64,000 bases of DNA from Comamonas sp. 26. Its GTDB lineage: Bacteria > Pseudomonadota > Gammaproteobacteria > Burkholderiales > Burkholderiaceae_C. The notes under the pieces were generated by a model. The model did not search any database, was not told the DNA's origin, and saw only the letters and a program-made list of their open reading frames with translations. Made by a program: the position numbers and the translations under genes. Shown here piece after piece: positions 1 to 64,000 of the stretch. The number at the start of each line of letters is the position of its first letter. Position 1 is the first letter of the stretch. Location of the stretch: NCBI RefSeq assembly GCF_002754475.1, contig NZ_PEFL01000001.1:1178001-1242000 (forward strand), in the 5' to 3' direction.

Positions 1-68
1 GCGAAGGGCCTGTGTGTATTGCATCGCGCCAGTATGCCGCAGGCCTGTCAATGACTTTGAGGAAACTC

Positions 69-1676
69 TCAGGCGACTTTCTCGGGGCCGGGCCTGCCGT
101 CTTGCACGACAAACCGGGCCAAGCTGTAGATGCTGCTGTCGGCCTGCAAGGGGTTGGTGACGGCGCGCAGCTCGCAGCTCATGGCTTGCGGCGTGATATT
201 GAACAGGCTGTAGCCGCGCTCTTCGCTGCGGGCATAAAGCACCTGCGGGTTGTGAGCGACGATGGCATCGACCTTGGCCTGCGTGGTGCCGCTGCGCGAG
301 CTGATGGAGGTGCCGCAGAACTCGCTGGCGACGATGGGGTTATCGCGTCCCGGTGCTTGCGCGCTTTGCTGGGCAATGGCGCAGACATAGTTCTGGTGAA
401 TGTCGCCGCCCAGCACCACGGTGTTGCGCGGGCGGGTTTGGCTGATCTGGCTCACCAGACGCTGGCGCGCTTGTGGGTAGCCGTCCCAGCTGTCGGTGGA
501 TTGCTTGCCGTTCTTGAAGCTGCGTGGGGAGAACAGTGTGGTCTGCACCAGCGATGTCCAGCGCGGTGCGGTGGCCGCGTTGCGTGCATCGGCCTGCAGT
601 TGCTGGCCCAGCCAGCGTTCTTGCTCCCAGCCCAGAAAGCTGCGCGCCGGATCTTGCAAGGCTGTGCAGGTTTCGGTATCGACTGTGCCGGTGCTGGCTT
701 GGCCAGGTGTGCGGCAGGCTTGCAGGTCGCGGTACTGGCGGCCGTCCAGCATGTGCAGCCGTGCCAGTCGCCCCCAGTTCAGCGTGCGGTACAGGGCCAG
801 CCCTTGTCGGTTGCGCAGCATGATGGCGGGGCGCAGCGGCATGTTTTCATAAAAGGCCTGCCAGGCGGCCATGCGTCTTTCTAAAAAGTGAGCATGCTCC
901 CCACGTCCATATTGAGCTGCATAGTCATTTTCTACTTCATGGTCGTCCCAGATGACGGACCAGTTGCACACGGCATGGGCGGCTTGCAGGTGCGCATCGC
1001 TTTTGTGCAGGGCATAGCGGTCGCGGTAGTCCTGCAGTGTGCGGGCTGTGCGCAAAGGCTGGGGGCGGGCCAGTCCTTCGGCTTTTTCTGGCTGGGCATA
1101 TTCATAGATGTAGTCGCCCAGGAACAGAACCATGTCCGGTGCATCCTGCGCGACTTGCCGCCATGCGGTGTAAAAACCGTGTTCCCAGCGCTGGCAGGAC
1201 GCTACTGCCAGGCGTAGCTGGCGAGCATCGGCCCCTACCTGCGGAGCGGTGCGGGCGCGGCCTGTGGTGCTGACCGCATCGCCGTGCATGAACCTGTAGA
1301 AGTACCAGCGGTCGGGTGCCAGTCCATCGATCTGTATGCGCACGCTATGGCCCCATTCGGCGGTGGCCGTGGTGCTGCCGCTGGCAATGATCTGGCGGAA
1401 CTGCTCGTCATGCGCGACTTCCCAGTACACCTTCATGGGCACCAGTTGCGGCGCATCCTCCATGCCCAGTGATTCTGGCGGGGCGGTCAGTCGTGACCAG
1501 ATAAGAATGTTGTCGCTTTGGGCATCACCGCTGGCGACACCCAGCGTGAAGGGGTTGTAGCCCAAAGTGCTGCTGGCGCGGGCCCATGCAGGCAGGCTGC
1601 CTGCCGTTGTGGCAAAGCCAGAGGCAATGAGGAAGCGGCGGCGCTGCAGGGTGGTGGCGTTTTTCAGATCGGACAT
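69..1676 (-). CDS. phoD: PhoD-family alkaline phosphatase/phosphodiesterase, Tat-exported
   Basis: A 535-residue protein that probably hydrolyses phosphate mono- or diesters in the periplasm. The N-terminus has a twin-arginine signal (RRRFLIASG at residues 12-20, then a hydrophobic stretch ending near AWA at 30-32). A PhoD N-terminal beta domain follows, then the metallophosphatase core with SCQ (160-162), LGDYIYEY (186-193), WDDHE (244-248) and GGDIHQNY near residue 425, which supply the usual Ca/Fe ligands. Length fits the family. It is read away from the surE operon, with the oxidoreductase gene upstream on the same strand. PhoD enzymes are often induced by phosphate starvation, but no Pho box was identified here. 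The family assignment is firm; the substrate is not known. Confidence 0.9.
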   Translation of the reverse strand: MSDLKNATTLQRRRFLIASGFATTAGSLPAWARASSTLGYNPFTLGVASGDAQSDNILIWSRLTAPPESLGMEDAPQLVPMKVYWEVAHDEQFRQIIASGSTTATAEWGHSVRIQIDGLAPDRWYFYRFMHGDAVSTTGRARTAPQVGADARQLRLAVASCQRWEHGFYTAWRQVAQDAPDMVLFLGDYIYEYAQPEKAEGLARPQPLRTARTLQDYRDRYALHKSDAHLQAAHAVCNWSVIWDDHEVENDYAAQYGRGEHAHFLERRMAAWQAFYENMPLRPAIMLRNRQGLALYRTLNWGRLARLHMLDGRQYRDLQACRTPGQASTGTVDTETCTALQDPARSFLGWEQERWLGQQLQADARNAATAPRWTSLVQTTLFSPRSFKNGKQSTDSWDGYPQARQRLVSQISQTRPRNTVVLGGDIHQNYVCAIAQQSAQAPGRDNPIVASEFCGTSISSRSGTTQAKVDAIVAHNPQVLYARSEERGYSLFNITPQAMSCELRAVTNPLQADSSIYSLARFVVQDGRPGPEKVA

Positions 1677-1757
1677 GACGGTGAGATGAATACGGTCTGC
1701 TGGCAGTATGCGCGCCGCTCATCTTGTTTTTGTGAACACCGCCATGGTGCCCTTTAT

Positions 1758-2735
1758 TTACGGGTTGACCATCACCAGCTTGCCCTGGACCTGGCGCGAG
1801 CCCATGCGCTCGTAGGCGGCAAACAGCTCGCTCATGGGCATGGTGCGGTCAATGACGGGCTTGATCTTGCCCTGGTCGTACCACTGGGCCAGCTCCTGCA
1901 TCATGGCGGCGTTGTTGTGTGGCTCGCGCTTGGCAAAATCGCCCCAGAAAACACCAACCAGCGATGCGCCCTTGAGCAAGGCCAGATTCAACGGCAGTGA
2001 CGGAATGGGACCGGATGCAAAACCGATGATGAGGTAACGCCCGCGCCAGGCGATGGAGCGGAAAGCGGGCTCGGCAAAGTCGCCGCCCACAGGGTCGTAG
2101 ATGACGTCCGGGCCTTTGCCGTCGGTTGCAGCCTTGATGGCTTCGCGCAGATCGCCGTGGCTGTAGTTGATCGTGATGTCCGCGCCTTGGGCTTTGCAGA
2201 GTGCGCATTTTTCATCGGTCGATGCTGCAGCAATCACGCGTGCGCCTGCGGCTTTGGCAATCTGTATGGCTGCCGTTCCCACGCCGCCTGCAGCGCCCAG
2301 CACCAGTACGGTCTCTCCCGCCTTGAGCTGACCCCGGTCGATTAGCGCGTGGTGGCTGGTGGCGTAGGTCATGATGAACGCTGCGGCATCTACAAAGGGA
2401 AAATTGTCTGGAAGCGTCATGCACATTGCAGCAGGCGCTAGCGTATGCGTAGCAAATCCACCAGTTCCAGACAGGCAGGCTACATGCTGGCCCACCTTCA
2501 GGTGCTTGACGCCTTCGCCCACGGCCTGCACCACGCCTGCGTATTCAGAGCCAGGCACAAAGGGCAGCGGCGGCTTGATCTGGTATTTGTTCTGCACGAT
2601 CAGCAGGTCGGGAAAGTTCAGGCTGGCGGCCTTGACCTCCAGGAGCACCTGACCGGGGCCGGGCTGGGGCGTGGGCAGCTCGGTCCACTGCAGAGTTTCA
2701 ACGCCGGTGGGGGTGGTGCAAAGCCAAGCGTGCAT
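1758..2735 (-). CDS. Zinc-free NADPH:quinone oxidoreductase (MDR superfamily)
   Basis: A 325-residue medium-chain dehydrogenase/reductase of the quinone oxidoreductase (QOR) type, expected to be cytosolic and to use NADPH. The N-terminal GroES-like domain includes a GSEYAGVV segment near residue 62. The Rossmann domain has the signature LGAAGGVGTAAIQ near 145. The structural zinc cysteine cluster of alcohol dehydrogenases is absent. The ATG at 2735 fits the family N-terminus and leaves about 110 bp to the divergent surE start. The natural substrate (quinone or enoyl compound) cannot be read from the sequence. Confidence 0.85.
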   Translation of the reverse strand: MHAWLCTTPTGVETLQWTELPTPQPGPGQVLLEVKAASLNFPDLLIVQNKYQIKPPLPFVPGSEYAGVVQAVGEGVKHLKVGQHVACLSGTGGFATHTLAPAAMCMTLPDNFPFVDAAAFIMTYATSHHALIDRGQLKAGETVLVLGAAGGVGTAAIQIAKAAGARVIAAASTDEKCALCKAQGADITINYSHGDLREAIKAATDGKGPDVIYDPVGGDFAEPAFRSIAWRGRYLIIGFASGPIPSLPLNLALLKGASLVGVFWGDFAKREPHNNAAMMQELAQWYDQGKIKPVIDRTMPMSELFAAYERMGSRQVQGKLVMVNP

Positions 2736-2846
2736 AAGGTGTCTCCTGATCTTTATGGGTGAAAAATGCCCGCTGATGATAGAAGTGTGGTGCGAATGCT
2801 GCGTGTCTCTGCCGTGACCTTGGAGCCGCCTACAATCCGCTCATCC

Positions 2847-3614
2847 ATGAAGATTCTTATTTGCAATGACGACGGCTTTCAGGCCCCCGGTATCGTGGCT
2901 TTGCACGACGCCCTGCGCACCGTGGCAGACGTTGAAGTGGTGGCCCCGGAGCACAACAACAGCGCCAAGTCCAATGCCCTGACGCTGAACGCGCCACTGT
3001 ATGTGCACAAGGCCTATAACGGTTTTCGCTACGTGAACGGCACACCTGCCGACTGCGTGCACATCGCGCTGACGGGATTGCTGGGCTACCGGCCTGATCT
3101 GGTGGTCTCCGGTATCAACAACGGCGCCAATATGGGCGACGACACGATTTACTCGGGCACCGTGGGTGCGGCCATGGAAGGCTTTTTGTTTGGTATTCCT
3201 TCCATTGCTTTCTCGCAGGTGGACAAGGGCTGGGCCGAAATTGAAGCCGCAGCCGCAACAGCCCGCCAGATGGTGCAGGACATGCAGTCGCAGCAACTGA
3301 TTGGCACTGCGCCCTGGTTGCTCAACGTGAATATTCCCAATATGCCGCTGGAGGCGCTCAAGAGCATCAAGCTGTGCCGTCTGGGGCGTCGCCATTCGGC
3401 TGAGCAGGCTATTCAGCAGCAAAGCCCGCGTGGCGAGACCATGTACTGGATCGGCAGCGCAGGCGCGGCCAAGGATGATTCCGAAGGCACGGACTTCCAC
3501 GCGACGGCCCATGGTCATGTGGCCATGACACCGCTAAAGGTGGATCTGACCGATTACGACAGTCTGGGTTACTGGGCACAGACCGCCAGCAAGCTGACGG
3601 GTGTGGCATCGTGA
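2847..3614 (+). CDS. surE: 5'/3'-nucleotidase SurE
   Basis: A 255-residue nucleotidase/exopolyphosphatase that dephosphorylates nucleoside monophosphates and acts in stationary-phase survival. The start is placed at the ATG at 2847 because the protein then begins MKILICNDDGF, the conserved SurE N-terminus with the metal-binding DD pair. The later SGINNGANMGDDTIYSGTVGAA segment pattern (split here as SGINNGAN and YSGTVGAA) is also family-typical. The stop overlaps the GTG start of pcm by four bases (GTGA), so the two are translationally coupled. surE-pcm-nlpD is the classic stationary-phase cluster, which in gammaproteobacteria leads into rpoS; here it leads into rluD. Confidence 0.97.
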   Translation: MKILICNDDGFQAPGIVALHDALRTVADVEVVAPEHNNSAKSNALTLNAPLYVHKAYNGFRYVNGTPADCVHIALTGLLGYRPDLVVSGINNGANMGDDTIYSGTVGAAMEGFLFGIPSIAFSQVDKGWAEIEAAAATARQMVQDMQSQQLIGTAPWLLNVNIPNMPLEALKSIKLCRLGRRHSAEQAIQQQSPRGETMYWIGSAGAAKDDSEGTDFHATAHGHVAMTPLKVDLTDYDSLGYWAQTASKLTGVAS

Positions 3615-4396
3615 GCGAGCGCCGCTCTCCCCAGGTGCCGGGCTGGATCGCCCGCTCCGTGCAAACCGGCGTCAGCGCAGCGCGCTCGCCAGTGGCTCCA
3701 CGGCCTATCAATCCCTTAGGTGTGGCGGCTTCGCCCGTGGGGGTAGGGCTTGATTCATCGACAGTGCGCGCACGCATGGCCCAGCGCATTGGCGCGGCAG
3801 GCGTCAGCAACCCAGCCGTGCTGCAGGCCATGGCGACGGTGGAGCGCCATCGCTTCGTCGATAGCGCCTTGGTCAATCAGGCTTATGAAGACACCAGCTT
3901 GCCGATTGGTCTGGGTCAGACTATCTCCAAGCCCAGCGTGGTGGCGCGCATGATGGAACTGCTGCTCGACTCTGACGCTGCCAGAAGCGGGCAGGGTCGT
4001 GTGCTGGAGATTGGCACGGGTTGTGGATATCAGGCCGCCGTGCTGGCCATGGTGACCAAAGAGGTTTATTCGATTGAGCGTTTGCGTGGCCTGCATGAAA
4101 AAGCCCGCAGCAATCTGCGGCCCATGCGCCTGTCCAATGTCCACCTGATTCTGGGTGATGGCATGGTGGGCTTTGCCAGTGGCGCGCCTTATGCGGGCAT
4201 CATCTCTGCTGCAGGCGGAGACACCGTGCCGCAGGCTTGGTGCGATCAGCTGGCTATCGGCGGGCGTCTTGTGGCTCCCGTTGTTGTGGGCTCTGGTAAG
4301 CAGGCACTGCTGGTGATTGACAAGAGTTCACACGGTTTTACGCAAACAGTTTTAGAAGCAGTTAACTTTGTCCCTCTAAAATCGGGGATCGCCTAG
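3611..4396 (+). CDS. pcm: Protein-L-isoaspartate O-methyltransferase
   Basis: Repairs isoaspartyl residues in aged proteins using S-adenosylmethionine. The 261-residue protein has SAM motif I as VLEIGTGCGYQAAVLA near residue 132, preceded by the family segment LGQTISKPSVVARM. It carries about 50 extra N-terminal residues, rich in Arg/Ser/Pro, compared with the compact E. coli enzyme; this is common in betaproteobacteria. The start is a GTG that overlaps the surE stop by four bases. An alternative start further downstream would remove the extension, but the coupling favours 3611. Confidence 0.93.
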   Translation: MSERRSPQVPGWIARSVQTGVSAARSPVAPRPINPLGVAASPVGVGLDSSTVRARMAQRIGAAGVSNPAVLQAMATVERHRFVDSALVNQAYEDTSLPIGLGQTISKPSVVARMMELLLDSDAARSGQGRVLEIGTGCGYQAAVLAMVTKEVYSIERLRGLHEKARSNLRPMRLSNVHLILGDGMVGFASGAPYAGIISAAGGDTVPQAWCDQLAIGGRLVAPVVVGSGKQALLVIDKSSHGFTQTVLEAVNFVPLKSGIA

Positions 4397-4409
4397 AAGG
4401 GAATAGCTT

Positions 4410-5246
4410 ATGTTGGTATCGCGAAGTCTTGGTGCATGGGGAACGGCTGTGCTGGCAGGTGTCATCCTGGCTGGTTGCTCCACCCAGGCAAACAGGGCTC
4501 CTGTGGAAGATCGCGGACAGTCGTCGTCTTCCACCTCTTCCAGTGTGGATGTCAAGTCTCTGCCCGGCGCAGAAAACGCAGGCAAGCCTGGTTACTACAC
4601 CATCAAGCCCGGTGACACGCTGATCAAGGTCGGTCTGGAGCACGGCCAGAGCTGGAAAGACATCGCTCGCTGGAGCAATCTGGACAACCCCAATGTGATC
4701 GAAGTCGGCCAGGTGGTACGCGTGGTGCCGCCAGGTCGTGATGTGGCCTCCACACCTTCGACGGGTGGTGGTCGCGGTGTGGTGCCTGTGGTGGTGGGTG
4801 GTGGCAGTGCTGCTACCCCGACACCTGCTCCTGCACCCACTCCTTCGAGCAGCCCGGCTCCTGCAGCCAAGGGCGCTGATGATGTGGACTTCATCTGGCC
4901 AGCCAGCGGTTCGCTGATTGCCGGTTTTGATGAGCAGCGCAACAAGGGTTACGACATCAGCGGCAAGGCTGGTGACTCGGTCGTGGCTGCTGCGGATGGT
5001 CGCGTGGTGTATGCGGGCGCTGGCCTGCGTGGCTACGGTAACCTCATCATCCTGAAGCACAACAATACCTATCTGACGGCCTACGCCCACAACCAGTCTT
5101 TGATGGTTAAGGAAGATCAGTCCGTGAAGAAGGGGCAGAAGATTGCTGAAATGGGCAGCACTGATGCAGACCGCGTCAAGCTGCACTTTGAAGTGCGTCG
5201 TCAGGGCAAGCCTGTCGACCCTTCGCGTTACCTGCCCTCTCGTTAA
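4410..5246 (+). CDS. nlpD: NlpD-like lipoprotein with LysM and degenerate M23 (LytM) domain
   Basis: An outer-membrane lipoprotein expected to activate the cell-division amidase AmiC. A signal peptide ends in a lipobox, LAGC with Cys at residue 23. A LysM domain (about 61-107, YYTIKPGDTL...) binds peptidoglycan. A Pro/Ala/Ser/Gly linker follows, then a C-terminal LytM domain (about 165-278). The zinc ligands of active M23 peptidases appear to be missing (YDISGKAGDSV and LHFEVR replace the usual HxxxD and HxH), which fits an activator rather than an enzyme. It lies 13 bp after pcm and 2 bp before rluD. Confidence 0.93.
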   Translation: MLVSRSLGAWGTAVLAGVILAGCSTQANRAPVEDRGQSSSSTSSSVDVKSLPGAENAGKPGYYTIKPGDTLIKVGLEHGQSWKDIARWSNLDNPNVIEVGQVVRVVPPGRDVASTPSTGGGRGVVPVVVGGGSAATPTPAPAPTPSSSPAPAAKGADDVDFIWPASGSLIAGFDEQRNKGYDISGKAGDSVVAAADGRVVYAGAGLRGYGNLIILKHNNTYLTAYAHNQSLMVKEDQSVKKGQKIAEMGSTDADRVKLHFEVRRQGKPVDPSRYLPSR

Positions 5247-5248
5247 GC

Positions 5249-6307
5249 ATGGCATCGCAAGGTAAAAAAGCCTCACAAGCCCCTGCCCCGCAGGGGCTTG
5301 TGTCTTCTGACGCCCCCGAGCAAAGCTGGGATGAGGCGGCTGAAGACCTGATCTCTGGCTCCGAAGTCGAGCAGCGCGAGCTGACCGCCACCACCGAGCA
5401 CCATGGCCAGCGCGCCGACAAGGTGCTGGCGCTGGGCGTGTCGGAGTTCTCGCGCAGCTATCTGCAGCAGTTGCTGGCCGATGGCGCTGTCACGCTAAAC
5501 GGCAAGGTCTTGAGTAAGCCCTCGGCCAAAGTCAGCGTGGGTGACCAGTTGCGCGTGGAAATGCGCCCCACCCAGCAGAGCATGGCCTTCCAGCCGGAAG
5601 AGATGGATTTGCAGGTGGTCTATGAAGACGACGATCTGCTGATCATCAACAAGCCTGCCGGTCTGGTCGTGCATCCCGCGCCGGGCAACTGGACGGGAAC
5701 GCTGCTTAACGGTCTGCTGGCACGCGATGAAAAAGCGCGCCAGGTGCCGCGTGCAGGCATTGTTCACCGGCTGGATAAAGACACCAGCGGCCTGATGGTG
5801 GTGGCGCGCAACCGCAGCACCATGGATGCGCTCATCAAAATGATTGCCGCGCGTGATGTGAGTCGCCAGTATCTGGCTATTGCGCACAAAGACTGGGGCA
5901 GCCGCAAGCACCGCGAGGTCAGCGCGCCCATTGGGCGCGACCCGCGCAATCGTCTGCGCATGGCGGTGGTCGATTTGAATTTGCACCCCGGAAAGCAGGC
6001 GCGCACCGACTTTGATCTGCTGGATGGTGACGCTACGCATAGTCTGGTGCGCTGCACGCTGCACACCGGCCGCACGCACCAGATCCGGGTGCACATGGCA
6101 TCGCTGGGCCACTCGCTGATTGCCGACACGCTGTATGGTGGCCAGCAAGAGGGCGGGCTGGAAAGGCAAGCACTGCACGCCTTCAGGCTGGCGTTTGAGC
6201 ACCCGGTGAGTAAGAAGCCACTGGTGCTGTATGCCCCGCTGCCACAAGACATGGCTGCAGCACTGGATTTATGGGGGCTGCGTTACAATACCCCGGAAAG
6301 CCTCTGA
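5249..6307 (+). CDS. rluD: 23S rRNA pseudouridine synthase RluD
   Basis: Makes pseudouridine in helix 69 of 23S rRNA (positions 1911, 1915 and 1917 in E. coli). The 352-residue protein has an extra N-terminal tail, an S4 RNA-binding domain (about 52-110) and the RluA-type catalytic domain with HRLDKDTSG, where Asp176 is the expected catalytic residue. The segment CTLHTGRTHQIRVHM lies near residue 270. Only two bases separate it from the nlpD stop, so it belongs to the same transcript. RluA, RluC and RluD are similar; length, S4 domain and context favour RluD. Confidence 0.92.
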   Translation: MASQGKKASQAPAPQGLVSSDAPEQSWDEAAEDLISGSEVEQRELTATTEHHGQRADKVLALGVSEFSRSYLQQLLADGAVTLNGKVLSKPSAKVSVGDQLRVEMRPTQQSMAFQPEEMDLQVVYEDDDLLIINKPAGLVVHPAPGNWTGTLLNGLLARDEKARQVPRAGIVHRLDKDTSGLMVVARNRSTMDALIKMIAARDVSRQYLAIAHKDWGSRKHREVSAPIGRDPRNRLRMAVVDLNLHPGKQARTDFDLLDGDATHSLVRCTLHTGRTHQIRVHMASLGHSLIADTLYGGQQEGGLERQALHAFRLAFEHPVSKKPLVLYAPLPQDMAAALDLWGLRYNTPESL

Positions 6308-6404
6308 CCATCACTCGCATGGCACTGATGGGGCGCTTCCACTCTCTTAGAAACAGGCGACCCACCAGTCTTGGTGCGGCAGCCGCTCCCGAAACGCTGC
6401 GCCC

Positions 6405-7523
6405 ATGAATACGGTAGATGCCAAGCGGGTTCTTGAAACAGCATTGATTTGTGCCTCGCAGCCCGTAACGCTGCGGGATATGCGCTCACTTTTTGATGAT
6501 GTGCTGGGCTCGGACACGGTTAAGGATTTGCTGCTGGACTTGCAAAAGGACTGGGCCCTCAAAGGCGTAGAACTGGTGCAGGTGGCTTCAGGCTGGCGCT
6601 TTCAGAGCCGGCCGGAGATGCGCGTGTACCTGGACAAGCTGCACCCCGAAAAGCCGCCCAAGTACACCCGTGCAACACTGGAGACGCTGGCCATCATTGC
6701 CTATCGTCAGCCAGTTACGCGCGGGGATATTGAGGATATTCGCGGCGTCACGGTCAATAGTCTGCTCATCAAGCAGCTGGAAGACCGGGGCTGGATTGAA
6801 GTGATTGGCCACCGGGAAACCGTGGGTCGGCCTGCGTTGTTTGCCACTACGCGTCAGTTTCTTGATGATCTGGGTCTGCAGTCGCTGGATCAGCTGCCCA
6901 TGCTGGAAGAAACCCAAGCCCAGCAAAGCCTGTTCAAGGCGCTGGATGGCGAAGAGGGCGGGGAAGCACTTGCGCCAGATGCCCCTGTTGACGCGGGTGC
7001 AGAGATAACTGCTGAGGTGGAAGCTGATGCCGAAGTCTCTGTAGATGCTGATGCATTGACGCAGGTGCTAAAGCCTGCGGTAGACGACGTTGGGCAAGCC
7101 GAACTGTTGCCGAAGTCTGAGGTGCAAGAGTTTGAGTCAAATCAGCCCCAAGCCATTGAGGAACAAGCGCAAGCTTCTACTGAAACGATAGAGGTTGAAG
7201 CGCCTGAGACTGAGGCGGTCGACATTGAAGTTGCTGAGGGAGATGAGCCCGAGCTGGTGAAAGCACGCCAGGCCAGACCGGTCAAACCTGCAAGGCCCGC
7301 CAAAGCGGCGACGCCTGAGGAAAAGCCGGCGGCCAAGAAGTCTGGCCGACCTGAGTGGGTGGGGCTGAAGGCATTTCTCGATGATGACTACGGCGCCGAA
7401 GAAGACGAGACCGTAGAAGACAAGAACACTGCGCTGCTCGATGTTGCATTGCAAGCCGAGCCAGCAAACGAGCGAATTGTGGAGGATGACGATGAAGTCA
7501 TCCCCGAAGGAAAACCGGAATGA
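6405..7523 (+). CDS. scpB: Segregation and condensation protein B, with long acidic tail
   Basis: A subunit of the SMC-ScpA-ScpB chromosome condensation complex. The first 190 residues form the paired winged-helix core (for example [19 protein letters not shown] and GRPALFATT). The remaining half, about 180 residues, is a low-complexity Glu/Asp/Ala-rich tail ending in a Lys/Pro patch, so the 372-residue protein is about twice the typical ScpB length. Tails like this occur in Comamonadaceae orthologues. The stop overlaps the rluB ATG (ATGA), indicating coupled translation. No scpA lies next to it in this window. Confidence 0.92.
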
Positions 7524-9064
7524 ACAACGAGACATCGAACCAGATGCCTGAACCCGCAGACGCTTCGCCTGAAGCCGAGCCGGTCAAAAAGGCCCGCAAG
7601 CCCCGCGCGCCTAAGCCCGTCGCTGAAGCGCCCAAGCCCGGTGCGACGCGCAAGCAAGGCAAAAAGAAGACCAATGCTGCCGAGGCCAAGCTGGCCCGCA
7701 AGCGTGCTGAAACACGTGCTGCAGAATTTGAGGCCACTCAAGCACTGGAAGCCTCTGATGAGGAACTGCAGGATGCTACAGAACTAGTAGCTGATGACGC
7801 AGGTGCAGTGGGCGCTGTGGCGCAAAAATCCACTAAGGGTCAGAACATCGATTTCTCCGATGTGATCTCGGGTGACTTTGACGACGAAGAAGAAAACGGC
7901 GCCGAAGTGCCCGCCAAGCGCGTGCTGGCTCCGCAAGTTGATTCGCCCAAGCTGCACAAGGTGCTGGCGCAGGCCGGCATGGGCTCGCGTCTGGAGATGG
8001 AGCAGCTCATTCTGGAAGGCCGTATCTCGGTCAACAACGAGCCAGCCCACGTGGGTCAGCGCGTTCAGTTTGGCGATACCGTCAAGGTCAATGGCGAGCC
8101 CATTCGCTTCCGTATCGATCCACCACCCGCACGCGTGATTGCCTATCACAAGCCTGTGGGTGAAGTGGTGACGCATGACGATCCTCAAAATCGCCCCACC
8201 GTGTTCCGCAAGCTGCCCAAGCTTCAGCACGGTAAGTGGCAGTCGGTGGGTCGTCTGGACTTGAATACCGAAGGCCTGTTGTTGTTCACTAGCTCCGGTG
8301 AGCTGGCGAACTCGCTGATGCACCCCCGCTTCGGTCTGGAGCGCGAGTACGCAGCCCGCGTGCTGGGTAAGCTGGACAAGGAAGAAAAGCAGCGCCTGCT
8401 GGATGGCGTGCAGCTGGAAGACGGCGAAGCCAGTTTTGGCGCAGTGGAAGACGGCGGCGGCGAAGGTGCCAACTGCTGGTACCGCGTCACCATCTCCGAA
8501 GGTCGCAACCGCGAAGTGCGCCGCATGTTTGAGGCCGTCGGTCACGCGGTCAGTCGCCTGATCCGTATTCGCTACGGCGCCATGATGCTGCCCCGTGGTC
8601 TGAAGCGCGGCGCGTGGGTGGAGCTGGATCAGGCCGATATTAAGGCGCTGATGTCGGCTGCCGGCATGAAGGAGCGCGCACCTGTTGAGCGCACTAATAC
8701 CGGCGCCCGTGGCGCCAACAACCGCGGCGGCGCTCGTGCTACCGGTCGCAGCATCGCTCGCGGTGAAGGGGCGAATCCCCCCGCACCTCAGGGGCGCCGC
8801 GAAGGTGGTGGTCAGCGCCGTAGTGAGTGGGATGGCAACCGTCCCGCACCAACGGGTATTTTTGGCGATGGCCGTGATGGTCAGCGTGGCAAAAAGGGTG
8901 CAAACCGCCCGGCTTCAGGTGATCGCCCGCAGGGTGCCGGCAATCAGCCCGATCCAATGCGCACTGCGGTGAGCTATATCGGTAGCGACAGCCTTTCGCG
9001 TGCGCGCCAGAACGCCAAGCGTCGCCCAAGTGGCGGCGGCGGTGGTCGCCGCGGCGGTCGTTAA
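7520..9064 (+). CDS. rluB: 23S rRNA pseudouridine synthase RluB, with extended N- and C-terminal tails
   Basis: Makes pseudouridine 2605 (E. coli numbering) in 23S rRNA. The catalytic core lies at about residues 140-390: an S4 domain ([14 protein letters not shown]) and the RsuA-type motif [10 protein letters not shown], with Asp247 as the expected catalytic residue. It is flanked by a Lys/Ala/Glu-rich N-terminal region of about 130 residues and a Gly/Arg/Asn-rich C-terminal tail of about 120 residues that is probably disordered and RNA-binding. The core matches the family; the tails make the 514-residue protein much longer than E. coli RluB. Coupled to scpB by a four-base overlap. Confidence 0.92.
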
Positions 9065-9185
9065 ATCGACGGCTGAAAGCATTTCAGTGGTGCCCGGGCT
9101 TCAAGGTCTATGGCGGCACCGCTAAAATCAAGTGTTTTGCTTTTTTGGCAAAAACCCATAGTAACCCTGACTAGGAAAAATCATC

Positions 9186-9611
9186 ATGGCTATCGAACGC
9201 ACTCTCTCCATCATCAAGCCCGACGCAGTTGCCAAGAACGTGATCGGCCAGATCTACTCTCGCTTCGAAGGCGCTGGCCTGAAGGTTGTCGCCTCCAAGA
9301 TGGCTCACCTGTCCCGCTTGGAAGCTGAACAGTTCTACGCTGTGCACGCTGCCCGTCCTTTCTTCAAGGACCTGGTGGACTTCATGATCTCCGGCCCCGT
9401 GATGATCCAGGCTCTGGAAGGCGAAAACGCCATCCTGACTAACCGCGAACTGATGGGCGCTACTGACCCCAAGAAGGCTGAGAAGGGCACCATCCGCGCC
9501 GACTTCGCCGACAGCATCGACGCCAACGCCGTGCACGGTTCTGACGCTGCTGAAACTGCTGCTGTGGAAATCGCTTTCTTCTTCCCCGGCATGAACGTGT
9601 ACACACGTTAA
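9186..9611 (+). CDS. ndk: Nucleoside diphosphate kinase
   Basis: Transfers the gamma phosphate between nucleoside triphosphates and diphosphates by a phospho-histidine intermediate. At 141 residues it is full length. His117 in NAVHGSDA is the catalytic residue and [11 protein letters not shown] is the typical N-terminus. The start ATG follows an AGGAAAAA-like ribosome binding site. The strong codon bias (Lys AAG, Leu CTG) suggests high expression. It stands alone between rluB (121 bp gap) and rlmN (131 bp gap). Confidence 0.98.
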
Positions 9612-9742
9612 TTCCACGCTAGCCTCACAGCATGCTCTCGCTGACGCCAGTGCTTTGCTCATGCGAAGCCGGTGTCAGCATCTGAAGCTGCTGGCCACGG
9701 CGTGGCAAATCCCGTTCGCAAGACGCCTCGCCACATGCCGAT

Positions 9743-10864
9743 ATGAATACAAATTTGCTTGATTTTGACCTCGAAGGACTGACCGCTTATTGCGAGCAGC
9801 TCGGGGAGAAGCGTTTCCGTGCAACGCAGCTGTTCCGCTGGATTCACCAGCGTGGCGCATCCGATTTTTCCCAGATGACCGATCTGGCCAAGTCCCTGCG
9901 CGAAAAGCTCAAAGGCCGGGCCCATGTCACCGCTTTGCCCGTAGTGTCTGAGCATGTCTCGACCGACGGTACCGTGAAGTGGCTGTTTGATGTGGGTGAC
10001 GGCAATGCCGTTGAAACCGTTTTTATTCCTGAAGACGACCGCGGCACCTTGTGTGTCTCGTCTCAGGCTGGATGTGCGGTGGGCTGCCGCTTTTGCTCGA
10101 CCGGGCATCAGGGCTTTAGCCGCAATCTGACCACGGGTGAAATTCTGGCCCAGCTATGGTTTGCAGAGCATGCGCTGCGCAAGCGCTTGGGCATTGATGA
10201 ACGTGTCATCTCCAACGTGGTGATGATGGGCATGGGTGAGCCGCTGCAGAACTACAGCGCGCTGGTGCCTGCGCTGCGTGTGATGCTGGACGATCATGCC
10301 TATGGTATGTCGCGCCGCCGCGTGACGGTATCCACCTCCGGCGTTGTGCCCATGATGGATCGCCTGTCGCAGGACTGCGCTGTGGCGCTGGCCGTGTCGC
10401 TGCATGCGCCCAACGATCCGCTGCGTGACAACCTGGTGCCACTGAACAAGAAGTACCCGATTGCTGAGCTGCTGGATTCTTGCGTGCGCTATCTGGAATT
10501 CGCGCCGCGCGACTTCCTGACCTTTGAGTACTGCATGCTCGACGGCGTTAACGATCAGCCTGAGCATGCGCGTCAGCTGATAGAGTTGGTGCGCGCGCGC
10601 GGCGACGGCAAGAACTGGTGCAAGTTCAACCTGATTCCGTTCAATCCGTTCCCGGCGTCGGGGCTGCTGCGTTCGCCTTCGGCGCGTGTGACCGAGTTCG
10701 CTGCCATGCTCAGCAATGCTGGCATTGTGACGACGGTTCGCAAGACCCGTGGCGATGATATTGACGCCGCCTGCGGTCAGCTGGCCGGTGACGTGAAAGA
10801 CAGAACGCGCGCTGCTGAGCGTATGGCCAAGCAGCGCATCATCCCGCTCAAGCAGGTGTCTTGA
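9743..10864 (+). CDS. rlmN: Dual-specificity 23S rRNA/tRNA adenine-C2 methyltransferase RlmN
   Basis: A radical-SAM enzyme that methylates A2503 of 23S rRNA and A37 of some tRNAs. The CxxxCxxC iron-sulphur motif is at Cys111, Cys115 and Cys118 ([13 protein letters not shown]). GMGEPLQNY and a C-terminal region with the second catalytic cysteine ([12 protein letters not shown]) follow. At 373 residues the length is normal. pilF begins 28 bp downstream, and rlmN-pilF-rodZ-ispG form a continuous series. Confidence 0.97.
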
Positions 10865-10892
10865 CGGAGTTTTGAATAAAAAGGGACAGTAC

Positions 10893-11744
10893 ATGCGGGC
10901 AGTGGCACAGCGATCGGTTTGGCAACATTGGGGCTTGATGGCCCGGTGGGGAGTACCGGTTGCGGTTGCAGCGCTGATGGGCTGTACCACGACAACGACG
11001 ACAACCACATCTTCGACCTCGGTGCCTCAGTCTTCGGTGGTCGGGACCGGGGGATCTCAGGTTGCGGATGCGCATCGCCGTGCGCAAATCCGGCTTGAAC
11101 TGGCGGCCAGCTACTTTCAGGCTGGGCGGCTTGATATCGCGCAGGATGAAGTCGGTCAGGCTTTGAGCGCCCGCCCTGATTACGCCGATGCCTATGGTCT
11201 GCTGGCTCTCATCCTCATGCAGAACCGGGACTGGACGCAAGCCGAAATCGCCATGCGCAAGGCGATCGACCTTAATCCGCGCGATGGCAACCAGCTGCAC
11301 AACTACGGCTGGATGCAGTGCCAGCAAAAAAACTTTGACATTGCCAACCAGTGGTTTGACAAGGCTTTGCAGGCCCCTGGCTACCGTGAGCAGCCTAAGA
11401 CCTTGCTGGCCAAGGGCATGTGCTACCAGCAGGCGGGGCAGCTGGAGCAGGCCTACGAGAACATGTTTCGCGCCTATGAGATGGATGTGGGCAATCCCGC
11501 AGCGGGCTACAACTTGGCAAATGTGCTCTGGCTCAAGGGTGATCTGAAAAAAGCCCAGTTTTACATCCACCGCTTGAATAACAATAGCAACCAGGCCAGC
11601 GCAGACAGCCTCTGGCTGGGTATCAAGATAGACAGGGCATTGCACGACGACGTTGGAGTGCGTCAACAGGCCAATCAACTGCGCGATCGCTTCCCGCAAT
11701 CGCGTCAGTTGTTGGCCTATGAACGCGGAGCCTTCGATGAGTGA
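10893..11744 (+). CDS. pilF: Type IV pilus biogenesis lipoprotein PilF/PilW (TPR)
   Basis: An outer-membrane pilotin-type lipoprotein that helps the PilQ secretin multimerise. The signal sequence ends in a lipobox with Cys after ALMG, followed by an unusual run of Thr residues. Tandem TPR repeats then fill about residues 60-250 (for example ARPDYADAYGLLALI and LNPRDGNQLHNYGW). The ATG at 10893 is chosen, with an AGGGA motif upstream. A TTG at 10872 with GGAG before it would add seven residues and cannot be excluded. Its stop overlaps the rodZ start by eight bases. Confidence 0.9.
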   Translation: MRAVAQRSVWQHWGLMARWGVPVAVAALMGCTTTTTTTTSSTSVPQSSVVGTGGSQVADAHRRAQIRLELAASYFQAGRLDIAQDEVGQALSARPDYADAYGLLALILMQNRDWTQAEIAMRKAIDLNPRDGNQLHNYGWMQCQQKNFDIANQWFDKALQAPGYREQPKTLLAKGMCYQQAGQLEQAYENMFRAYEMDVGNPAAGYNLANVLWLKGDLKKAQFYIHRLNNNSNQASADSLWLGIKIDRALHDDVGVRQQANQLRDRFPQSRQLLAYERGAFDE

Positions 11745-12681
11745 CGGTGCGGGGGAAGAGGAAACTATGCAAAGCGAAGAGCAGGTGCAAACGCCGGTCA
11801 ATGCCACAGCGGGGACCATGTTGCGCCAGGCGCGGGAAGCGGCCCGCATACAACTGCCCACCATGGCAGCCACACTGAAAGTGCCCCAGCGCAAGCTGGA
11901 GGCGCTGGAGGCCGATGACTATGAGTCCTTCCCGGATCATGTATTCATGCGCGCTCTGGCCATGGGCATGTGCCGAACTCTGCATATCGATGCCGAGCCT
12001 GTACTGGCTCTGCTACCGCAAAGAGCGCTGAAAAGTCTGACCAAGACCGGCCCCGGTATCAACGAGACGGTGAAGGTGCGCAGCAACTTCAAGTCTTCGG
12101 GCGCGCCGCTGGGCTCTGGCAGTGGCAGCTCGCGCAAGATTGTTGCGGGTGTGCTGGTACTGCTGGCCGCAGCTGCGGCTGTCTATTTCGTGCCATTCCA
12201 CCAGTCGGTGGATGGTGCTGAAGGTGGTGTCGCAGGCTCGGTGCAGTCCGAGGGGGGCAATCATTCTGATGCCTCAGACCCGACTGCCGCAGTGCCTCTG
12301 GGTCAGGCGTCTAATAATGCCGATGCTGAGTCTGTGGTGACAGAGCCATCGACTGAGCCCGTGGCCAATGGTGCAGCTCCAGCTGTTGCGGCTGCCACTG
12401 CTGCGGTGGCCCCTGAAGGCGCAACTCCAGCTGCAGCAAGCACAGTTGCATTGCTGGCCCTGAAGGTGAACACCGGTCAATCCTGGGTCAAGGTCAAGGA
12501 TGCGACGGGCAAGGTGGTGCTGGAAAAGACATTGGCCAAGGATGAGTCCGCGACCGCTGAAGGCCAGGTGCCCCTGACCGTGATCGTGGGCAATGCCAAG
12601 GGCACGCAAGTAACAGTACGTGGTGAACCTCTCGATATTTCGACCACGCGTGACAACGTGGCTCGCTTCGAGGTGAAGTAA
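11737..12681 (+). CDS. rodZ: RodZ-family cytoskeletal/helix-turn-helix protein
   Basis: A bitopic inner-membrane protein that links MreB to the cell-wall machinery and helps set rod shape. It has a RodZ-type helix-turn-helix near the N-terminus (GTMLRQAREAARIQLPTM through FMRALAMGMCR), one transmembrane helix (IVAGVLVLLAAAAAVYF), an Ala/Pro/Ser-rich periplasmic linker and a C-terminal beta domain (DUF4115). The ATG at 11737 overlaps pilF; an ATG at 11767 is an alternative. Placement between pilF and ispG is the usual arrangement. Confidence 0.9.
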   Translation: MSDGAGEEETMQSEEQVQTPVNATAGTMLRQAREAARIQLPTMAATLKVPQRKLEALEADDYESFPDHVFMRALAMGMCRTLHIDAEPVLALLPQRALKSLTKTGPGINETVKVRSNFKSSGAPLGSGSGSSRKIVAGVLVLLAAAAAVYFVPFHQSVDGAEGGVAGSVQSEGGNHSDASDPTAAVPLGQASNNADAESVVTEPSTEPVANGAAPAVAAATAAVAPEGATPAAASTVALLALKVNTGQSWVKVKDATGKVVLEKTLAKDESATAEGQVPLTVIVGNAKGTQVTVRGEPLDISTTRDNVARFEVK

Positions 12682-12701
12682 ACCATTCGAGGTAAACAAG
12701 A

Positions 12702-13985
12702 GTGCAAGATTCTCAAAATTTGCAGCAGCTAGCCGAGCAGGGCATTGCCATCGCCAGCCCGCTGCCGCGCAAATCGCGTCAGGCCAAAGTGGTGTGGCGC
12801 AACAACGTGGTCACTGTGGGGGGCGATGCGCCCGTTCGCGTGCAGTCCATGACCAATACCGACACCGTGGATGCGGTGGAGACCGCTATTCAAGTGCGTC
12901 AGCTGGCGCAAGCTGGCTCGGAGATGGTGCGTATTACCGTGAACACGCCTGAAGCGGCGGCGGCGGTGCCCTATATCCGTGAGCAACTTGATCGCATGGG
13001 CGAGTACGTGCCACTGGTGGGGGACTTTCATTACAACGGCCACCGCCTGCTGACGGACTACCCCGATTGCGCGCAGGCGCTGTCCAAGTACCGTATCAAC
13101 CCCGGCAACGTGGGCAAGGGTGACAAAAAGGACAAGCAGTTCGGTCAGATGATCGAGATTGCTGCCAAGTACGACAAGGCCGTGCGCATTGGTGTGAACT
13201 GGGGCTCGCTGGACCAGGAAATCATGGCCGAGCTGATGGATCAGAACTCGCGCCGTACCAAGCCCTGGGAAACGCGTCAGGTCATGTACGAGGCGCTGAT
13301 TACCTCGGCCATCACTTCCGCAGAGCTGGCTAAGAACATCGGTCTGAACCCCGACAACATCATCCTGTCCTGTAAGGTCAGTGGTGTGCAGGATTTGATC
13401 TCTGTGTACCGCGAACTGGCTCGCCGCTGCGACTATGCGTTGCATCTGGGTCTGACGGAGGCCGGTATGGCCACCAAGGGCACGGTCGCATCGACTGCTG
13501 CGCTTTCTGTGCTGCTGCAAGAAGGTATTGGCGACACGATTCGTGTCTCGCTCACGCCTCTGCCGGGAGAAGCGCGCACGCAAGAGGTGGTGGTGGCTTC
13601 TGAAATTCTGCAGGCTCTGGGTCTGCGCGTGTTTGTGCCCAGCGTCACGGCTTGCCCTGGCTGCGGTCGCACGACAAGCACAACGTTCCAGGAGCTGGCC
13701 AAGAAGATCGACGATTTTCTGCGCGGTGAAATGCCTGTGTGGCGCACCCAGTTCCCCGGTGTGGAGGCGATGAAGGTGGCCGTGATGGGCTGCATCGTCA
13801 ACGGCCCCGGCGAGAGCAAGCATGCCGACATCGGTATCAGCCTGCCCGGCAACGGCGAAGCGCCTGCTGCGCCGGTGTTTATCGACGGTGAAAAAGCCCT
13901 GACGCTGCGCGGCGAGCATATTGCCGAAGAGTTTCAGACGCTGGTGCTGGAATATGTGCAGCGCCGCTACGGCCAGAAAGCGTAA
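12702..13985 (+). CDS. ispG: 4-hydroxy-3-methylbut-2-en-1-yl diphosphate synthase
   Basis: Catalyses the penultimate step of the MEP isoprenoid pathway, converting MEcPP to HMBPP with a 4Fe-4S cluster. The 427-residue protein shows the TIM-barrel N-terminus ([11 protein letters not shown]) and cluster ligands in CPGCGRTT and GCIVNGPGE. The start is a GTG with GAGG about nine bases upstream. It follows rodZ by 20 bp. The next 207 bp to hisS hold a GC-rich hairpin after the stop and a copy of the family repeat. Confidence 0.97.
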
Positions 13986-14073
13986 GTCTCGGGGATCAGG
14001 GCCGCATCAATAGCGGCCTGAAACCGGCTGGTTATTGGGCTTGCTGGCACAATGCCTGCGAGTTGAGACTTTG

Positions 14074-14100
14074 GAATTGATAGCTGCTCGCGCACTATCT
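14074..14100 (+). repeat. GATAGCTG-type dispersed intergenic repeat, copy 1
   Basis: Contains AATTGATAGCTGCTCGCGC in the ispG-hisS gap. The same GATAGCTGnnnGCGC core occurs near 27840 and 60506, and in reverse near 26365. I recall this as a common dispersed element in Comamonadaceae. The right boundary of the element is not defined. Confidence 0.55.
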
Positions 14101-14192
14101 GTATGGATTTGAATAAGGTTTCTAGGCAAAAAGCATGATTGCCAACCGCAATATGCTCTTGTTTTGCTAGTAGCCCCAATGTGAGATTTCAC

Positions 14193-15497
14193 GTGGCCAA
14201 GAACGAAAAATTGACTGCCGTCAAAGGCATGAACGACATCCTCCCGCCCGATTCGGCTCGCTGGGAATGGTTTGAATCCAAGGTGCGCGACCTTATGGGG
14301 CGCTTTGCTTATCGCAATATCCGCACGCCTATCGTGGAGCCCACCGCCCTGTTTGTGCGTGGTCTGGGCGAGGTGACCGATATCGTCGAAAAGGAGATGT
14401 ACTCCTTTGAAGACAAACTCAATGGCGAGCACCTGACTCTGCGCCCTGAAGGCACAGCGGGTGTGGTGCGCTCCGTGGTTGAAAACAATCTGCTGTATGA
14501 AGGCGGCAAGCGCCTGTTCTACATCGGCCAGATGTTTCGTCACGAGCGTCCTCAGCGCGGTCGCTATCGCCAGTTCCACCAGGTCGGTGTTGAAGCCATG
14601 GGCTTTGCGGGTCCTGAGCTAGATGCTGAAGTAATCTTGCTGGCTGCACAGCTGTGGAAAGAGCTGGGCATTAATGATGTGCGCCTGGAGCTCAACAGCC
14701 TCGGTCAGCCCGATGAGCGCAAGGCCCACCGCGAAGCCTTGATTGCCTACTTCGAACAACACACCGATGTGATGGACGAAGAGGCCAAGCGCCGCATGCA
14801 CAGCAACCCGCTGCGCGTTCTGGACACCAAGAACCCAGCCATGCAGGACATGGTCAACGCTGCACCCAAGCTGGTGGACTATCTGGGTGATGCCTCCAAG
14901 GCGCACCTGAAGGCCGTTCAGGACATTCTGGACGCGAACGACGTGGTCTGGACGCTGAACCCGCGTCTGGTGCGCGGCATGGACTACTACAACCTCACTG
15001 TGTTCGAGTTCATTACCGACAAGCTGGGCTCGCAAGGCACCATCTGCGGCGGCGGTCGTTACGACTATCTGATTGAAGAAATTGGCGGCAAGCCCGCTCC
15101 GGCCGTGGGCTGGGGTATGGGTGTTGAGCGCGTGCTGGAAGTGCTCAAGGAAATTGGCACCGAGATCCCCGCGCCTGCCGCCGATGTTTACGCCATCATT
15201 CCCGATGCCTCGTCGCTGCCTCAGGTCTTCAAGACCGTGCAGCAGCTGCGCAGCGCCGGCGTGGCCGTGCAGATGCATGCTGCCGCAGGTGGCTCGGCTG
15301 AAGGCATGGGCTCGATGAAATCTCAGTTCAAAAAGGCCGACGGATCGGGTGCACGCTTTGCCTTGATCTTCGGCAGCGATGAACTGGCCCAGGGCAAGGT
15401 CACCGTCAAGTCGCTGCGCGATGGCGAAGGCCAGCAATCCCAGCAATCGCTGGCGGATGTGGCCCAGTGGGCTGACAGCCTAAAATCAGCGGTTTGA
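14193..15497 (+). CDS. hisS: Histidyl-tRNA synthetase
   Basis: A class II aminoacyl-tRNA synthetase that charges tRNA-His. The start is placed at the GTG at 14193, giving the family N-terminus (V/M)[17 protein letters not shown]. Class II motif 2 is in [15 protein letters not shown], and the HisA signatures LVRGMDYY and GGGRYDYL are present. A C-terminal anticodon-binding domain completes 435 residues. An upstream start at 14139 is less likely because the added residues are not family-like. hisZ at 23092 is a catalytically inactive paralogue. Confidence 0.94.
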
Positions 15498-15546
15498 TTC
15501 TCCGCTTCTCGTTTTCTGACCAGCGTTCCATTCAACCAAAGTAGCC

Positions 15547-16224
15547 ATGGCAAACCATCTAGATCTTGAAGAACAAGAGCAAATTGAGCAGCTCAAGCAT
15601 TTTTGGAACTCCTGGGGGACTCTGATCACCGCCATTTTGGTGGTGGTCTTCGCCGCTCTGGCTGGCTGGAATGGCTGGCAGTACTGGCAAAAGCGTCAGG
15701 CCGTTCAGGCTTCGGCGCTGGAGTATGCGGTTGATGAGGCGCTGCTCGCCAAGGATGCTGCGCGTGCAGACCATGCTTTTGCCGAGCTCAAGGAAAAGTT
15801 CGCTGGCACTACCCAGGCTGCGCAAACCGCACTGCAGATGGCCAAGGCTTCGGTAGAGGCGGGTAAGCTCGATGATGCCAAGGCTCAACTGAGCTGGGTG
15901 GCGGAAAAGGGCGACGAGGGCTACAAGGCTCTGGCGCGCCTGCGTCTGTCGGCTGTGCTGGAAGAGCAAAAAAACTATGACGAAGGTCTGAAGGTGCTTG
16001 AGGCTTCCATGCCCGAGTCCTTTGCCGGTCTGCAGGCTGATCGCCGTGGTGATCTGTATGCCGCGCTGGGCAAGCAGACTGAGGCAATCGCTCAGTACCA
16101 GTCTGCCTACAAGGCGATGGACAAGGAGCTGGACTACCGTCATCTGGTGGAGTTCAAGCTCAATGCGCTGGGTGCTGCTCCTGAAGCGGCCACTCTGGTC
16201 AAGACAACGTCGTCGGAGAAATAA
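15547..16224 (+). CDS. yfgM: YfgM/DUF2133-family inner-membrane TPR protein
   Basis: A 225-residue ancillary protein of the SecYEG translocon and periplasmic chaperone network. It has a short cytosolic N-terminus (DLEEQEQIEQLKHFW), one transmembrane helix (about 25-45, LITAILVVVFAALAGW) and a periplasmic TPR-like domain. It sits between hisS and bamB, the arrangement conserved in E. coli and betaproteobacteria. The bamB start follows two bases after its stop. Confidence 0.9.
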   Translation: MANHLDLEEQEQIEQLKHFWNSWGTLITAILVVVFAALAGWNGWQYWQKRQAVQASALEYAVDEALLAKDAARADHAFAELKEKFAGTTQAAQTALQMAKASVEAGKLDDAKAQLSWVAEKGDEGYKALARLRLSAVLEEQKNYDEGLKVLEASMPESFAGLQADRRGDLYAALGKQTEAIAQYQSAYKAMDKELDYRHLVEFKLNALGAAPEAATLVKTTSSEK

Positions 16225-16226
16225 TT

Positions 16227-17402
16227 TTGAAGACTTTTGCCCATCCCATGAAATCGGCTGCTCCCGCAGCGAAATCTGCAGCCCGCGTGCTGATGTTGAC
16301 TGCGTTGACCGCATCGCTGGCCGCCTGCTCAATGTTCAGCGGCAAGGACAAGCCCAAGCCTCAGGACTTGGGTCCTAACCCCGCCAAGATTGCGGTGCAT
16401 CAGGCATGGACGGTCAAGCTGGGCAGTGAAGTGCCTTTGGCCATGCCTGCTCTGGTGCAGGGCAATAACGTGATCGTGGTGACCAAGGATGGCAGCGTCA
16501 CGACGCTGGATGGCAGCACGGGCAGCCATGTGGGCAAGTTCAACGTGGGCGAAGCGCTGACCACGGGCGTGGGCAGTGATGGCCAGCGCACCGCTGTCGC
16601 CACACGCAGCAACCAGCTCATAGTGTTTGCTGAAGGCAAGCAACTGTGGAAGCAGACGCTGAATGCCGCAGTCTATACGCCACCGCTGGTGGCCGGTGGC
16701 CGCGTGTTTGTGATGGCAGCTGATCGCTCGCTGGCCGCATTTGATGGCAATACCGGCCGCGAGTTGTGGTCGGTTGAAGGCCCCAGCAACGAACCGCTTA
16801 TTTTGCGACAGCCCGGCGTTTTGCAGGCTGTTGGTAATAATCTGGTTGTAGGTGTCTCTGGCCGTCTGGTCGGAGTCGATCCTGACAATGGTTCCGTTCG
16901 CTGGATGGCGCCTCTGGCCGCACCGCGCGGCACGAACGATGTGGAGCGACTGGTGGATCTGGTCGGCCCCGTCAGCCGTGTTGACAGCAGCGTCTGCGCT
17001 CGCGCGTTCCAAGCGTCGGTCGGGTGTGTGGATGTCAGCAATGCCAACGTGCGCTGGACTCAAAGCTCCAAAGGCAGCGACGGCGTGGCTGGCGATGCGC
17101 AGGCCGTGTTTGGTGCTGAAAGCAATGGCACGGTGCAGGCGTGGAGCCGCAATGATGGTCAGCGCCTGTGGTCCATCGACAAATTGCAGTACCGTAAGCT
17201 GACCGCACCACTGGTGCTGGGCCGCTCGGTGCTGCTGGCTGATGATTTTGGGACAGTGCACATGCTCTCGCGTGAAGATGGCTCTGCACTGGCCCGTTTG
17301 GAAACTGACAAGGCGGGAGTCGCCACGTCGCCGGTTGTTGCCGCCAATACTTTGGTGGTCGTCAGCCGTAGCGGCACGGTGTATGGCTTCAAGCCTGATT
17401 GA
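16227..17402 (+). CDS. bamB: Outer-membrane assembly lipoprotein BamB
   Basis: A beta-propeller lipoprotein of the BAM complex that inserts outer-membrane beta-barrels. A lipobox (LAAC at about residues 30-33) follows a signal peptide, then repeated PQQ-type blades such as TVTKDGSVTTLDGSTG (read V-V-V-T-K) and AFDGNTGRELWSVEG. The TTG at 16227 is preferred because GGAG lies eight bases upstream; an ATG at 16248 would also keep the signal peptide. It is tightly packed between yfgM and der (15 bp). Confidence 0.93.
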   Translation: MKTFAHPMKSAAPAAKSAARVLMLTALTASLAACSMFSGKDKPKPQDLGPNPAKIAVHQAWTVKLGSEVPLAMPALVQGNNVIVVTKDGSVTTLDGSTGSHVGKFNVGEALTTGVGSDGQRTAVATRSNQLIVFAEGKQLWKQTLNAAVYTPPLVAGGRVFVMAADRSLAAFDGNTGRELWSVEGPSNEPLILRQPGVLQAVGNNLVVGVSGRLVGVDPDNGSVRWMAPLAAPRGTNDVERLVDLVGPVSRVDSSVCARAFQASVGCVDVSNANVRWTQSSKGSDGVAGDAQAVFGAESNGTVQAWSRNDGQRLWSIDKLQYRKLTAPLVLGRSVLLADDFGTVHMLSREDGSALARLETDKAGVATSPVVAANTLVVVSRSGTVYGFKPD

Positions 17403-17417
17403 TAGATTGTTTTTGGA

Positions 17418-18758
17418 ATGAAGCCAGTTATTGCCCTGGTAGGGCGCCCCAATGTGGGCAAGTCGACGCTGTTCAATCGACTCACCAAGTCGAGAGATGC
17501 CATCGTCGCTGACTTTGCAGGGCTGACGCGTGACCGCCATTACGGCCAGGGTCGTCAGGGCAAGCATGAGTACATCGTCATCGATACCGGCGGTTTCGAG
17601 CCTGACGCATCGCGCGGCATCTTCAAGGAGATGGCCAAGCAGACGCAGCAGGCAGTCGCCGAAGCCGATGTGGTGATCTTCGTGTTGGATGCCCGTGCCG
17701 GTCTTGCCGGTCAGGATCATGAGATCGCCAATTACCTGCGTCGCCTGGGCAAGCCCACGCTGTTGGTGGCCAACAAGGCCGAAGGCATGAAGGACGGTCT
17801 CCAGCTAACTGAGTTTTATGAACTAGGTCTGGGCGAGGTTCAGGCAGTGTCTGCCGCTCACGGCCAAGGTGTTCGTGACCTAGTTGATATGGCTCTGGGC
17901 CTGCTCAATCTGCCAGAACCCGAAGAAGAAATTTTTGGTGATGACGATCAGCGCCCCGTGCGCCTGGCCGTAGCTGGCCGCCCCAATGCAGGCAAGTCCA
18001 CACTGATCAACACCTGGCTGGGCGAAGAGCGTCTGGTGGCCTTTGACATGCCGGGCACCACGCGTGATGCGATCACTGTGCCGTTTGAGCGCAATGGTCA
18101 GAAGTTCGAGCTGATCGACACGGCGGGTTTGCGCCGCAAGGGTAAGGTGTTTGAGGCGATTGAGAAGTTCTCGGTGGTCAAGACACTGCAGGCCATTGAA
18201 GGCGCCAACGTGGTGCTGCTGCTGATTGATGCCACGGCTGGCGTGACTGATCAGGATGCGCACATTGCGGGCTTTATTCTCGAAAGCGGTCGCTCGGTGG
18301 TTTTGGCCATCAATAAGTGGGATGCCGTGGACGATTACCAACGCCAGATGCTGGAGCGCTCCATTGAGACGCGACTGTCCTTCCTGAAGTTCGCTCCCAT
18401 GCACTTCATCTCTGCGCAAAAGCGTCAGGGTATCGAGCCGCTGTGGAAGTCCATCATTCAGGCGCACCGTGCGGCCACCTGCAAGATGCCTACGCCTGTG
18501 CTGACGCGCATTCTGCTGGAGTCTATTCAGTTCCAGACGCCCAAGAAGGTTGGCGCGTACCGTCCCAAGATGCGTTACGCCCACCAAGGCGGCATGAATC
18601 CGCCCATCATCGTGATTCATGGCAACTCGCTGGAACATGTCACCGAAGCGTACAAGCGCTTCCTGGAAGGTCGTTTCCGCAAGGAATTCAATCTTGTTGG
18701 AACTCCGTTGCGCATCGACTTGAAAACCTCTCATAATCCTTACGCCGACAAGGATTAA
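17418..18758 (+). CDS. der: Ribosome-assembly GTPase Der (EngA)
   Basis: An essential GTPase with two tandem G domains that works in 50S subunit maturation. The first P-loop is GRPNVGKST (near residue 9) and the second GRPNAGKST (near residue 187). Each is followed by a DxxG switch (DTGG, DTAG) and an N/TKxD motif (NKWD in the second). A C-terminal KH-like domain completes 446 residues. The 104 bp before hfq include a G-rich tract and a T-run but no clear terminator. Confidence 0.97.
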
Positions 18759-18862
18759 CTGTTGTCGCGAAACCCTAGGGAAAACCCTTTTTTGACTGGT
18801 TTTCTCAGGGGGTGTGGTAACGTGTCGGTTTACAACAACACTCCTCGAACACGGAGAATATC

Positions 18863-19123
18863 GTGAGCAACAAAGGTCAACTCCTCCAAGATCCGTTCCT
18901 GAACGCACTGCGTCGTGAACATGTGCCGGTCTCCATCTATCTGGTGAACGGTATCAAGCTGCAGGGCCAGATTGAGTCGTTTGACCAATACGTGGTGCTG
19001 CTGCGTAACACCGTAACCCAGATGGTTTACAAGCACGCCATCTCCACCATCGTTCCCGGCCGTGCCGTGAACTTCTCGGCCGCTACTCCGGCTGATAACG
19101 ACGCCGAAGCAACTGCTTCTTAA
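18863..19123 (+). CDS. hfq: RNA chaperone Hfq
   Basis: A hexameric Sm-like protein that pairs small RNAs with mRNAs. The 86-residue protein has the Sm1 motif region ([20 protein letters not shown]) and the Sm2 signature YKHAIST. Its short C-terminal tail is usual for betaproteobacteria. The start is GTG with GGAG six bases upstream. hflX follows in the conserved hfq-hflX-hflK-hflC order. Confidence 0.98.
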
Positions 19124-19183
19124 GCTGCTTTGCGTCAACGCCCGCCGGCTTGCCCGGCGCGGCTTACCCTACGGGACAGGTAT

Positions 19184-20386
19184 TTGAGTTCTGAATCCTT
19201 TGAACGTTCCGCGTCTGCGCCAGTGTTGCTGGTCGGCGTGGATTTTGGCGTTCCCCATTTCGACGACGAGCTGGAAGAGCTGGGCCTGCTGGCTCAGACT
19301 GCTGGCTTGCAACCCGTGGCGCGCTTGACCTGCAAGCGCAAAGCTCCTGATCCAGCACTGTTTGTGGGCAGCGGCAAGGCGGATGAAATCCGCATGCTGG
19401 CCCAGATGCACGGCGCCAAGGAGGTCTGGTTTGACCAGTCCCTGAGCCCGGCGCAGCAGCGCAACCTTGAGCGACATATCCAGATGCCGGTCAACGACCG
19501 GACCATGCTGATCTTGGAAATTTTTGCCCAGCGTGCGCGCAGCCACGAAGGCAAGTTGCAGGTTGAGCTGGCCAGACTGCAGTACATCAGCACCCGTCTT
19601 GTGCGTCGCTGGAGTCACCTGGAGCGTCAGGCCGGGGGTATCGGCGGCCGCGGTGGCCCTGGTGAAAAGCAGATTGAGCTGGACCGCCGCATGATTGACG
19701 AATCCATCAAGCGCACCAAAGAGCGTTTGAAGAAGGTCAAAAAGCAGCGTACTACGCAGCGCCGTCAGCGCTCGCGCCGTGACGTTTTCAATATTTCTCT
19801 GGTTGGCTACACCAACGCGGGCAAATCTACGCTGTTCAATGCCATGGTGAAGGCTCGTGCCTACGCTGCGGATCAGCTGTTTGCCACGCTGGATACGACA
19901 ACCCGACAGATGTATCTGGTCGAGGCTGAGGAATCAGTGTCTCTGTCAGATACCGTTGGTTTTATTCGCGATTTGCCGCACGGTCTGGTGGATGCCTTCC
20001 AGGCCACCTTGCAGGAGGCGATTGACGCCGATCTGCTGCTGCATGTCGTGGATGCATCAAACCCAGGTTTTCCGGAACAAATACAACAAGTTCAAAAAGT
20101 TCTGGCGGAAATCGGGGCCGATGATGTGCCGCAGATTCTGGTCTTCAACAAGCTGGATGCGATTGATCCCGAACGGATGCCTGCCGAGTTGCAGGATATG
20201 TACGAGCTTGATGGCGATTCAGTGCCGCGTGTGTTTGTCAGTGCTCGCTCTGGGCAAGGGCTTGCGCAGCTGCGACAAATGTTGACTGACCGGGTTTTGC
20301 AGGTACGTGAAGAGGCAGCAAGCGAAGAAGTTGAGGCTCGGGGCGATACGTCCTGGATGTCCCCTGACGACGACGCACAACACTAG
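19184..20386 (+). CDS. hflX: Ribosome-splitting GTPase HflX
   Basis: A GTPase that rescues or splits stalled ribosomes. An N-terminal HflX domain with FVGSGKADEI (near 60) is followed by a coiled, Arg/Lys-rich linker and the G domain (GYTNAGKSTLFNAM, DTVGFIRDLPH, NKLD). The TTG at 19184 is chosen because GGGACAGG lies just upstream and the longer reading from 19130 adds residues unlike the family. This gives 400 residues. Confidence 0.92.
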   Translation: MSSESFERSASAPVLLVGVDFGVPHFDDELEELGLLAQTAGLQPVARLTCKRKAPDPALFVGSGKADEIRMLAQMHGAKEVWFDQSLSPAQQRNLERHIQMPVNDRTMLILEIFAQRARSHEGKLQVELARLQYISTRLVRRWSHLERQAGGIGGRGGPGEKQIELDRRMIDESIKRTKERLKKVKKQRTTQRRQRSRRDVFNISLVGYTNAGKSTLFNAMVKARAYAADQLFATLDTTTRQMYLVEAEESVSLSDTVGFIRDLPHGLVDAFQATLQEAIDADLLLHVVDASNPGFPEQIQQVQKVLAEIGADDVPQILVFNKLDAIDPERMPAELQDMYELDGDSVPRVFVSARSGQGLAQLRQMLTDRVLQVREEAASEEVEARGDTSWMSPDDDAQH

Positions 20387-20457
20387 GGGCTTACGTTCCT
20401 ATTGGGCACAATGCTTGCCATGGTCCATGTCTTTTTGAAAATACAGAGACGTCTCGC

Positions 20458-21780
20458 ATGAATTTTTCACAACGCGTCCATCGCCTGGCGGTGTTGCCGC
20501 AACGCATTCGCGGGATGTTCAATTTGAACGATCCGCGCTGGGGTCGTGGCGACAATAATAACGAAGATAGCTCCAAGCCCGATAACTCGGCACCAGAGGG
20601 GGAGCGTCCTTCGCCGCCCCCTGCTCCTGAGCAGCGTCCTCGACCTTCTTCTCAGCAAGGCGGGCAGCCGCCTGATCTGGAAGAGGTCTGGCGCGATCTC
20701 AATCGCAAGCTCTCGGGTCTGTTTGGCGGAGGCTCCGGCAATGGCCGTGGCGCGCCTCCTGCGCGTAACGGTGGTCAGCCCACAGAACCCTTCAACCCAG
20801 GCAAGGGTGTATTCCTTATTGCTGGCGTTGCGGTACTGATCTGGCTCGGTACAGGCTTTTTCATCGTGCAGGAAGGCCAGCAGGCCGTCATCACGCAGTT
20901 TGGCAAGTACAAGAGCACGGTGGGTGCAGGTTTCAACTGGCGCCTGCCTTACCCGGTGCAAAAGCATGAGCTGGTCTATGTCTCGCAGATTCGCTCTGCC
21001 GATGTGGGTAGCGATAACATCGTGCGCAGCACCGGTTTGCGCGAGTCGGCCATGCTCACGGAAGACGAGAACATCGTCGAAATCAAGTTTGCTGTGCAGT
21101 ATCGCCTCAGCGATGCACGTGCTTGGCTGTTTGAAAGCCGCAGCCCTTCCGAAGCCGTGATTCAGGTCGCTGAATCTGCTGTGCGCGATGTGGTTGGCAA
21201 GATGAAGATGGACACGGCTCTGGCTGAAGAGCGTGACCAGATTGCCCCCCGCGTGCGTGACCTGATGCAGTCCATTCTGGATCGCTACAAGGTGGGTGTG
21301 GAAGTGGTGGGCATCAATATGCAGCAAGGCGGCGTGCGTCCGCCCGAGCAGGTGCAGGCCTCGTTTGACGATGTGCTCAAGGCTGGGCAAGAGCGTGAGC
21401 GCGCCAAGAACGAAGCACAGGCCTATGCCAACGACGTGGTGCCTCGTGCCACGGGTACGGCTGCACGTCTGAGTGAAGAGTCTCAGGCCTACAAGGCCAA
21501 GATCGTGGCGCAGGCTCAGGGTGATGCCGGTCGTTTCAGCTCGCTGTACACCGAATACCAGAAGGCGCCTCAAGTCACGCGTGACCGTCTGTACCTTGAT
21601 GCCATGCAGCAGGTCTACAGCAACGTGACCAAGGTGTTGGTCGAGTCGCGTCAGGGTTCCAACCTGCTGTACTTGCCGCTGGACAAGATCATGCAGGGTG
21701 TGAATGGTGCTGCCGCACCTGCCGCTTCGGGTGATGCTGCTGCGGGGTGGCTTCGACGACTCCTGCTGCCGCACGTGTAG
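20458..21780 (+). CDS. hflK: FtsH-associated membrane protein HflK, with a probable 3' frameshift
   Basis: A stomatin/SPFH-family protein that with HflC forms the large periplasmic cage controlling the FtsH protease. It has a Pro/Gly-rich cytosolic N-terminus, one transmembrane helix (about 118-138, FLIAGVAVLIWLGTGFFIV) and the SPFH domain. The frame as read stops at 21780 after an atypical ending (AAAGWLRRLLLPHV). Shifting by one base at the GGGG at 21744-21747 gives a further Ala/Pro/Arg/Asp-rich tail ending at 21845, just before the hflC ribosome site. A lost G, natural or a sequencing error, is likely. Confidence 0.93.
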   Translation: MNFSQRVHRLAVLPQRIRGMFNLNDPRWGRGDNNNEDSSKPDNSAPEGERPSPPPAPEQRPRPSSQQGGQPPDLEEVWRDLNRKLSGLFGGGSGNGRGAPPARNGGQPTEPFNPGKGVFLIAGVAVLIWLGTGFFIVQEGQQAVITQFGKYKSTVGAGFNWRLPYPVQKHELVYVSQIRSADVGSDNIVRSTGLRESAMLTEDENIVEIKFAVQYRLSDARAWLFESRSPSEAVIQVAESAVRDVVGKMKMDTALAEERDQIAPRVRDLMQSILDRYKVGVEVVGINMQQGGVRPPEQVQASFDDVLKAGQERERAKNEAQAYANDVVPRATGTAARLSEESQAYKAKIVAQAQGDAGRFSSLYTEYQKAPQVTRDRLYLDAMQQVYSNVTKVLVESRQGSNLLYLPLDKIMQGVNGAAAPAASGDAAAGWLRRLLLPHV

Positions 21781-21845
21781 TACCCAATCCCGCCGGTGAC
21801 GCTCGCAGCCGCGATGCCCGTAGCCGCGATCGTGACGCACGCTAG
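21744..21845 (+). other. hflK: Out-of-frame remainder of the hflK coding sequence
   Basis: If one G is added to the run at 21744-21747 the reading continues VASTTPAAARVVPNP, then a segment of Arg/Ser/Asp repeats (DARSRDARSRDRDAR), and stops with TAG at 21843-21845. This composition is normal for the HflK C-terminus, and the stop then sits against the AGGAGAG that precedes hflC. The truncated product loses only the disordered tail. Confidence 0.7.
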
Positions 21846-21856
21846 GAGAGAATGCA

Positions 21857-22747
21857 GTGAATCGAATCGGATTTTTTGTCACCAGCATTCTCGTGGTGCT
21901 GGCTTTGTTGAGCTCCACCCTGTTTGTGGTGGATCAGCGCCAGTTTGGCGTGGTCTATGCGCTGGGTCAGATCAAGGAAGTGATCACCGAACCCGGTCTG
22001 AACTGGAAGATGCCTCCTCCGTTTCAGAACGTGCGCTACATCGATAAGCGTCTGCTGACGCTGGACAGCACGGATACCGAGCCCATGCTGACGGCTGAAA
22101 AGCAGCGCGTGGTCATTGACTGGTATGTGCGCTGGCGCATCTCCGAGCCTTCGGAATACATCCGTAACGTGGGCTTGGATGAGTCCGCAGGTGCCATGCA
22201 GCTCAACCGTGTGGTGCGCAATGCTTTCCAGGAAGAGATCAACCGCCGCACCGTGCGCGAGCTGCTATCTTCCAAGCGCGAAACGCTGATGGCTGACGTC
22301 AAGCGTGAAGTGCTGGAAACTGTGCGTGGTGCCAAGCCCTGGGGTGTGGACATCGTGGACGTGCGTATTACCCGCGTGGATTACGCCGAGACCATTACCG
22401 AGTCCGTATACCGACGCATGGAAGCGGAACGCAAGCGCGTAGCGAACGAGCTGCGCTCTACCGGTGCCGCTGAAGGTGAAAAAATTCGTGCTGAGGCAGA
22501 TCGCCAGCGTGATATCACCATCGCCAACGCTTACCGCGATGCCCAGAAGATCAAGGGTGAGGGCGATGCTGAAGCCGCTCGTGTCTATGCCGAAGCCTTT
22601 GGCAAGGATCCGCAGTTCGCTCAGTTCTACCGCAGCCTGGATGCGTACAAGGAAAGCTTTTCCAAGAAGAGCGATGTGCTGGTGCTGGATCCATCGCAAA
22701 GCGAGTTCTTCAAGGCCTACCGCAATGGTGGCTCAGGCAGCAAATAA
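21857..22747 (+). CDS. hflC: FtsH-associated membrane protein HflC
   Basis: Partner of HflK in the FtsH-regulating complex. The 296-residue protein has an N-terminal signal anchor (about 5-25) and an SPFH domain (VVDQRQFGVVYALGQIKEV onward), ending in an Ala/Glu-rich helical part (RAEADRQRDITIANAYRDA). The GTG start has a strong AGGAGAG seven bases upstream. A rho-independent hairpin follows the gene. Confidence 0.96.
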   Translation: MNRIGFFVTSILVVLALLSSTLFVVDQRQFGVVYALGQIKEVITEPGLNWKMPPPFQNVRYIDKRLLTLDSTDTEPMLTAEKQRVVIDWYVRWRISEPSEYIRNVGLDESAGAMQLNRVVRNAFQEEINRRTVRELLSSKRETLMADVKREVLETVRGAKPWGVDIVDVRITRVDYAETITESVYRRMEAERKRVANELRSTGAAEGEKIRAEADRQRDITIANAYRDAQKIKGEGDAEAARVYAEAFGKDPQFAQFYRSLDAYKESFSKKSDVLVLDPSQSEFFKAYRNGGSGSK

Positions 22748-22766
22748 GCTTTGACTTAGATTGAAA

Positions 22767-22793
22767 CAATGGCCCTTTGAGGGCCATTGTTTA
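22767..22793 (+). terminator. Rho-independent terminator after hflK-hflC
   Basis: CAATGGCCC pairs perfectly with GGGCCATTG around a short TTTGA loop and is followed by TTTATTT. It ends the hfl transcript, or attenuates reading into the small gene at 22809. Confidence 0.75.
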
Positions 22794-22808
22794 TTTCAGG
22801 AGACAGAA

Positions 22809-22997
22809 ATGGATTGGTGGGAATCGTTGGGCATGGCGATGGCCATGGTGCTGGTGCTTGAAGGGCTGCTGCCGTTGCTCGCTCCAAGGCAATGGCGACA
22901 GATGTTTACGCAGCTGTTGCAGCTCAAGGACGGGCAGCTACGCTTTTGTGGATTGCTGTGTATCGCAGCGGGCGCAATTTCGCTGGCCTTGCTATAA
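22809..22997 (+). CDS. DUF2065 small inner-membrane protein
   Basis: A 62-residue protein with two predicted transmembrane helices (about 7-25 and 43-60) separated by a basic/polar loop (PRQWRQMFTQLLQLKDGQLR). DUF2065 proteins commonly lie directly after hflC in proteobacteria; their function is not established. The ATG at 22809 follows an AGGAGAC-like ribosome site at about 22798. The terminator hairpin lies between it and hflC. Confidence 0.85.
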   Translation: MDWWESLGMAMAMVLVLEGLLPLLAPRQWRQMFTQLLQLKDGQLRFCGLLCIAAGAISLALL

Positions 22998-23091
22998 ATA
23001 CCAGTCGATACTGGCTAGGCGTTGCGGGTCAAATTGGGGAGGGCTGGCAAAGCCGGTAGAATCACGTTTTTAACAGCCTCCCCATTTCTCC

Positions 23092-24240
23092 ATGTCTGCT
23101 TGGGTCCTGCCGGATCACATTGCCGATGTTTTGCCTTCCGAGGCACGGCACATCGAAGAATTGCGTCGAGGATTGCTCGATACTGCGCGCAGCTATGGCT
23201 ATGAACTCGTCATGCCACCCATGCTCGAGTATCTGGAATCCTTGCTGACGGGTACAGGCGAAGCTCTTGCCCTTCAAACCTCCAAACTGATTGACCAGCT
23301 CTCTGGTCGCACCATGGGCTTGCGTGCCGATATGACGCAGCAAGTGGCGCGCATTGATGCTCATCTGCTCAATCGCAAAGGCGTGACTCGCCTGTGCTAC
23401 TGCGGCCCCGTGGTGCATGCGCGCCCCGATCGCCCGCGTGCCACACGTGAGCCCTTCCAGTTTGGTGCTGAAATCTATGGTCACGAAGGTCTTGAGGCCG
23501 ATCTGGAAGCACTGCTTCTGGCGCTCGACTGCCTCAAGGGCGCAGGCGTTAAGGACGTCATCGTGGATCTGGCCGATGTGCGCATCGTGCGCAGCCTGCT
23601 GGCTGGATTGATGGTGGACGAGCAGATGCTGCTTGGTGTGCATGCAGCGCTGGCCTCCAAGGATGCGACGGAGCTGGCGGCACTGACCGTCGACTTCCCT
23701 GAAGCTTCGCGCGAAGGCCTGATGGCGCTGCTGCAGCTTTACGGCGGCATGGAAGTGCTCGATCAGGCGGAAAAGCTGCTCGAGCGCACTGCCGGCGTGC
23801 GCGATGTGCTGTCACATTTGCGCTGGCTCGTGCAGCATCTGGATGGCGTCAAGGTCAGCTTCGACCTGGCCGATCTGCGTGGCTACTCCTACTACAGCGG
23901 TACTCGCTTTGCGATCTATGTGCCCGGCGGCAGCGATGCCCTGGTGCGCGGTGGCCGTTACGACGAAGTCGGTGCAGTGTTCGGGCGCAATCGTCCCGCT
24001 GCCGGCTTCAGTCTCGATATCAAACAACTGGTGGCTGTCGTGCCCGAGCGTCCGCTCAAGGCTGCCATTCGCGCTCCCTGGGGTGATGACGTGCAAGTGG
24101 CTGCTGCCATTTCCGCATTGCGCCAGCAGGGCGAGACGGTGGTCTGCGTACTGCCTGGGCATGAAAGCGAAGTGGACGAGTTTCACTGCGACCGTGAGCT
24201 TGCCAATGTTGGCGGGCAATGGGTCGTGCAAGCCGTTTAA
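23092..24240 (+). CDS. hisZ: ATP phosphoribosyltransferase regulatory subunit HisZ
   Basis: A HisRS-like protein without aminoacylation activity that forms a complex with the short-form HisG and makes it sensitive to histidine. It resembles the hisS core ([28 protein letters not shown]), but at 382 residues lacks the anticodon-binding domain. Context before purA is conserved in betaproteobacteria. Upstream, 22998-23091 holds only a small inverted repeat (CCAGT/ACTGG). Confidence 0.94.
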
Positions 24241-24274
24241 GGCTTTTGACTAATTCTTCGATTTATCGGATTGA

Positions 24275-25654
<1,380 letters not shown>

Positions 25655-25695
25655 GCGTGCTGGGGTTTCACTGAAATTTCAAAGGAACTGTGCCC

Positions 25696-26220
25696 ATGTT
25701 GACTGAAGACGGTAAGCACCTGTATGTGAGCTACGACGAGTACCACGGTCTCATCGAAAAGCTCGCGGTCAAGATTCACCAGTCTGGCTGGGAATTCGAC
25801 ACCATCCTGTGCCTGGCACGTGGTGGTCTGCGTCCAGGCGACATCCTGAGTCGCATTTTCGACAAACCCCTGGCCATCATGTCCACCAGTTCCTACCGCG
25901 CCGAAGCCGGTACGGTGCAGGGTCATCTGGACATCGGTCGCTTCATCGCCACGCCCAAGGGCGACATATCCGGCCGTGTGCTGCTGGTGGACGATCTGGC
26001 GGACTCGGGTGCGACGCTCAAGGCCGTGATCGCCATGCTCAAGACCAACTATGCTCCAATCACTGAGCTGCGCAGCGCTGTGATCTGGACCAAGGGTGTG
26101 TCGACTTTCGAGCCTGACTACTCGGTGGACTATCTGGGTACCAACCCCTGGATTCACCAGCCATTCGAGGGCTACGATTCTCAGAGCCCTGAAAAATTGG
26201 CAGAGAAATGGAAGGTCTGA
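25696..26220 (+). CDS. Purine-type phosphoribosyltransferase
   Basis: A 174-residue type I phosphoribosyltransferase, most like hypoxanthine/xanthine-guanine salvage enzymes. The PRPP loop is LLVDDLADSGATL (about 97-109) and the PPi loop CLARGGLRPGD (about 36-46). The ATG at 25696 has AGGA nine bases upstream; a GTG at 25690 is too close to that site. Position after purA suggests purine salvage. The base preference cannot be fixed from sequence. Confidence 0.88.
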   Translation: MLTEDGKHLYVSYDEYHGLIEKLAVKIHQSGWEFDTILCLARGGLRPGDILSRIFDKPLAIMSTSSYRAEAGTVQGHLDIGRFIATPKGDISGRVLLVDDLADSGATLKAVIAMLKTNYAPITELRSAVIWTKGVSTFEPDYSVDYLGTNPWIHQPFEGYDSQSPEKLAEKWKV

Positions 26221-26239
26221 GCACCTTGCTCAGCCTTGC

Positions 26240-26269
26240 AAAAAAGGAGCCCTTAGGGCTCCTTTTTTT
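26240..26269 (+). terminator. Rho-independent terminator after the purA/PRTase operon
   Basis: GGAGCCC pairs with GGGCTCC around a TTA loop, flanked by A-run and T-run, so it could work in both directions. It closes the long plus-strand housekeeping series. Confidence 0.9.
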
Positions 26270-26523
26270 ATAGAAGCATGATGCTCATCATTGAGTGAGC
26301 AATACGTGCCTTTATTCCAACAGTTTCAAGTATTTTTAGTACTGAATAATATGCAAGGCAGGCGCTAGCTGCTCCTGTTTTTGATGTTTTTCCATAGTAT
26401 GAGCCAGCGCCGTTAAGGCTTCACCTGGTTTGTACAGCAGCAAGTTCTGCAAACAGTTGGCTTGTGTTGGCAGTGGCTGCTCTGGCGCGGATACACTGCA
26501 GGAATTCTGAGAAGGTGGTGGTT
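26270..26523 (+). other. Intergenic stretch with one reverse copy of the family repeat
   Basis: No gene is supported here. About 26358-26385 contains GCGCTAGCTGCTCCTG, a reverse-strand relative of the GATAGCTGnnnGCGC repeat. The upstream part of the longest reading of the next gene (from GTG 26464) also falls here. Confidence 0.5.
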
Positions 26524-27675
26524 GTGGGACGTCTTTCTATTGGGCGCACTGGCGCTGCTGTGGCACTGGTGATTGGTGTGGGTGCGGTGGCCTGGCTGGG
26601 TGCTTCGGCAATGCCTGGATTCAAATCTACGACGGCTGCTTCGGCGCAGGCATCGCCAGCGGCAAAGCCTGCAGCGACGGCTGCGACAACCGCTGCAGCT
26701 TCTGACGCGTTGCCTCGTCCGGCAGCCGTCATGCCGGCGCAGGCATCTCGTACGGTACAAGGCCCGACGCCTATTTTTGTGCTGAACTCTCTGGATGCCT
26801 CCATCAGCGTGGTGGATCCTTTGACTTGGAAGGAGCAATCGCGCATTCCTACGGGCAAAGAGCCGCATCACCTGTATCTGACGCCTGACGAAAAGTCGCT
26901 GGTTGTGGCCAATGCGCTGGGGGATTCGCTGTCGCTGATTGACCCGCGCACAGGCGCTGTGCAGCGCGTGATTCGCGACATCGTGGACCCTTACCACCTG
27001 CGCTTTTCGCCCGATATGAAGTGGTTCATCACGGCGGCTAACCGTCTCAACCACATCGATTTCTACCGCTGGGATGCGGCGACGCAGACCCCCACGCTGG
27101 TCAAGCGTGTGTCCACGGGCAAGACGCCTAGCCATCTGTTTGTCGATGCGCAAAGCAAGACGCTTTACTCGACCATGCAGGACAGCGATGCGCTGGTGGC
27201 CATCGACATCGCCACGCAGACCATCAAGTCTCGCGTGCCCACCGGTCCTATGCCTGCCGATGTCTATGGCAGCCCTGATGGCAAAAAGCTGTTTGTGGGC
27301 CTGACCGGCGGTGATGGCGTGGAGGTGTTTGACCTCACAGGTGCTGAGCCACGCAGCGTGGGACAGATTAAGACGGCAGCGGGCGCACATGCCTTCCGTG
27401 CTGCGGGCGATGATCGTCACCTGTTCGTGAGCAACCGTGTGGCCAACACCATCAGCAAGATCGATATGGTCACCAGCCAGGTCGTCGCCAATTACCCGGC
27501 GCCGGGTGGCCCGGACTGTATGGATGTGTCGGCTGACGGCCGCTACATCTATGTAGCCTCGCGCTGGGCGCGCAAGCTCTCTGTGATCGACACGGTAGAG
27601 AAGAAGGTGGTTAATCAGGTCAATGTGGGCAAGTCGCCCCACGGTGTCTGGACACTGTCCCACGCCGCACGCTAA
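26524..27675 (+). CDS. YVTN-type beta-propeller protein, probably exported
   Basis: A secreted or membrane-anchored seven-bladed propeller of unknown substrate. A hydrophobic helix near the N-terminus (TGAAVALVIGVGAVAWLGA) acts as signal or anchor. It is followed by an Ala/Pro/Ser/Thr linker and repeats with the YVTN pattern (ISVVDPLTWKEQSRIPTG, SLIDPRTGAVQRVI, KLSVIDTVEKKVVNQVNVG). The GTG at 26524 with GAGAAGG eight bases upstream is preferred; GTG 26464 is the longest alternative. It may be co-expressed with the deacetylase 84 bp downstream. Confidence 0.8.
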   Translation: MGRLSIGRTGAAVALVIGVGAVAWLGASAMPGFKSTTAASAQASPAAKPAATAATTAAASDALPRPAAVMPAQASRTVQGPTPIFVLNSLDASISVVDPLTWKEQSRIPTGKEPHHLYLTPDEKSLVVANALGDSLSLIDPRTGAVQRVIRDIVDPYHLRFSPDMKWFITAANRLNHIDFYRWDAATQTPTLVKRVSTGKTPSHLFVDAQSKTLYSTMQDSDALVAIDIATQTIKSRVPTGPMPADVYGSPDGKKLFVGLTGGDGVEVFDLTGAEPRSVGQIKTAAGAHAFRAAGDDRHLFVSNRVANTISKIDMVTSQVVANYPAPGGPDCMDVSADGRYIYVASRWARKLSVIDTVEKKVVNQVNVGKSPHGVWTLSHAAR

Positions 27676-27759
27676 GCGAAGCTCTCCTTGCTGCAATTAA
27701 ACGGTGGGGAGCACTTCAGTGCGTGTTGAGCGCCGACCAGTTCACCTGAAGGAGGGTGG

Positions 27760-28584
27760 ATGCAAAGACGTCAATTCATGTTCGCATCCGCGGCGGCTGG
27801 CCTGCCCGGGTTGTCTGTGGCTGAAGAATATTCAAAAAAGATAGCTGCTAGTGCATGCAACAAGCCGGTTTACCTGACTTTTGATACAGGGCACATGGGC
27901 ATCGCCAATCTGGTTGCCCAGGTGCTGCAAAAGCACAAGGTGGCCGTCACCTTCTTCGCCGCCAGTGAGCCGGCGAAAGAGGGTGGCAGCAGTCTTAGCG
28001 ACTTCTGGGCACCCTGGTGGAAGGCGCGCGCGGATGAGGGCCACCAGCTCGCATCGCACACCTTTGACCACATGTACTGGCTGGCTGATATTCGCGACAA
28101 GGCCACAGGGCAGGTCACGCACTTCAAGGTCAAGCCGTCGGCAGGGCCCAGAGCGGGGCAGAGCTTTGTGGTCTCGGTTGCCGAATACCAGCAAGAAATT
28201 GCCCGAGCCGCTCAGCGGCTCACGCAGATGACCGGGCGCAAACCCTTGCCGCTGTACCGCGCGCCGGGCGGCAAGACATCGCCCGCATTGATTGCTGCGG
28301 CGCAGCAGGGTGGTTATCAGCACATTGGCTGGGCGCCTGCGGGCTTTCTGGGCGATGAGCTGCCCAGCGATAAATACCCCAATGAACGTTTGCTGTCGCA
28401 GGCGCTCAAAAACATAGGCAGCGGCGATATCTTGCTGGCTCATCTTGGCATCTGGTCACGTCAAGACCCATGGGCACCCGCAGTGCTGGAGCCGCTGATC
28501 GTTGGCCTGCTGGAAAGAGGCTTTTGCTTCCGTACGCTGGCCGAGCATCCTGCGTATCAAGGCTGGATTGCGCAGCACCGCTGA
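27760..28584 (+). CDS. Polysaccharide deacetylase (NodB/CE4 fold) family protein
   Basis: A 274-residue probably periplasmic protein with a weak Tat-like start (RRQFMFASAAAG). NodB motifs: TFDTGH near residue 42 in place of TFDDGP, SHTFDH near 98 (the two metal histidines) and YRAPGG near 165. The second Asp of motif 1, a metal ligand, is Thr, so activity or metal binding may differ from classic deacetylases. AAGGAGGGTGG precedes the ATG. Residues about 24-33 are encoded by a copy of the dispersed repeat. Confidence 0.8.
   Translation: MQRRQFMFASAAAGLPGLSVAEEYSKKIAASACNKPVYLTFDTGHMGIANLVAQVLQKHKVAVTFFAASEPAKEGGSSLSDFWAPWWKARADEGHQLASHTFDHMYWLADIRDKATGQVTHFKVKPSAGPRAGQSFVVSVAEYQQEIARAAQRLTQMTGRKPLPLYRAPGGKTSPALIAAAQQGGYQHIGWAPAGFLGDELPSDKYPNERLLSQALKNIGSGDILLAHLGIWSRQDPWAPAVLEPLIVGLLERGFCFRTLAEHPAYQGWIAQHR
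27831..27858 (+). repeat. GATAGCTG-type repeat, copy inside a coding sequence
   Basis: AAAAAAGATAGCTGCTAG lies within the first 100 bases of the deacetylase gene and is read in frame as SKKIAAS, just after the presumed signal peptide, where it does no structural harm. Confidence 0.5.
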
Positions 28585-28605
28585 GTGCCGCGCCAGGAGT
28601 GATTT

Positions 28606-29586
28606 GTGGACTGGTTGATTCAGATTTTTGGAGATGCGCAGCAACGCCTGTTTGAGGGTGTGGTGCAGCCTTTTCTGTTTCACTTTGGCATGGCCAACCT
28701 GCTGGAAGATGGTTACGCCGCCACCGGCTGGCTTCTGGTCGGCCTGCTGCAGATCGCCATCATGATTGCCGTCATCGTGCCGCTGCAGCGCTGGAGGCCG
28801 GTAGAGCCCGTGGTGGACCATCAGGCTATTCGCGTGGACATCATCTACACGCTGATTCACCGGCTGGGTCTGTTCCGTCTGGCGCTGTTCTTCAGCATTG
28901 ACCCGATGTGGGACGCCATCATGGGCACGGTCCATGTCTGGGGCTTTCCCGCTTTTCATCTGGATGATCTCTGGCCGGGCGTGACGGACAACGCCTGGGT
29001 CAGCCTGCTGCTGTACCTAGTGGTGTTTGATCTGGTTGAGTACTGGATTCACCGTGGCCAGCACGGCCTGCGCTGGTGGTGGAAGCTGCATGCGCTGCAC
29101 CACTCGCAGCGCCAGATGACGGTGTGGAGCGATACCCGCAATCATTTACTCGACGATGTCATTCACGACGCCATCATCGTGCTGGTGGCTCAGCTCATCG
29201 GCGTAGCCCCCGGCCAGTTTGTGGCGATTGTGGCACTGACCCAGCTCAGCGAGAGCTTTCAGCATGCCAATGTACGTATCTGGTTTGGTCAGCTGGGAGA
29301 GCGCCTGTGGGTCAGCCCGCGCTTTCATCGCCGCCACCATGCCGTCGGCATTGGTCATGAACCCATGGCGCCGGTGCGCAACAAAAAGGTGCACGGCAAC
29401 AACTTCGGCGTGCTGCTGCCCTGGTGGGACATGCTGTTTGGCACGGTCAATTTTGACCTGCGCTATGACCCGACGGGGGTACGCGATCAGGTGCATCCAG
29501 ATGCGCAAGGCAAGCTGCGTGACTATGGCCGTGGCTTCTGGGCGCAACAATGGCGGGGCGTCCTACGATTGATAGGTCGCGCTTAA
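28606..29586 (+). CDS. Sterol desaturase/fatty acid hydroxylase family membrane protein
   Basis: A 326-residue integral membrane di-iron oxygenase of unknown lipid substrate. It has several hydrophobic segments (about 40-62, 80-100, 122-145, 190-215) and the family histidine boxes HRGQH (near 148), HALHHS (near 163) and HRRHH (near 245). The start is a GTG with CCAGGAGTG upstream. It begins 21 bp after the deacetylase, so envelope or lipid modification is a reasonable guess for the pair. Confidence 0.85.
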   Translation: MDWLIQIFGDAQQRLFEGVVQPFLFHFGMANLLEDGYAATGWLLVGLLQIAIMIAVIVPLQRWRPVEPVVDHQAIRVDIIYTLIHRLGLFRLALFFSIDPMWDAIMGTVHVWGFPAFHLDDLWPGVTDNAWVSLLLYLVVFDLVEYWIHRGQHGLRWWWKLHALHHSQRQMTVWSDTRNHLLDDVIHDAIIVLVAQLIGVAPGQFVAIVALTQLSESFQHANVRIWFGQLGERLWVSPRFHRRHHAVGIGHEPMAPVRNKKVHGNNFGVLLPWWDMLFGTVNFDLRYDPTGVRDQVHPDAQGKLRDYGRGFWAQQWRGVLRLIGRA

Positions 29587-29600
29587 GGCCTTCCTTCGGT

Positions 29601-30479
29601 ATGCTTGCTGACATGGGCTTGCTACTCGACTCTTTTTGGCGTGCATTGGCGTATTGCCTGCATAAGCGGGTTATTGCCTGGTCACTGCTGCCTTTGCTGG
29701 CTATGGCCTTGCTAACCTGGGCGCTGGGCTACTTTTTCTGGGCGGATGCCGTTCAGCGGGTGCAAAACCTGCTCGACGGCGTAGGCTGGCTGCATTCGAT
29801 CTGGGTGTGGCTGCAAGAGCACGGAATGAGCTACGCCTCTGAGGTGGTCGCTTCTATTTTTGTAGTACTGGGGGCCACGCCTGTGTTGGTGGTTCTCACC
29901 CTGCTGTTTGCTGGCCTCTTCATGGCGCCGGTGCTGACCAAGCTGGTCGCTGAAAAGCGCTTTGCTCAGCTTGAGAAAAAACACGGCGCATCTACCGTTG
30001 CCAGCGTGCTCTGGTCAGGCGGCTCCACCTTGATTGCCTTGCTGGCTTTGTTGGTCACGCTGCCGCTGTGGGTCTTTCCACCCTTGATGCTGGTGGTTGC
30101 TCCGCTGATCTGGGGCTGGCTGACTTACCGGGTCATGGCTTTTGATGCCTTGGCTGAACATGCCAGCAAAGACGAGCGCCGTAACCTGTTTGTGCGTTAC
30201 CGCATGTCGCTGATTTTGATGGGCATCATCTGCGGCTATCTGGGCGCTGCGCCGGGAATCGTCTGGGTTTCAGGTCTGGTGTTTCTGGCTGCGTTCTGGA
30301 TTTTGATTCCCATCGCCATCTGGATTTATGCGCTTGTGTTTGCTTTCTCGGCGCTGTGGTTTGCGCATTTCTGTCTGGGCGCGCTGGAGCAGATGAGGGC
30401 GCAGCCCACACCTCAGGCCGCAGACCCCGAGGTGCCATTTGCCCACGATGTCAGCGATGCAGCTCAGATCACACGCTGA
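29601..30479 (+). CDS. EI24-domain (CysZ-like) membrane protein
   Basis: A multi-spanning inner-membrane protein of about 290 residues with hydrophobic blocks at roughly 20-45, 80-110, 150-180, 215-245 and 250-275, typical of the EI24/CysZ-like family. Its substrate is unknown; it should not be called CysZ on this evidence. Starts at 29601 (MLADMGLLL) and 29613 (MGLLLDSFW) are both possible and neither has a clear ribosome site. The longest reading from 29550 overlaps the hydroxylase and is less likely. Confidence 0.75.
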   Translation: MLADMGLLLDSFWRALAYCLHKRVIAWSLLPLLAMALLTWALGYFFWADAVQRVQNLLDGVGWLHSIWVWLQEHGMSYASEVVASIFVVLGATPVLVVLTLLFAGLFMAPVLTKLVAEKRFAQLEKKHGASTVASVLWSGGSTLIALLALLVTLPLWVFPPLMLVVAPLIWGWLTYRVMAFDALAEHASKDERRNLFVRYRMSLILMGIICGYLGAAPGIVWVSGLVFLAAFWILIPIAIWIYALVFAFSALWFAHFCLGALEQMRAQPTPQAADPEVPFAHDVSDAAQITR

Positions 30480-30538
30480 GTTTGCTTGGAGGCATGTGCG
30501 TTGCACTCCGCGCACCAAAACCAGTCATTTTTCAAGTT

Positions 30539-30555
30539 TGCACTAATTTGGTGCA
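30539..30555 (+). promoter_or_regulatory. NtrC binding site upstream of glnA (strong)
   Basis: TGCACTAATTTGGTGCA, close to the NtrC consensus TGCACC-N5-GGTGCA, lies about 160 bp upstream of the sigma-54 promoter, a usual enhancer distance. Confidence 0.85.
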
Positions 30556-30560
30556 TATAG

Positions 30561-30577
30561 ATCACCAGATTGGTGCA
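30561..30577 (+). promoter_or_regulatory. NtrC binding site upstream of glnA (second)
   Basis: ATCACCAGATTGGTGCA keeps one perfect half site (TGGTGCA) and a weaker partner, 22 bp from the first site and so on the same helical face. A further isolated half site (TTGGTGCA) lies near 30618. Confidence 0.65.
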
Positions 30578-30696
30578 ATTAAGAGTGAGGCTCAGGCAGT
30601 GCGACAATATGGGCCTGTTTGGTGCAGTGTGCGAACACAGGTTGCTCAGCGTATCTGTAAGTGACAATATGCTGGTTCACCGTGGTGCAACGGAAG

Positions 30697-30713
30697 TTGG
30701 CACGTAAACTGCT
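30697..30713 (+). promoter_or_regulatory. Sigma-54 promoter of glnA
   Basis: TTGGCACGTAAACTGCT has the GG at -24 and GC at -12 with correct spacing (consensus TGGCAC-N5-TTGCA). It lies about 50 bp upstream of the glnA start, consistent with NtrC-activated expression under nitrogen limitation. Confidence 0.85.
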
Positions 30714-30763
30714 TAATAATATTTATTCTTTATTTGATCAGCCACGTTGGCAGGAGAGATCTA

Positions 30764-32179
30764 ATGGCGAAGACCGTAGCAGATGTGATGCAGATGGTGC
30801 AGGATAACGAGGTCAAGTTCGTAGACCTGCGCTTTACCGATACCCGTGGCAAGGAACAGCACGTGACCGTGCCCGTGTCGCACTTTGACGAAGACAAGTT
30901 TGTCTCCGGCCACGCTTTTGACGGCTCTTCCGTCGCGGGCTGGAAAGGTATTGAAGCTTCGGACATGCAACTGGTGCCCGATCCCAGCACCGCCAACATC
31001 GACCCCTTCTTTGAAGAAACCACACTGATTTTGCAGTGTGACGTGATCGAACCCGGTGATGGCAAGGCCTATGACCGTGACCCCCGCTCGATCGCCAAGC
31101 GTGCTGAAGCCTATCTGAAGGCCTCCGGTCTGGGCGACACCGCCTACTTCGGACCCGAGCCAGAATTCTTCATCTTCGACGGCGTGCGCTGGGGTACCGA
31201 GCCTCACAACCCCTTCTTCGAAATCGAAGAATACGAAGCTCCATGGAACACCGGCACCAAGTTTGAAACCGGCAACCGTGGTCACCGTCCCCGTAACAAG
31301 GGCGGCTACTTCCCAGTGCCTCCCGTTGACAGCACGCAAGACATGCGCGCAGAAATGTCGCTGTTGCTGGAAGCGGTCGGTATTCCTGTCGAAGTGTTCC
31401 ACCATGAAGTGGCCGGCGCTGGTCAAAACGAAATCGGCACACGCTTCTCCACGCTGGTTGAACGCGCTGACTGGACACAGCTGCAAAAGTACATCATCTG
31501 GAACGTAGCCAACACCTACGGCAAGACAGCTACTTTCATGCCCAAGCCCTACGCTGGCGACAACGGCTCTGGCATGCACGTGCACCAGTCCGTGTGGAAA
31601 GATGGCAAGAACTTGTTTGCTGGCGACGGCTATGCCGGTCTGTCTGACTTCGCGTTGTACTACATCGGCGGCATCATCAAGCACGCCCGTGCTCTGAATG
31701 CAATCACCAACCCTGGTACCAACAGCTACAAGCGTCTGGTCCCTGGTTTTGAAGCGCCTGTGAAGCTGGCTTACTCGGCTAAGAACCGCTCAGCTTCCAT
31801 CCGTATTCCTTACGTGAGCAACCCCAAGGGTCGCCGCGTGGAAGCCCGCTTCCCTGATCCATTGATGAACCCCTACCTGGGCTTTGCGGCTCTGCTGATG
31901 GCGGGTCTGGACGGCGTCGAAAACAAGATCCATCCCGGCGAAGCAGCAACCAAGGATCTGTACCATCTGCCTCCCGAGGAAGACAAGCTGGTGCCTACCG
32001 TGTGCCACAGCCTGGACCAGGCCCTGGACGCTCTGAACGAAGATCGCGCTTTCCTGACCAAGGGTGGCGTGTTCTCCGACAGCATGCTGGATGCCTACAT
32101 CGAGTTGAAGATGGGCGAAGTGACTCGCTACCGTCAGTCGGTCCATCCTGTCGAATACGACATGTACTTCTCGCTGTAA
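30764..32179 (+). CDS. glnA: Glutamine synthetase type I
   Basis: Makes glutamine from glutamate and ammonia with ATP; the dodecameric central enzyme of nitrogen assimilation. The 471-residue protein starts [11 protein letters not shown] (AGGAGAG upstream) and has the beta-grasp segment [12 protein letters not shown], the ATP-binding motif (VPPVDS, then GAGQNEIG) and the adenylylation loop DLYHLPPEE with Tyr400 as the expected AMP acceptor. So both transcription (NtrC) and activity (adenylylation) are regulated. The regulators ntrB and ntrC lie downstream. Confidence 0.98.
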
Positions 32180-32195
32180 GGCGAGGTGCAAAAGA

Positions 32196-32218
32196 GGCGG
32201 CGCAAGCCGCCTTTTTTA
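32196..32218 (+). terminator. Rho-independent terminator after glnA
   Basis: GGCGGC pairs with GCCGCC around a GCAA tetraloop and is followed by TTTTTTATT. It separates glnA from the genes that lead to ntrB. Confidence 0.9.
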
Positions 32219-32357
32219 TTGCACAGTCATTTAGGTAGCGTGGCCCATAAGGAACCAAACAGGACGACAGCAATCAAGTAGTGAATAAACCTGCAAGCTT
32301 GGAGCGATACTCAAGGTATCGCGGACTTGCTATCGCTGTCTGCCTGAGAGGGAACGA

Positions 32358-32876
32358 ATGAAGAAGCTTTATGTGTTGTCGTTGCTGCTTGCTGCGTCTG
32401 GCGCTGTCTTTGCGCAGGATGCGATTTACCGCTGTGGCAATGAATACACCAACAACGTGGCGCAGGCCAAGGCCAAAGGCTGCAAGCCTGTTGATGGCGG
32501 CGGCGTCACCGTCATTCATGGCACGCGTTCATCTGGCAGCGGCAGCGCTGGCACAACTGCTGCACCGGCCAAGCCCAAAGCGGCAAGCTCCAGCAGCGCA
32601 GCACCTGCACCTGTGCGCAGCGATAACGCCGCCCAAAAAGCACGTGACTCTGATGCCCGCGCCATCTTGCAAAGCGAGCTGAGCAAGGCGCAAGCTCGTT
32701 TAAGTGAGTTGAAGGCTGAATACAACGATGGCAACCCTGTGCGCACTGCGCTGGAGCTGCGCAACCCTCAGGGCTACCCAGAGCGGGTGGCCAAGCTAAA
32801 AGCCGATCTCGCCCGCCAGGAGAGTGATGTTGCGGGCATCAAGCGAGAACTGGATCGCTTGCCCGCAGGCAATTAA
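32358..32876 (+). CDS. Exported protein of unknown function with helical C-terminus
   Basis: A 172-residue protein with a clear signal peptide cleaved near VFA-QD (residue 19), a small Cys-containing beta segment (IYRCGNEYTNN ... GCKP) similar to the start of DUF4124-type proteins, a Ser/Ala/Pro linker and a charged helical C-terminus (about 95-170). It commonly sits between glnA and ntrB in Comamonadaceae, to my recollection. A perfect 7-bp stem hairpin (GCGATAC/GTATCGC, 32304-32322) precedes the gene. No function is assigned. Confidence 0.75.
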   Translation: MKKLYVLSLLLAASGAVFAQDAIYRCGNEYTNNVAQAKAKGCKPVDGGGVTVIHGTRSSGSGSAGTTAAPAKPKAASSSSAAPAPVRSDNAAQKARDSDARAILQSELSKAQARLSELKAEYNDGNPVRTALELRNPQGYPERVAKLKADLARQESDVAGIKRELDRLPAGN

Positions 32877-32912
32877 CCCGGCCCACGGGGCTGGTTACAT
32901 CTGATCTATTGC

Positions 32913-34022
32913 ATGAGTTCAACCGCTGACTTGCCCCCCGATGCATCCAACCTGGAGTTGGATGAAACCGACCAAAAAAACTACCAGTCTTTAGACTGGC
33001 TCTGCACCTTGATTGCCGTGCTGGATGAGCGCGGCATGGTGCGTTTTGTCAATGCGGCGCTGGAGAATGCGCTGGGCCAGTCGCGCCGAATCATGGTGGG
33101 CAGCGAATTTGCCACCTGTGTGGCCGAGCCCGCCTTGCTGGACAAGGCCTTGAGCGGTGCGCGCTCCAATGATTTCGCCGCGCTGCGTTTTGAGGCCAAC
33201 TTGCTGCGTCTGGGGCTGGAGCCATTGCCGATTCACGCAGCAGTCTCTTTGGCGGAGAAGGCTGGGCATGTGATGGTCGAGATGTGGCCGCTTGAGCAGC
33301 AGGCCCGCCAGGACCGCGAAGAGCGCATTCGCGAGCAGGCTCAGGCCAACAAGGAGCTGATTCGCAATCTCGCGCATGAGATCAAGAACCCGCTGGGCGG
33401 TATTCGCGGTGCAGCGCAGTTGCTGCAGATGGATCTGGTCATGCCGGAGCTGCTGGAATACACCACCGTCATCATCCATGAGGCAGATCGCCTGCAGGCT
33501 CTGGTCGATCGTCTGCTGGCACCGCATCGCCAGCCGCATGATGTGGGTGACGTCAACATTCACGAGGTGTGCGAGCGCGTTCGTTCGCTGGTGCTGATCG
33601 AGCATCCGCAAGGGCTCAAGATCCTGCGTGACTACGACATCTCCATCCCCGAGTTCCGCGGCGACAGCGCGCAGCTGATTCAGGCCCTGCTGAACATTGT
33701 CCAGAACGCTGCGCAGGCACTGGGCAGGCGTATTGCCGAGGGCGATGCAGAGATCATTCTCAAGACCCGTGTGGCCAGGCAAGCCACTTTAGGGCGTGAG
33801 CGCCACAGACTGGCACTGGAATTGCATGTCATTGATAACGGTTCAGGTGTACCCGATGCCATCAAGGAGCGAATTTTCTATCCCTTGGTATCTGGCAGAG
33901 ATGGTGGCTCAGGCCTTGGTCTGACGCTCGCTCAGACCTTTGTTCAGCGCCATCATGGCTTGATCGAATGCGATAGCCAGCCCGGGAGGACGGATTTCCG
34001 AATTCTGATCCCGCTGCCATAA
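32913..34022 (+). CDS. ntrB: Nitrogen regulation sensor kinase NtrB (GlnL)
   Basis: A cytosolic histidine kinase/phosphatase that, governed by PII, sets the phosphorylation of NtrC. A PAS domain (about 30-125) is followed by the HisKA box NLAHEIKNPLGG with His155, then the HATPase domain (LLNIVQNAAQALG, DNGSGVPD, GGSGLGLTLAQ). At 369 residues it is normal. No transmembrane segments are present, as expected. ntrC starts 46 bp later. Confidence 0.95.
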   Translation: MSSTADLPPDASNLELDETDQKNYQSLDWLCTLIAVLDERGMVRFVNAALENALGQSRRIMVGSEFATCVAEPALLDKALSGARSNDFAALRFEANLLRLGLEPLPIHAAVSLAEKAGHVMVEMWPLEQQARQDREERIREQAQANKELIRNLAHEIKNPLGGIRGAAQLLQMDLVMPELLEYTTVIIHEADRLQALVDRLLAPHRQPHDVGDVNIHEVCERVRSLVLIEHPQGLKILRDYDISIPEFRGDSAQLIQALLNIVQNAAQALGRRIAEGDAEIILKTRVARQATLGRERHRLALELHVIDNGSGVPDAIKERIFYPLVSGRDGGSGLGLTLAQTFVQRHHGLIECDSQPGRTDFRILIPLP

Positions 34023-34068
34023 AGCCTGACATTACTAATATTCCGAACAGGGAAAGGGTGTTGCACGA

Positions 34069-35586
34069 ATGAAGCCGATCTGGATTGTGGACGACGACCC
34101 TTCCATCCGCTTTGTGCTTGAAAAGGCATTGGGGCGCGAAGGCTGGCCCATTCGCAGCTTTACCCAAGCGCGTGATGTTCTCAAGGCCCTGGCAGATGTG
34201 GACAGCAGCGACCCAGAGCGCCAGGCCCCGCAAGTGCTGGTCAGTGATATCCGCATGCCCGGTGGCTCAGGACTTGAGCTGCTGGAACAGGTGAGGGCGC
34301 AGCAACCCAGCCTGCCCATGATCATCATGACGGCTTACTCCGATCTTGATAGTGCTGTTTCCGCATTCCAGCGCGGTGCATTCGAATATCTGCCCAAGCC
34401 TTTTGACGTGCCCAAGGCGGTGGAGTTGATCCGCCGCGCGGTTGAAGAAAGCCAGCGTGAAGAAGTGGCCGATGTGCAGGCCCCGGTACAGGCCGAGATG
34501 CTGGGCCAAGCCCCGGCCATGCAGGACGTGTTCCGCGCCATTGGCCGATTGAGTCAGAGCCAGGTCACGGTCTTGATTACTGGAGAATCCGGTTCGGGTA
34601 AGGAGTTGGTAGCTAGAGCCTTACACAAGCATTCTCCCGTTGCTGGAGGACCATTTGTAGCTATCAATACCGCAGCAATTCCCAAAGATTTGCTGGAGTC
34701 CGAACTGTTCGGGCACGAGCGCGGTGCATTTACCGGAGCGCAAACCCAGCGCCGTGGCCGTTTTGAACAAGCCGAAGGCGGCACTCTGTTTCTCGATGAA
34801 ATCGGCGACATGCCCTTCGAGTTGCAGACACGCCTGCTGCGCGTGCTTTCTGATGGGCATTTTTACCGGGTGGGTGGTCATCAAGCCGTCAAGGCTCATG
34901 TGCGCGTGATTGCGGCCACCCATCAGGACTTGGAGCTTCGCGTCAAGGATGGTGCTTTCCGCGAGGACTTGTTCCATCGCTTGAATGTCATTCGCCTGCG
35001 TTTGCCAGCCCTGCGTGAGCGCAAGGAAGACGTGCCTATGCTGACCCAGCATTTTCTGCAGCAAAGTGCACGTCAGCTAGGGGTGGAGCCCAAGCGCATG
35101 AGCGGTGTTGCCATGAACCGGCTGCAGACTTTTGGCTTTCCGGGCAACGTACGCCAACTGGAAAACATCTGTCACTGGCTTACCGTCATGGCTCCTGCGC
35201 AGCAGATTGCACTCAAGGACTTGCCGCCTGAAGTGCTTAACAGCGGCGCAGTGGCTGAGGCACCTGCACCGTCAGTTGCTGCACAGCCTGCTGAGAAAGT
35301 AGAGCCTGTGCTCAGTGCCGAGGCTACCCAGTCCTTCATTCAATTGCCTGCTGAGGCTGAAGGCTGGCTGGAGGGGCTTGGCAAACAAGCGCAAGAGCTG
35401 CTCTCAGAGGGGCATAACGATGTGTGGGATCAACTCTCCCACAAGTTCGAAGCGCAGCTACTGCGTACCGCACTGGCCGCTACCCATGGCCGGCGCGTTG
35501 AGGCTGCGAGCCGCTTGGGCATTGGTCGCAATACCATTACCCGCAAGCTGCAGGAGCTGGGGCTGGAGAACGAAAACTTTGATTGA
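34069..35586 (+). CDS. ntrC: Nitrogen regulation response regulator NtrC (GlnG)
   Basis: A sigma-54-dependent activator of nitrogen-limitation genes, expected to act on the glnA enhancer in this window. The receiver domain has Asp60 (VSDIRMPGG) as phosphoacceptor. The AAA+ domain has Walker A GESGSGKE (172-179) and the sigma-54 contact loop GAFTGA (219-224). The Fis-type helix-turn-helix is at the end (EAASRLGIGRNTITRKLQEL region). 505 residues. The gap to xth (35587-35730) holds nothing clear. Confidence 0.97.
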   Translation: MKPIWIVDDDPSIRFVLEKALGREGWPIRSFTQARDVLKALADVDSSDPERQAPQVLVSDIRMPGGSGLELLEQVRAQQPSLPMIIMTAYSDLDSAVSAFQRGAFEYLPKPFDVPKAVELIRRAVEESQREEVADVQAPVQAEMLGQAPAMQDVFRAIGRLSQSQVTVLITGESGSGKELVARALHKHSPVAGGPFVAINTAAIPKDLLESELFGHERGAFTGAQTQRRGRFEQAEGGTLFLDEIGDMPFELQTRLLRVLSDGHFYRVGGHQAVKAHVRVIAATHQDLELRVKDGAFREDLFHRLNVIRLRLPALRERKEDVPMLTQHFLQQSARQLGVEPKRMSGVAMNRLQTFGFPGNVRQLENICHWLTVMAPAQQIALKDLPPEVLNSGAVAEAPAPSVAAQPAEKVEPVLSAEATQSFIQLPAEAEGWLEGLGKQAQELLSEGHNDVWDQLSHKFEAQLLRTALAATHGRRVEAASRLGIGRNTITRKLQELGLENENFD

Positions 35587-35730
35587 ATGCCTTGACTAAG
35601 TGCTCTATCTCGAAGGCAAATCTTCAGTTCTCTGGCTTGTATTTGTTGTGTTCAGTGTGAGGCTTTGCAGTGGCTGAGCCACGGCCCAGACTGAGACATA
35701 TTCAACGCAATTCGCAGCCACTCGCTCACT

Positions 35731-36507
35731 TCAGCCCAGCGTAACTACCACAGGGGTGTGATCGCTGGGTTGTTTGTTCTTGCGAGGCGTGCGATCCACA
35801 ATGCAGGCAGTCACACTGCTTTTCAGTGCGTCGCTGACCAGAATATGGTCAATGCGCAGACCACGGTTCTTCTGGAAGCCCAGCATGCGGTAATCCCACC
35901 ATGAGAAGCTTTTTTCAGGCTGCTCAAACATGCGAAATGAATCGCTCAGGCCGAGTTTCAGCAAGTCCTGAAAATGCCCACGCTCTTCTACTGTGTGGTG
36001 AATCGTGTCCTTGAGTCCGACAGGATCATAGGAGTCGCGATCTTCGGGGGTTACGTTGAAGTCGCCCACCAGAACCAGACGCGGATGCAAAGCCAGTTGC
36101 TCTTTGACCCAGTCATGAAGCGCCTGCAGCCAGCGCATTTTGTAGGCAAATTTTTCAGAGCCCGGCTCTTGGCCGTTGACGAAGTAGCCATTGATCAGGC
36201 GAATTTCGCCTGATGGTGAATCAATCGTCGTTGCAAGGATGCGGGCTTGCTCATCCTCAAAGCCGGGAATATTGCGCACCACATCGCGGCCCGTTTCTCG
36301 TGTGATCCAGGCCACGCCGTTATAGGTTTTTTGTCCGTGGCTGATGGCCTTGTATCCGGCTTCTTCAAAAGCCATGTGAGGGAATTTGTCGTCAGTGAGC
36401 TTGAGCTCCTGCAGGCCCAGCGCATCAACAGGGTTCGCCGCCAGCCAGTCCAGTACTTGGGGCAGACGCACCGTCAGAGAGTTCACATTCCAGGTAGCAA
36501 TTTTCAT
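35731..36507 (-). CDS. xth: Exodeoxyribonuclease III
   Basis: An AP endonuclease and 3'-5' exonuclease in base-excision repair. It begins MKIATWNVNSLTVRLPQ, has the metal-binding Glu34 in LQELKL, the VGDFNVTPED motif near 150 and ends with the catalytic SDHTPVVV. 258 residues. It is transcribed toward ntrC; its promoter region faces the accessory island, so it marks the last core gene before the island. Confidence 0.96.
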   Translation of the reverse strand: MKIATWNVNSLTVRLPQVLDWLAANPVDALGLQELKLTDDKFPHMAFEEAGYKAISHGQKTYNGVAWITRETGRDVVRNIPGFEDEQARILATTIDSPSGEIRLINGYFVNGQEPGSEKFAYKMRWLQALHDWVKEQLALHPRLVLVGDFNVTPEDRDSYDPVGLKDTIHHTVEERGHFQDLLKLGLSDSFRMFEQPEKSFSWWDYRMLGFQKNRGLRIDHILVSDALKSSVTACIVDRTPRKNKQPSDHTPVVVTLG

Positions 36508-36516
36508 TGTTATATA

Positions 36517-36539
36517 AACCCATTTAATTTCAATGGGTT
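36517..36539. repeat. Inverted repeat upstream of xth
   Basis: AACCCATT and AATGGGTT form an 8-bp perfect stem around seven bases, directly in front of xth. It could be an operator, or part of an island attachment site. Confidence 0.45.
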
Positions 36540-36733
36540 GCGTATTTGATTTTTAGGTTTCTAGCTCTAGCTACCCAGCTAGCTACCCAAAAAAATTGTT
36601 CAAAAAAGGTCGTTCTTTTAGCTCCTTCTATCGTATCAGCCACATCGTTCCCGCTGCGCGAGCGCGCTTTAGGCTTTAACTTTAGGAGTAGGGCGGCTAC
36701 GTCGCGCCCACGGCCCATGAGCATTGAGCATGC

Positions 36734-36761
36734 CCTTGTGCAGTTGTACAACTGCACAAGG
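36734..36761. repeat. Perfect 28-bp palindrome
   Basis: The half site CCTTGTGCAGTTGT is followed immediately by its exact reverse complement, with no spacer. Such a symmetric site suggests binding by a dimeric protein (regulator, recombinase or partition protein). It lies in non-coding DNA at the island edge. Confidence 0.75.
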
Positions 36762-36784
36762 ACTGGTGGCCTAGCCGGTGGGCT

Positions 36785-36841
36785 CATGCTTGAGCTCATC
36801 CACAGGCCATCACACCAGCAGTTGCTGATTTCCCTCTTAGC
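36785..36841 (-). pseudogene. Fragment related to the C-terminus of the 37947-39266 protein
   Basis: Read on the minus strand this piece gives AKREISNCWCDGLWMSSSM, closely similar to AKQWEISSCWCDGLWKPSSM at residues 387-406 of the protein encoded at 37947-39266 (DNA 38049-38108). It is the remnant of a second copy, probably left by recombination or decay. Confidence 0.65.
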
Positions 36842-36897
36842 GGCATTGGTGCGCTTGCGTTTCAGCACTACGCCACAATGTTGATTGATGGAATACC

Positions 36898-37632
36898 TTA
36901 TTCAAACTGATCCCACAACGCCGCCTTGAACCAGGCCGGCATTTCATCGGTTTTCATTTCGATTTCCAGGCCATCGGTCACTTCGGCCACCCACACCCGC
37001 TCAGCCCCTGAGTTGTCGAATATGTAAGCTCGGTCAGCGTACGTCACGGCCTGCGGCAACAATTCCAGCGAGCGCACATAGCGGCTACGAATCTTGTCTT
37101 CCGCCACAGGATGCCCGCCAACTTGCACACGGTACTTGACCCGTGACACATTGATGTCGGCATCCTCCGTCGCCACAAAGTACAAGTAGGTGCGGTAGCC
37201 CGCCTGCTGCGCCTTCTGCAAAAACGCCACTTTGTCAGGCGATGACATCACGGTCTCAAATGTGAAAGATACCTTCGATACCAACAGCTTGTGCCGAATA
37301 AAGTCCGCCAGCACAGATGCCCAGTATGAATTGACCGCCACAGGCCCAAACACCACACGCCCATCAACCAAGGCCAACTGCGAGGCTTGGGCTAAAAGCC
37401 CAGCCTTTTTCAGCAGTGTTGATGCCAGCAAGAACGCTTGCAACTCTTGCGTATCCGCATCGACTTCAAACGCAGCCAAACTCAAGCAGCCGTCGGCACG
37501 GATGATTTTTTCAATTTCGTCTGCGTTGACGTAGATACCAAGCCACTGCGGCGGTAGCACGTCCTTGATCGTACTTTTTCCCGAACCATTCGGGCCTGCA
37601 AACATTCGCAGGCGAGGAACAGGAATCGTCAT
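36898..37632 (-). CDS. Zeta-toxin-like P-loop kinase
   Basis: A 244-residue P-loop protein with Walker A GPNGSGKST (13-21), followed by YVNADEIEK, the pattern of zeta toxins and related kinases. In known zeta toxins the enzyme phosphorylates UDP-N-acetylglucosamine and blocks cell-wall synthesis. The start overlaps the stop of the small upstream gene by four bases (ATGA), the usual antitoxin-toxin arrangement. The YRVQVGGHPVAEDKIRSRY segment is typical of the family. Target is inferred only. Confidence 0.85.
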   Translation of the reverse strand: MTIPVPRLRMFAGPNGSGKSTIKDVLPPQWLGIYVNADEIEKIIRADGCLSLAAFEVDADTQELQAFLLASTLLKKAGLLAQASQLALVDGRVVFGPVAVNSYWASVLADFIRHKLLVSKVSFTFETVMSSPDKVAFLQKAQQAGYRTYLYFVATEDADINVSRVKYRVQVGGHPVAEDKIRSRYVRSLELLPQAVTYADRAYIFDNSGAERVWVAEVTDGLEIEMKTDEMPAWFKAALWDQFE

Positions 37633-37877
37633 GCTTTACGTGCCCGTACACGCTTCTCGCCCACACGCACTGGTGTTGGCTTTGCGATGCTGCGAATGAC
37701 ACGCACAGCACCTTCGGCAGTGGTTTCAACCAACTGACCGTGACGCGCTTCTATCACCTTGCCGTTGGTAGTCAGCGCTTGCAAGTAGGCCAGCTTGAAC
37801 GCACTACCCGCCAACTCGGGAATGCGGGCTTCCATGCGCTGCATGGACTCTTCGCTCATTCGAGAGTGGTTCATCAT
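37629..37877 (-). CDS. Small partner of the zeta-like kinase, putative antitoxin
   Basis: An 82-residue basic protein translationally coupled to the kinase. It starts with GGAGG seven bases upstream of ATG. The middle holds a helical segment (ELAGSAFKLAYLQALTTNGKV) and the end is Arg/Lys-rich. It is not recognisably an epsilon antitoxin, but coupled small genes of this size are common upstream of stand-alone zeta-like kinases in proteobacteria. Confidence 0.65.
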   Translation of the reverse strand: MMNHSRMSEESMQRMEARIPELAGSAFKLAYLQALTTNGKVIEARHGQLVETTAEGAVRVIRSIAKPTPVRVGEKRVRARKA

Positions 37878-37946
37878 TCATGATCCTCCATGGTTCACCG
37901 CTACTTATACCAGTCAAAACCTCACAGCGCTGTAGCAGGCAATTTC

Positions 37947-39266
37947 TCACCCAGCACCTTCGCCACGCAGCATTCCCTTGAGCAGCTGCACATATTCCAT
38001 CACTTGCAGCGCCGTGTCGGTCGCCCAGACGGTCACATCATCCGGGTTCATGCTGGAAGGCTTCCACAGCCCATCACACCAGCAGCTACTTATCTCCCAC
38101 TGTTTAGCACTAAGTCGCTCAAACACTGGTGGCTGCAGTTGCGCTACTTTCCAGCGTTTGGCGATTTCCAGCTGCAACTGAGCGGGCAGTACACCTTCAC
38201 CTTGCAGCAGCAAGCGCAGCCCCAGTCCAGCTCCCCAGTCTTCTTGCCTCAGCTGAACGATGGTCAAGTTGCGCCAAGCAGGTGCAGCACCAAACGCTCG
38301 CGGCAGCTGAATCGTCAGCATGGGTTGCCCTTGGCGCAGGTGCACGGCCAATGACAGCGGCAAAGGCTCCGTCACACCCTGCACCTGCAGTTTGACCCAT
38401 GTGGCATTCGTCAGTTGAGCCTGCAAAGTACGCTTCACGCATCGCCACCATGCCAGCCGAAATTCGGGCATATCGTCCAAGGCTTGGAACAGCCGCTCAT
38501 GCCACGCAATGCGCCTGGCCAAAGCCTTGGCACTCAGATCCATGGCCTCGGCCATTTCCTGGACAGCCAGCATGATGTGCCCATGCGCGGGTGCCTGGCT
38601 CAGCCCCCTCCTTGCAAACATCAACACCCAAGGTACATCACAGCGCCCGCTGTCCAAGTGCCATAGCAAAGCGTTGATCGTGTCTGGCGGCTGGTGTTGT
38701 GCACCTTGCAGGACAGCTTGTGCATCTGCCGTATCCCGCCACTGCAGCCAACTGGCGGCATCCGTGACGCCCTGCCCTTGCAAGAATGTGACCAGGCTAC
38801 GCAAACGCTGCACGGCCTTGATAGTGGACGCCGGCTGGGTGATTTCGCCTTGCCACAGCAACACGGCCAATTCAGCATCGTCATCAGGCCCGTATTGCTG
38901 CAACAGTACCACCAGCCGTGCCAAGCTGCCTAAACCCAGTTGCGGCACAGCACACCGTGCAAACACCTGCCATGCAGCAGTGCGCTGGCTAAGCGGCTCA
39001 ATCACCTGCAGCGCCGCATCGACCAATTCCAGCACCATGGCCGACTGCAGCTCCATGCATGGCCTTGCAGTATGCACATAGCGCCCAGCTTCGGCACAGC
39101 CAGTGAAGCAGCACGGCCACTGGCCGCTGAATTCATGCAAAACAGGGGTTTCTACATCGAGGTTGGGCAAGGTCATCACTGCCGCCAGCAAACGCCGGTA
39201 GCGGTGCCACCTCAAGTGATAAGGGTGCATGGTTGAACTTTCAAAACAGGCACGCCGCAACGGCAC
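37947..39266 (-). CDS. Island protein of unknown function, Trp/Gln/Leu-rich
   Basis: Up to 439 residues from GTG 39266; ATG 39230 (MHPYHLRWHRY) is an equally good start and gives 427. No signal peptide, transmembrane helix or nucleotide-binding motif is seen. It has a helical N-terminal two thirds rich in Leu, Ala and Gln and a C-terminal part with CWCDGLWKPSSM. A remnant of a paralogue lies at 36785-36841. I do not recognise the family. It is 80 bp downstream of the cysteine-protease gene and on the same strand. Confidence 0.6.
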   Translation of the reverse strand: MPLRRACFESSTMHPYHLRWHRYRRLLAAVMTLPNLDVETPVLHEFSGQWPCCFTGCAEAGRYVHTARPCMELQSAMVLELVDAALQVIEPLSQRTAAWQVFARCAVPQLGLGSLARLVVLLQQYGPDDDAELAVLLWQGEITQPASTIKAVQRLRSLVTFLQGQGVTDAASWLQWRDTADAQAVLQGAQHQPPDTINALLWHLDSGRCDVPWVLMFARRGLSQAPAHGHIMLAVQEMAEAMDLSAKALARRIAWHERLFQALDDMPEFRLAWWRCVKRTLQAQLTNATWVKLQVQGVTEPLPLSLAVHLRQGQPMLTIQLPRAFGAAPAWRNLTIVQLRQEDWGAGLGLRLLLQGEGVLPAQLQLEIAKRWKVAQLQPPVFERLSAKQWEISSCWCDGLWKPSSMNPDDVTVWATDTALQVMEYVQLLKGMLRGEGAG

Positions 39267-39348
39267 CTGAGTGCAGCTTCAAAAACAAAGCATCAGGCGC
39301 ACAACGTGCACAAGGGAAATCAGGTAAAAGAGAACGAGAAACTGAAAC

Positions 39349-39972
39349 TCAAGCCAGCGCAATGGCCGCGCCACGGCGGGTACGCAGGCCCACTTGCACC
39401 ACCTTTTCCACAGTGGCTTTTTCTGACCAGCGGACATTGGTGTTGCGCAGCTTTTTGCTACCCCAATGCTCCAGCAAGGCATTCCATGGGGTCAGCGGCA
39501 CACTGTCCATCAAAGGGTCAAGCACCAACAGTGAATGCGGCTTACCTTCGGCATACATAACGCCCACAGCCAAGACCCAATGGCTGTAGCTTGGCGATGT
39601 GAAGCGCACCAGGCACACCTGATCGGACTCCAGGGCTGCCACTGTTCGGGCTTCCACATCACGCCGCAATGGGCGGCAATGCACCTGCTCTGCAAACGGG
39701 GCAAACTGCTCCTTGAGCTGCGCCGCCGAACAGCCCGTGAAATATCGGGACTGCCCAATGGCACAGACTTCGACCAAGCGCTCATCAAGGTCACCTTCAT
39801 ACAAGGCATCCCGTGATACCAAGCCCAGCAGCATCAAAGCCATCAGCACGCAATGGTGCCCGCAAGCCATGTCGTTCTCGCCCTGGCGCAGCAGCAGCTT
39901 GTTTTGATAGGCCACTGCACCTGAGCGGCCAGCACTCAGCTGCGAGTGCACCACAAAGTGCCGCCCCAGCAT
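39349..39972 (-). CDS. C39-like (papain-fold) cysteine peptidase
   Basis: A 207-residue protein with the order Gln30 (RQGENDMACGHHC), Cys37, His131 (YSHWVLAVG) and Asp152 (LVLDPL), matching the oxyanion Gln and Cys-His-Asp triad of C39/papain-like peptidases. No signal peptide and no ABC transporter domain, so it is probably cytosolic and stand-alone rather than a bacteriocin exporter. The substrate is unknown. Its ATG overlaps the upstream stop by one base (TGATG). Confidence 0.7.
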   Translation of the reverse strand: MLGRHFVVHSQLSAGRSGAVAYQNKLLLRQGENDMACGHHCVLMALMLLGLVSRDALYEGDLDERLVEVCAIGQSRYFTGCSAAQLKEQFAPFAEQVHCRPLRRDVEARTVAALESDQVCLVRFTSPSYSHWVLAVGVMYAEGKPHSLLVLDPLMDSVPLTPWNALLEHWGSKKLRNTNVRWSEKATVEKVVQVGLRTRRGAAIALA

Positions 39973-40319
39973 CAGTACTCCTCGGGCAATAACAGCGTCG
40001 TGCTGCTGCGGTCAGCTTCTGTGATGATCCACAAACGCTCTGACTTGGAAAGCACATATACCGACATCAGCCGATAGCCATACTGCAAAGCATCAACGTT
40101 AGCTTGGCGGTCTTCGGCACTGATATCACCCCAATCACCCGACACATGACGCAGTACAAACGGTAGTGCTGTCAGTTGATGGGTTTCCAGCAGATCTAAG
40201 GCCCCAGGTGTAGCTAACACCTGACCCAAGGCGAACAAAGGTGCACCAGCAGCGGCCTTGTTATGAGAAACAGGAGAAGAATCATTCGGGTATGCAGCGG
40301 CCTGACCTGTATCAGTCAT
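39972..40319 (-). CDS. Conserved protein of mobile islands, unknown function
   Basis: A 115-residue protein of a type I recall seeing widely on betaproteobacterial plasmids and integrative elements. Key segments are ATPGALDLLETHQLTALPF, HVSGDWGDISAEDRQAN and LWIITEADRSSTTLLLPEEY (the last split by the eye into WIITEADRSST and LLLPEEY). It has no catalytic motif. GGAG lies seven bases upstream of the ATG. It heads a short operon with the cysteine peptidase. Database names linking it to type I methylases should not be trusted without checking. Confidence 0.7.
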   Translation of the reverse strand: MTDTGQAAAYPNDSSPVSHNKAAAGAPLFALGQVLATPGALDLLETHQLTALPFVLRHVSGDWGDISAEDRQANVDALQYGYRLMSVYVLSKSERLWIITEADRSSTTLLLPEEY

Positions 40320-40668
40320 AGAAAACTCCAGAAGGGAAAAGTGGGAAAGAAGTGCCCAGCACAGCTCGAGGCTTCCCCCTCCAGTACCAACTCAAATCAG
40401 CAGGCACAGCTGTGCCGCACAAGCCTTCAAAGGCTTGCGCGAGCAATTGACCTGATCAATTCAGGTGGGATAAAACAGGGGGGAAGCTCAAGACCCGATG
40501 CGAGAGCAGTAGCCGATTAGGGCAGGGTCGGCTGGTTGTGCTCGTAGCACAACGCATGGCTATTATAAGTAATATTTAAAAATCAAATATAAAACATATT
40601 TGATATATTTAAATGGGTATTTAAAAGAAGTGGGAAGGGATTACAAGTTGAATTTGTGATGAATTAAA
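40320..40668. other. AT-rich intergenic region with hairpins
   Basis: No gene is supported. A perfect stem CAAGCCTT/AAGGCTTG with a two-base loop lies at 40420-40437, and CCTGA/TCAGG at about 40448-40462. The part 40555-40640 is very AT-rich. It separates the 3' end of the E2-E1-JAB gene from the promoter of the 115-residue protein. Confidence 0.55.
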
Positions 40669-42915
40669 TCAAACCTTTTCAACCTCACAAATGAATCCAT
40701 GAGGTGTCCACACCAAAGAAAGCATCGGTAAGCCATTTCCTATTTCTGCAATTTTTCTAAGAGTTTGTCGATCAATGCCGGAATGACCCCCACCCATCGG
40801 GTGGCTATGCCAAGTCCCAACAAACATGAGGTGCCCTGCACTATCACTGTGTGCCTGTCGTAGCGCTTGAGCCAGCCCCTCTGTACCCAAAGTGAACTCG
40901 ACTGGGGAGCGCGTACTATCGGGGGGAGGCGCAATTAGCCCAGTCACCGTTACGGTACGGGTCTCATTGTTCACTCGGCCGACAAGAGCTCCGCCGGTTT
41001 CGAGTGCCCCCCATTTCCGCGCGTCTGCATCGATTGCACTGGCGACGTGATGAAGCACTCGAACCTCCCAGCCTGTTCTATCCTTTCGCGGTATTACTGT
41101 TGTTGGCGAAACGGTGCACTTACTCCACAGCAAGCCCAAGCCAGACGCATCCTCGATACCGATGCACAGTTCACCATCATCACTACAACCTTCAGACAGC
41201 CAATGTTCTATCTGAATGCTCATCGATGAGGCAGCCCTGGAAATCACCGAGTCGGGCATCGGCATGGTCAGAGAGCTGCAGTTGTCCCCTACAAAAAGTC
41301 GGGCTAGATTGCTTTCTCCACCTGTGATGGCCGATCTAACCGATGGGGTCCCTCTCGCAATCTCGAATGCCAATGCGTTTAGATCGTCTGCACGAGTTGT
41401 CCTTCCCTTGCCCTCACGAGTAAGTACCGCACAGCGACCAAAGGAATACAGCTGGGCGCGCACTACCCTTACTCCATGTTGATCCAACGGTTCACTTGTC
41501 GCCAGGGCTGCCAGTACTTGCAAGGATGCTGTCGAGTCAATGAGGAATGCCACATCTCCTTCAACCACCTCGCTAAATCGAGCTTCGCTCTTTAGCAGCA
41601 TGACGGCATTGTCGGAAGAAGATTTGACTTCATAATGGGAGAGTGCAGCCAACGCCTCCCGCATCATTTCAGCCTTGTTGCCATCGATTGCTGGGCTGTA
41701 TCTGAGTAGTGCGTGGCGCGCCAAGTTGTGCGGCGACATACGGTCGTTGTCAACAAGAGCAAGGCTTCCAAACCCAGCTCGTCCAAGGTGGAGTGCCAAC
41801 TTTGAGCCCAGGCTGCCAGCTCCTAAGAACACTATCTTTTTTGACAGATCTTTTGCACTTTTTCCGGACGCTTGTGCCAACAACTGAGAGGTTAGCGAGT
41901 GGCTATGAAAGGCTGGATGAGCTGTCGCCTCTCTCTGGAAAAGATCACTTGGATTTACGTTGAATCGAACTACATACGGCAGGACTTCAATGCGGCGTTC
42001 TGGAGCACCAATTAGGTGGGTTGGCCTCTCCACGAGCAGTATGACGATTACATAGAGACCCGCAGACCACGTTCTCGGATTTGCGTCTGACGCCCACACG
42101 CTATCTTGATAAACCTGCGCCAACTTTTGGTTTAACGCTTCGCTATCTACACCGGCAAGTCGCGCCCGCTCAAGCAAAGACGGAAGATCAACAACTGACT
42201 CCGGGTGATAAGTGGACACGACGTGTGCCCCATCAACTCTGACAGGCGCACGTACTGCCAAAACGGGACATATCCCCGCTTGAGTTTGTTGTTTGCCAAC
42301 AGTCTTGGTTTCCTGGCTGAACTTCAAACCTGGTGCAGATAGAATGCCCTCATCCAAGTAAGCGTAGATTCCATCTTCAATGCAGACATAGCCTGCCCCT
42401 GACTCGTAGATCTCTCCGGTTAACGGTGTTACGGCGATCAGCTTATCCGCGCTGGCAACAATGATTGAGGGGCAGCTGTCGCGGCGCGTGGGTTCCCAAC
42501 CTTGGGCTGGATCAATAAGGTACCCACCTGCCGCTTTGGTCAGCCAATCAATTATTTGGTCGATTACGGCATCGAGTCCGAGCCGGTGTAGCAACTCGTC
42601 GATGGATCCCTCAAAGATACAAGGATTGACTGGAGTGCCTGCAGCGCCTGGGTTGATATGCGGCAGATTTCGCGGAAAGTCGGGTCTCAAAAGAACCCGA
42701 GGTGACTGCATGGGCCAATTGCGGAACACCAGAGTGCAGGTCTCGACAGCACGAACCCCAGTTGCAGAAACTCCAAGCGCGATGGCCCGACTCGGAAGCT
42801 CAACGGGAATATCTACTTCAACTTGCACTAGGCCATCTGACTCAGAAGGGGCTCCAACCCGCGCGATGCCACGATGTTGTCTGAGTTGGTCAAGCGCGTC
42901 TTTAATCATGCGCAT
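40669..42915 (-). CDS. E2-E1-JAB triple-fusion protein (bacterial ubiquitin-like conjugation/deconjugation)
   Basis: A 748-residue protein with three parts. Residues 1-135 look like an E2-type fold with FPRNLPHINPG and a candidate catalytic Cys99 in VNPCIFEG. Residues about 355-560 are a ThiF/E1 adenylating domain with GAGSLGSK (365-372), LVDNDRMSPHNLARH (387-401) and a long C-terminal part. Residues 635-748 are a JAB/JAMM metallopeptidase with Glu639, HSHP (703-706), Ser712 and Asp715. Cap2 (E1-E2) and Cap3 (JAB) of type II CBASS do the same jobs as separate proteins. The start at 42915 or the ATG at 42909 (ATGA overlap with the MBL stop) couples it to the upstream MBL gene. Conjugation of some protein C-terminus to targets is inferred. 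Confidence 0.85.
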   Translation of the reverse strand: MRMIKDALDQLRQHRGIARVGAPSESDGLVQVEVDIPVELPSRAIALGVSATGVRAVETCTLVFRNWPMQSPRVLLRPDFPRNLPHINPGAAGTPVNPCIFEGSIDELLHRLGLDAVIDQIIDWLTKAAGGYLIDPAQGWEPTRRDSCPSIIVASADKLIAVTPLTGEIYESGAGYVCIEDGIYAYLDEGILSAPGLKFSQETKTVGKQQTQAGICPVLAVRAPVRVDGAHVVSTYHPESVVDLPSLLERARLAGVDSEALNQKLAQVYQDSVWASDANPRTWSAGLYVIVILLVERPTHLIGAPERRIEVLPYVVRFNVNPSDLFQREATAHPAFHSHSLTSQLLAQASGKSAKDLSKKIVFLGAGSLGSKLALHLGRAGFGSLALVDNDRMSPHNLARHALLRYSPAIDGNKAEMMREALAALSHYEVKSSSDNAVMLLKSEARFSEVVEGDVAFLIDSTASLQVLAALATSEPLDQHGVRVVRAQLYSFGRCAVLTREGKGRTTRADDLNALAFEIARGTPSVRSAITGGESNLARLFVGDNCSSLTMPMPDSVISRAASSMSIQIEHWLSEGCSDDGELCIGIEDASGLGLLWSKCTVSPTTVIPRKDRTGWEVRVLHHVASAIDADARKWGALETGGALVGRVNNETRTVTVTGLIAPPPDSTRSPVEFTLGTEGLAQALRQAHSDSAGHLMFVGTWHSHPMGGGHSGIDRQTLRKIAEIGNGLPMLSLVWTPHGFICEVEKV

Positions 42916-44099
42916 CCGTGCGGAAGAGGTGTGACTGCCGCAGACATCAGACCGGCGGCTTTGTATCCTGCCTCCTTCTTGCCGGGTTTAGACAGCCCCT
43001 GCGAAGTGACGGTAAAGATCATTGGTTCCACAGCATTTTCGGAGGGGTATTCCCCTGTGCACAGGAAACTTCCGCCTACGCCACTGGCAATGCTTTCGTA
43101 CTCTTCCTTTGCGCGGAAGCTCGGCGGATCGCACTCGTCATCTTTGATCGCTTTGCAGCTGGCCACGATGACTGCACCGGCGCGAGCCTGGGACAGCGCA
43201 TTTAGTGCGTCTGGGGCAACTTTGGCCTTATCTTTTTTCTCCGAAATACTATCTTCGGAAAGCGAGTGCCAAGAGCAATGGTGCGGCGTTTCCAGCAAGT
43301 CGTACTCCAGCACCTCCAGGTTGTGCTTGTGACGCTCCCACTGGCGTTTCCAGATAAATACCTCGGCATCTCCACCTGTTAGGAACTTGACACCATTGGG
43401 GGTGATCTCGTTGGCCGCCAAAGTAAAGTTGATGATCACGCTGGACTGGTTCTTGGCTAGACACTCTTCCACGGCCTCTTCATCACTAGCATCGAGGGGG
43501 GCGAGCAGATGTGCACTAAACCATTTAGATGCGGAGCCGTTGATGGTGCTGAAACTCTGATCGACCTTTCGGACGATTCCGCCGAGGTCATCGGTTTTCC
43601 CGTTGACATCTTCACCCATGATCTGGATGCGATCACCAGCCTCGCCGATCACCTTGCTCTCGCGGTAGAGCTTTACGCGGCGACGGGCCTCGGCACAAAT
43701 TGCTTTCGCATCTTCACAAAGCGTATGTTGGGTGCTTGCACGCCGGAAAACGATAGCGGAGGACCAGAGTTCGCGGATCACGATCTTCTTGTCCTTGTAG
43801 TCCTTTTCGTCGTCAGGGTATTCACTCAATGGCCCCAAGTAGAAGTGTCGGGTCACTCCTAGGCAATGATCTTCGTCAGGGTGGCTGATGAGAAAGGCGT
43901 CAACGTAAGGACGCCCTTTGTCATCCTTCTTGAGCTGTCCACGCAGGTCCTTAGCAACATCTCTGGTGCTGTCTTTTGGATCGTCTGCAGCTTGGCGAAT
44001 ACGCGCATCAATGAGCAAAGTAGTGGAGGCTACATCGCCAAAGCGGATCAGCGTCATGTCACCGTTGTCGACCGGGAAGAACGTCACTGTGGTTGGCAT
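42906..44099 (-). CDS. ComEC-like metallo-beta-lactamase-fold protein
   Basis: A 397-residue MBL-fold hydrolase. The metal motif is SHPDEDHC (His73, Asp75, Asp77, His78), the HxDxDH version seen in ComEC/Rec2-type domains. Later histidines include ETPHHCSWHS near 275. No signal peptide or membrane segment, so it is a cytosolic nuclease or phosphodiesterase candidate, and the likely effector or target of the conjugation system. It is first in the operon, and its stop overlaps the E2-E1-JAB start. The neighbour pairing of such fusions with MBL proteins has been described in comparative surveys of prokaryotic ubiquitin-like systems, as I recall. Confidence 0.82.
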   Translation of the reverse strand: MPTTVTFFPVDNGDMTLIRFGDVASTTLLIDARIRQAADDPKDSTRDVAKDLRGQLKKDDKGRPYVDAFLISHPDEDHCLGVTRHFYLGPLSEYPDDEKDYKDKKIVIRELWSSAIVFRRASTQHTLCEDAKAICAEARRRVKLYRESKVIGEAGDRIQIMGEDVNGKTDDLGGIVRKVDQSFSTINGSASKWFSAHLLAPLDASDEEAVEECLAKNQSSVIINFTLAANEITPNGVKFLTGGDAEVFIWKRQWERHKHNLEVLEYDLLETPHHCSWHSLSEDSISEKKDKAKVAPDALNALSQARAGAVIVASCKAIKDDECDPPSFRAKEEYESIASGVGGSFLCTGEYPSENAVEPMIFTVTSQGLSKPGKKEAGYKAAGLMSAAVTPLPHGCA

Positions 44100-44144
44100 A
44101 GCAAGTATTCCTTAGAAGCGAAAAATATGCATCCACTTCAGATG

Positions 44145-44165
44145 CGTATATTTAGTATACGTATA
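44145..44165. promoter_or_regulatory. Palindromic operator-like DNA between the MBL operon and the WYL regulator
   Basis: CGTATA-TTTAG-TATACG (44145-44161) is a perfect inverted repeat with a five-base spacer, and TATACGTATA (44156-44165) is a second overlapping palindrome. They sit in the 100-bp AT-rich gap between two divergent starts, where a WYL repressor would control both promoters. Confidence 0.65.
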
Positions 44166-44199
44166 TTTTTTTTATTCATCAATAAAGTAGACTCGTCCC

Positions 44200-45114
44200 A
44201 TGACTCCTGATCATGACCTATCAGAAACGCGCAACTCCAGCTCCCTAGAGCCCAAGATGGGCGGAGGGCAAGAGCGTCGGCTTCATTTCATCGACTTCCG
44301 TTTGCGGTGGGAGGGAAAGCTCAACCGCACTGACTTAACAGAGCAGTTCGGGGTGTCGACGCCACAGGCGTCTTTGGACATTAGTAAGTACAAGCTTCTC
44401 GCACCTGGAAATCTTGACTACGACGCAAGCTCCAAGACATATCTTGCGACATCAGCTTTTCGTGCTTTTTACTCGCTCAATTCAGCGAAACGTTTTCTCG
44501 CCGAAAACTTGGCCGTTGAGGCAGGGCTACTTGGGCGAGATGCCAGCTTTATTGGTACTCCACCCCCCTTGGATGCGGTCCCTTCACCTTGGCGAACGTT
44601 TGACGATCAGACGGTTGATTCTGTTGTACGAGCGATCCGCAAAAAGCTGTCTTTGCGTGTGAATTACCAGTCCATGAGTTCACCGGAGCCGAGCTGGCGC
44701 ACTTTGTCGCCTCATGCGCTTGGCTATGATGGATTTCGATGGCATGTGCGGGCCTTTTGTCACAAGCGAGAACGATTTGGCGATTTTGTTTTGGCGCGTT
44801 TGCTCAATACAGAGGAGCTTGGTTTTACAGAAGTTGATTTCGAGTTGGACAGTGGATGGCATACAAAGTTGACGCTGATTTTGGAGCCCCACCCGCAACT
44901 CACCGCTGCGCAAAAGCGCGTGGTAGAACTTGACTATTCGATGAAGAATGGCGAGGCGAGGTTCGAGTGCCGCCAAGCACTGCTCTTTTACACACTTCGA
45001 CGGCTCAATCTTCGCGAGCAAGATGAGCTAAGGATGAGTTCTATTGAACTGCAGGTTGTCTTAAAGAATCGCGAAGCTCTGCAAAAGTACATTTTGGAAG
45101 TCCAATCCACTTAG
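44200..45114 (+). CDS. WYL-domain transcriptional regulator (BrxR/CapW-like)
   Basis: A 304-residue regulator with an N-terminal winged helix (about 25-85, GKLNRTDLTEQFGVSTPQAS region), a WYL domain (about 150-225, VNYQSMSSPEPSWRTLSPH ... WHVRAFCH) and a C-terminal WCX-type extension. Proteins of this architecture repress CBASS, BREX and other defence operons until a nucleotide-type ligand or DNA damage signal appears. It is divergent from the MBL/E2-E1-JAB operon and only eight bases from the membrane protein gene that follows. Confidence 0.85.
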   Translation: MTPDHDLSETRNSSSLEPKMGGGQERRLHFIDFRLRWEGKLNRTDLTEQFGVSTPQASLDISKYKLLAPGNLDYDASSKTYLATSAFRAFYSLNSAKRFLAENLAVEAGLLGRDASFIGTPPPLDAVPSPWRTFDDQTVDSVVRAIRKKLSLRVNYQSMSSPEPSWRTLSPHALGYDGFRWHVRAFCHKRERFGDFVLARLLNTEELGFTEVDFELDSGWHTKLTLILEPHPQLTAAQKRVVELDYSMKNGEARFECRQALLFYTLRRLNLREQDELRMSSIELQVVLKNREALQKYILEVQST

Positions 45115-45122
45115 ATCATCCT

Positions 45123-45899
45123 ATGATTGATTTAATCAAAGATCCTTATGTGCGACAGGCACGCCTCTTTCCTGGGCTCATGGTATCCCTTCCTTTGCTA
45201 GTGCCTCTTGTATGCGTTTATGGAGCGCGTCATCCAGTGCTGACTGGCGTGGTGGCGCTACTCAGTGGGTGTGGTTCCTTGTGGGCATTGGCTAATGTCG
45301 CCAGAGGTCAAGGTAAGAAGCTAGAGGAGAGGCTAGTTAAAAAGTGGGGGGGAATGCCGACCACTATTGCACTTCGCCATAGGGAGAGAGGCTGGCTTGA
45401 TCGGGTCAGTAGAGTGCGCTACCACAATGAGATCGCGACCAAGTTGGGGATGCTCATGCCTTCTCCCGACGAGGAGGCAGCTGACCCTGAAAATGCTGAC
45501 GATATTTACATCGGCGCGGTGCGACGGATCCGGGAATTGACTCGAGGCCAGAAGACGCTTTTGCTCAAGGAAAACATTACTTATGGATATCACCGGAATA
45601 TGGTCGCGATGAAACCAATCGGGATACTGACCGCTATTTTGGGACTGGGGTATGGGCTAATCATTGCGAGAGTAGTTCAATTATCACCATTGACTATTTC
45701 TCTTGAACGCTTATCTGATCCTGGTTTGGCGGCTTCTCTGACGCTGCTAATTTCGTTAGCGTTGCTTGCTTCCTGGGTTTTCTATTTCAATGAAGAGAGC
45801 GTGCGCCGAGCTGGTGCCACGTATGCTGAGCGTCTCTTTGAATCCCTTTCATCACTTCCTGCAGCGCGTAAAAGGACACCTAAAACCCCGAAAACTTAA
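45123..45899 (+). CDS. Four-helix membrane protein of unknown function next to the WYL regulator
   Basis: A 258-residue protein with two predicted transmembrane helices near the N-terminus (16-34, 37-59), a cytosolic basic/acidic middle (60-160) and two more helices (165-185, 202-222), ending in a Lys/Pro tail. It begins eight bases after the WYL gene stop and so is probably co-transcribed. A membrane protein in a defence locus may be a pore-forming effector, but no known effector domain is recognised. Confidence 0.65.
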   Translation: MIDLIKDPYVRQARLFPGLMVSLPLLVPLVCVYGARHPVLTGVVALLSGCGSLWALANVARGQGKKLEERLVKKWGGMPTTIALRHRERGWLDRVSRVRYHNEIATKLGMLMPSPDEEAADPENADDIYIGAVRRIRELTRGQKTLLLKENITYGYHRNMVAMKPIGILTAILGLGYGLIIARVVQLSPLTISLERLSDPGLAASLTLLISLALLASWVFYFNEESVRRAGATYAERLFESLSSLPAARKRTPKTPKT

Positions 45900-45960
45900 A
45901 CAAAATAGATCACCTTATTGATTTTTGGGCTGAATTTGAAATTGAAGGAAAGCGACAAGA

Positions 45961-46815
45961 ATGACCAAGCGCAGACTTTTGGCCATTGTCTCTACTGACA
46001 AGGAAAACCGAATTCGATGTCAGCACAACGAATGCAACCATCCAGTCTATAGCGCGATTCACGTCGTACTGGATGATGCTACGCTAAAGGTTATCGGTTC
46101 CACATGCTTCAAAGAAGGATATCCTGATTTGAAGTCCAAGGCAAAATTCACTGAGCGCTTTGGCGAGACGGGTCGCAAGCTTAATCCAGAAGAACTAGCA
46201 CAACTAATAAATAATACGGAACAATTAGTTGAAAAGCTTAGTGCTGAATATGAGGCGCACATTGCAGTAGAAAAAATTCATCTTGAAGATGCTGAACGCT
46301 ACAAGCAAGAGCTTGAGCAGCAGTGTATTAACGCAGGGCATGAACTTCGAGAACAGCGCTTAAGGACGGATCAGATTTCAAAGCAAGAAGCCATAAGACG
46401 CTGGGAAGAATTCAATGAAAAGGTAGCCAAGAGAACTGCAGAGCTGGCACTCATTGCCGCAAAAAAGATAACATTTGCACCGCTTCCGGCTAGTAATTGG
46501 GTCAACCCCAAAAAATCGGCTCTTGCACTGATACTCAAGGATGGTTCAGCTTGGGTGCGCTGTGAGGATTTGAATGGCAGGCACCGTCTTTACCCAGTAG
46601 AACCTAGCAATGAATGGGAGACCATGCTCCCTACACGCTGCGCCATCGCAGACATAGCTTCGACTTCGTTCGTGCTCAAGAATGTGGTCGATGCACTATT
46701 CATCCTACGCACCCGTGGAGTCCTGTTCGAGCACGTGTATTCCTGCTTCAAGGAGGCGATGAGTGCCGTAAAGAACAACAAAATGCTGGTTGATTCAGAT
46801 AGGAGGACGTCTTAA
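45961..46815 (+). CDS. Coiled-coil protein with Cys/His cluster, unknown function
   Basis: A 284-residue soluble protein. The N-terminus has a possible zinc site (Cys20, Cys25, His27, Cys49: RCQHNECNH ... GSTCF). A long charged helical region (about 75-160, many Glu/Gln/Lys) should form a coiled coil, and a compact C-terminal domain follows. Base composition is clearly more AT-rich than the core genes. It is 61 bp after the membrane protein gene. I do not recognise the family. Confidence 0.6.
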   Translation: MTKRRLLAIVSTDKENRIRCQHNECNHPVYSAIHVVLDDATLKVIGSTCFKEGYPDLKSKAKFTERFGETGRKLNPEELAQLINNTEQLVEKLSAEYEAHIAVEKIHLEDAERYKQELEQQCINAGHELREQRLRTDQISKQEAIRRWEEFNEKVAKRTAELALIAAKKITFAPLPASNWVNPKKSALALILKDGSAWVRCEDLNGRHRLYPVEPSNEWETMLPTRCAIADIASTSFVLKNVVDALFILRTRGVLFEHVYSCFKEAMSAVKNNKMLVDSDRRTS

Positions 46816-46908
46816 GGCTGAGAGCTTTCTTCAGATTTTACTGGTTCAATGAGTCAACTTCCGCTGGTAAGCGGGCTTTGATTTTTATGTCAAACGTTAT
46901 TTCGTCGA

Positions 46909-47709
46909 ATGATAGATCTGTTCATACAATGGTTCCGCGATCCCTCCGTTCAGGGGCTGCTCTTGTCGCCGCTGATCGGTGCTGTGATGGGTTTGGCATT
47001 AACTGTAATGGTTCAACCTGCGGATGAAAGATCCTCGCCACCCAAGACCGTAAATGAAACGCGAATCATCTTCGTTCACCGAATTGAAGTTCAACGCGGC
47101 ACACAGGATGACGGAAGTTGGGTCTTTCCTATAGGCATTGCTGCCGTACTTTTGCTGACGTGGGGCTATGCTAGGTATGCGGAGGTAGGAGTTGCATGGT
47201 GGGCCACATTTACGTTGACATTTATTTCTTTCAACGCAGCTGCAGGAATCGCTGCGGCGATTCGAGGGGAATTTCTGGGGACTTGGTTTGCGTATATTGT
47301 TTTCCCTTTAGCAAGTCTGTTTGTGAGTCTCTGGTTAGCCGCTAGTGCGAAGGTTCAAATTCTTCCCGGAGCGGTCGAGGCGGCGACGAAGCACGGCTTC
47401 GTGAATTTCTATCTGAATGTCTTAAGTCCTCCGCAGCGTCACTGGCTCTTCACACAGGCGATAGGTGTTCTAGTTGGCGCTTTAGCGACACTTTGGGCGG
47501 CTGCTAGGTTGACTCATTATGTTGCGCTGTCCAACCAGCGCGGTAGCGGACGATGGGCCTCGCTTTGGCGAGGCGTTGCTTGGGCTACTAATCGCACTGC
47601 CGGTTGGCCAAGCCTAATGTTCGGCATTTTCTTCTATGCGCTGAGTGGCGCGTGCATTCATGGATTGGCCTATGAATGGCTTATGCATTCGCCACGCCTC
47701 GGAGGCTAG
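46909..47709 (+). CDS. Six-helix membrane protein of unknown function
   Basis: A 266-residue integral membrane protein with predicted helices at about 17-35, 71-89, 96-118, 122-146, 180-200 and 233-253. A soluble loop of about 35 residues after the first helix contains IIFVHRIEVQRG. No catalytic motif is seen. It is AT-rich like its left neighbour and separated from it by 93 bp. It may be cargo of the same island module, but the link is only positional. Confidence 0.55.
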   Translation: MIDLFIQWFRDPSVQGLLLSPLIGAVMGLALTVMVQPADERSSPPKTVNETRIIFVHRIEVQRGTQDDGSWVFPIGIAAVLLLTWGYARYAEVGVAWWATFTLTFISFNAAAGIAAAIRGEFLGTWFAYIVFPLASLFVSLWLAASAKVQILPGAVEAATKHGFVNFYLNVLSPPQRHWLFTQAIGVLVGALATLWAAARLTHYVALSNQRGSGRWASLWRGVAWATNRTAGWPSLMFGIFFYALSGACIHGLAYEWLMHSPRLGG

Positions 47710-47746
47710 ATATTTTATCAAGCGATGCACCCACGGCAACAAGTGC

Positions 47747-47917
47747 TCATTCTCGCTCAAGCCTGTGCCAGGCGAACAGCAAACTGGCCGAGACACCTTC
47801 TTGGCGAGCGGCAAAGTGAGACGTGCATCGACCAGAGCAGCACTCTCGTCGATAGGCTAGTGCCTGCAGGCGCTGGTCTAGGGTGATGATTTCACTCGTG
47901 TCTGTATGCCTAGTCAT
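47747..47917 (-). pseudogene. Possible IS66 TnpA-like remnant
   Basis: A 56-codon minus-strand frame starting MTRHTDTSEIITLDQRLQA and ending in FAARQEGVSASLLFAWHRLE. The last part resembles the helix-turn-helix of IS66 accessory proteins (ARxHGVSxSLLFxWRR). The middle is diverged and the frame is short, so it is at best a decayed fragment. Confidence 0.4.
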
Positions 47918-48042
47918 ATACACAGTCCTATGCCTATGTGAAAGATAAGCGATGGACCGTTTCCGGGGATTCAGGAGGCTATCTCACGGACACCGTCCAG
48001 TCGCTGAGGTTAGCCCTGATGGGCGGGGTGACTCTGCCGTCG

Positions 48043-48180
48043 TCAGACCTCCCCCGGCGACATCATCTTTAAACTCGAATGCGGATGGATTTCATTGAAG
48101 TGCTCGAACGCTCTCGGCAATTACCCCAGTACGGTCGGCACATCGTGCAGGTCCATGCGGCTCATGTAGTCATACAGAGA
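48043..48180 (-). pseudogene. IS3-family transposase, 3' remnant
   Basis: Minus-strand translation gives SLYDYMSRMDLHDVPTVLG, an in-frame TAA, then LPRAFEHFNEIHPHSSLKMM and SPGEV before a TGA at 48043-48045. FEHFNEIHPHSSLKMMSP is the characteristic C-terminus of IS3-group DDE transposases. The internal stop and missing 5' part mark it as dead. Confidence 0.8.
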
Positions 48181-48255
48181 CGATTGACCTTCTGAATGTG
48201 AGTGACACCGTGGTGCAATTTGGGTTTCTCATGCGGGTTTTGCATGGAGAAGCTA

Positions 48256-48690
48256 ATGACCCGAATCTGCGCCAACTGCGGGCTACCTTTCCAATCTCAA
48301 CCACAAGTCCCCAATCAAGCCTATTGCTCGACCCCTGAATGCCAGCGGGCTCGCAAACTGCGCTGGCAGCAAGACAAGCTGCGCAACGACCCAGACTACC
48401 GAGCGAGCCAGCGCGATGCCCAGCGGGCTTGGCTTGACCGAAACCCCGGTTATTGGGCCAACTACCGCGCACGCAACTCCCAAGCGCAAAAATTAAGCCG
48501 AAATACAGTTGTGAAGGACACATCCCGCGGCTCCGCAAAATTGGACGTGTCACCACTGCCTACCGGGTTGTACCGATTGCGGCAAATCGCAGTTTCTCCA
48601 TCAGTAGCACCTGGTGGATGGCTGGTTGAACTCATGCCAGTCTGCCTCGACTGTCCTTGCAAAAAGGATGCCTGCAAAGAGAAGACTTGA
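48256..48690 (+). CDS. Small zinc-ribbon protein of the recombinase module
   Basis: A 144-residue protein beginning MTRICANCGLPF; ATG 48244 would add four residues. The N-terminus has a CxxC ... CxxxxC zinc-binding pattern (CANC, YCSTPEC), followed by an Arg/Gln/Trp-rich helical region with DYRASQRDAQRAWLDRNPGYW. A second cysteine group (CLDCPCKKDAC) is at the C-terminus. I recall proteins like this upstream of the same recombinase and ParB-like pair in other betaproteobacteria. Its role, perhaps DNA binding, is unknown. Confidence 0.7.
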   Translation: MTRICANCGLPFQSQPQVPNQAYCSTPECQRARKLRWQQDKLRNDPDYRASQRDAQRAWLDRNPGYWANYRARNSQAQKLSRNTVVKDTSRGSAKLDVSPLPTGLYRLRQIAVSPSVAPGGWLVELMPVCLDCPCKKDACKEKT

Positions 48691-48858
48691 TCGACGGCCT
48701 TGTATTTGCTCCCTATCGTTATCTCTAAATGTTTTCTCGGCCAGCTCGCATGGCAATGAATGCTGTGATGCGCACGGCATTCTGGAGGCTAAGCCTCGCC
48801 AGAAAAAACAGGGCTGCGCCGAGAAGTCCAGTTGTATTGACGAAGGCGACAGCGCACC

Positions 48859-50418
48859 ATGGCAACGACCATTGTTTCAGCCGATCCAGACTCATCACCA
48901 CTGCGCGCGGCGCAGTACGTGCGCATGTCTACGGATCACCAGCAGTATTCGACAGAAAACCAGGCTGACAAGATTCGAGAATACGCCGCCAGGCGCAATA
49001 TCGAAATCGTTAGCACCTACGCCGACGAGGGCAAGAGCGGTCTGCGCATCGATGGGCGCAAGGCGCTGCAAGAGTTGATCAAGGATGTTCAGTCCGGCAA
49101 GACTAATTTCCAGATCATTCTGGTCTATGACGTGAGCCGCTGGGGTCGCTTCCAAGATCCTGATGAGGGTGCTTATTACGAGTACATCTGCCGCAATGCC
49201 GGTATTGCGGTCGCTTACTGCGCAGAGCAGTTCGAGAACGATGGATCATCCGTTTCCAGCCTTTTCAAGACGGTCAAGCGCAGTATGGCCGGTGAATATA
49301 GCCGGGAATTGTCGACCAAGGTATTCGCGGGCCAGTGCCGCCTGATTGAGTTGGGCTTCCGCCAAGGTGGCCCTGCAGGTTACGGGTTGCGCCGCGCGTT
49401 GATCGATCAGACAGGAGCCCTCAAGGGTGAACTGGTGCGCGGAGAGCATAAAAGCCTGCAAACAGATCGCGTCATCCTCCAACCAGGGCCGGGTGCTGAA
49501 GTTGCCACCGTCAACCAGATCTACCACTGGTTTGTCGATGACAACCTGTCTGAATCAGAGATTGCAGAACGGCTCAATACCCAAGGAACTCTCACTGACC
49601 TGCAGCGCAGTTGGACGCGGGCCACGGTGCGTGAGGTGCTGTCCAACGAGAAGTACATCGGCAATAACATCTTCAATCGCCGCTCTTTCAAGCTCAAGCA
49701 GCTTCGTATCGTCAACTTACCGGAGCAGTGGGTGCGAAAAGACGGCGCATTCGAGGGCATCGTGTCACAGCCTCTGTTCTATACCGCGCAAGGTATTCTG
49801 CGTGAGCGGGCGCACCGATATACCAACGAAGAGTTGATCGACAAGCTGCGCGGACTGTATGAGCGGCACGGCTATCTCTCGGGGCTGATCATTGACGAAG
49901 CCGAAGGCGTGCCATCAGCAGCGTCCTACGCGCACCGCTTCGGTAGTCTGATTCGTGCTTACCAAACAGTCGGTTTCACGCCGGATCGGGACTACCAATA
50001 CCTTGAGGTCAATCAGTTTCTGCGTCGGCTGCACCCGGAAGTCGTTGGCGAGACCGAACGGATGATTACCGAAATCGGAGGCTCGGTCGAACGCGACCCT
50101 GCCTCCGACCTGTTGACGGTCAATCGTGAATTCACTGTCTCACTGGTGCTCACCCGGTGCCAGCAACTTGACAGCGGACGACGGCGGTGGAAGGTGCGTT
50201 TTGACACTACCCTCGCGCCGGACATCACTGTAGCTGTGCGCCTGAACGATAGCAACCAGACTGCGCTGGACTACTACCTGCTGCCGCGGCTGGATTTTGG
50301 CCAACCGCGAATCCATCTGGCAGAGCACAACAGCACTGAATTCGAGTGCTATCGCTTTGACAACTTGGACTATCTGTATGGGATGACCCGGCGCATGCGC
50401 ATCAGGAGAGTTGCATGA
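48859..50418 (+). CDS. Large serine recombinase
   Basis: A 519-residue serine recombinase. The resolvase catalytic domain is at about 15-165 with Ser24 as nucleophile (YVRMSTDHQQYS) and supporting residues in VYDVSRWGR. A Recombinase domain (about 185-310, PAGYGLRR ... NEKYIGNNIFNRR) follows, then a C-terminal region without the usual zinc ribbon. It could integrate, excise or invert the local element. The stop overlaps the next ATG by four bases (ATGA), so the three genes to 52210 form one operon. Confidence 0.9.
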   Translation: MATTIVSADPDSSPLRAAQYVRMSTDHQQYSTENQADKIREYAARRNIEIVSTYADEGKSGLRIDGRKALQELIKDVQSGKTNFQIILVYDVSRWGRFQDPDEGAYYEYICRNAGIAVAYCAEQFENDGSSVSSLFKTVKRSMAGEYSRELSTKVFAGQCRLIELGFRQGGPAGYGLRRALIDQTGALKGELVRGEHKSLQTDRVILQPGPGAEVATVNQIYHWFVDDNLSESEIAERLNTQGTLTDLQRSWTRATVREVLSNEKYIGNNIFNRRSFKLKQLRIVNLPEQWVRKDGAFEGIVSQPLFYTAQGILRERAHRYTNEELIDKLRGLYERHGYLSGLIIDEAEGVPSAASYAHRFGSLIRAYQTVGFTPDRDYQYLEVNQFLRRLHPEVVGETERMITEIGGSVERDPASDLLTVNREFTVSLVLTRCQQLDSGRRRWKVRFDTTLAPDITVAVRLNDSNQTALDYYLLPRLDFGQPRIHLAEHNSTEFECYRFDNLDYLYGMTRRMRIRRVA

Positions 50419-51332
50419 ACCCAAGCAAAGAATACCGTAAGGCGGAGCTTCGGATGATTCCGCTGGATCGCATCGAAGTGCTCAATCCCCGCGAGCGCAA
50501 CAGCCGCGTTTTTGATCAGATCGTCGGCAACATTCAGAGCATAGGTTTGAAGAAGCCCATCATCGTGACGCCCCGTCCCGGCAGCCATGGAGAGCACTAC
50601 TTGCTCATCTGTGGTGAGGGGCGGTTCAAAGCCTTCAAGACCCTGGGCCAACAGGAAATACCAGCCATGGTAATGCAGGTCGACGATGAATCAGCCTTCA
50701 TCATGAGCTTGACGGAAAACATTGCTCGCCGCAAATTCAGCCCGCTAGAACTAATGGCGGGGATTGGGCAGTTGCGGGAGCAAGGCTACGACAGGCAAAC
50801 CATCGCCAAGAAAACTGGTCTGAGTGCGGAATACGTCAAAGACATTTTGTATCTGCTCCAGCACGGTGAAGAGCGGCTTCTCATGGCCGTAGGCAGCGGG
50901 CGAATTCCTCTAAATGCGGCCATGGCCATTGCCGGCGCGGGCGATGACAAAGCAGTTCAGGAAGCCCTGCAGGAAGCCTATGAGTCGGGGCAGCTACGTG
51001 GCAACCACCTGATCCAGGCGCGGCGCGTGAACGAGCGCCGCCGGGTTCAAGGGAAAGCAGCCGTCGGCCCCGGTACCGGCTCTGCGCCGCGCAAACCTAT
51101 TGAAGGCGTTACCACATCGAGTCTGGTGCGCAACTACCAACGTGAAGTCGAACGCCAGAAACAAATGGTCAGAAAAGCGGAAGTCGCCCAGCACAGCCTG
51201 TTGTTCATCGCCGGCGGCTTGCGACAGTTGCTAGGAGACGAAAATTTCGTGAACCTACTGCGCGCCGAAGGGTTAGGCACCTTACCGCAGTACCTGGCCG
51301 ATCGCGTCTGGAAGAAAGGCAAAGGAGTATGA
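50415..51332 (+). CDS. ParB/RepB-like protein 1
   Basis: A 305-residue protein with a ParB N-terminal (Srx-fold) domain (about 10-100: PLDRIEVLNPRERN, ICGEGRFKAFKTLGQQEIPA, TENIARRKFSPLELM) and a helix-turn-helix (about 120-150, QTIAKKTGLSAEYVKDIL). A RepB-type C-terminal region follows. No ParA lies nearby. It is coupled to the recombinase and to the second ParB-like gene by ATGA overlaps, so it probably serves DNA recognition for recombination rather than plasmid partition. Confidence 0.85.
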   Translation: MNPSKEYRKAELRMIPLDRIEVLNPRERNSRVFDQIVGNIQSIGLKKPIIVTPRPGSHGEHYLLICGEGRFKAFKTLGQQEIPAMVMQVDDESAFIMSLTENIARRKFSPLELMAGIGQLREQGYDRQTIAKKTGLSAEYVKDILYLLQHGEERLLMAVGSGRIPLNAAMAIAGAGDDKAVQEALQEAYESGQLRGNHLIQARRVNERRRVQGKAAVGPGTGSAPRKPIEGVTTSSLVRNYQREVERQKQMVRKAEVAQHSLLFIAGGLRQLLGDENFVNLLRAEGLGTLPQYLADRVWKKGKGV

Positions 51333-52210
51333 GCAAGAAGCCCCCTTTAGGCTTCATTCCCGAGCCACTCCTTCTACCGCTGTCTGCCATCCTGCCATTG
51401 CGCAAAAACCCAGCAGGGCTGCAGACGTCTCGAAAATTCAAGCAGATCATCGCCTCCATTGAGGCCGTGGGCCTGATTGAGCCACTGTCTGTCGGTAAAC
51501 CCAACCGGGCAGGACAGTACATCCTGCTAGACGGACATACTCGCCTGGTGGCGCTGATGCAACTGGGCTTCGACAAAGCTCCATGCTTGGTGGCCATTGA
51601 TGACGAAAGCTACACCTACAACAACCAGCTCAATCGACTCTCCTCGATTCAGGAGCACGTCATGATCCGACGCGCCGTTGAACGCGGCGTGTCCCCAGAA
51701 AAACTAGCCATAGCTTTAGATGTGGACATCAGTCACATCATCAAGAAGCTGAACTTGCTGGATGGCATCTGCCCCGAAGCGGTCGAGTTGCTGCGCGACC
51801 AGAATTTCTCACCCAATCTGGGAGCGGTTCTCCGAAAGCTCAAACCCACACGGCAGATCGAATGTGTGGAATTGATGATCAGCGCCAACAACATCACTGT
51901 CGCCTACGCTCAGGCCCTGGTGGCAGCCACACCTAGCAATATGCTCGTCGGCGAAATCAAGACAAGAAAGGTGACCGGAGTCAGTTCTGAGCAAATGTCG
52001 AAGATGGAGTGGGAAATGGGCAACCTTCAAGAACAATTCAAGCTCGCTGAGCAGTCATATAGCCAGGACGTGCTCAATCTGGTACTGGCCAAAGGCTACC
52101 TAGCGAAGCTCATGGCGAATGAGGCCGTCCTGCGGTATTTGACCAAACACCACAACGACATGTTCAACGAATTCGATCGCATCGTGCGCATGAAGAATCT
52201 GGACAAGTGA
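51329..52210 (+). CDS. ParB/RepB-like protein 2
   Basis: A 293-residue paralogue-like companion of the preceding protein. The ParB box is LLDGHTRLVALMQLGFD (about 65-82) and a helix-turn-helix segment is near 115-140 (PEKLAIALDVDISHIIKKLN). It is clearly diverged from protein 1 rather than a recent copy. Translation is coupled by ATGA overlap. It closes the recombinase operon. Confidence 0.82.
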   Translation: MSKKPPLGFIPEPLLLPLSAILPLRKNPAGLQTSRKFKQIIASIEAVGLIEPLSVGKPNRAGQYILLDGHTRLVALMQLGFDKAPCLVAIDDESYTYNNQLNRLSSIQEHVMIRRAVERGVSPEKLAIALDVDISHIIKKLNLLDGICPEAVELLRDQNFSPNLGAVLRKLKPTRQIECVELMISANNITVAYAQALVAATPSNMLVGEIKTRKVTGVSSEQMSKMEWEMGNLQEQFKLAEQSYSQDVLNLVLAKGYLAKLMANEAVLRYLTKHHNDMFNEFDRIVRMKNLDK

Positions 52211-52303
52211 CCGGCCCTTCTTCAGGTGATCAGTGCCTGAACATCGCCGGAGCATTACCGTCCATTGCGCCTTGCCTGAGATGCGTGGAGGGAGTGTCCT
52301 CCA

Positions 52304-53926
52304 TCAATCCAATGGCAGCGCCTTCGGCTTGCAGGCGGCCATGCTGCTTTTATTGTGGCTGGCTATGGTATTCATGGCTCCCAGCAAGCCCGCGTTCTTG
52401 CCTTTGAAGTCCATCCAGCCTTGCTGCCAAAGGGCTTGAAAAAGCTTGCTGGCCTCGTCGGCACCCGCGCCCACCCCTTGGATCATGATCGGGTGCATGA
52501 AACTCAGCTGTACTCTTGATCCTTCCGTTTTCAGCTTAGCGATGTTGGCTTTGATTGCCGAAGCATAGCGCTGCGCCAGTTCCTCATGCAATTGCTGCAC
52601 GCTGTCTCGGGAGGCGTTCGTGAACAAGCGCTGCATGGTGATGACTTTGAAGTCGCCGTCGCTATCGGTCTGCACTGCCACAGTAGTCGCATAGCCTGAC
52701 TTGCTTTCGTAATAGCCTTCGAGGCGGAACGCACCGCAAAACCTCGGCTTGGTTTTGGCCATCAGCTTGGGCAAGCCCTGGTCAAAGTTCAGGCTTGACC
52801 CCGTCGCGAATCCCATGGGGTTCGCTTTGATGTTCACGGTACCTCGAAACCCTTCCTTTCGATTCACCGGCTGGGGCACAAAGTACATGGCTAGCGCCAC
52901 GGTATCGGCATTGCGTTTACCTCCGAGTGCCTGCTCTGCCAATTCGTATGCCTGAACCAGATGGAATAGGTTTTTGAGCAGTTGATCACGCCCTGAGTTA
53001 TAGGATGTGGGCCACGTCATTGCTTCCTTCTCAAGGCCCTCCTTGTCGCCCTTACGGTACAAGGCTTCCATGCGCTTGAAACTTTCCTCAGCATTTGGAG
53101 GCAAAGTGCCGTGCAGAGTGAGGCCAGAGCGCAATTGTTCACCCAAAGTCAACACAGGCTCAAAAGGTGCGTTCAAGGTCTGAATGGATGCTCCCAGGCA
53201 AATTCCATCAATGCAAAGCGGCGGCAAAGCAGCAGCAGCTTCAGAAGTAGAAGCTGCTCCCGTGGTGATGGCGGCTCTTTGCGCGCCAGCTTGTGCAACA
53301 GTTCTCCCATCGACGCTGACGGGGGGTGTTGCAGCTGACAACGAAGGTGATGCATTAGGAGGCACCGCTTGCCCCGCTCGCACCACGTTGTTACGTGCAG
53401 CTGGCTTTCCGCCGGGTTCTATGGTCACCTGCTCAACACCCACAGCTGGTTTTGAAGCAGTGTTCACAACCTTGGTAGTCGAAATGGGCACCGTGGACTG
53501 AGGCATTGCAGCAGGCTGCGCTGAAGCAGCTACTGGCGCTGGCTTGCGCGTGGCACCTGCCAATGCAGCCTTGTCATAGAGCAACTTCAAGCGGATTGCG
53601 TGCACATCCCCTGTGCTGGTCGCAACACGCAGCACCTTCACGGCCCCCCTGGCAGGTGGAAACTTGCGCAAATCAACGACCCAATGCTCGCCTAGATCAT
53701 CAAAGGGAATGTCGGGTGTCAGCACCGTGTACATGTAGAGCGACGGATGGGGGCTACTGACGCTACACAGTTCAGTGTCCGGGTTTTGGCACTCGGCGTA
53801 GTAGTTATAGACGTTTGACTCCAGCTGGGTGCCGCTGCGAACGCCTACAGGCTGTGCCCAAGCGCCCAGAGCAAGCCCCAACACTCCCACTGCTGTGCAC
53901 CAGCGCATTCCCTCTCTCACTACCAT
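52304..53926 (-). CDS. Large exported protein of unknown function
   Basis: A 540-residue protein with a signal peptide cleaved near AWA-QP (residue 25). The N-terminal 100 residues look globular and Cys-containing (YAECQNPDTELCS). A low-complexity Ala/Ser/Pro/Thr/Val linker of about 110 residues follows, then a C-terminal domain (about 235-540) that starts at CIDGICLGASIQTL and includes FCGAFRLEGYYESKSGY. ATG 53926 has AAGGA upstream; ATG 53908 is an alternative. No family is recognised. It is divergent from the XRE gene and shares its operator region. Confidence 0.7.
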   Translation of the reverse strand: MVVREGMRWCTAVGVLGLALGAWAQPVGVRSGTQLESNVYNYYAECQNPDTELCSVSSPHPSLYMYTVLTPDIPFDDLGEHWVVDLRKFPPARGAVKVLRVATSTGDVHAIRLKLLYDKAALAGATRKPAPVAASAQPAAMPQSTVPISTTKVVNTASKPAVGVEQVTIEPGGKPAARNNVVRAGQAVPPNASPSLSAATPPVSVDGRTVAQAGAQRAAITTGAASTSEAAAALPPLCIDGICLGASIQTLNAPFEPVLTLGEQLRSGLTLHGTLPPNAEESFKRMEALYRKGDKEGLEKEAMTWPTSYNSGRDQLLKNLFHLVQAYELAEQALGGKRNADTVALAMYFVPQPVNRKEGFRGTVNIKANPMGFATGSSLNFDQGLPKLMAKTKPRFCGAFRLEGYYESKSGYATTVAVQTDSDGDFKVITMQRLFTNASRDSVQQLHEELAQRYASAIKANIAKLKTEGSRVQLSFMHPIMIQGVGAGADEASKLFQALWQQGWMDFKGKNAGLLGAMNTIASHNKSSMAACKPKALPLD

Positions 53927-53975
53927 GCTTTGTCCTTCTTATTGAGCTGAGCAACCGCATCGCGCCACAGCATAA

Positions 53976-53990
53976 CTACGTAACTCGTAG
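53976..53990. promoter_or_regulatory. XRE operator copy 1
   Basis: CTACG-TAACT-CGTAG, a perfect 5-bp inverted repeat with five-base spacer, between the XRE gene and the divergent exported protein gene. It matches copy 2 exactly in both half sites. Confidence 0.8.
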
Positions 53991-54009
53991 TATCGAGAAT
54001 AAAGCATAA

Positions 54010-54024
54010 CTACGAATCTCGTAG
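54010..54024. promoter_or_regulatory. XRE operator copy 2
   Basis: CTACG-AATCT-CGTAG, same half sites as copy 1, 34 bp centre to centre (about three helical turns). It lies 17 bp upstream of the XRE start, fitting autoregulation. CATAACTACG is also repeated directly in front of both. Confidence 0.8.
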
Positions 54025-54041
54025 CCTTTTGAAGGTGCGAG

Positions 54042-54368
54042 ATGTCCGACGCGGATGAACAATGGGGCGCGAGGCTCAAACAGGCCCGCTTGGCTGCGGG
54101 GCTGTCGCAAAAGATGCTGGGGATTGAGGCGGGAATCGATGCGTTCGTAGCCAGCACGCGCATCAATCGCTATGAACTTGGCATCCACAAGCCAGACTTG
54201 CTGACGGTGCGGAAGTTGGCTGAGGTGCTGAAGGTGCCGATGGCGTTTTTCTACGCCGACACGGACGATGAAATTGCTGAACTGTTGTTCAAGTACAGCA
54301 AGGCTGGTGACGAAGTCCGTCTGAAGATTCAAACGCTTCTTGCTAACCAGCCTTCGCAGAGTACTTAA
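54042..54368 (+). CDS. XRE-family helix-turn-helix regulator
   Basis: A 108-residue regulator with the HTH at about 10-65 (LKQARLAAGLSQKMLGIEAG ... KPDLLTVRKLAEVLKVP) and a short C-terminal helix for dimerisation. GAAGG precedes the ATG. Two identical palindromic operators lie just upstream. Its 3' end overlaps the 3' end of the convergent res gene by four bases, so it may be a control element of the restriction locus or of the exported protein. Confidence 0.88.
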   Translation: MSDADEQWGARLKQARLAAGLSQKMLGIEAGIDAFVASTRINRYELGIHKPDLLTVRKLAEVLKVPMAFFYADTDDEIAELLFKYSKAGDEVRLKIQTLLANQPSQST

Positions 54369-57300
54369 GCCGAAGTACCTTCGACAAGATGGGCGCGCTC
54401 AATAAGACCATCCACGTCTTTGAACTTGCCGTAAATTGCCGGGTTTTCGTCGACAGCTAAAGCTTCAAAGTGCGCGGCCCCGCACTTGATCTTGCCACCC
54501 TCACGGTCGCGCAGGTCATCCTCAAACAGGCTGCTTTTCGTTTCAACAACGAAGTACAAACGCTCTTGGCCATCGCGTTCAATCAGCACGGCCCAGTCAG
54601 GGTTGTAAGTTCCCAAGGGTGTGGGCACCTTGAACCAGCCGGGTAGCTTGGCATAGACTTTCACGGCCTCGTTTTTCTCTAAGGTTTCAGCAAAGTCACG
54701 TTCAACGGCAGAGTCATAGACCACGTGCTGATAAACGGACTTTTGTGTGTCCTGCACCAAGTTCTTCAGGTAGCCCGTTAGCTCTTCGGTTTCAAACAGC
54801 TCCTGGGCGTAGTAGTCGTCGTCGCCCAGCCGCTGGTACTTGATGCCATCCACCAAGGCCAAACGTTTGCAGCGGTTGATGGCATCGGCCGTCAATTCAA
54901 TGAATTGCTGCGGATTGCGCTTGAACTCCTGCAGGCGAGTGCTTTCGGTGAGGATGTATGCAATCGTTTTACGTGTCAGCTGGGTACGATCCTGCAACTC
55001 GGTCAGCACATCAGGCAATTCGATGTCGTTTTCATCAATTGCGACAGGGCTGGAAACTGCCACCTCCGATGCATCCACCCCCGCTTTGGTGATGGACATT
55101 TCAGCCTTTTTCCAGAGCAGGCGCGTCTTGGCCACAGGGGGCATGTCATTCAAAGCATCAATGCATTTTTTGATCAACAGGGCATTGTCAAATTGCACAC
55201 GGTAGGTGGTCTTGTGCTTGATGCGATCCCACAGCGCCTTGAATTCTGGGCTCACAAGGACCGACTTGCGCACGGGAACAGTCTTGCGCTCATCTGCATC
55301 TTTGATCTCCAGCTTGCCGGTGATCTTTTTCAGCACAGCGGCAATTTGATCTTTTTGTGCAGTGAACTCTTCGGGCAGTACCAAGGTACCTTCCTTTAGG
55401 GCGGTGCGCAGGGTGTCCTGCACCTTGCCTTTGCTGTCGATGTAGCCTTGTGACTTCAAATGCGCCCACAGCGCCTTGGATGCATCAAACCCCAAGGGAG
55501 CCACATTGCCGTTTTCCTGGCCTACGCCAATGCCTGCGAACTCATGGTCTTTGACAATGCCAAACTGAATCCCCGTGTCTTTTTCAATGTCGCGCTGCAG
55601 GTTTTCGGCAAACTGCTCGTAGCTCTCGGTCGCAATCACCGTCAAGGTGTTGACCTCAAAGCCACGCAAGCGCTCGCCCTTTTGGTTCACGCACAGGCGC
55701 AGGCCACGGCCAATGGTCTGACGGCGCCAGCGCTCCGTATCGCGGGTGGAGAAATTGCAGATTTGAAAGACGTTCGGGTTGTCCCAGCCTTCTTTCAGTG
55801 CCGAGTGCGAAAAGATGAATTTCAGTGGCGATGAAAAGCTCAGCAGCTTTTCCTTGTCACGCATGATCAGGCTGTAGGTGTCGTCATCCGCGGCGGTGCT
55901 GCCGCTGGTGTCCTTCACCACCTCCACCGTTTTGCCACCAATTTTTTTCTTGTCGATGGAGAAGTAGCCGTTGTGCACCTCGCTGGCCGCTGCCGACAGG
56001 TCCACTTCTGCAAACAGGCTTTGGTAGTCCGGGTGCTTGGCCAGGCGTTTGTACTCTTCCTCAAACATCAAGGCGTACTCGCCTTTGACAGCGTTGCCCT
56101 GTTCGTCGTACTGGCGATACTTGGCCACTTCATCGATAAAGAACAGGCTCAGCACCTTCACGCCCAAGGGACGCAGGCGTTTCTCTTTGTCCAGGTGCTC
56201 TTTGATAGTGCGGGCAATCATGGCGCGCTGCACGGCCCTGGGGTCTACATCGCCCCAAGCCTCGCCCACACGCAAGAACTCTTCACCACCAGGCACTTTC
56301 AGCTCAACGAACTGATCCGCCTTGGCTGCACGAATTTCGCCAATGCGCACATTGGCGTAAAGCGGGCGGCCTGTCTCTTGTTCTAGGTCGAAGCCATCTT
56401 GCACCGTGATCGTTTCGCGCCGCACAGCGCCTGCGGCGTTCTCGCGGTCCACTTCAATGCTGGCAGTAATGACGCCTTTTTTGTTGGCCACGGTCAGCAG
56501 CTTCACATAAGGTTTGTTGCTTCCACCTTGCACGGTGGCTGCAGCTACCTCAATTTGCTTGACCAGCTTTTGCTCATACGCATCCACCGCATCCAGCCGG
56601 TACACCATGTTGTGCTTGTCCACATGGGTGGCTGAATAACGCAGCGTGCACAACGGGTCCATGTGTGCCAAGGCTTTTTTGCCCTTGCCGTCCATGCCGC
56701 CATCCACACTTTGCGGCTCATCCACGATCAAGATGGGGCGCGTGCTGCGGATCAGGTCAATCGGGCGCTCACCGCCCGTTTTCTCGCTGGCGCGGTACAT
56801 CTTGTTCTTTGACTTTTCGCGGCGCTTGGCTTCATCAGATTCTTCTGCGGCAGCGGCTGCTTCATCCCCAAACTTGTTGATGGCACCCACGGTGATGACC
56901 ATGATTTGAATATTGGGGCTGGTTGCAAAATTGCGCACCTCACCTAAGCGGTCTGAGTTGTACTGAAAGAACTCATAGCCTTTGGCTCCGGGGTACAAGC
57001 CTTCAAAGTGCTCGCGGGTGATCTGCAGGGTTTTGTTCACCCCTTCCTTGATGGCCACCGACGGCACAACCACCACAAACTTGGTAAAGCCGTAGCGCTC
57101 GTTCAGCTCAAATACCGTGCGCAGGTACACATAGGTTTTGCCCGTGCCGGTTTCCATTTCTACGGTGAAGTCCAGTGCCTGCTTAGGGTTTAGCTTGGCA
57201 GATGGCGGCACGCCATTGCGCAACTGCACTTTTTGCAGGTTTTCAGAAATTTCAATGTCCGGCAGCAGCTTCAAGGCGTTGCCCACGCCACCGCTGTCTG

Positions 57301-57460
57301 AGAACTGCTTGCCTTCAAAGCTGCGCTGCTGGTCGTCTGTGGCTACAGGGGCAGCCACCGAAAAAACCGAATGAAAAACCTCCTGCCCACGAAATAGATC
57401 GCATACGGCATCCATCGCTGCTTTTTGGTAGGGAAGGTCAGATTCAAAATGCAGTTTCAT
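54365..57460 (-). CDS. Type III restriction endonuclease, Res subunit
   Basis: A 1031-residue ATP-dependent restriction subunit. The helicase core has METGTGKT (102-109, Walker A) and VDEPQ near 248 (a DExx box), followed by later motifs such as QTIGRGLRLCVN. The C-terminal PD-(D/E)xK nuclease region shows NPDWAVLI ... YFVVETKSS near 955-985. It cuts DNA after meeting two unmethylated sites in the head-to-head arrangement typical of type III systems. Coupled by a four-base overlap to the RhuM-like gene upstream. Confidence 0.93.
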   Translation of the reverse strand: MKLHFESDLPYQKAAMDAVCDLFRGQEVFHSVFSVAAPVATDDQQRSFEGKQFSDSGGVGNALKLLPDIEISENLQKVQLRNGVPPSAKLNPKQALDFTVEMETGTGKTYVYLRTVFELNERYGFTKFVVVVPSVAIKEGVNKTLQITREHFEGLYPGAKGYEFFQYNSDRLGEVRNFATSPNIQIMVITVGAINKFGDEAAAAAEESDEAKRREKSKNKMYRASEKTGGERPIDLIRSTRPILIVDEPQSVDGGMDGKGKKALAHMDPLCTLRYSATHVDKHNMVYRLDAVDAYEQKLVKQIEVAAATVQGGSNKPYVKLLTVANKKGVITASIEVDRENAAGAVRRETITVQDGFDLEQETGRPLYANVRIGEIRAAKADQFVELKVPGGEEFLRVGEAWGDVDPRAVQRAMIARTIKEHLDKEKRLRPLGVKVLSLFFIDEVAKYRQYDEQGNAVKGEYALMFEEEYKRLAKHPDYQSLFAEVDLSAAASEVHNGYFSIDKKKIGGKTVEVVKDTSGSTAADDDTYSLIMRDKEKLLSFSSPLKFIFSHSALKEGWDNPNVFQICNFSTRDTERWRRQTIGRGLRLCVNQKGERLRGFEVNTLTVIATESYEQFAENLQRDIEKDTGIQFGIVKDHEFAGIGVGQENGNVAPLGFDASKALWAHLKSQGYIDSKGKVQDTLRTALKEGTLVLPEEFTAQKDQIAAVLKKITGKLEIKDADERKTVPVRKSVLVSPEFKALWDRIKHKTTYRVQFDNALLIKKCIDALNDMPPVAKTRLLWKKAEMSITKAGVDASEVAVSSPVAIDENDIELPDVLTELQDRTQLTRKTIAYILTESTRLQEFKRNPQQFIELTADAINRCKRLALVDGIKYQRLGDDDYYAQELFETEELTGYLKNLVQDTQKSVYQHVVYDSAVERDFAETLEKNEAVKVYAKLPGWFKVPTPLGTYNPDWAVLIERDGQERLYFVVETKSSLFEDDLRDREGGKIKCGAAHFEALAVDENPAIYGKFKDVDGLIERAHLVEGTSA

Positions 57461-58503
57461 GGATTTTTTTTGCGTTGTGTGGTGCTGGGTGGCATATCGT
57501 TTGACAGGAGCGCTTTGCTGACGTTGATCAAGGCGTTCATTGCATCAGCCTCTCCCTGCTGCTCAAGCATGGCACGGCGCTGCTCAGCAAATTTTTCATA
57601 CTCGGCCAATGCTTTGGCATCGGCCTGCTTTTTGGTCACTTTGCCGGCATCCGACAACACTTGCCGGTCGTTGAATTGCAGGAATGCGTCCAGCTTGGCA
57701 GTCCAGTCGGACAAAAACACTTGCTTGCGGCGCAAGGCTTGGTCTTCTGCAAAGTCAAGCCACATCACCACAATGCGGTTAAGTTCGCTGATTTCTGTTT
57801 CTGTCAGATAGTTCTTGGCCACGGTCACATCGGCCTTGGTCAGCCATTGGCCTTTCCAAGTGGCCAAGCCCATATTGGGCTGCGCGGCATCCACACGGTC
57901 ACGAATGATTTCAGCGGCTGTTTTGCCAGTCACTGCAAAGTGCAGCTTGTTTTGGATGATGCGGAAAAACGTAGTGGTTTCGGGCAAGGAGGGCTCGTAA
58001 TCTGCGGCCATGGCGAAAATTTCGCGCACCCGCAAATACATGCGCCGCTCGCTGGCGCGAATGTCTCGCACCCGCTCCAGCAGTTGGGCAAAGTAGTCGG
58101 GCACCACTGACCCAGCCACAGGCGGGTTCTTTAGCCGTTCATCATCCAGCACAAAGCCCTTGACGATGAACTCCTTCAACTGGGCATTGGCCCACTGCCG
58201 AAAGCGCACGCCAGCCTGGCTGCGCACTCGGAAGCCCAGGGCCAGCACCATCTCTAGGTTGTAGTGCGCTACCTCGTAGCTTTTGCCATCTGCGGCAGTT
58301 GTTCGGTAAAACCGAACAACTGAAGCTTCGTGCAATTCACCATCTTCAAAAATGTGCTTGATGTGCTCGCTGATCGTACCTTTAGCTTTGCCAAACAGCT
58401 CAGTCAGCTGCTTTTGGCTTAGCCACAGATCTTCATTGTCCAGCAGCACGGAAAGCTGGGCTTTGCCGTCTTCAGCTTGGTAAATCAAGAACTCGCTCAT
58501 CAC
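57457..58503 (-). CDS. RhuM-family protein inserted in the type III RM operon
   Basis: A 348-residue RhuM-family protein (SEFLIYQAEDGKAQLSVLLD, WLSQKQLTELFGKAKGTISEHI, YNLEMVLALGFRVRSQAGVRFRQWAN). These proteins are frequent in mobile islands and beside restriction genes. The N-terminal part looks like a helix-turn-helix DNA-binding domain. It overlaps both mod upstream and res downstream by four bases, so it is an integral gene of the operon. A role as an RM modulator is only a guess. Confidence 0.85.
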   Translation of the reverse strand: MMSEFLIYQAEDGKAQLSVLLDNEDLWLSQKQLTELFGKAKGTISEHIKHIFEDGELHEASVVRFYRTTAADGKSYEVAHYNLEMVLALGFRVRSQAGVRFRQWANAQLKEFIVKGFVLDDERLKNPPVAGSVVPDYFAQLLERVRDIRASERRMYLRVREIFAMAADYEPSLPETTTFFRIIQNKLHFAVTGKTAAEIIRDRVDAAQPNMGLATWKGQWLTKADVTVAKNYLTETEISELNRIVVMWLDFAEDQALRRKQVFLSDWTAKLDAFLQFNDRQVLSDAGKVTKKQADAKALAEYEKFAEQRRAMLEQQGEADAMNALINVSKALLSNDMPPSTTQRKKNP

Positions 58504-60425
58504 AGGCTCCGCACGTGCTTGATACCGTGCTGCTCCAAGATGGCCGCCAGATTGCTCTTGGCCACGTCATTTTCAAACGCGCTATCGGGGAAGACGGCCG
58601 TGGTCTCAGTTGCCGTGCCTTGTGCTTCACGCCACTGGGTCATGCCCAGGGCCAAGCCTTCGGCATCAGTCACGCCAATGTGTGCATCCAAGCAGGTCAT
58701 GAGCGCGCCACCGCCAATGCTGTGTACGGTTTTGCCTGCAATCTGCTGGCTTTCCATGGGTACACAAAGATCCAATCCGAGCTTAAGTAGCACTTCGTAC
58801 AGTAGGTCATCGTTGCTGCGACCGGGCTCAATATGCTCCAGATTGTCAAACAGCGATTCTTTTAAATCGTTGGCGTTGGGCTTCCAAGCGCGAATGTTGG
58901 AGGTATCCAGTTTGAAAACGCGAAAACCCACGTCACCTGCTTTAGCCGCATCTGCAGCACGCAGGCGCTTGCCTGCGCCAACCAGTCGAGCTTTTGTGAT
59001 ATCGGCAATCGATGTCCATCCAGCTGATTCACCACCTGTCAGTGGCTCAGGTAGCTGCACCAAAACACAGCGGCGGTTGCCGCCATCTTCAGCATTTTGC
59101 TGAAAGACCGCGTCCATCGTGCTGCCTGTGCCCGCAAAAAAATCGATCACTAGATCTTGAGACTCAGGCGCTGTCGCGATTTGCAGGATGCGTCGAAGAA
59201 GCCGTGTGGGCTTGGGCGTATCAAACACCACGTCAGAGTTGGGGAAGTCAACTGTGGCAATCAGTTCCTTTTTGGCCTCTTGTGTATGCCCAACTTCGCT
59301 ATACGTCCAAAGGGTTTGAGGCACACGCCCAGACTTGACTTCAGACAAAAATCTTTTAAGACGTGGCATGTTGCCGCCATCTGCGCCCCACCAGATTCGT
59401 CCATCAGCATCCAATTCATTAAACTTTTTCTTGGAAACTCGCCAATAAGTACCAGGAGGTGGTCCCTCAATAACTCGTCCAGAAGGACAGGTTACCGAGT
59501 ATGTGCCTTCTCCATAAAAGTTACGAGCTGATAGGTCACCAGAGGTCCACGGGCCGCGTTTATCGTCATCAGGGTTGGCATAACGCGCTTCCATCTCTTC
59601 TGTTCTGGGGAGAAGGCGTGGCCCCCACGTTTCAGCATTTTTTGCATAAACCACGATGTAGTCGTGATCTTCAGAGAAGTGCCGAGCGGAGTTCTTAGGC
59701 GAAAAAACCTTCTGCCAAATGACGGCAGCGATAAAGTTCTCCTCCCCAAACACTTCGTTCATCACTGCACGAAGGTTGTGAATTTCATGGTCAGCAATAC
59801 TGACAAAGACCACGCCATCTGACTTAAGAAGGTTGCGGGCAAGCTTCAAGCGTGGGTAGATCATGTTCAGCCAGTCGGTATGGAAGCGTCCGCTGGCGTC
59901 GGTGTTGCTGCTGATCTTGGCGCCGCCTTCGGTTTGACCCGTCAACTCCAGGTAGTTTTTGATGTTGTCCTGAAAATTGTCGGGATACACAAAGTCCTTG
60001 CCCGTGTTGTAGGGGGGATCAATGTAGATCAGTTTGGCTTGCCCACCGTCGCGGCCATAGCTCTTTTGCAGCAGCTTGAGCACTTCGAGGTTGTCGCCCT
60101 CAATCATCAGGTTTTGGGTGGTGTCCCAATCCACGCTTTCTTCTTTGGCGGGGCGTAGCGTGCCGGTGCTGGGCGTCAGGGCAATCTGGCGCGCACGGCG
60201 CTTGCCATGCCAATTCAGGCCGTATTTTTCGTCGCTGTCGGTGACGGCAGCGTCTCCCACCAATGCCTTGAGCACATCCATGTTCAAAGCTGCGGTGGTT
60301 TGGCCATTGACCACGCTTTCGGTCAGCAGCTCGGGAAACAGGGCTTTGAGCTTTTCAATGTTGTTGGCCACCAGGTTGGCGCTTTGTGCCTCGGGGGAGT
60401 GGGCTTCGATTTTTTGTATCGTCAT
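58500..60425 (-). CDS. Type III DNA adenine methyltransferase, Mod subunit
   Basis: A 641-residue beta-class methyltransferase that protects host DNA and supplies sequence recognition for Res. DPPYNTG is at 136-142 (motif IV) and the SAM motif FFAGTGSTMDAVF is near 440 (motif I), the order of the beta class. The central region (YGEGTYSVTCPSGRVIEG, KKKFNELDADGRIWWG) is typical. It heads the mod-rhuM-res operon. The recognition sequence cannot be read from the gene. Confidence 0.95.
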   Translation of the reverse strand: MTIQKIEAHSPEAQSANLVANNIEKLKALFPELLTESVVNGQTTAALNMDVLKALVGDAAVTDSDEKYGLNWHGKRRARQIALTPSTGTLRPAKEESVDWDTTQNLMIEGDNLEVLKLLQKSYGRDGGQAKLIYIDPPYNTGKDFVYPDNFQDNIKNYLELTGQTEGGAKISSNTDASGRFHTDWLNMIYPRLKLARNLLKSDGVVFVSIADHEIHNLRAVMNEVFGEENFIAAVIWQKVFSPKNSARHFSEDHDYIVVYAKNAETWGPRLLPRTEEMEARYANPDDDKRGPWTSGDLSARNFYGEGTYSVTCPSGRVIEGPPPGTYWRVSKKKFNELDADGRIWWGADGGNMPRLKRFLSEVKSGRVPQTLWTYSEVGHTQEAKKELIATVDFPNSDVVFDTPKPTRLLRRILQIATAPESQDLVIDFFAGTGSTMDAVFQQNAEDGGNRRCVLVQLPEPLTGGESAGWTSIADITKARLVGAGKRLRAADAAKAGDVGFRVFKLDTSNIRAWKPNANDLKESLFDNLEHIEPGRSNDDLLYEVLLKLGLDLCVPMESQQIAGKTVHSIGGGALMTCLDAHIGVTDAEGLALGMTQWREAQGTATETTAVFPDSAFENDVAKSNLAAILEQHGIKHVRSL

Positions 60426-60500
60426 AGGAATTGCTCAAATTTTGGGGAGCTTGTTGGCTGCGTCATATCTTGGTGCGAAGTCAGCAAGTTTTAATCAGCA

Positions 60501-60592
60501 AAAAAGATAGCTGGAAGCGCTTGTTTGGCTTGTGTTTTGACTGCTTTTTTCTTTTAAAGCAAATGTAGTTTTACGCAAACAGCTATCTTTTT
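60501..60592. repeat. GATAGCTG-type repeat with 13-bp inverted ends, upstream of mod
   Basis: AAAAAGATAGCTG (60501-60513) is the exact reverse complement of CAGCTATCTTTTT (60580-60592). The left side continues GAAGCGCTTG, matching the dispersed repeat core. It occupies about half of the 207-bp mod promoter region and looks like a small mobile or REP-like element. Confidence 0.7.
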
Positions 60593-60632
60593 AGGTTTTC
60601 ATAAGGTGCTGCAGAGGTGGACAGCAACTGGG

Positions 60633-62771
60633 TCAGTATCCATCGTCTTGTGGGTCGCCCATCTGACGGTCCAATGCTTGGCGAATCAACCCCAGCACAT
60701 ACGGCAATTCGTCCAAGCTGCTCAGGCCCACATCCACGTTGCCATTGCCCCAGCTCTCAATATTGGAAATGTCGCGGCATAGGCCGCGTGGGTCATCAAG
60801 CTCAGCGATGTCTATGTTCAGCACCAGTCGCAGGCGCCTGGCCTGCGGCACCACATCGACAAAGTTGGTCTCAGCCTTGAAGGCCACGTAAAGCTTCAAA
60901 AACTCTTCGGTGACGTTGGGGTTGAGTGCCTGAACTGCTTTGCGCAGGGCCTCAAACACGGGCTGCATGGCACCCGTGTCCAGGTAAGGGTGATCAGCAA
61001 TGCTGTAGGTTTGTCCAGTTTTGGCTGGTGTGGATCGGTAGGCGTCAAGCACGCTATTGTCCAACGCAGGCAATTTCCATACTTTGGCGGCGTCAGTGGC
61101 CAAACGTTCGGCACGGGCTTTGATGGCCGATTCGTCCCACTGCGCGACTGCGCCCAAGCCCAGGTTCAACTTAAGCGGGCTGCTGGCAAAGCCAATGGGG
61201 TGGTCGCCTTTGTCTGTGACTTGATCGCGTTTGTAGGCAAAGGGGCGGTCACTATATTCGCTGTTGTAGCCGGTGAGCGTGAGGTTGCCCAGGGTGTGCA
61301 GCCATTCCTCTTGAATGCGCGGCCACTCAGGCCCTAACTCTTGCTGCCATTCGGTGGAAAGGTCTGTGTTTTGCGGCAGGATGTGCTCGATGGTGTAGTC
61401 CTCTACCACCACACGCTCTTTGCGGCCGTGATTTTCCAAACGGCGTAGCCAGTAGCTGCGACTGCGGAAGTTGTAGAGGTCGCGCACCTTGATTTCGCGT
61501 TGAAACTCTTCATCTCTGGGAAAGCGGCGGTATGAGGGCAGTAGCAGCAGCGCAGCTTTCACGCTTTCCAGGTAACGGTCTTTTTTGAGCGTGCGGCTCA
61601 GGCCGGCAAAGGTTTTGTTCAGCGAATTAGTGGGAATGGAGCAGATGGCGCGGCGAAAGACATAGCTTTCCACCAGGCGCACGATCTGCAAGGCTTCATC
61701 GCTGCTCAAACGGCCTTGTTTGTAGTCGTGGTACACGTCCAGCAAGAAAGGGTAGGCCACATCCACTTTCAATTCCCGCAGGTCATGGAAGGCTTGCTTC
61801 AAGCCTGCATCTGTCTCTGTGCCCAAAGCCATGGCGCAGTAGTACAAGGCGTAGGCGTGGATGTCGGCTACCAGGTCGCGTGTGCGTGTGTTGGTGTCGG
61901 GTTGTTTTTGGGCAAAGGCTTTGAACGCAAGGTACACCTCACGCATGTTGGGAATTTCGCCCGTCTTGGTGGTGAGGTAGTGGCGCATGAAAGCGTCAAA
62001 GTGCACCACATAGGCGGCCTGGCCAAATGCCTTTTCCATGGGCCGCCAGTAGGTGTTGTAGAGCTCAGTCTGAAGTTTGGGCTCCAGCCCCATCAGGATA
62101 TAGTTGCGAATGAGGTCGGCCTGGCTGAGCTCCAGCCCCGTGGAGTTCATGCTCTCAAAAATCAACTGGGGGTTGTCTTGTGAGCGGTCCAAGGCCACAT
62201 CCACGATGACCAATTTGGCCAGCCCTTGGCAGATGGCTTCCAGCTCGTGCTGGTGCTCTTCAATCAGGCTTTGGAACAGCGCATAGTTTTCAGTGATGCG
62301 TGTGCTGGTTTGCGCGGGCATGGGAGTGTCCTGCAGCAGGGCCAGCAAGGTGTCTTTGTCTGTTTCTGACAGGATGAGCTTGTAATGGCGATCGCCATCC
62401 TCATCAGGGTTCAGTAGGTAGTAGTTGCGCAGTTTTTTGAAGGAAAAAGCATCCAGCAACTCAGCCACATTGTGGGTTTTGAAGTGTTGGGCCAGCGCTG
62501 CAATCAACAAGGTGCTGGTGGTCAAACGTTGTTGACCATCGATCACCAACAAAGCCTCTTCGGTCGTTACTGTGGACAAGCCGCGTTCTACATAGACGAT
62601 GGAGCCAATGAAATGGGCATTCACTTTGTTATCACGTCCAGCCCGCATCAAGTCTGCCCATAGCTGACGGCATTGCTCTTCTGTCCAAGAGTAATTGCGC
62701 TGGTAAATGGGAATCACAAATTGTGGTGACTTGCGCAAGAACTTGAGCAAATTGGCTTCGGTCGCTTTCAT
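60633..62771 (-). CDS. DUF262/DUF1524 protein (GmrSD-like) with DUF5655-type C-terminus
   Basis: A 712-residue protein. The DUF262 domain has IPIYQRNYSWT (20-30) and IDGQQRLTT near 77, the ParB-like NTPase pattern of GmrS-type proteins. The DUF1524 domain has IEHILPQN ... LGNLTLTGYN near 470-510, an HNH-type nuclease motif as in GmrD. A C-terminal part (about 600-712) resembles DUF5655. GmrSD enzymes restrict modified phage DNA, so a type IV restriction role is plausible. It lies between the type III operon and the DUF4391 gene, eight bases from the latter. Confidence 0.85.
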   Translation of the reverse strand: MKATEANLLKFLRKSPQFVIPIYQRNYSWTEEQCRQLWADLMRAGRDNKVNAHFIGSIVYVERGLSTVTTEEALLVIDGQQRLTTSTLLIAALAQHFKTHNVAELLDAFSFKKLRNYYLLNPDEDGDRHYKLILSETDKDTLLALLQDTPMPAQTSTRITENYALFQSLIEEHQHELEAICQGLAKLVIVDVALDRSQDNPQLIFESMNSTGLELSQADLIRNYILMGLEPKLQTELYNTYWRPMEKAFGQAAYVVHFDAFMRHYLTTKTGEIPNMREVYLAFKAFAQKQPDTNTRTRDLVADIHAYALYYCAMALGTETDAGLKQAFHDLRELKVDVAYPFLLDVYHDYKQGRLSSDEALQIVRLVESYVFRRAICSIPTNSLNKTFAGLSRTLKKDRYLESVKAALLLLPSYRRFPRDEEFQREIKVRDLYNFRSRSYWLRRLENHGRKERVVVEDYTIEHILPQNTDLSTEWQQELGPEWPRIQEEWLHTLGNLTLTGYNSEYSDRPFAYKRDQVTDKGDHPIGFASSPLKLNLGLGAVAQWDESAIKARAERLATDAAKVWKLPALDNSVLDAYRSTPAKTGQTYSIADHPYLDTGAMQPVFEALRKAVQALNPNVTEEFLKLYVAFKAETNFVDVVPQARRLRLVLNIDIAELDDPRGLCRDISNIESWGNGNVDVGLSSLDELPYVLGLIRQALDRQMGDPQDDGY

Positions 62772-62778
62772 TTTTCCC

Positions 62779-63600
62779 TCAAAGGTTTTGAGCTGCTTGT
62801 TGACGCTGGACCAACAGGGCTTTGATTTCTAAATTGGCGGCCACTTGCCGGGCCAGTTGTTTTTCTTTGGCTGCAGCGGCGCGTGCTGCGGCAATGCGTG
62901 CGTCTAGCTCTCTGCAGGCGTGCAGGGCCGCTCGGCGCTGGACGGCTTGCTGTGGACTGTGACTGGGGCTGAATTGCCCAGTCAATTCCACGGCCTGCCA
63001 AGCTGACAAGGTGTCAAACCAGCCTTGGTACAGGGCTTGCAGATGTTGGGTGGGCTGCTTGTTCAAGGCCACAGCTTGCAAAAATGCCTCTGCCGTAGCA
63101 CCAGCCCCAAGGGCTGTGATGGTAGGGGCTTCATCCAGCACGGTTTTCTCTAACTCGCGCTGTGCCTTGCGAATGTGTGCCATGGAAACGAGCAGTTGCC
63201 CACCGCTATCCAGCATTAGCAAGGTGGGGTAAGGGATGGCGCGGTGAACCAGCTCCGCCACTCGCTTGATGTTGGCGCTAATGCTGACAGGGCGAGCTGC
63301 TAACTGGGCAGTGGCCGTAGCCTGGGAAGCTTTTTCAGCGCGAAGCTGGGCAATGACCACGGCCACCTCTAGGTAGCTGCGCTGTTCATCTTCATACACC
63401 GCAACACCGACATTGCCGGGCTTGAGGGCCGCATACCAGGTGAGTTCTTCAATGTGATCTTGCACCAGCTTGCGGTCAGCGGCGGTGGCAGCCCCGCTTT
63501 CGGCCAGCATTTTTTTGGGAATGCGCTTTTGCACCAGTGCGGCGGTGGGCACAGCAAGTGCCGCCAGCAATTGCTGGGCGTGGAGGCTGGGTGTACTCAT
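62779..63600 (-). CDS. DUF4391-family protein
   Basis: A 273-residue alpha-helical protein with IPKKMLAESGAATAADRKLVQDHIEELTWYAALKPGNV-type N-terminus (key part KLVQDHIEELTWYAALKP) and an Ala/Gln/Arg-rich coiled-coil end. DUF4391 proteins are typically encoded beside a helicase and a methyltransferase in restriction-like loci. Its ATG overlaps the upstream stop by four bases, so it is coupled to the probable helicase. Biochemical function is unknown. Confidence 0.8.
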   Translation of the reverse strand: MSTPSLHAQQLLAALAVPTAALVQKRIPKKMLAESGAATAADRKLVQDHIEELTWYAALKPGNVGVAVYEDEQRSYLEVAVVIAQLRAEKASQATATAQLAARPVSISANIKRVAELVHRAIPYPTLLMLDSGGQLLVSMAHIRKAQRELEKTVLDEAPTITALGAGATAEAFLQAVALNKQPTQHLQALYQGWFDTLSAWQAVELTGQFSPSHSPQQAVQRRAALHACRELDARIAAARAAAAKEKQLARQVAANLEIKALLVQRQQAAQNL

Positions 63601-64000
63601 GTGGCCTGGGCTTCCTGCGCCTCTTGCTCGTTGGGCAAGATGATCAGGTAGGCAACCACTTCAAAGTCATTGGCCCCTGCGAATTCGCCCTGCATGGCGT
63701 GGGTGCCACCCGGTGAAAACAAGCTGGCCACGGCACGCTCTTCGGATTTGCCAACAATCGATCCCACTGCAGCAGCGAGCAGTTTTTGCGCATGGTGCAT
63801 GTCTTGGCCATGGCGAGTAGCGCTGTCAAAACGAGCGCATGCTGTGGCATCGGGTAGGTCACGGCCTATGCTCAAGCGTTTGAGCCGATCTAACAAGCGT
63901 TTGGCCTGGGTGTAAGGCAGCAGCACTGCACCATCGTTGCCGACGTGCACCAAGTAATGAGGGGCCAGGGGGTAGCTGGCATCCACCATTTTTTGAGCAG
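63597..64000 (-). CDS. C-terminus of a probable helicase of the DUF4391 locus (cut by window edge)
   Basis: Open to the right edge; the visible 134 residues read ...AQKMVDASYPLAPHYLVHVG, LLPYTQAKRLLDRLKRL and ASLFSPGGTHAMQG to the stop. No helicase motif is in this part. The call rests on recalling such C-termini on SNF2-like helicases next to DUF4391 genes, so it is inference. It is coupled to the DUF4391 gene by a four-base overlap. Confidence 0.5.
   Translation of the reverse strand, partial: AQKMVDASYPLAPHYLVHVGNDGAVLLPYTQAKRLLDRLKRLSIGRDLPDATACARFDSATRHGQDMHHAQKLLAAAVGSIVGKSEERAVASLFSPGGTHAMQGEFAGANDFEVVAYLIILPNEQEAQEAQAT

Follow-up and report, generated by a model that had tools for sequence, protein, structure and literature searches.

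A 6A-MBL gene pair of Comamonas sp. 26 with a probable role of its MBL-fold hydrolase as the ubiquitin-like modifier

Conjugation of the E1/E2/JAB type is employed by bacteria in phage defence, and the Bil and Bub systems have separate genes for it and beta-grasp ubiquitin-like proteins. Both systems are named in PMC13373217. CBASS, too, has WYL regulators, and CapW is spelled out in that paper as 'CBASS-associated protein, WYL domain'. Type II CBASS is composed of Cap2 (E1-E2), Cap3 (JAB) and a CD-NTase. In the relevant section of PMC10097602, conservation of the C-terminal Gly/Ala of the CD-NTase was reported only where Cap2 and Cap3 are both full-length, and the residue was reported to be required for conjugation. 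A 2025 review stated that, of the ubiquitin-like transferase systems then known, Cap2 alone acted on a protein outside the beta-grasp fold, and suggested that more may exist (PMC12355090). In 2006 Iyer, Burroughs and Aravind described operon type 6a, usually of two genes, in which a triple-module E2-E1-JAB protein is paired with a specialised metallo-beta-lactamase (row 6a of PMC1779556 and its text).

The window is the whole stretch of 64,000 nucleotides of Comamonas sp. 26 DNA that was analysed. As in row 6a, E2, E1 and JAB domains follow in this order in one chain, and its gene adjoins that of a metallo-beta-lactamase (MBL). The passages on operon type 6a in PMC1779556 are silent on the tail of the MBL, on the WYL gene and on the membrane protein found here. 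The features of the locus are as follows.

40669..42915, minus strand: E2-E1-JAB triple fusion of 748 codons (NF058523 549.7 bits, Pfam domains)
42448..42903, minus strand: E2-like domain, Pfam Prok-E2_A, residues 5-156 (E 3.6e-36)
42619-42621, minus strand: catalytic Cys99 codon within the E2-like domain
41638..41844, minus strand: E1/ThiF core match, residues 358-426 (Pfam ThiF E 1.7e-13), with G365, G367, D389, R400 and K414
41278-41280, minus strand: conserved Cys546 codon, beyond the ThiF core match
40708..41046, minus strand: JAB/JAMM peptidase domain, Pfam Prok-JAB, residues 624-736 (E 1.4e-9), with E639, H703, H705, S712 and D715
42906..44099, minus strand: ComEC-like MBL-fold hydrolase of 397 aa (NF058524 416.9 bits, profile match to 9ic4)
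42915..42929, minus strand: P-L-P-H-G motif, MBL residues 391-395, with Gly395 as the proposed conjugation residue (DNA read; relatives)
42909..42914, minus strand: Cys-Ala extension beyond Gly395, the part that JAB is proposed to trim off (DNA read; extensions in relatives)
44100..44199, no strand: intergenic divergent promoter region with AT-rich repeats, candidate WYL operator (sequence reading)
44200..45114, plus strand: divergent WYL-domain regulator (Pfam WYL E 3.1e-13)
45123..45899, plus strand: membrane protein of 258 aa with about 4 predicted helices (hydropathy only)

Both proteins score above the cut-offs of the NCBIfam equivalog models named 'anti-phage 6A-MBL system' (release 20.0 of June 2026), which are 320 bits for NF058523 and 220 bits for NF058524. 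By these scores the gene pair is a member of this already named system, with no difference in membership, and its role in phage defence is probable. The model names give no mechanism. No publication behind the name '6A-MBL' was found in the literature searched, which left preprints and most subscription papers outside, and a published mechanism may exist. The first-pass annotation had stated that such fusions were predicted in surveys and that it knew of no settled mechanism. The link to the surveys is supported; the system already has its name and equivalog models from NCBI and was described in 2006. The triple fusion coupled to an MBL gene, which it had also proposed, agrees with the Pfam domains and with the gene overlap. 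The overlap is 10 nt, or 4 nt (ATGA) from a second in-frame ATG at 42909. The start at 42909 is more likely than that at 42915 because the protein-database copy of the fusion (P0121) has 746 aa.

Lack of co-occurrence in other genomes had been named as an outcome that would speak against the pair. An E2-E1-JAB gene adjoins the over-cut-off MBL in 14 of 14 genomes, with one fusion interrupted by a transposase-like ORF, and an MBL stands alongside four of five over-cut-off fusions. The fifth fusion (L068) is an ORF whose N-terminus is incomplete, and the preceding 1.2 kb contain no MBL. For comparison among loci, 45 linked pairs including the window were used, several of which are near copies (L001/L002/L004, L066/L070/L094, L064/L087, L069/L082 and L060/L078/L080). 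Left out of this count were L009, which lacks sequence upstream, the partial L011, L057 without a partner, L058 with an interrupted one, the remnants at L067, L068, L081 with a short MBL and only a remnant of the partner, L083-L086, which repeat L087-L090 in shorter form, and L093 (partner split in two ORFs, MBL tail GGGGYA). L013-L056 also stood outside, as shorter stretches of places covered again by longer loci or as other ThiF genes. The NF058524 cut-off was dropped as a divider between linked and unlinked MBLs, with the linked but contig-cut L090 MBL at 214.9 bits and the unlinked L057 MBL at 212.5. MBL relatives were present on 250 of 72,556 plasmid records, 127 of the 250 being from Klebsiella. 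Among the complete E. coli genomes (5,426), 31 matched one plasmid-borne version of the two genes from this species, in 29 cases over at least 80% of its length. By these plasmid-record and genome counts the family is not rare. No match was obtained in phage records, and IMG/VR gave three MBL loci.

Twelve catalytic positions of the fusion protein (Cys99, G365, G367, D389, R400, K414, Cys546, E639, H703, H705, S712 and D715) are identical in all 45 linked pairs. Among them are the five residues picked out by the first reading (Cys99, G365, G367, H703 and H705). The Prok-E2_A match and the invariant Cys99 point to an E2 at the N-terminus, at the level of sequence, and Cys546 is likely the E1 cysteine. 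In the profile search, the E1 part had Cap2 (7tsq/7to3) as its best solved match and a BubCD chain as a weak one. The suggested resemblance to Cap2/Cap3 is supported. A scan for partner specificity between HG and RAG pairs, the two main tail classes described below, gave one column passing the 90% rule (L676 vs R). In the MBL protein, the H-x-[DH]-x-DH and HH motifs are present in 45 of 45 linked pairs and the strict GGD motif in 33, the window being among the 33; the metal-binding motifs are intact. Its profile found as best solved match the ComEC-type 'Competence protein' 9ic4 (E 7.1e-9). The label ComEC-like is upheld at this level, and a hydrolase is predicted from the similarity. The MBL bodies of the linked pairs are 28-70% identical to that of the window.

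The C-terminus of the MBL is conserved in a distinctive way. Among the matches listed (2718 were over threshold), 118 of 120 MBL relatives end with HG followed by 0-6 residues, and the two without this end, of 380 and 350 aa, stop short of the tail. In the 118 tail-bearing relatives listed, P(-4), H(-1) and G(0) are invariant and the residues past G are variable; extra residues after the Gly occur in 73 of them. The Gly lies within the last 7 residues in all 45 linked-pair MBLs. In 43 of the 45 the end is HG, RAG or YG plus 0-6 residues, the classes being HG 25, RAG 15, YG 3 and other 2. Of the 43 classified tails, 17 close exactly on the Gly. Its codons are GGC in 17, GGT in 13, GGA in 7 and GGG in 6, and the candidate start codons of the partner gene lie anywhere from about 26 nt ahead of the MBL stop to 17 nt beyond it. 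An origin of the tail as a ribosome-binding or overlap artefact is unsupported, with all four Gly codons used and varying partner starts. The extensions, on the other hand, may be a by-product of the overlap because 19 of 26 extended tails come from genes with a 4-nt overlap. The tail motif is absent from all 8 other MBL-type ORFs near linked pairs. It is also absent from the MBL of L057 and the 15 full-length relatives closest to it (0/16), a clade whose linkage was checked for one member, L057, with no fusion over the cut-off in its whole genome. Two further members of this clade are fragments and were left out of the 16. In the same search, 11 of the other 104 relatives had no HG/YG ends, and several of those are fragments.

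In the E2-E1-JAB tree, the HG (25/25) and RAG (15/15) classes each make up one side of one branch (95*, 99*). The MBL bodies and the E2-E1-JAB proteins have been re-paired in evolution (p-AU 3.8e-54, 7.5e-6 and 4.65e-63, with tail classes and AU-test groups chosen after the data were seen). The tail class follows the E2-E1-JAB clade despite this re-pairing. Repeated independent tail swaps on the MBL tree were considered from a first tree with 6 changes and dropped after the two longest branches (L089, L090) were removed. Without them, the tail changes needed on either tree drop to the minimum, 3, and on the MBL tree one origin of RAG is not rejected (p-AU 0.145). The discordance of the trees was therefore kept and the claim of multiple swaps given up; there may have been just one independent swap.

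Since the class of the conserved Gly tail follows the E2-E1-JAB clade, the MBL probably fills the role of the ubiquitin-like protein. The match between tail and partner, together with the lack of a tail in the second MBLs and in the clade that is unlinked where checked, suggests that the MBL is the modifier, like the CD-NTase in type II CBASS. We consider it quite likely that this is a 6A-MBL cassette whose own MBL hydrolase acts as the ubiquitin-like modifier. In the proposed mechanism, the WYL protein would repress the cassette until infection or damage, as judged from other WYL regulators. The MBL would be synthesised with the tail PLPHG-CA, and CA would be trimmed by the JAB domain. Gly395 would then be adenylated by the E1 domain and handed via Cys546 to Cys99 of the E2, by analogy with Cap2. 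The E2 would join the intact MBL to an amine on a target, so that its hydrolase activity is switched on or placed. The linked membrane protein, or patatin in other versions, would perhaps be a membrane-damaging effector, and the bond would be reversed by JAB. With somewhat less confidence, though still on the favourable side, we hold the joint picture. It comprises an active metallo-hydrolase as ubiquitin-like modifier (the second non-beta-grasp enzyme, after CD-NTase, conjugated via its own C-terminal Gly), HG/RAG/YG codes matched to clades of one-chain E2-E1-JAB proteins that also trim the precursor, and membrane or phospholipase effectors that can stand in for one another.

A WYL gene was detected by HMM at 21 of the 45 linked loci, window included, and at L098 by annotation; the regulator is probably CapW-like, and the AT-rich repeats are a possible operator for it. 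The membrane protein had no Pfam, PADLOC or NCBIfam family over the cut-off, with one NCBIfam match far below its cut-off (E 0.012). Its homologs occur at 19 of the 45 linked loci including the window, beside WYL in 7 and 3' of the fusion gene in 12, and it is a candidate effector or partner. Other loci carry patatin phospholipase genes. The earlier reading had listed CD-NTase, effector and separate ubiquitin-like protein as absent. A scan of ten ORFs (36.9 to 47.7 kb) with Pfam, PADLOC and NCBIfam gave no CD-NTase, so this part stands for the ORFs scanned. The absence of an effector is doubtful because, besides the window, 18 of 44 linked loci have homologs of the membrane protein that lies next to the WYL gene here, and patatins occur elsewhere. 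No ubiquitin-like family was detected in eight neighbouring ORFs or in ten small ones from 39.3 to 47.0 kb, an absence that is probably only formal. Restriction genes are present in the surroundings of the locus.

Other explanations of the tail were weighed against the MBL as modifier. The MBL could be an ordinary effector whose tail serves for docking to the fusion protein, the WYL regulator or the membrane protein, with an unlinked host ubiquitin-like protein as the modifier. ThiS/MoaD-type proteins are present in many genomes, and a docking peptide would likewise match the clade of its partner. However, a Gly at the C-terminus or at most 6 residues from it, with variable residues beyond, is unneeded for docking, and the eight neighbouring and ten small ORFs scanned contained no ubiquitin-like family; docking is unlikely. 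As the tail is coded beside the partner gene, co-inheritance may also be physical linkage. The tail-coding end and the next gene would then be inherited together as one recombination block, and the Gly would have another role, such as JAB-dependent trimming for maturation of the MBL. The retention of the Gly across such divergent MBL bodies, with all four codons in use, argues against such a block, and the tails that stop at the Gly leave nothing to trim. We regard it as rather improbable, even though the genes overlap or nearly touch at the examined loci, tail changes are few and one origin of RAG is compatible with the MBL tree. It is highly improbable that the MBL is the target rather than the tag, with the E2 joining something else to its lysines and JAB removing that. 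The E1-E2-JAB module is complete and an additional modification of the MBL is compatible with the data, but the Gly-ended tail would be left unexplained and no tag gene was found among the ORFs scanned.

The locus resembles type II CBASS in several respects. E2 precedes E1 with a JAB in addition, both catalytic Cys are invariant, patatin occurs in some relatives, and the partner matched to the E1-E2 is a large enzyme outside the beta-grasp fold that carries a C-terminal Gly. This enzyme is an MBL instead of a CD-NTase, E2, E1 and JAB are in one chain, and many MBL tails extend past the Gly. Assignment to CBASS was rejected because the ORFs scanned include no CD-NTase. Unlike Bil and Bub, the locus has no separate beta-grasp gene beside the enzymes in the eight neighbouring and ten small ORFs. 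PDC-M48 is a two-gene pair of a membrane protein and an MBL that is not known to include E2-E1-JAB. Models of this PADLOC candidate system match two neighbouring genes, one for a membrane protein by hydropathy at L006 (PDC-M48A) and one for an MBL at L094 (PDC-M48B), and the second MBLs near the linked pairs are without the Gly tail.

The gene pair is of a kind already known, and the proposal of the MBL as modifier is what is added here. The locus is a concrete second candidate after the Cap2 system, with Gly395 as the proposed residue. If the proposal is true, the use of whole enzymes as tags would be a more general strategy among bacteria.

Two overlapping genes, delimited by ORF reading, make up the system.
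40669–42915, minus strand: E2-E1-JAB fusion of 748 codons, overlapping the MBL gene
42906–44099, minus strand: MBL-fold protein of 397 aa
The Pfam order along the fusion was Prok-E2_A, ThiF and Prok-JAB, and both the fusion (cap2_3) and the MBL protein scored over the NCBIfam cut-offs of the 'anti-phage 6A-MBL system'. An operon of these two genes is type 6a in Iyer et al. 2006 (PMC1779556). Therefore, the coupling of an E2-E1-JAB fusion to an MBL enzyme, as claimed in the first-pass annotation, was borne out, and its kind is already known; the window holds a further member of a named family. The family name given by NCBI implies prior work on the system. If the fusion starts at 42909 instead of 42915, the two genes overlap by ATGA and the product is the protein of 746 aa found in the database.

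The MBL was surveyed in three genome draws (399, 398 and 369), which partly overlap in genomes. It was over the cut-off in 14 distinct genomes and an E2-E1-JAB gene adjoined it in 14/14, interrupted in one genome by a transposase-like ORF. In the reverse search, the fusion was over the cut-off in 5/300 genomes and the MBL adjoined in 4/5; the sole exception was an N-terminally incomplete fusion ORF (L068, 4637–6283) on a short contig, with no MBL within the preceding 1.2 kb. Co-occurrence in other genomes, proposed earlier as a check, was thus found from both sides. In the genome_contigs collection, an MBL match lay upstream in 11 of 12 fusion loci, and at the twelfth (L009) the fusion match begins at base 5 of the stretch. 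Among plasmids, MBL relatives occurred in 250 records, 127 of them Klebsiella and 141 predicted conjugative. Two Enterobacterales copies were read (L069 and L082, from Citrobacter and E. coli), and both have a WYL gene and an MBL tail of the RAG class, named by its C-terminal glycine motif. The window itself is defence-rich at 48859–63989, where a serine recombinase, two RepB/ParB-like genes and RhuM are also found.
54365–57460: type III restriction-like gene
58500–60425: methylase
60633–62771: GmrSD-type endonuclease
36898–37632, minus strand: zeta-toxin-like ORF on the other flank (Pfam 2.1e-8)

Further genes accompany the 45 linked MBL-fusion pairs, window included. A divergent WYL gene lies upstream of the pair in the window, and WYL genes were detected by HMM at 21/45 loci including the window, with one further by annotation; helix-turn-helix and ImmA/IrrE genes take this place in L073 and L076. 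Both WYL (CapW) and CapH+CapP regulators are reported for Bub operons in PMC13373217. The intergenic region 44100–44199 between the divergent genes contains ATATACG-type repeats, which could be the WYL operator. The other linked genes are as follows.
45123–45899, plus strand: membrane protein of 258 aa with about four hydropathy-predicted helices, adjoining the WYL gene
L001–L004, L008, L010, L059, L060, L062, L070, L073, L078, L080, L092, L094–L097: loci with homologs of this membrane protein
L006, 4966–5475: PADLOC match to PDC-M48A, membrane by hydropathy
L094, 9492–10562: PADLOC match to PDC-M48B, MBL
The membrane protein matched no Pfam, PADLOC or NCBIfam model. It has homologs at 19/45 linked loci, window included, beside the WYL gene in 7 (split in two pieces in L070) and 3' of the fusion gene in 12. 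A patatin phospholipase is annotated beside or behind the fusion gene in five loci (L074, on the opposite strand; L075; L076; L077, one gene further away; L098), the annotation being checked with Pfam for two of the five. Three more loci (L065, L088 and L058, the interrupted one) have patatin-like ORFs that were recognised by eye. The patatin-bearing loci are distant branches of the system. Patatin-like phospholipases are a known CBASS effector class. The matches of neighbour genes to the PADLOC candidate PDC-M48 at two loci hint at an exchangeable module. Considering these linked genes, we think that the membrane or phospholipase gene may often be an effector or effector partner.

All proposed catalytic residues were identical in the full alignment of the 45 linked pairs: Cys99 of the E2 domain; G365, G367, D389, R400, K414 and Cys546 of the E1; and E639, H703, H705, S712 and D715 of the JAB. 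They include Cys99, G365/G367 and H703/H705, which the first-pass annotation had singled out. In the MBL, the metal motif H-x-[DH]-x-DH and the HH motif were present in 45/45, and the strict GGD motif in 33/45, the window among them. Profile comparison with solved structures gave Cap2 (E 2.6e-15) as the best match to the fusion, confined to the E1 part; the closest solved relatives were the peptidase 9ild for the JAB (5.6e-12) and, for the MBL, 9ic4, a competence protein of ComEC type (7.1e-9). The single-residue roles in the four domains are presumably those of the families of these relatives.

The MBL ends in a glycine tail, PLPHG-CA in the window. Among the 120 relatives listed of 2718 over threshold, 118 end in HG plus 0–6 residues (none in 45, one in 5, two in 65, three in 2, six in 1), and the remaining two (380 and 350 aa) terminate before the tail. 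When these 118 listed tails were anchored at the glycine, Pro-4, His-1 and Gly0 were identical in 118/118, and the two following positions dropped to 1.9 and 1.5 bits. The tails of the 45 linked pairs were HG in 25, RAG in 15, YG in 3 and another Gly-containing end in 2 (L089, L098), in classes defined after the tails had been seen; a Gly lay within the last seven residues in 45/45. MBL C-terminal ends are Ala/Gly/Ser-rich and Gly is common there. Therefore, the exact motif, not mere Gly, carries weight. A by-product of the ribosome site was rejected as its origin, because all four Gly codons are used in the linked pairs and the candidate partner starts are spread between about 26 nt upstream and 17 nt downstream of the MBL stop; at several loci it is uncertain which start is used. 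A 4-nt gene overlap accompanies 19/26 extended tails. Odd tails (VGFGSGFQ, GGGGYA, VTQG, KPWGSDCS, KPWAC) were found among L089, L093, L098, P0338, P0339 and P0353, and could represent additional tail codes, in some of which Ala replaces Gly.

The motif end was found in 0/8 other MBL-type ORFs near linked pairs; seven of them were hand-picked and one, near L089, came via the metal motif, two (L070, L094) are near copies, and that from L064, without the metal motif, was called MBL by eye. A separate search was made with the MBL of locus L057, which lacks a fusion gene, and 120 relatives were listed. The motif end was found in 0/16 full-length members of its own clade, L057 included. Of the other 104 listed, the end is YG in 80 and HG plus 0–6 residues in 13; another late Gly is present in 3 and no late Gly in 8, several of these being fragments, of which two belong to the L057 clade. 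No fusion gene was found in the surroundings of L057 and none over the cut-off genome-wide, partner absence in the tail-less clade being established for L057 alone. In this clade (L057, 5215–6456; P0242–P0257; names seen: Nitrosomonadales, Candidatus Nitrotoga), an unrelated end replaces the YG tail of the relatives.

In the tree of the E2-E1-JAB proteins, a single branch (95*) sets apart all 25 HG systems and a second one (99*) all 15 RAG systems; 4 tail-class changes are required, against a minimum of 3. On the MBL tree, computed without the tail, six RAG systems grouped with HG MBLs and nine lay far off behind a fully supported long branch, and 6 changes were needed in all. In AU tests of groups picked after these quickly built trees had been seen, the seven-row partner clade was rejected by the MBL data (p-AU 3.8e-54), as were the far-nine MBL clade (7.5e-6) and the window-like MBL clade (4.65e-63) by the partner data. 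The strong conflict implies that MBL bodies have changed partners among the conjugating enzymes, and the trees indicate that the tail class travels with the putative conjugating enzyme. Physical linkage alone could carry the tail codons along, since they adjoin the partner gene. In addition, each tree needs just 3 tail changes when two long rows are removed, and a single RAG origin was not rejected on the MBL tree (p 0.145), so the partner match should not be over-read.

Conjugation of the MBL itself via Gly395 is the most likely reading, favoured by the homology to Cap2 and the conservation of the Gly tail. The JAB would remove the terminal CA from the tail, the E1 would adenylate Gly395 of the trimmed MBL, and the MBL would pass over Cys546 and then Cys99, by which the whole protein would be joined to an amine of a target; the JAB would reverse this bond. 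Extended tails must be trimmed if the Gly is the active residue, and the obvious candidate for this step is the JAB, which is part of the fusion itself. The JAB residues are equally conserved at loci without a tail extension. The JAB should thus have an additional role, for which deconjugation is the simplest candidate. With Pfam, the eight neighbouring ORFs showed no ubiquitin-like family, and neither did ten small ORFs nearby. The modifier reading was not found in the literature searched, which covered few subscription papers or preprints. In CBASS, the C-terminal Gly/Ala of the CD-NTase is conserved only with full-length Cap2 and Cap3, according to PMC10097602, and mutation proof is given there, whereas the MBL has the conservation half only. 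We think that the MBL may hold the place that the CD-NTase has in CBASS.
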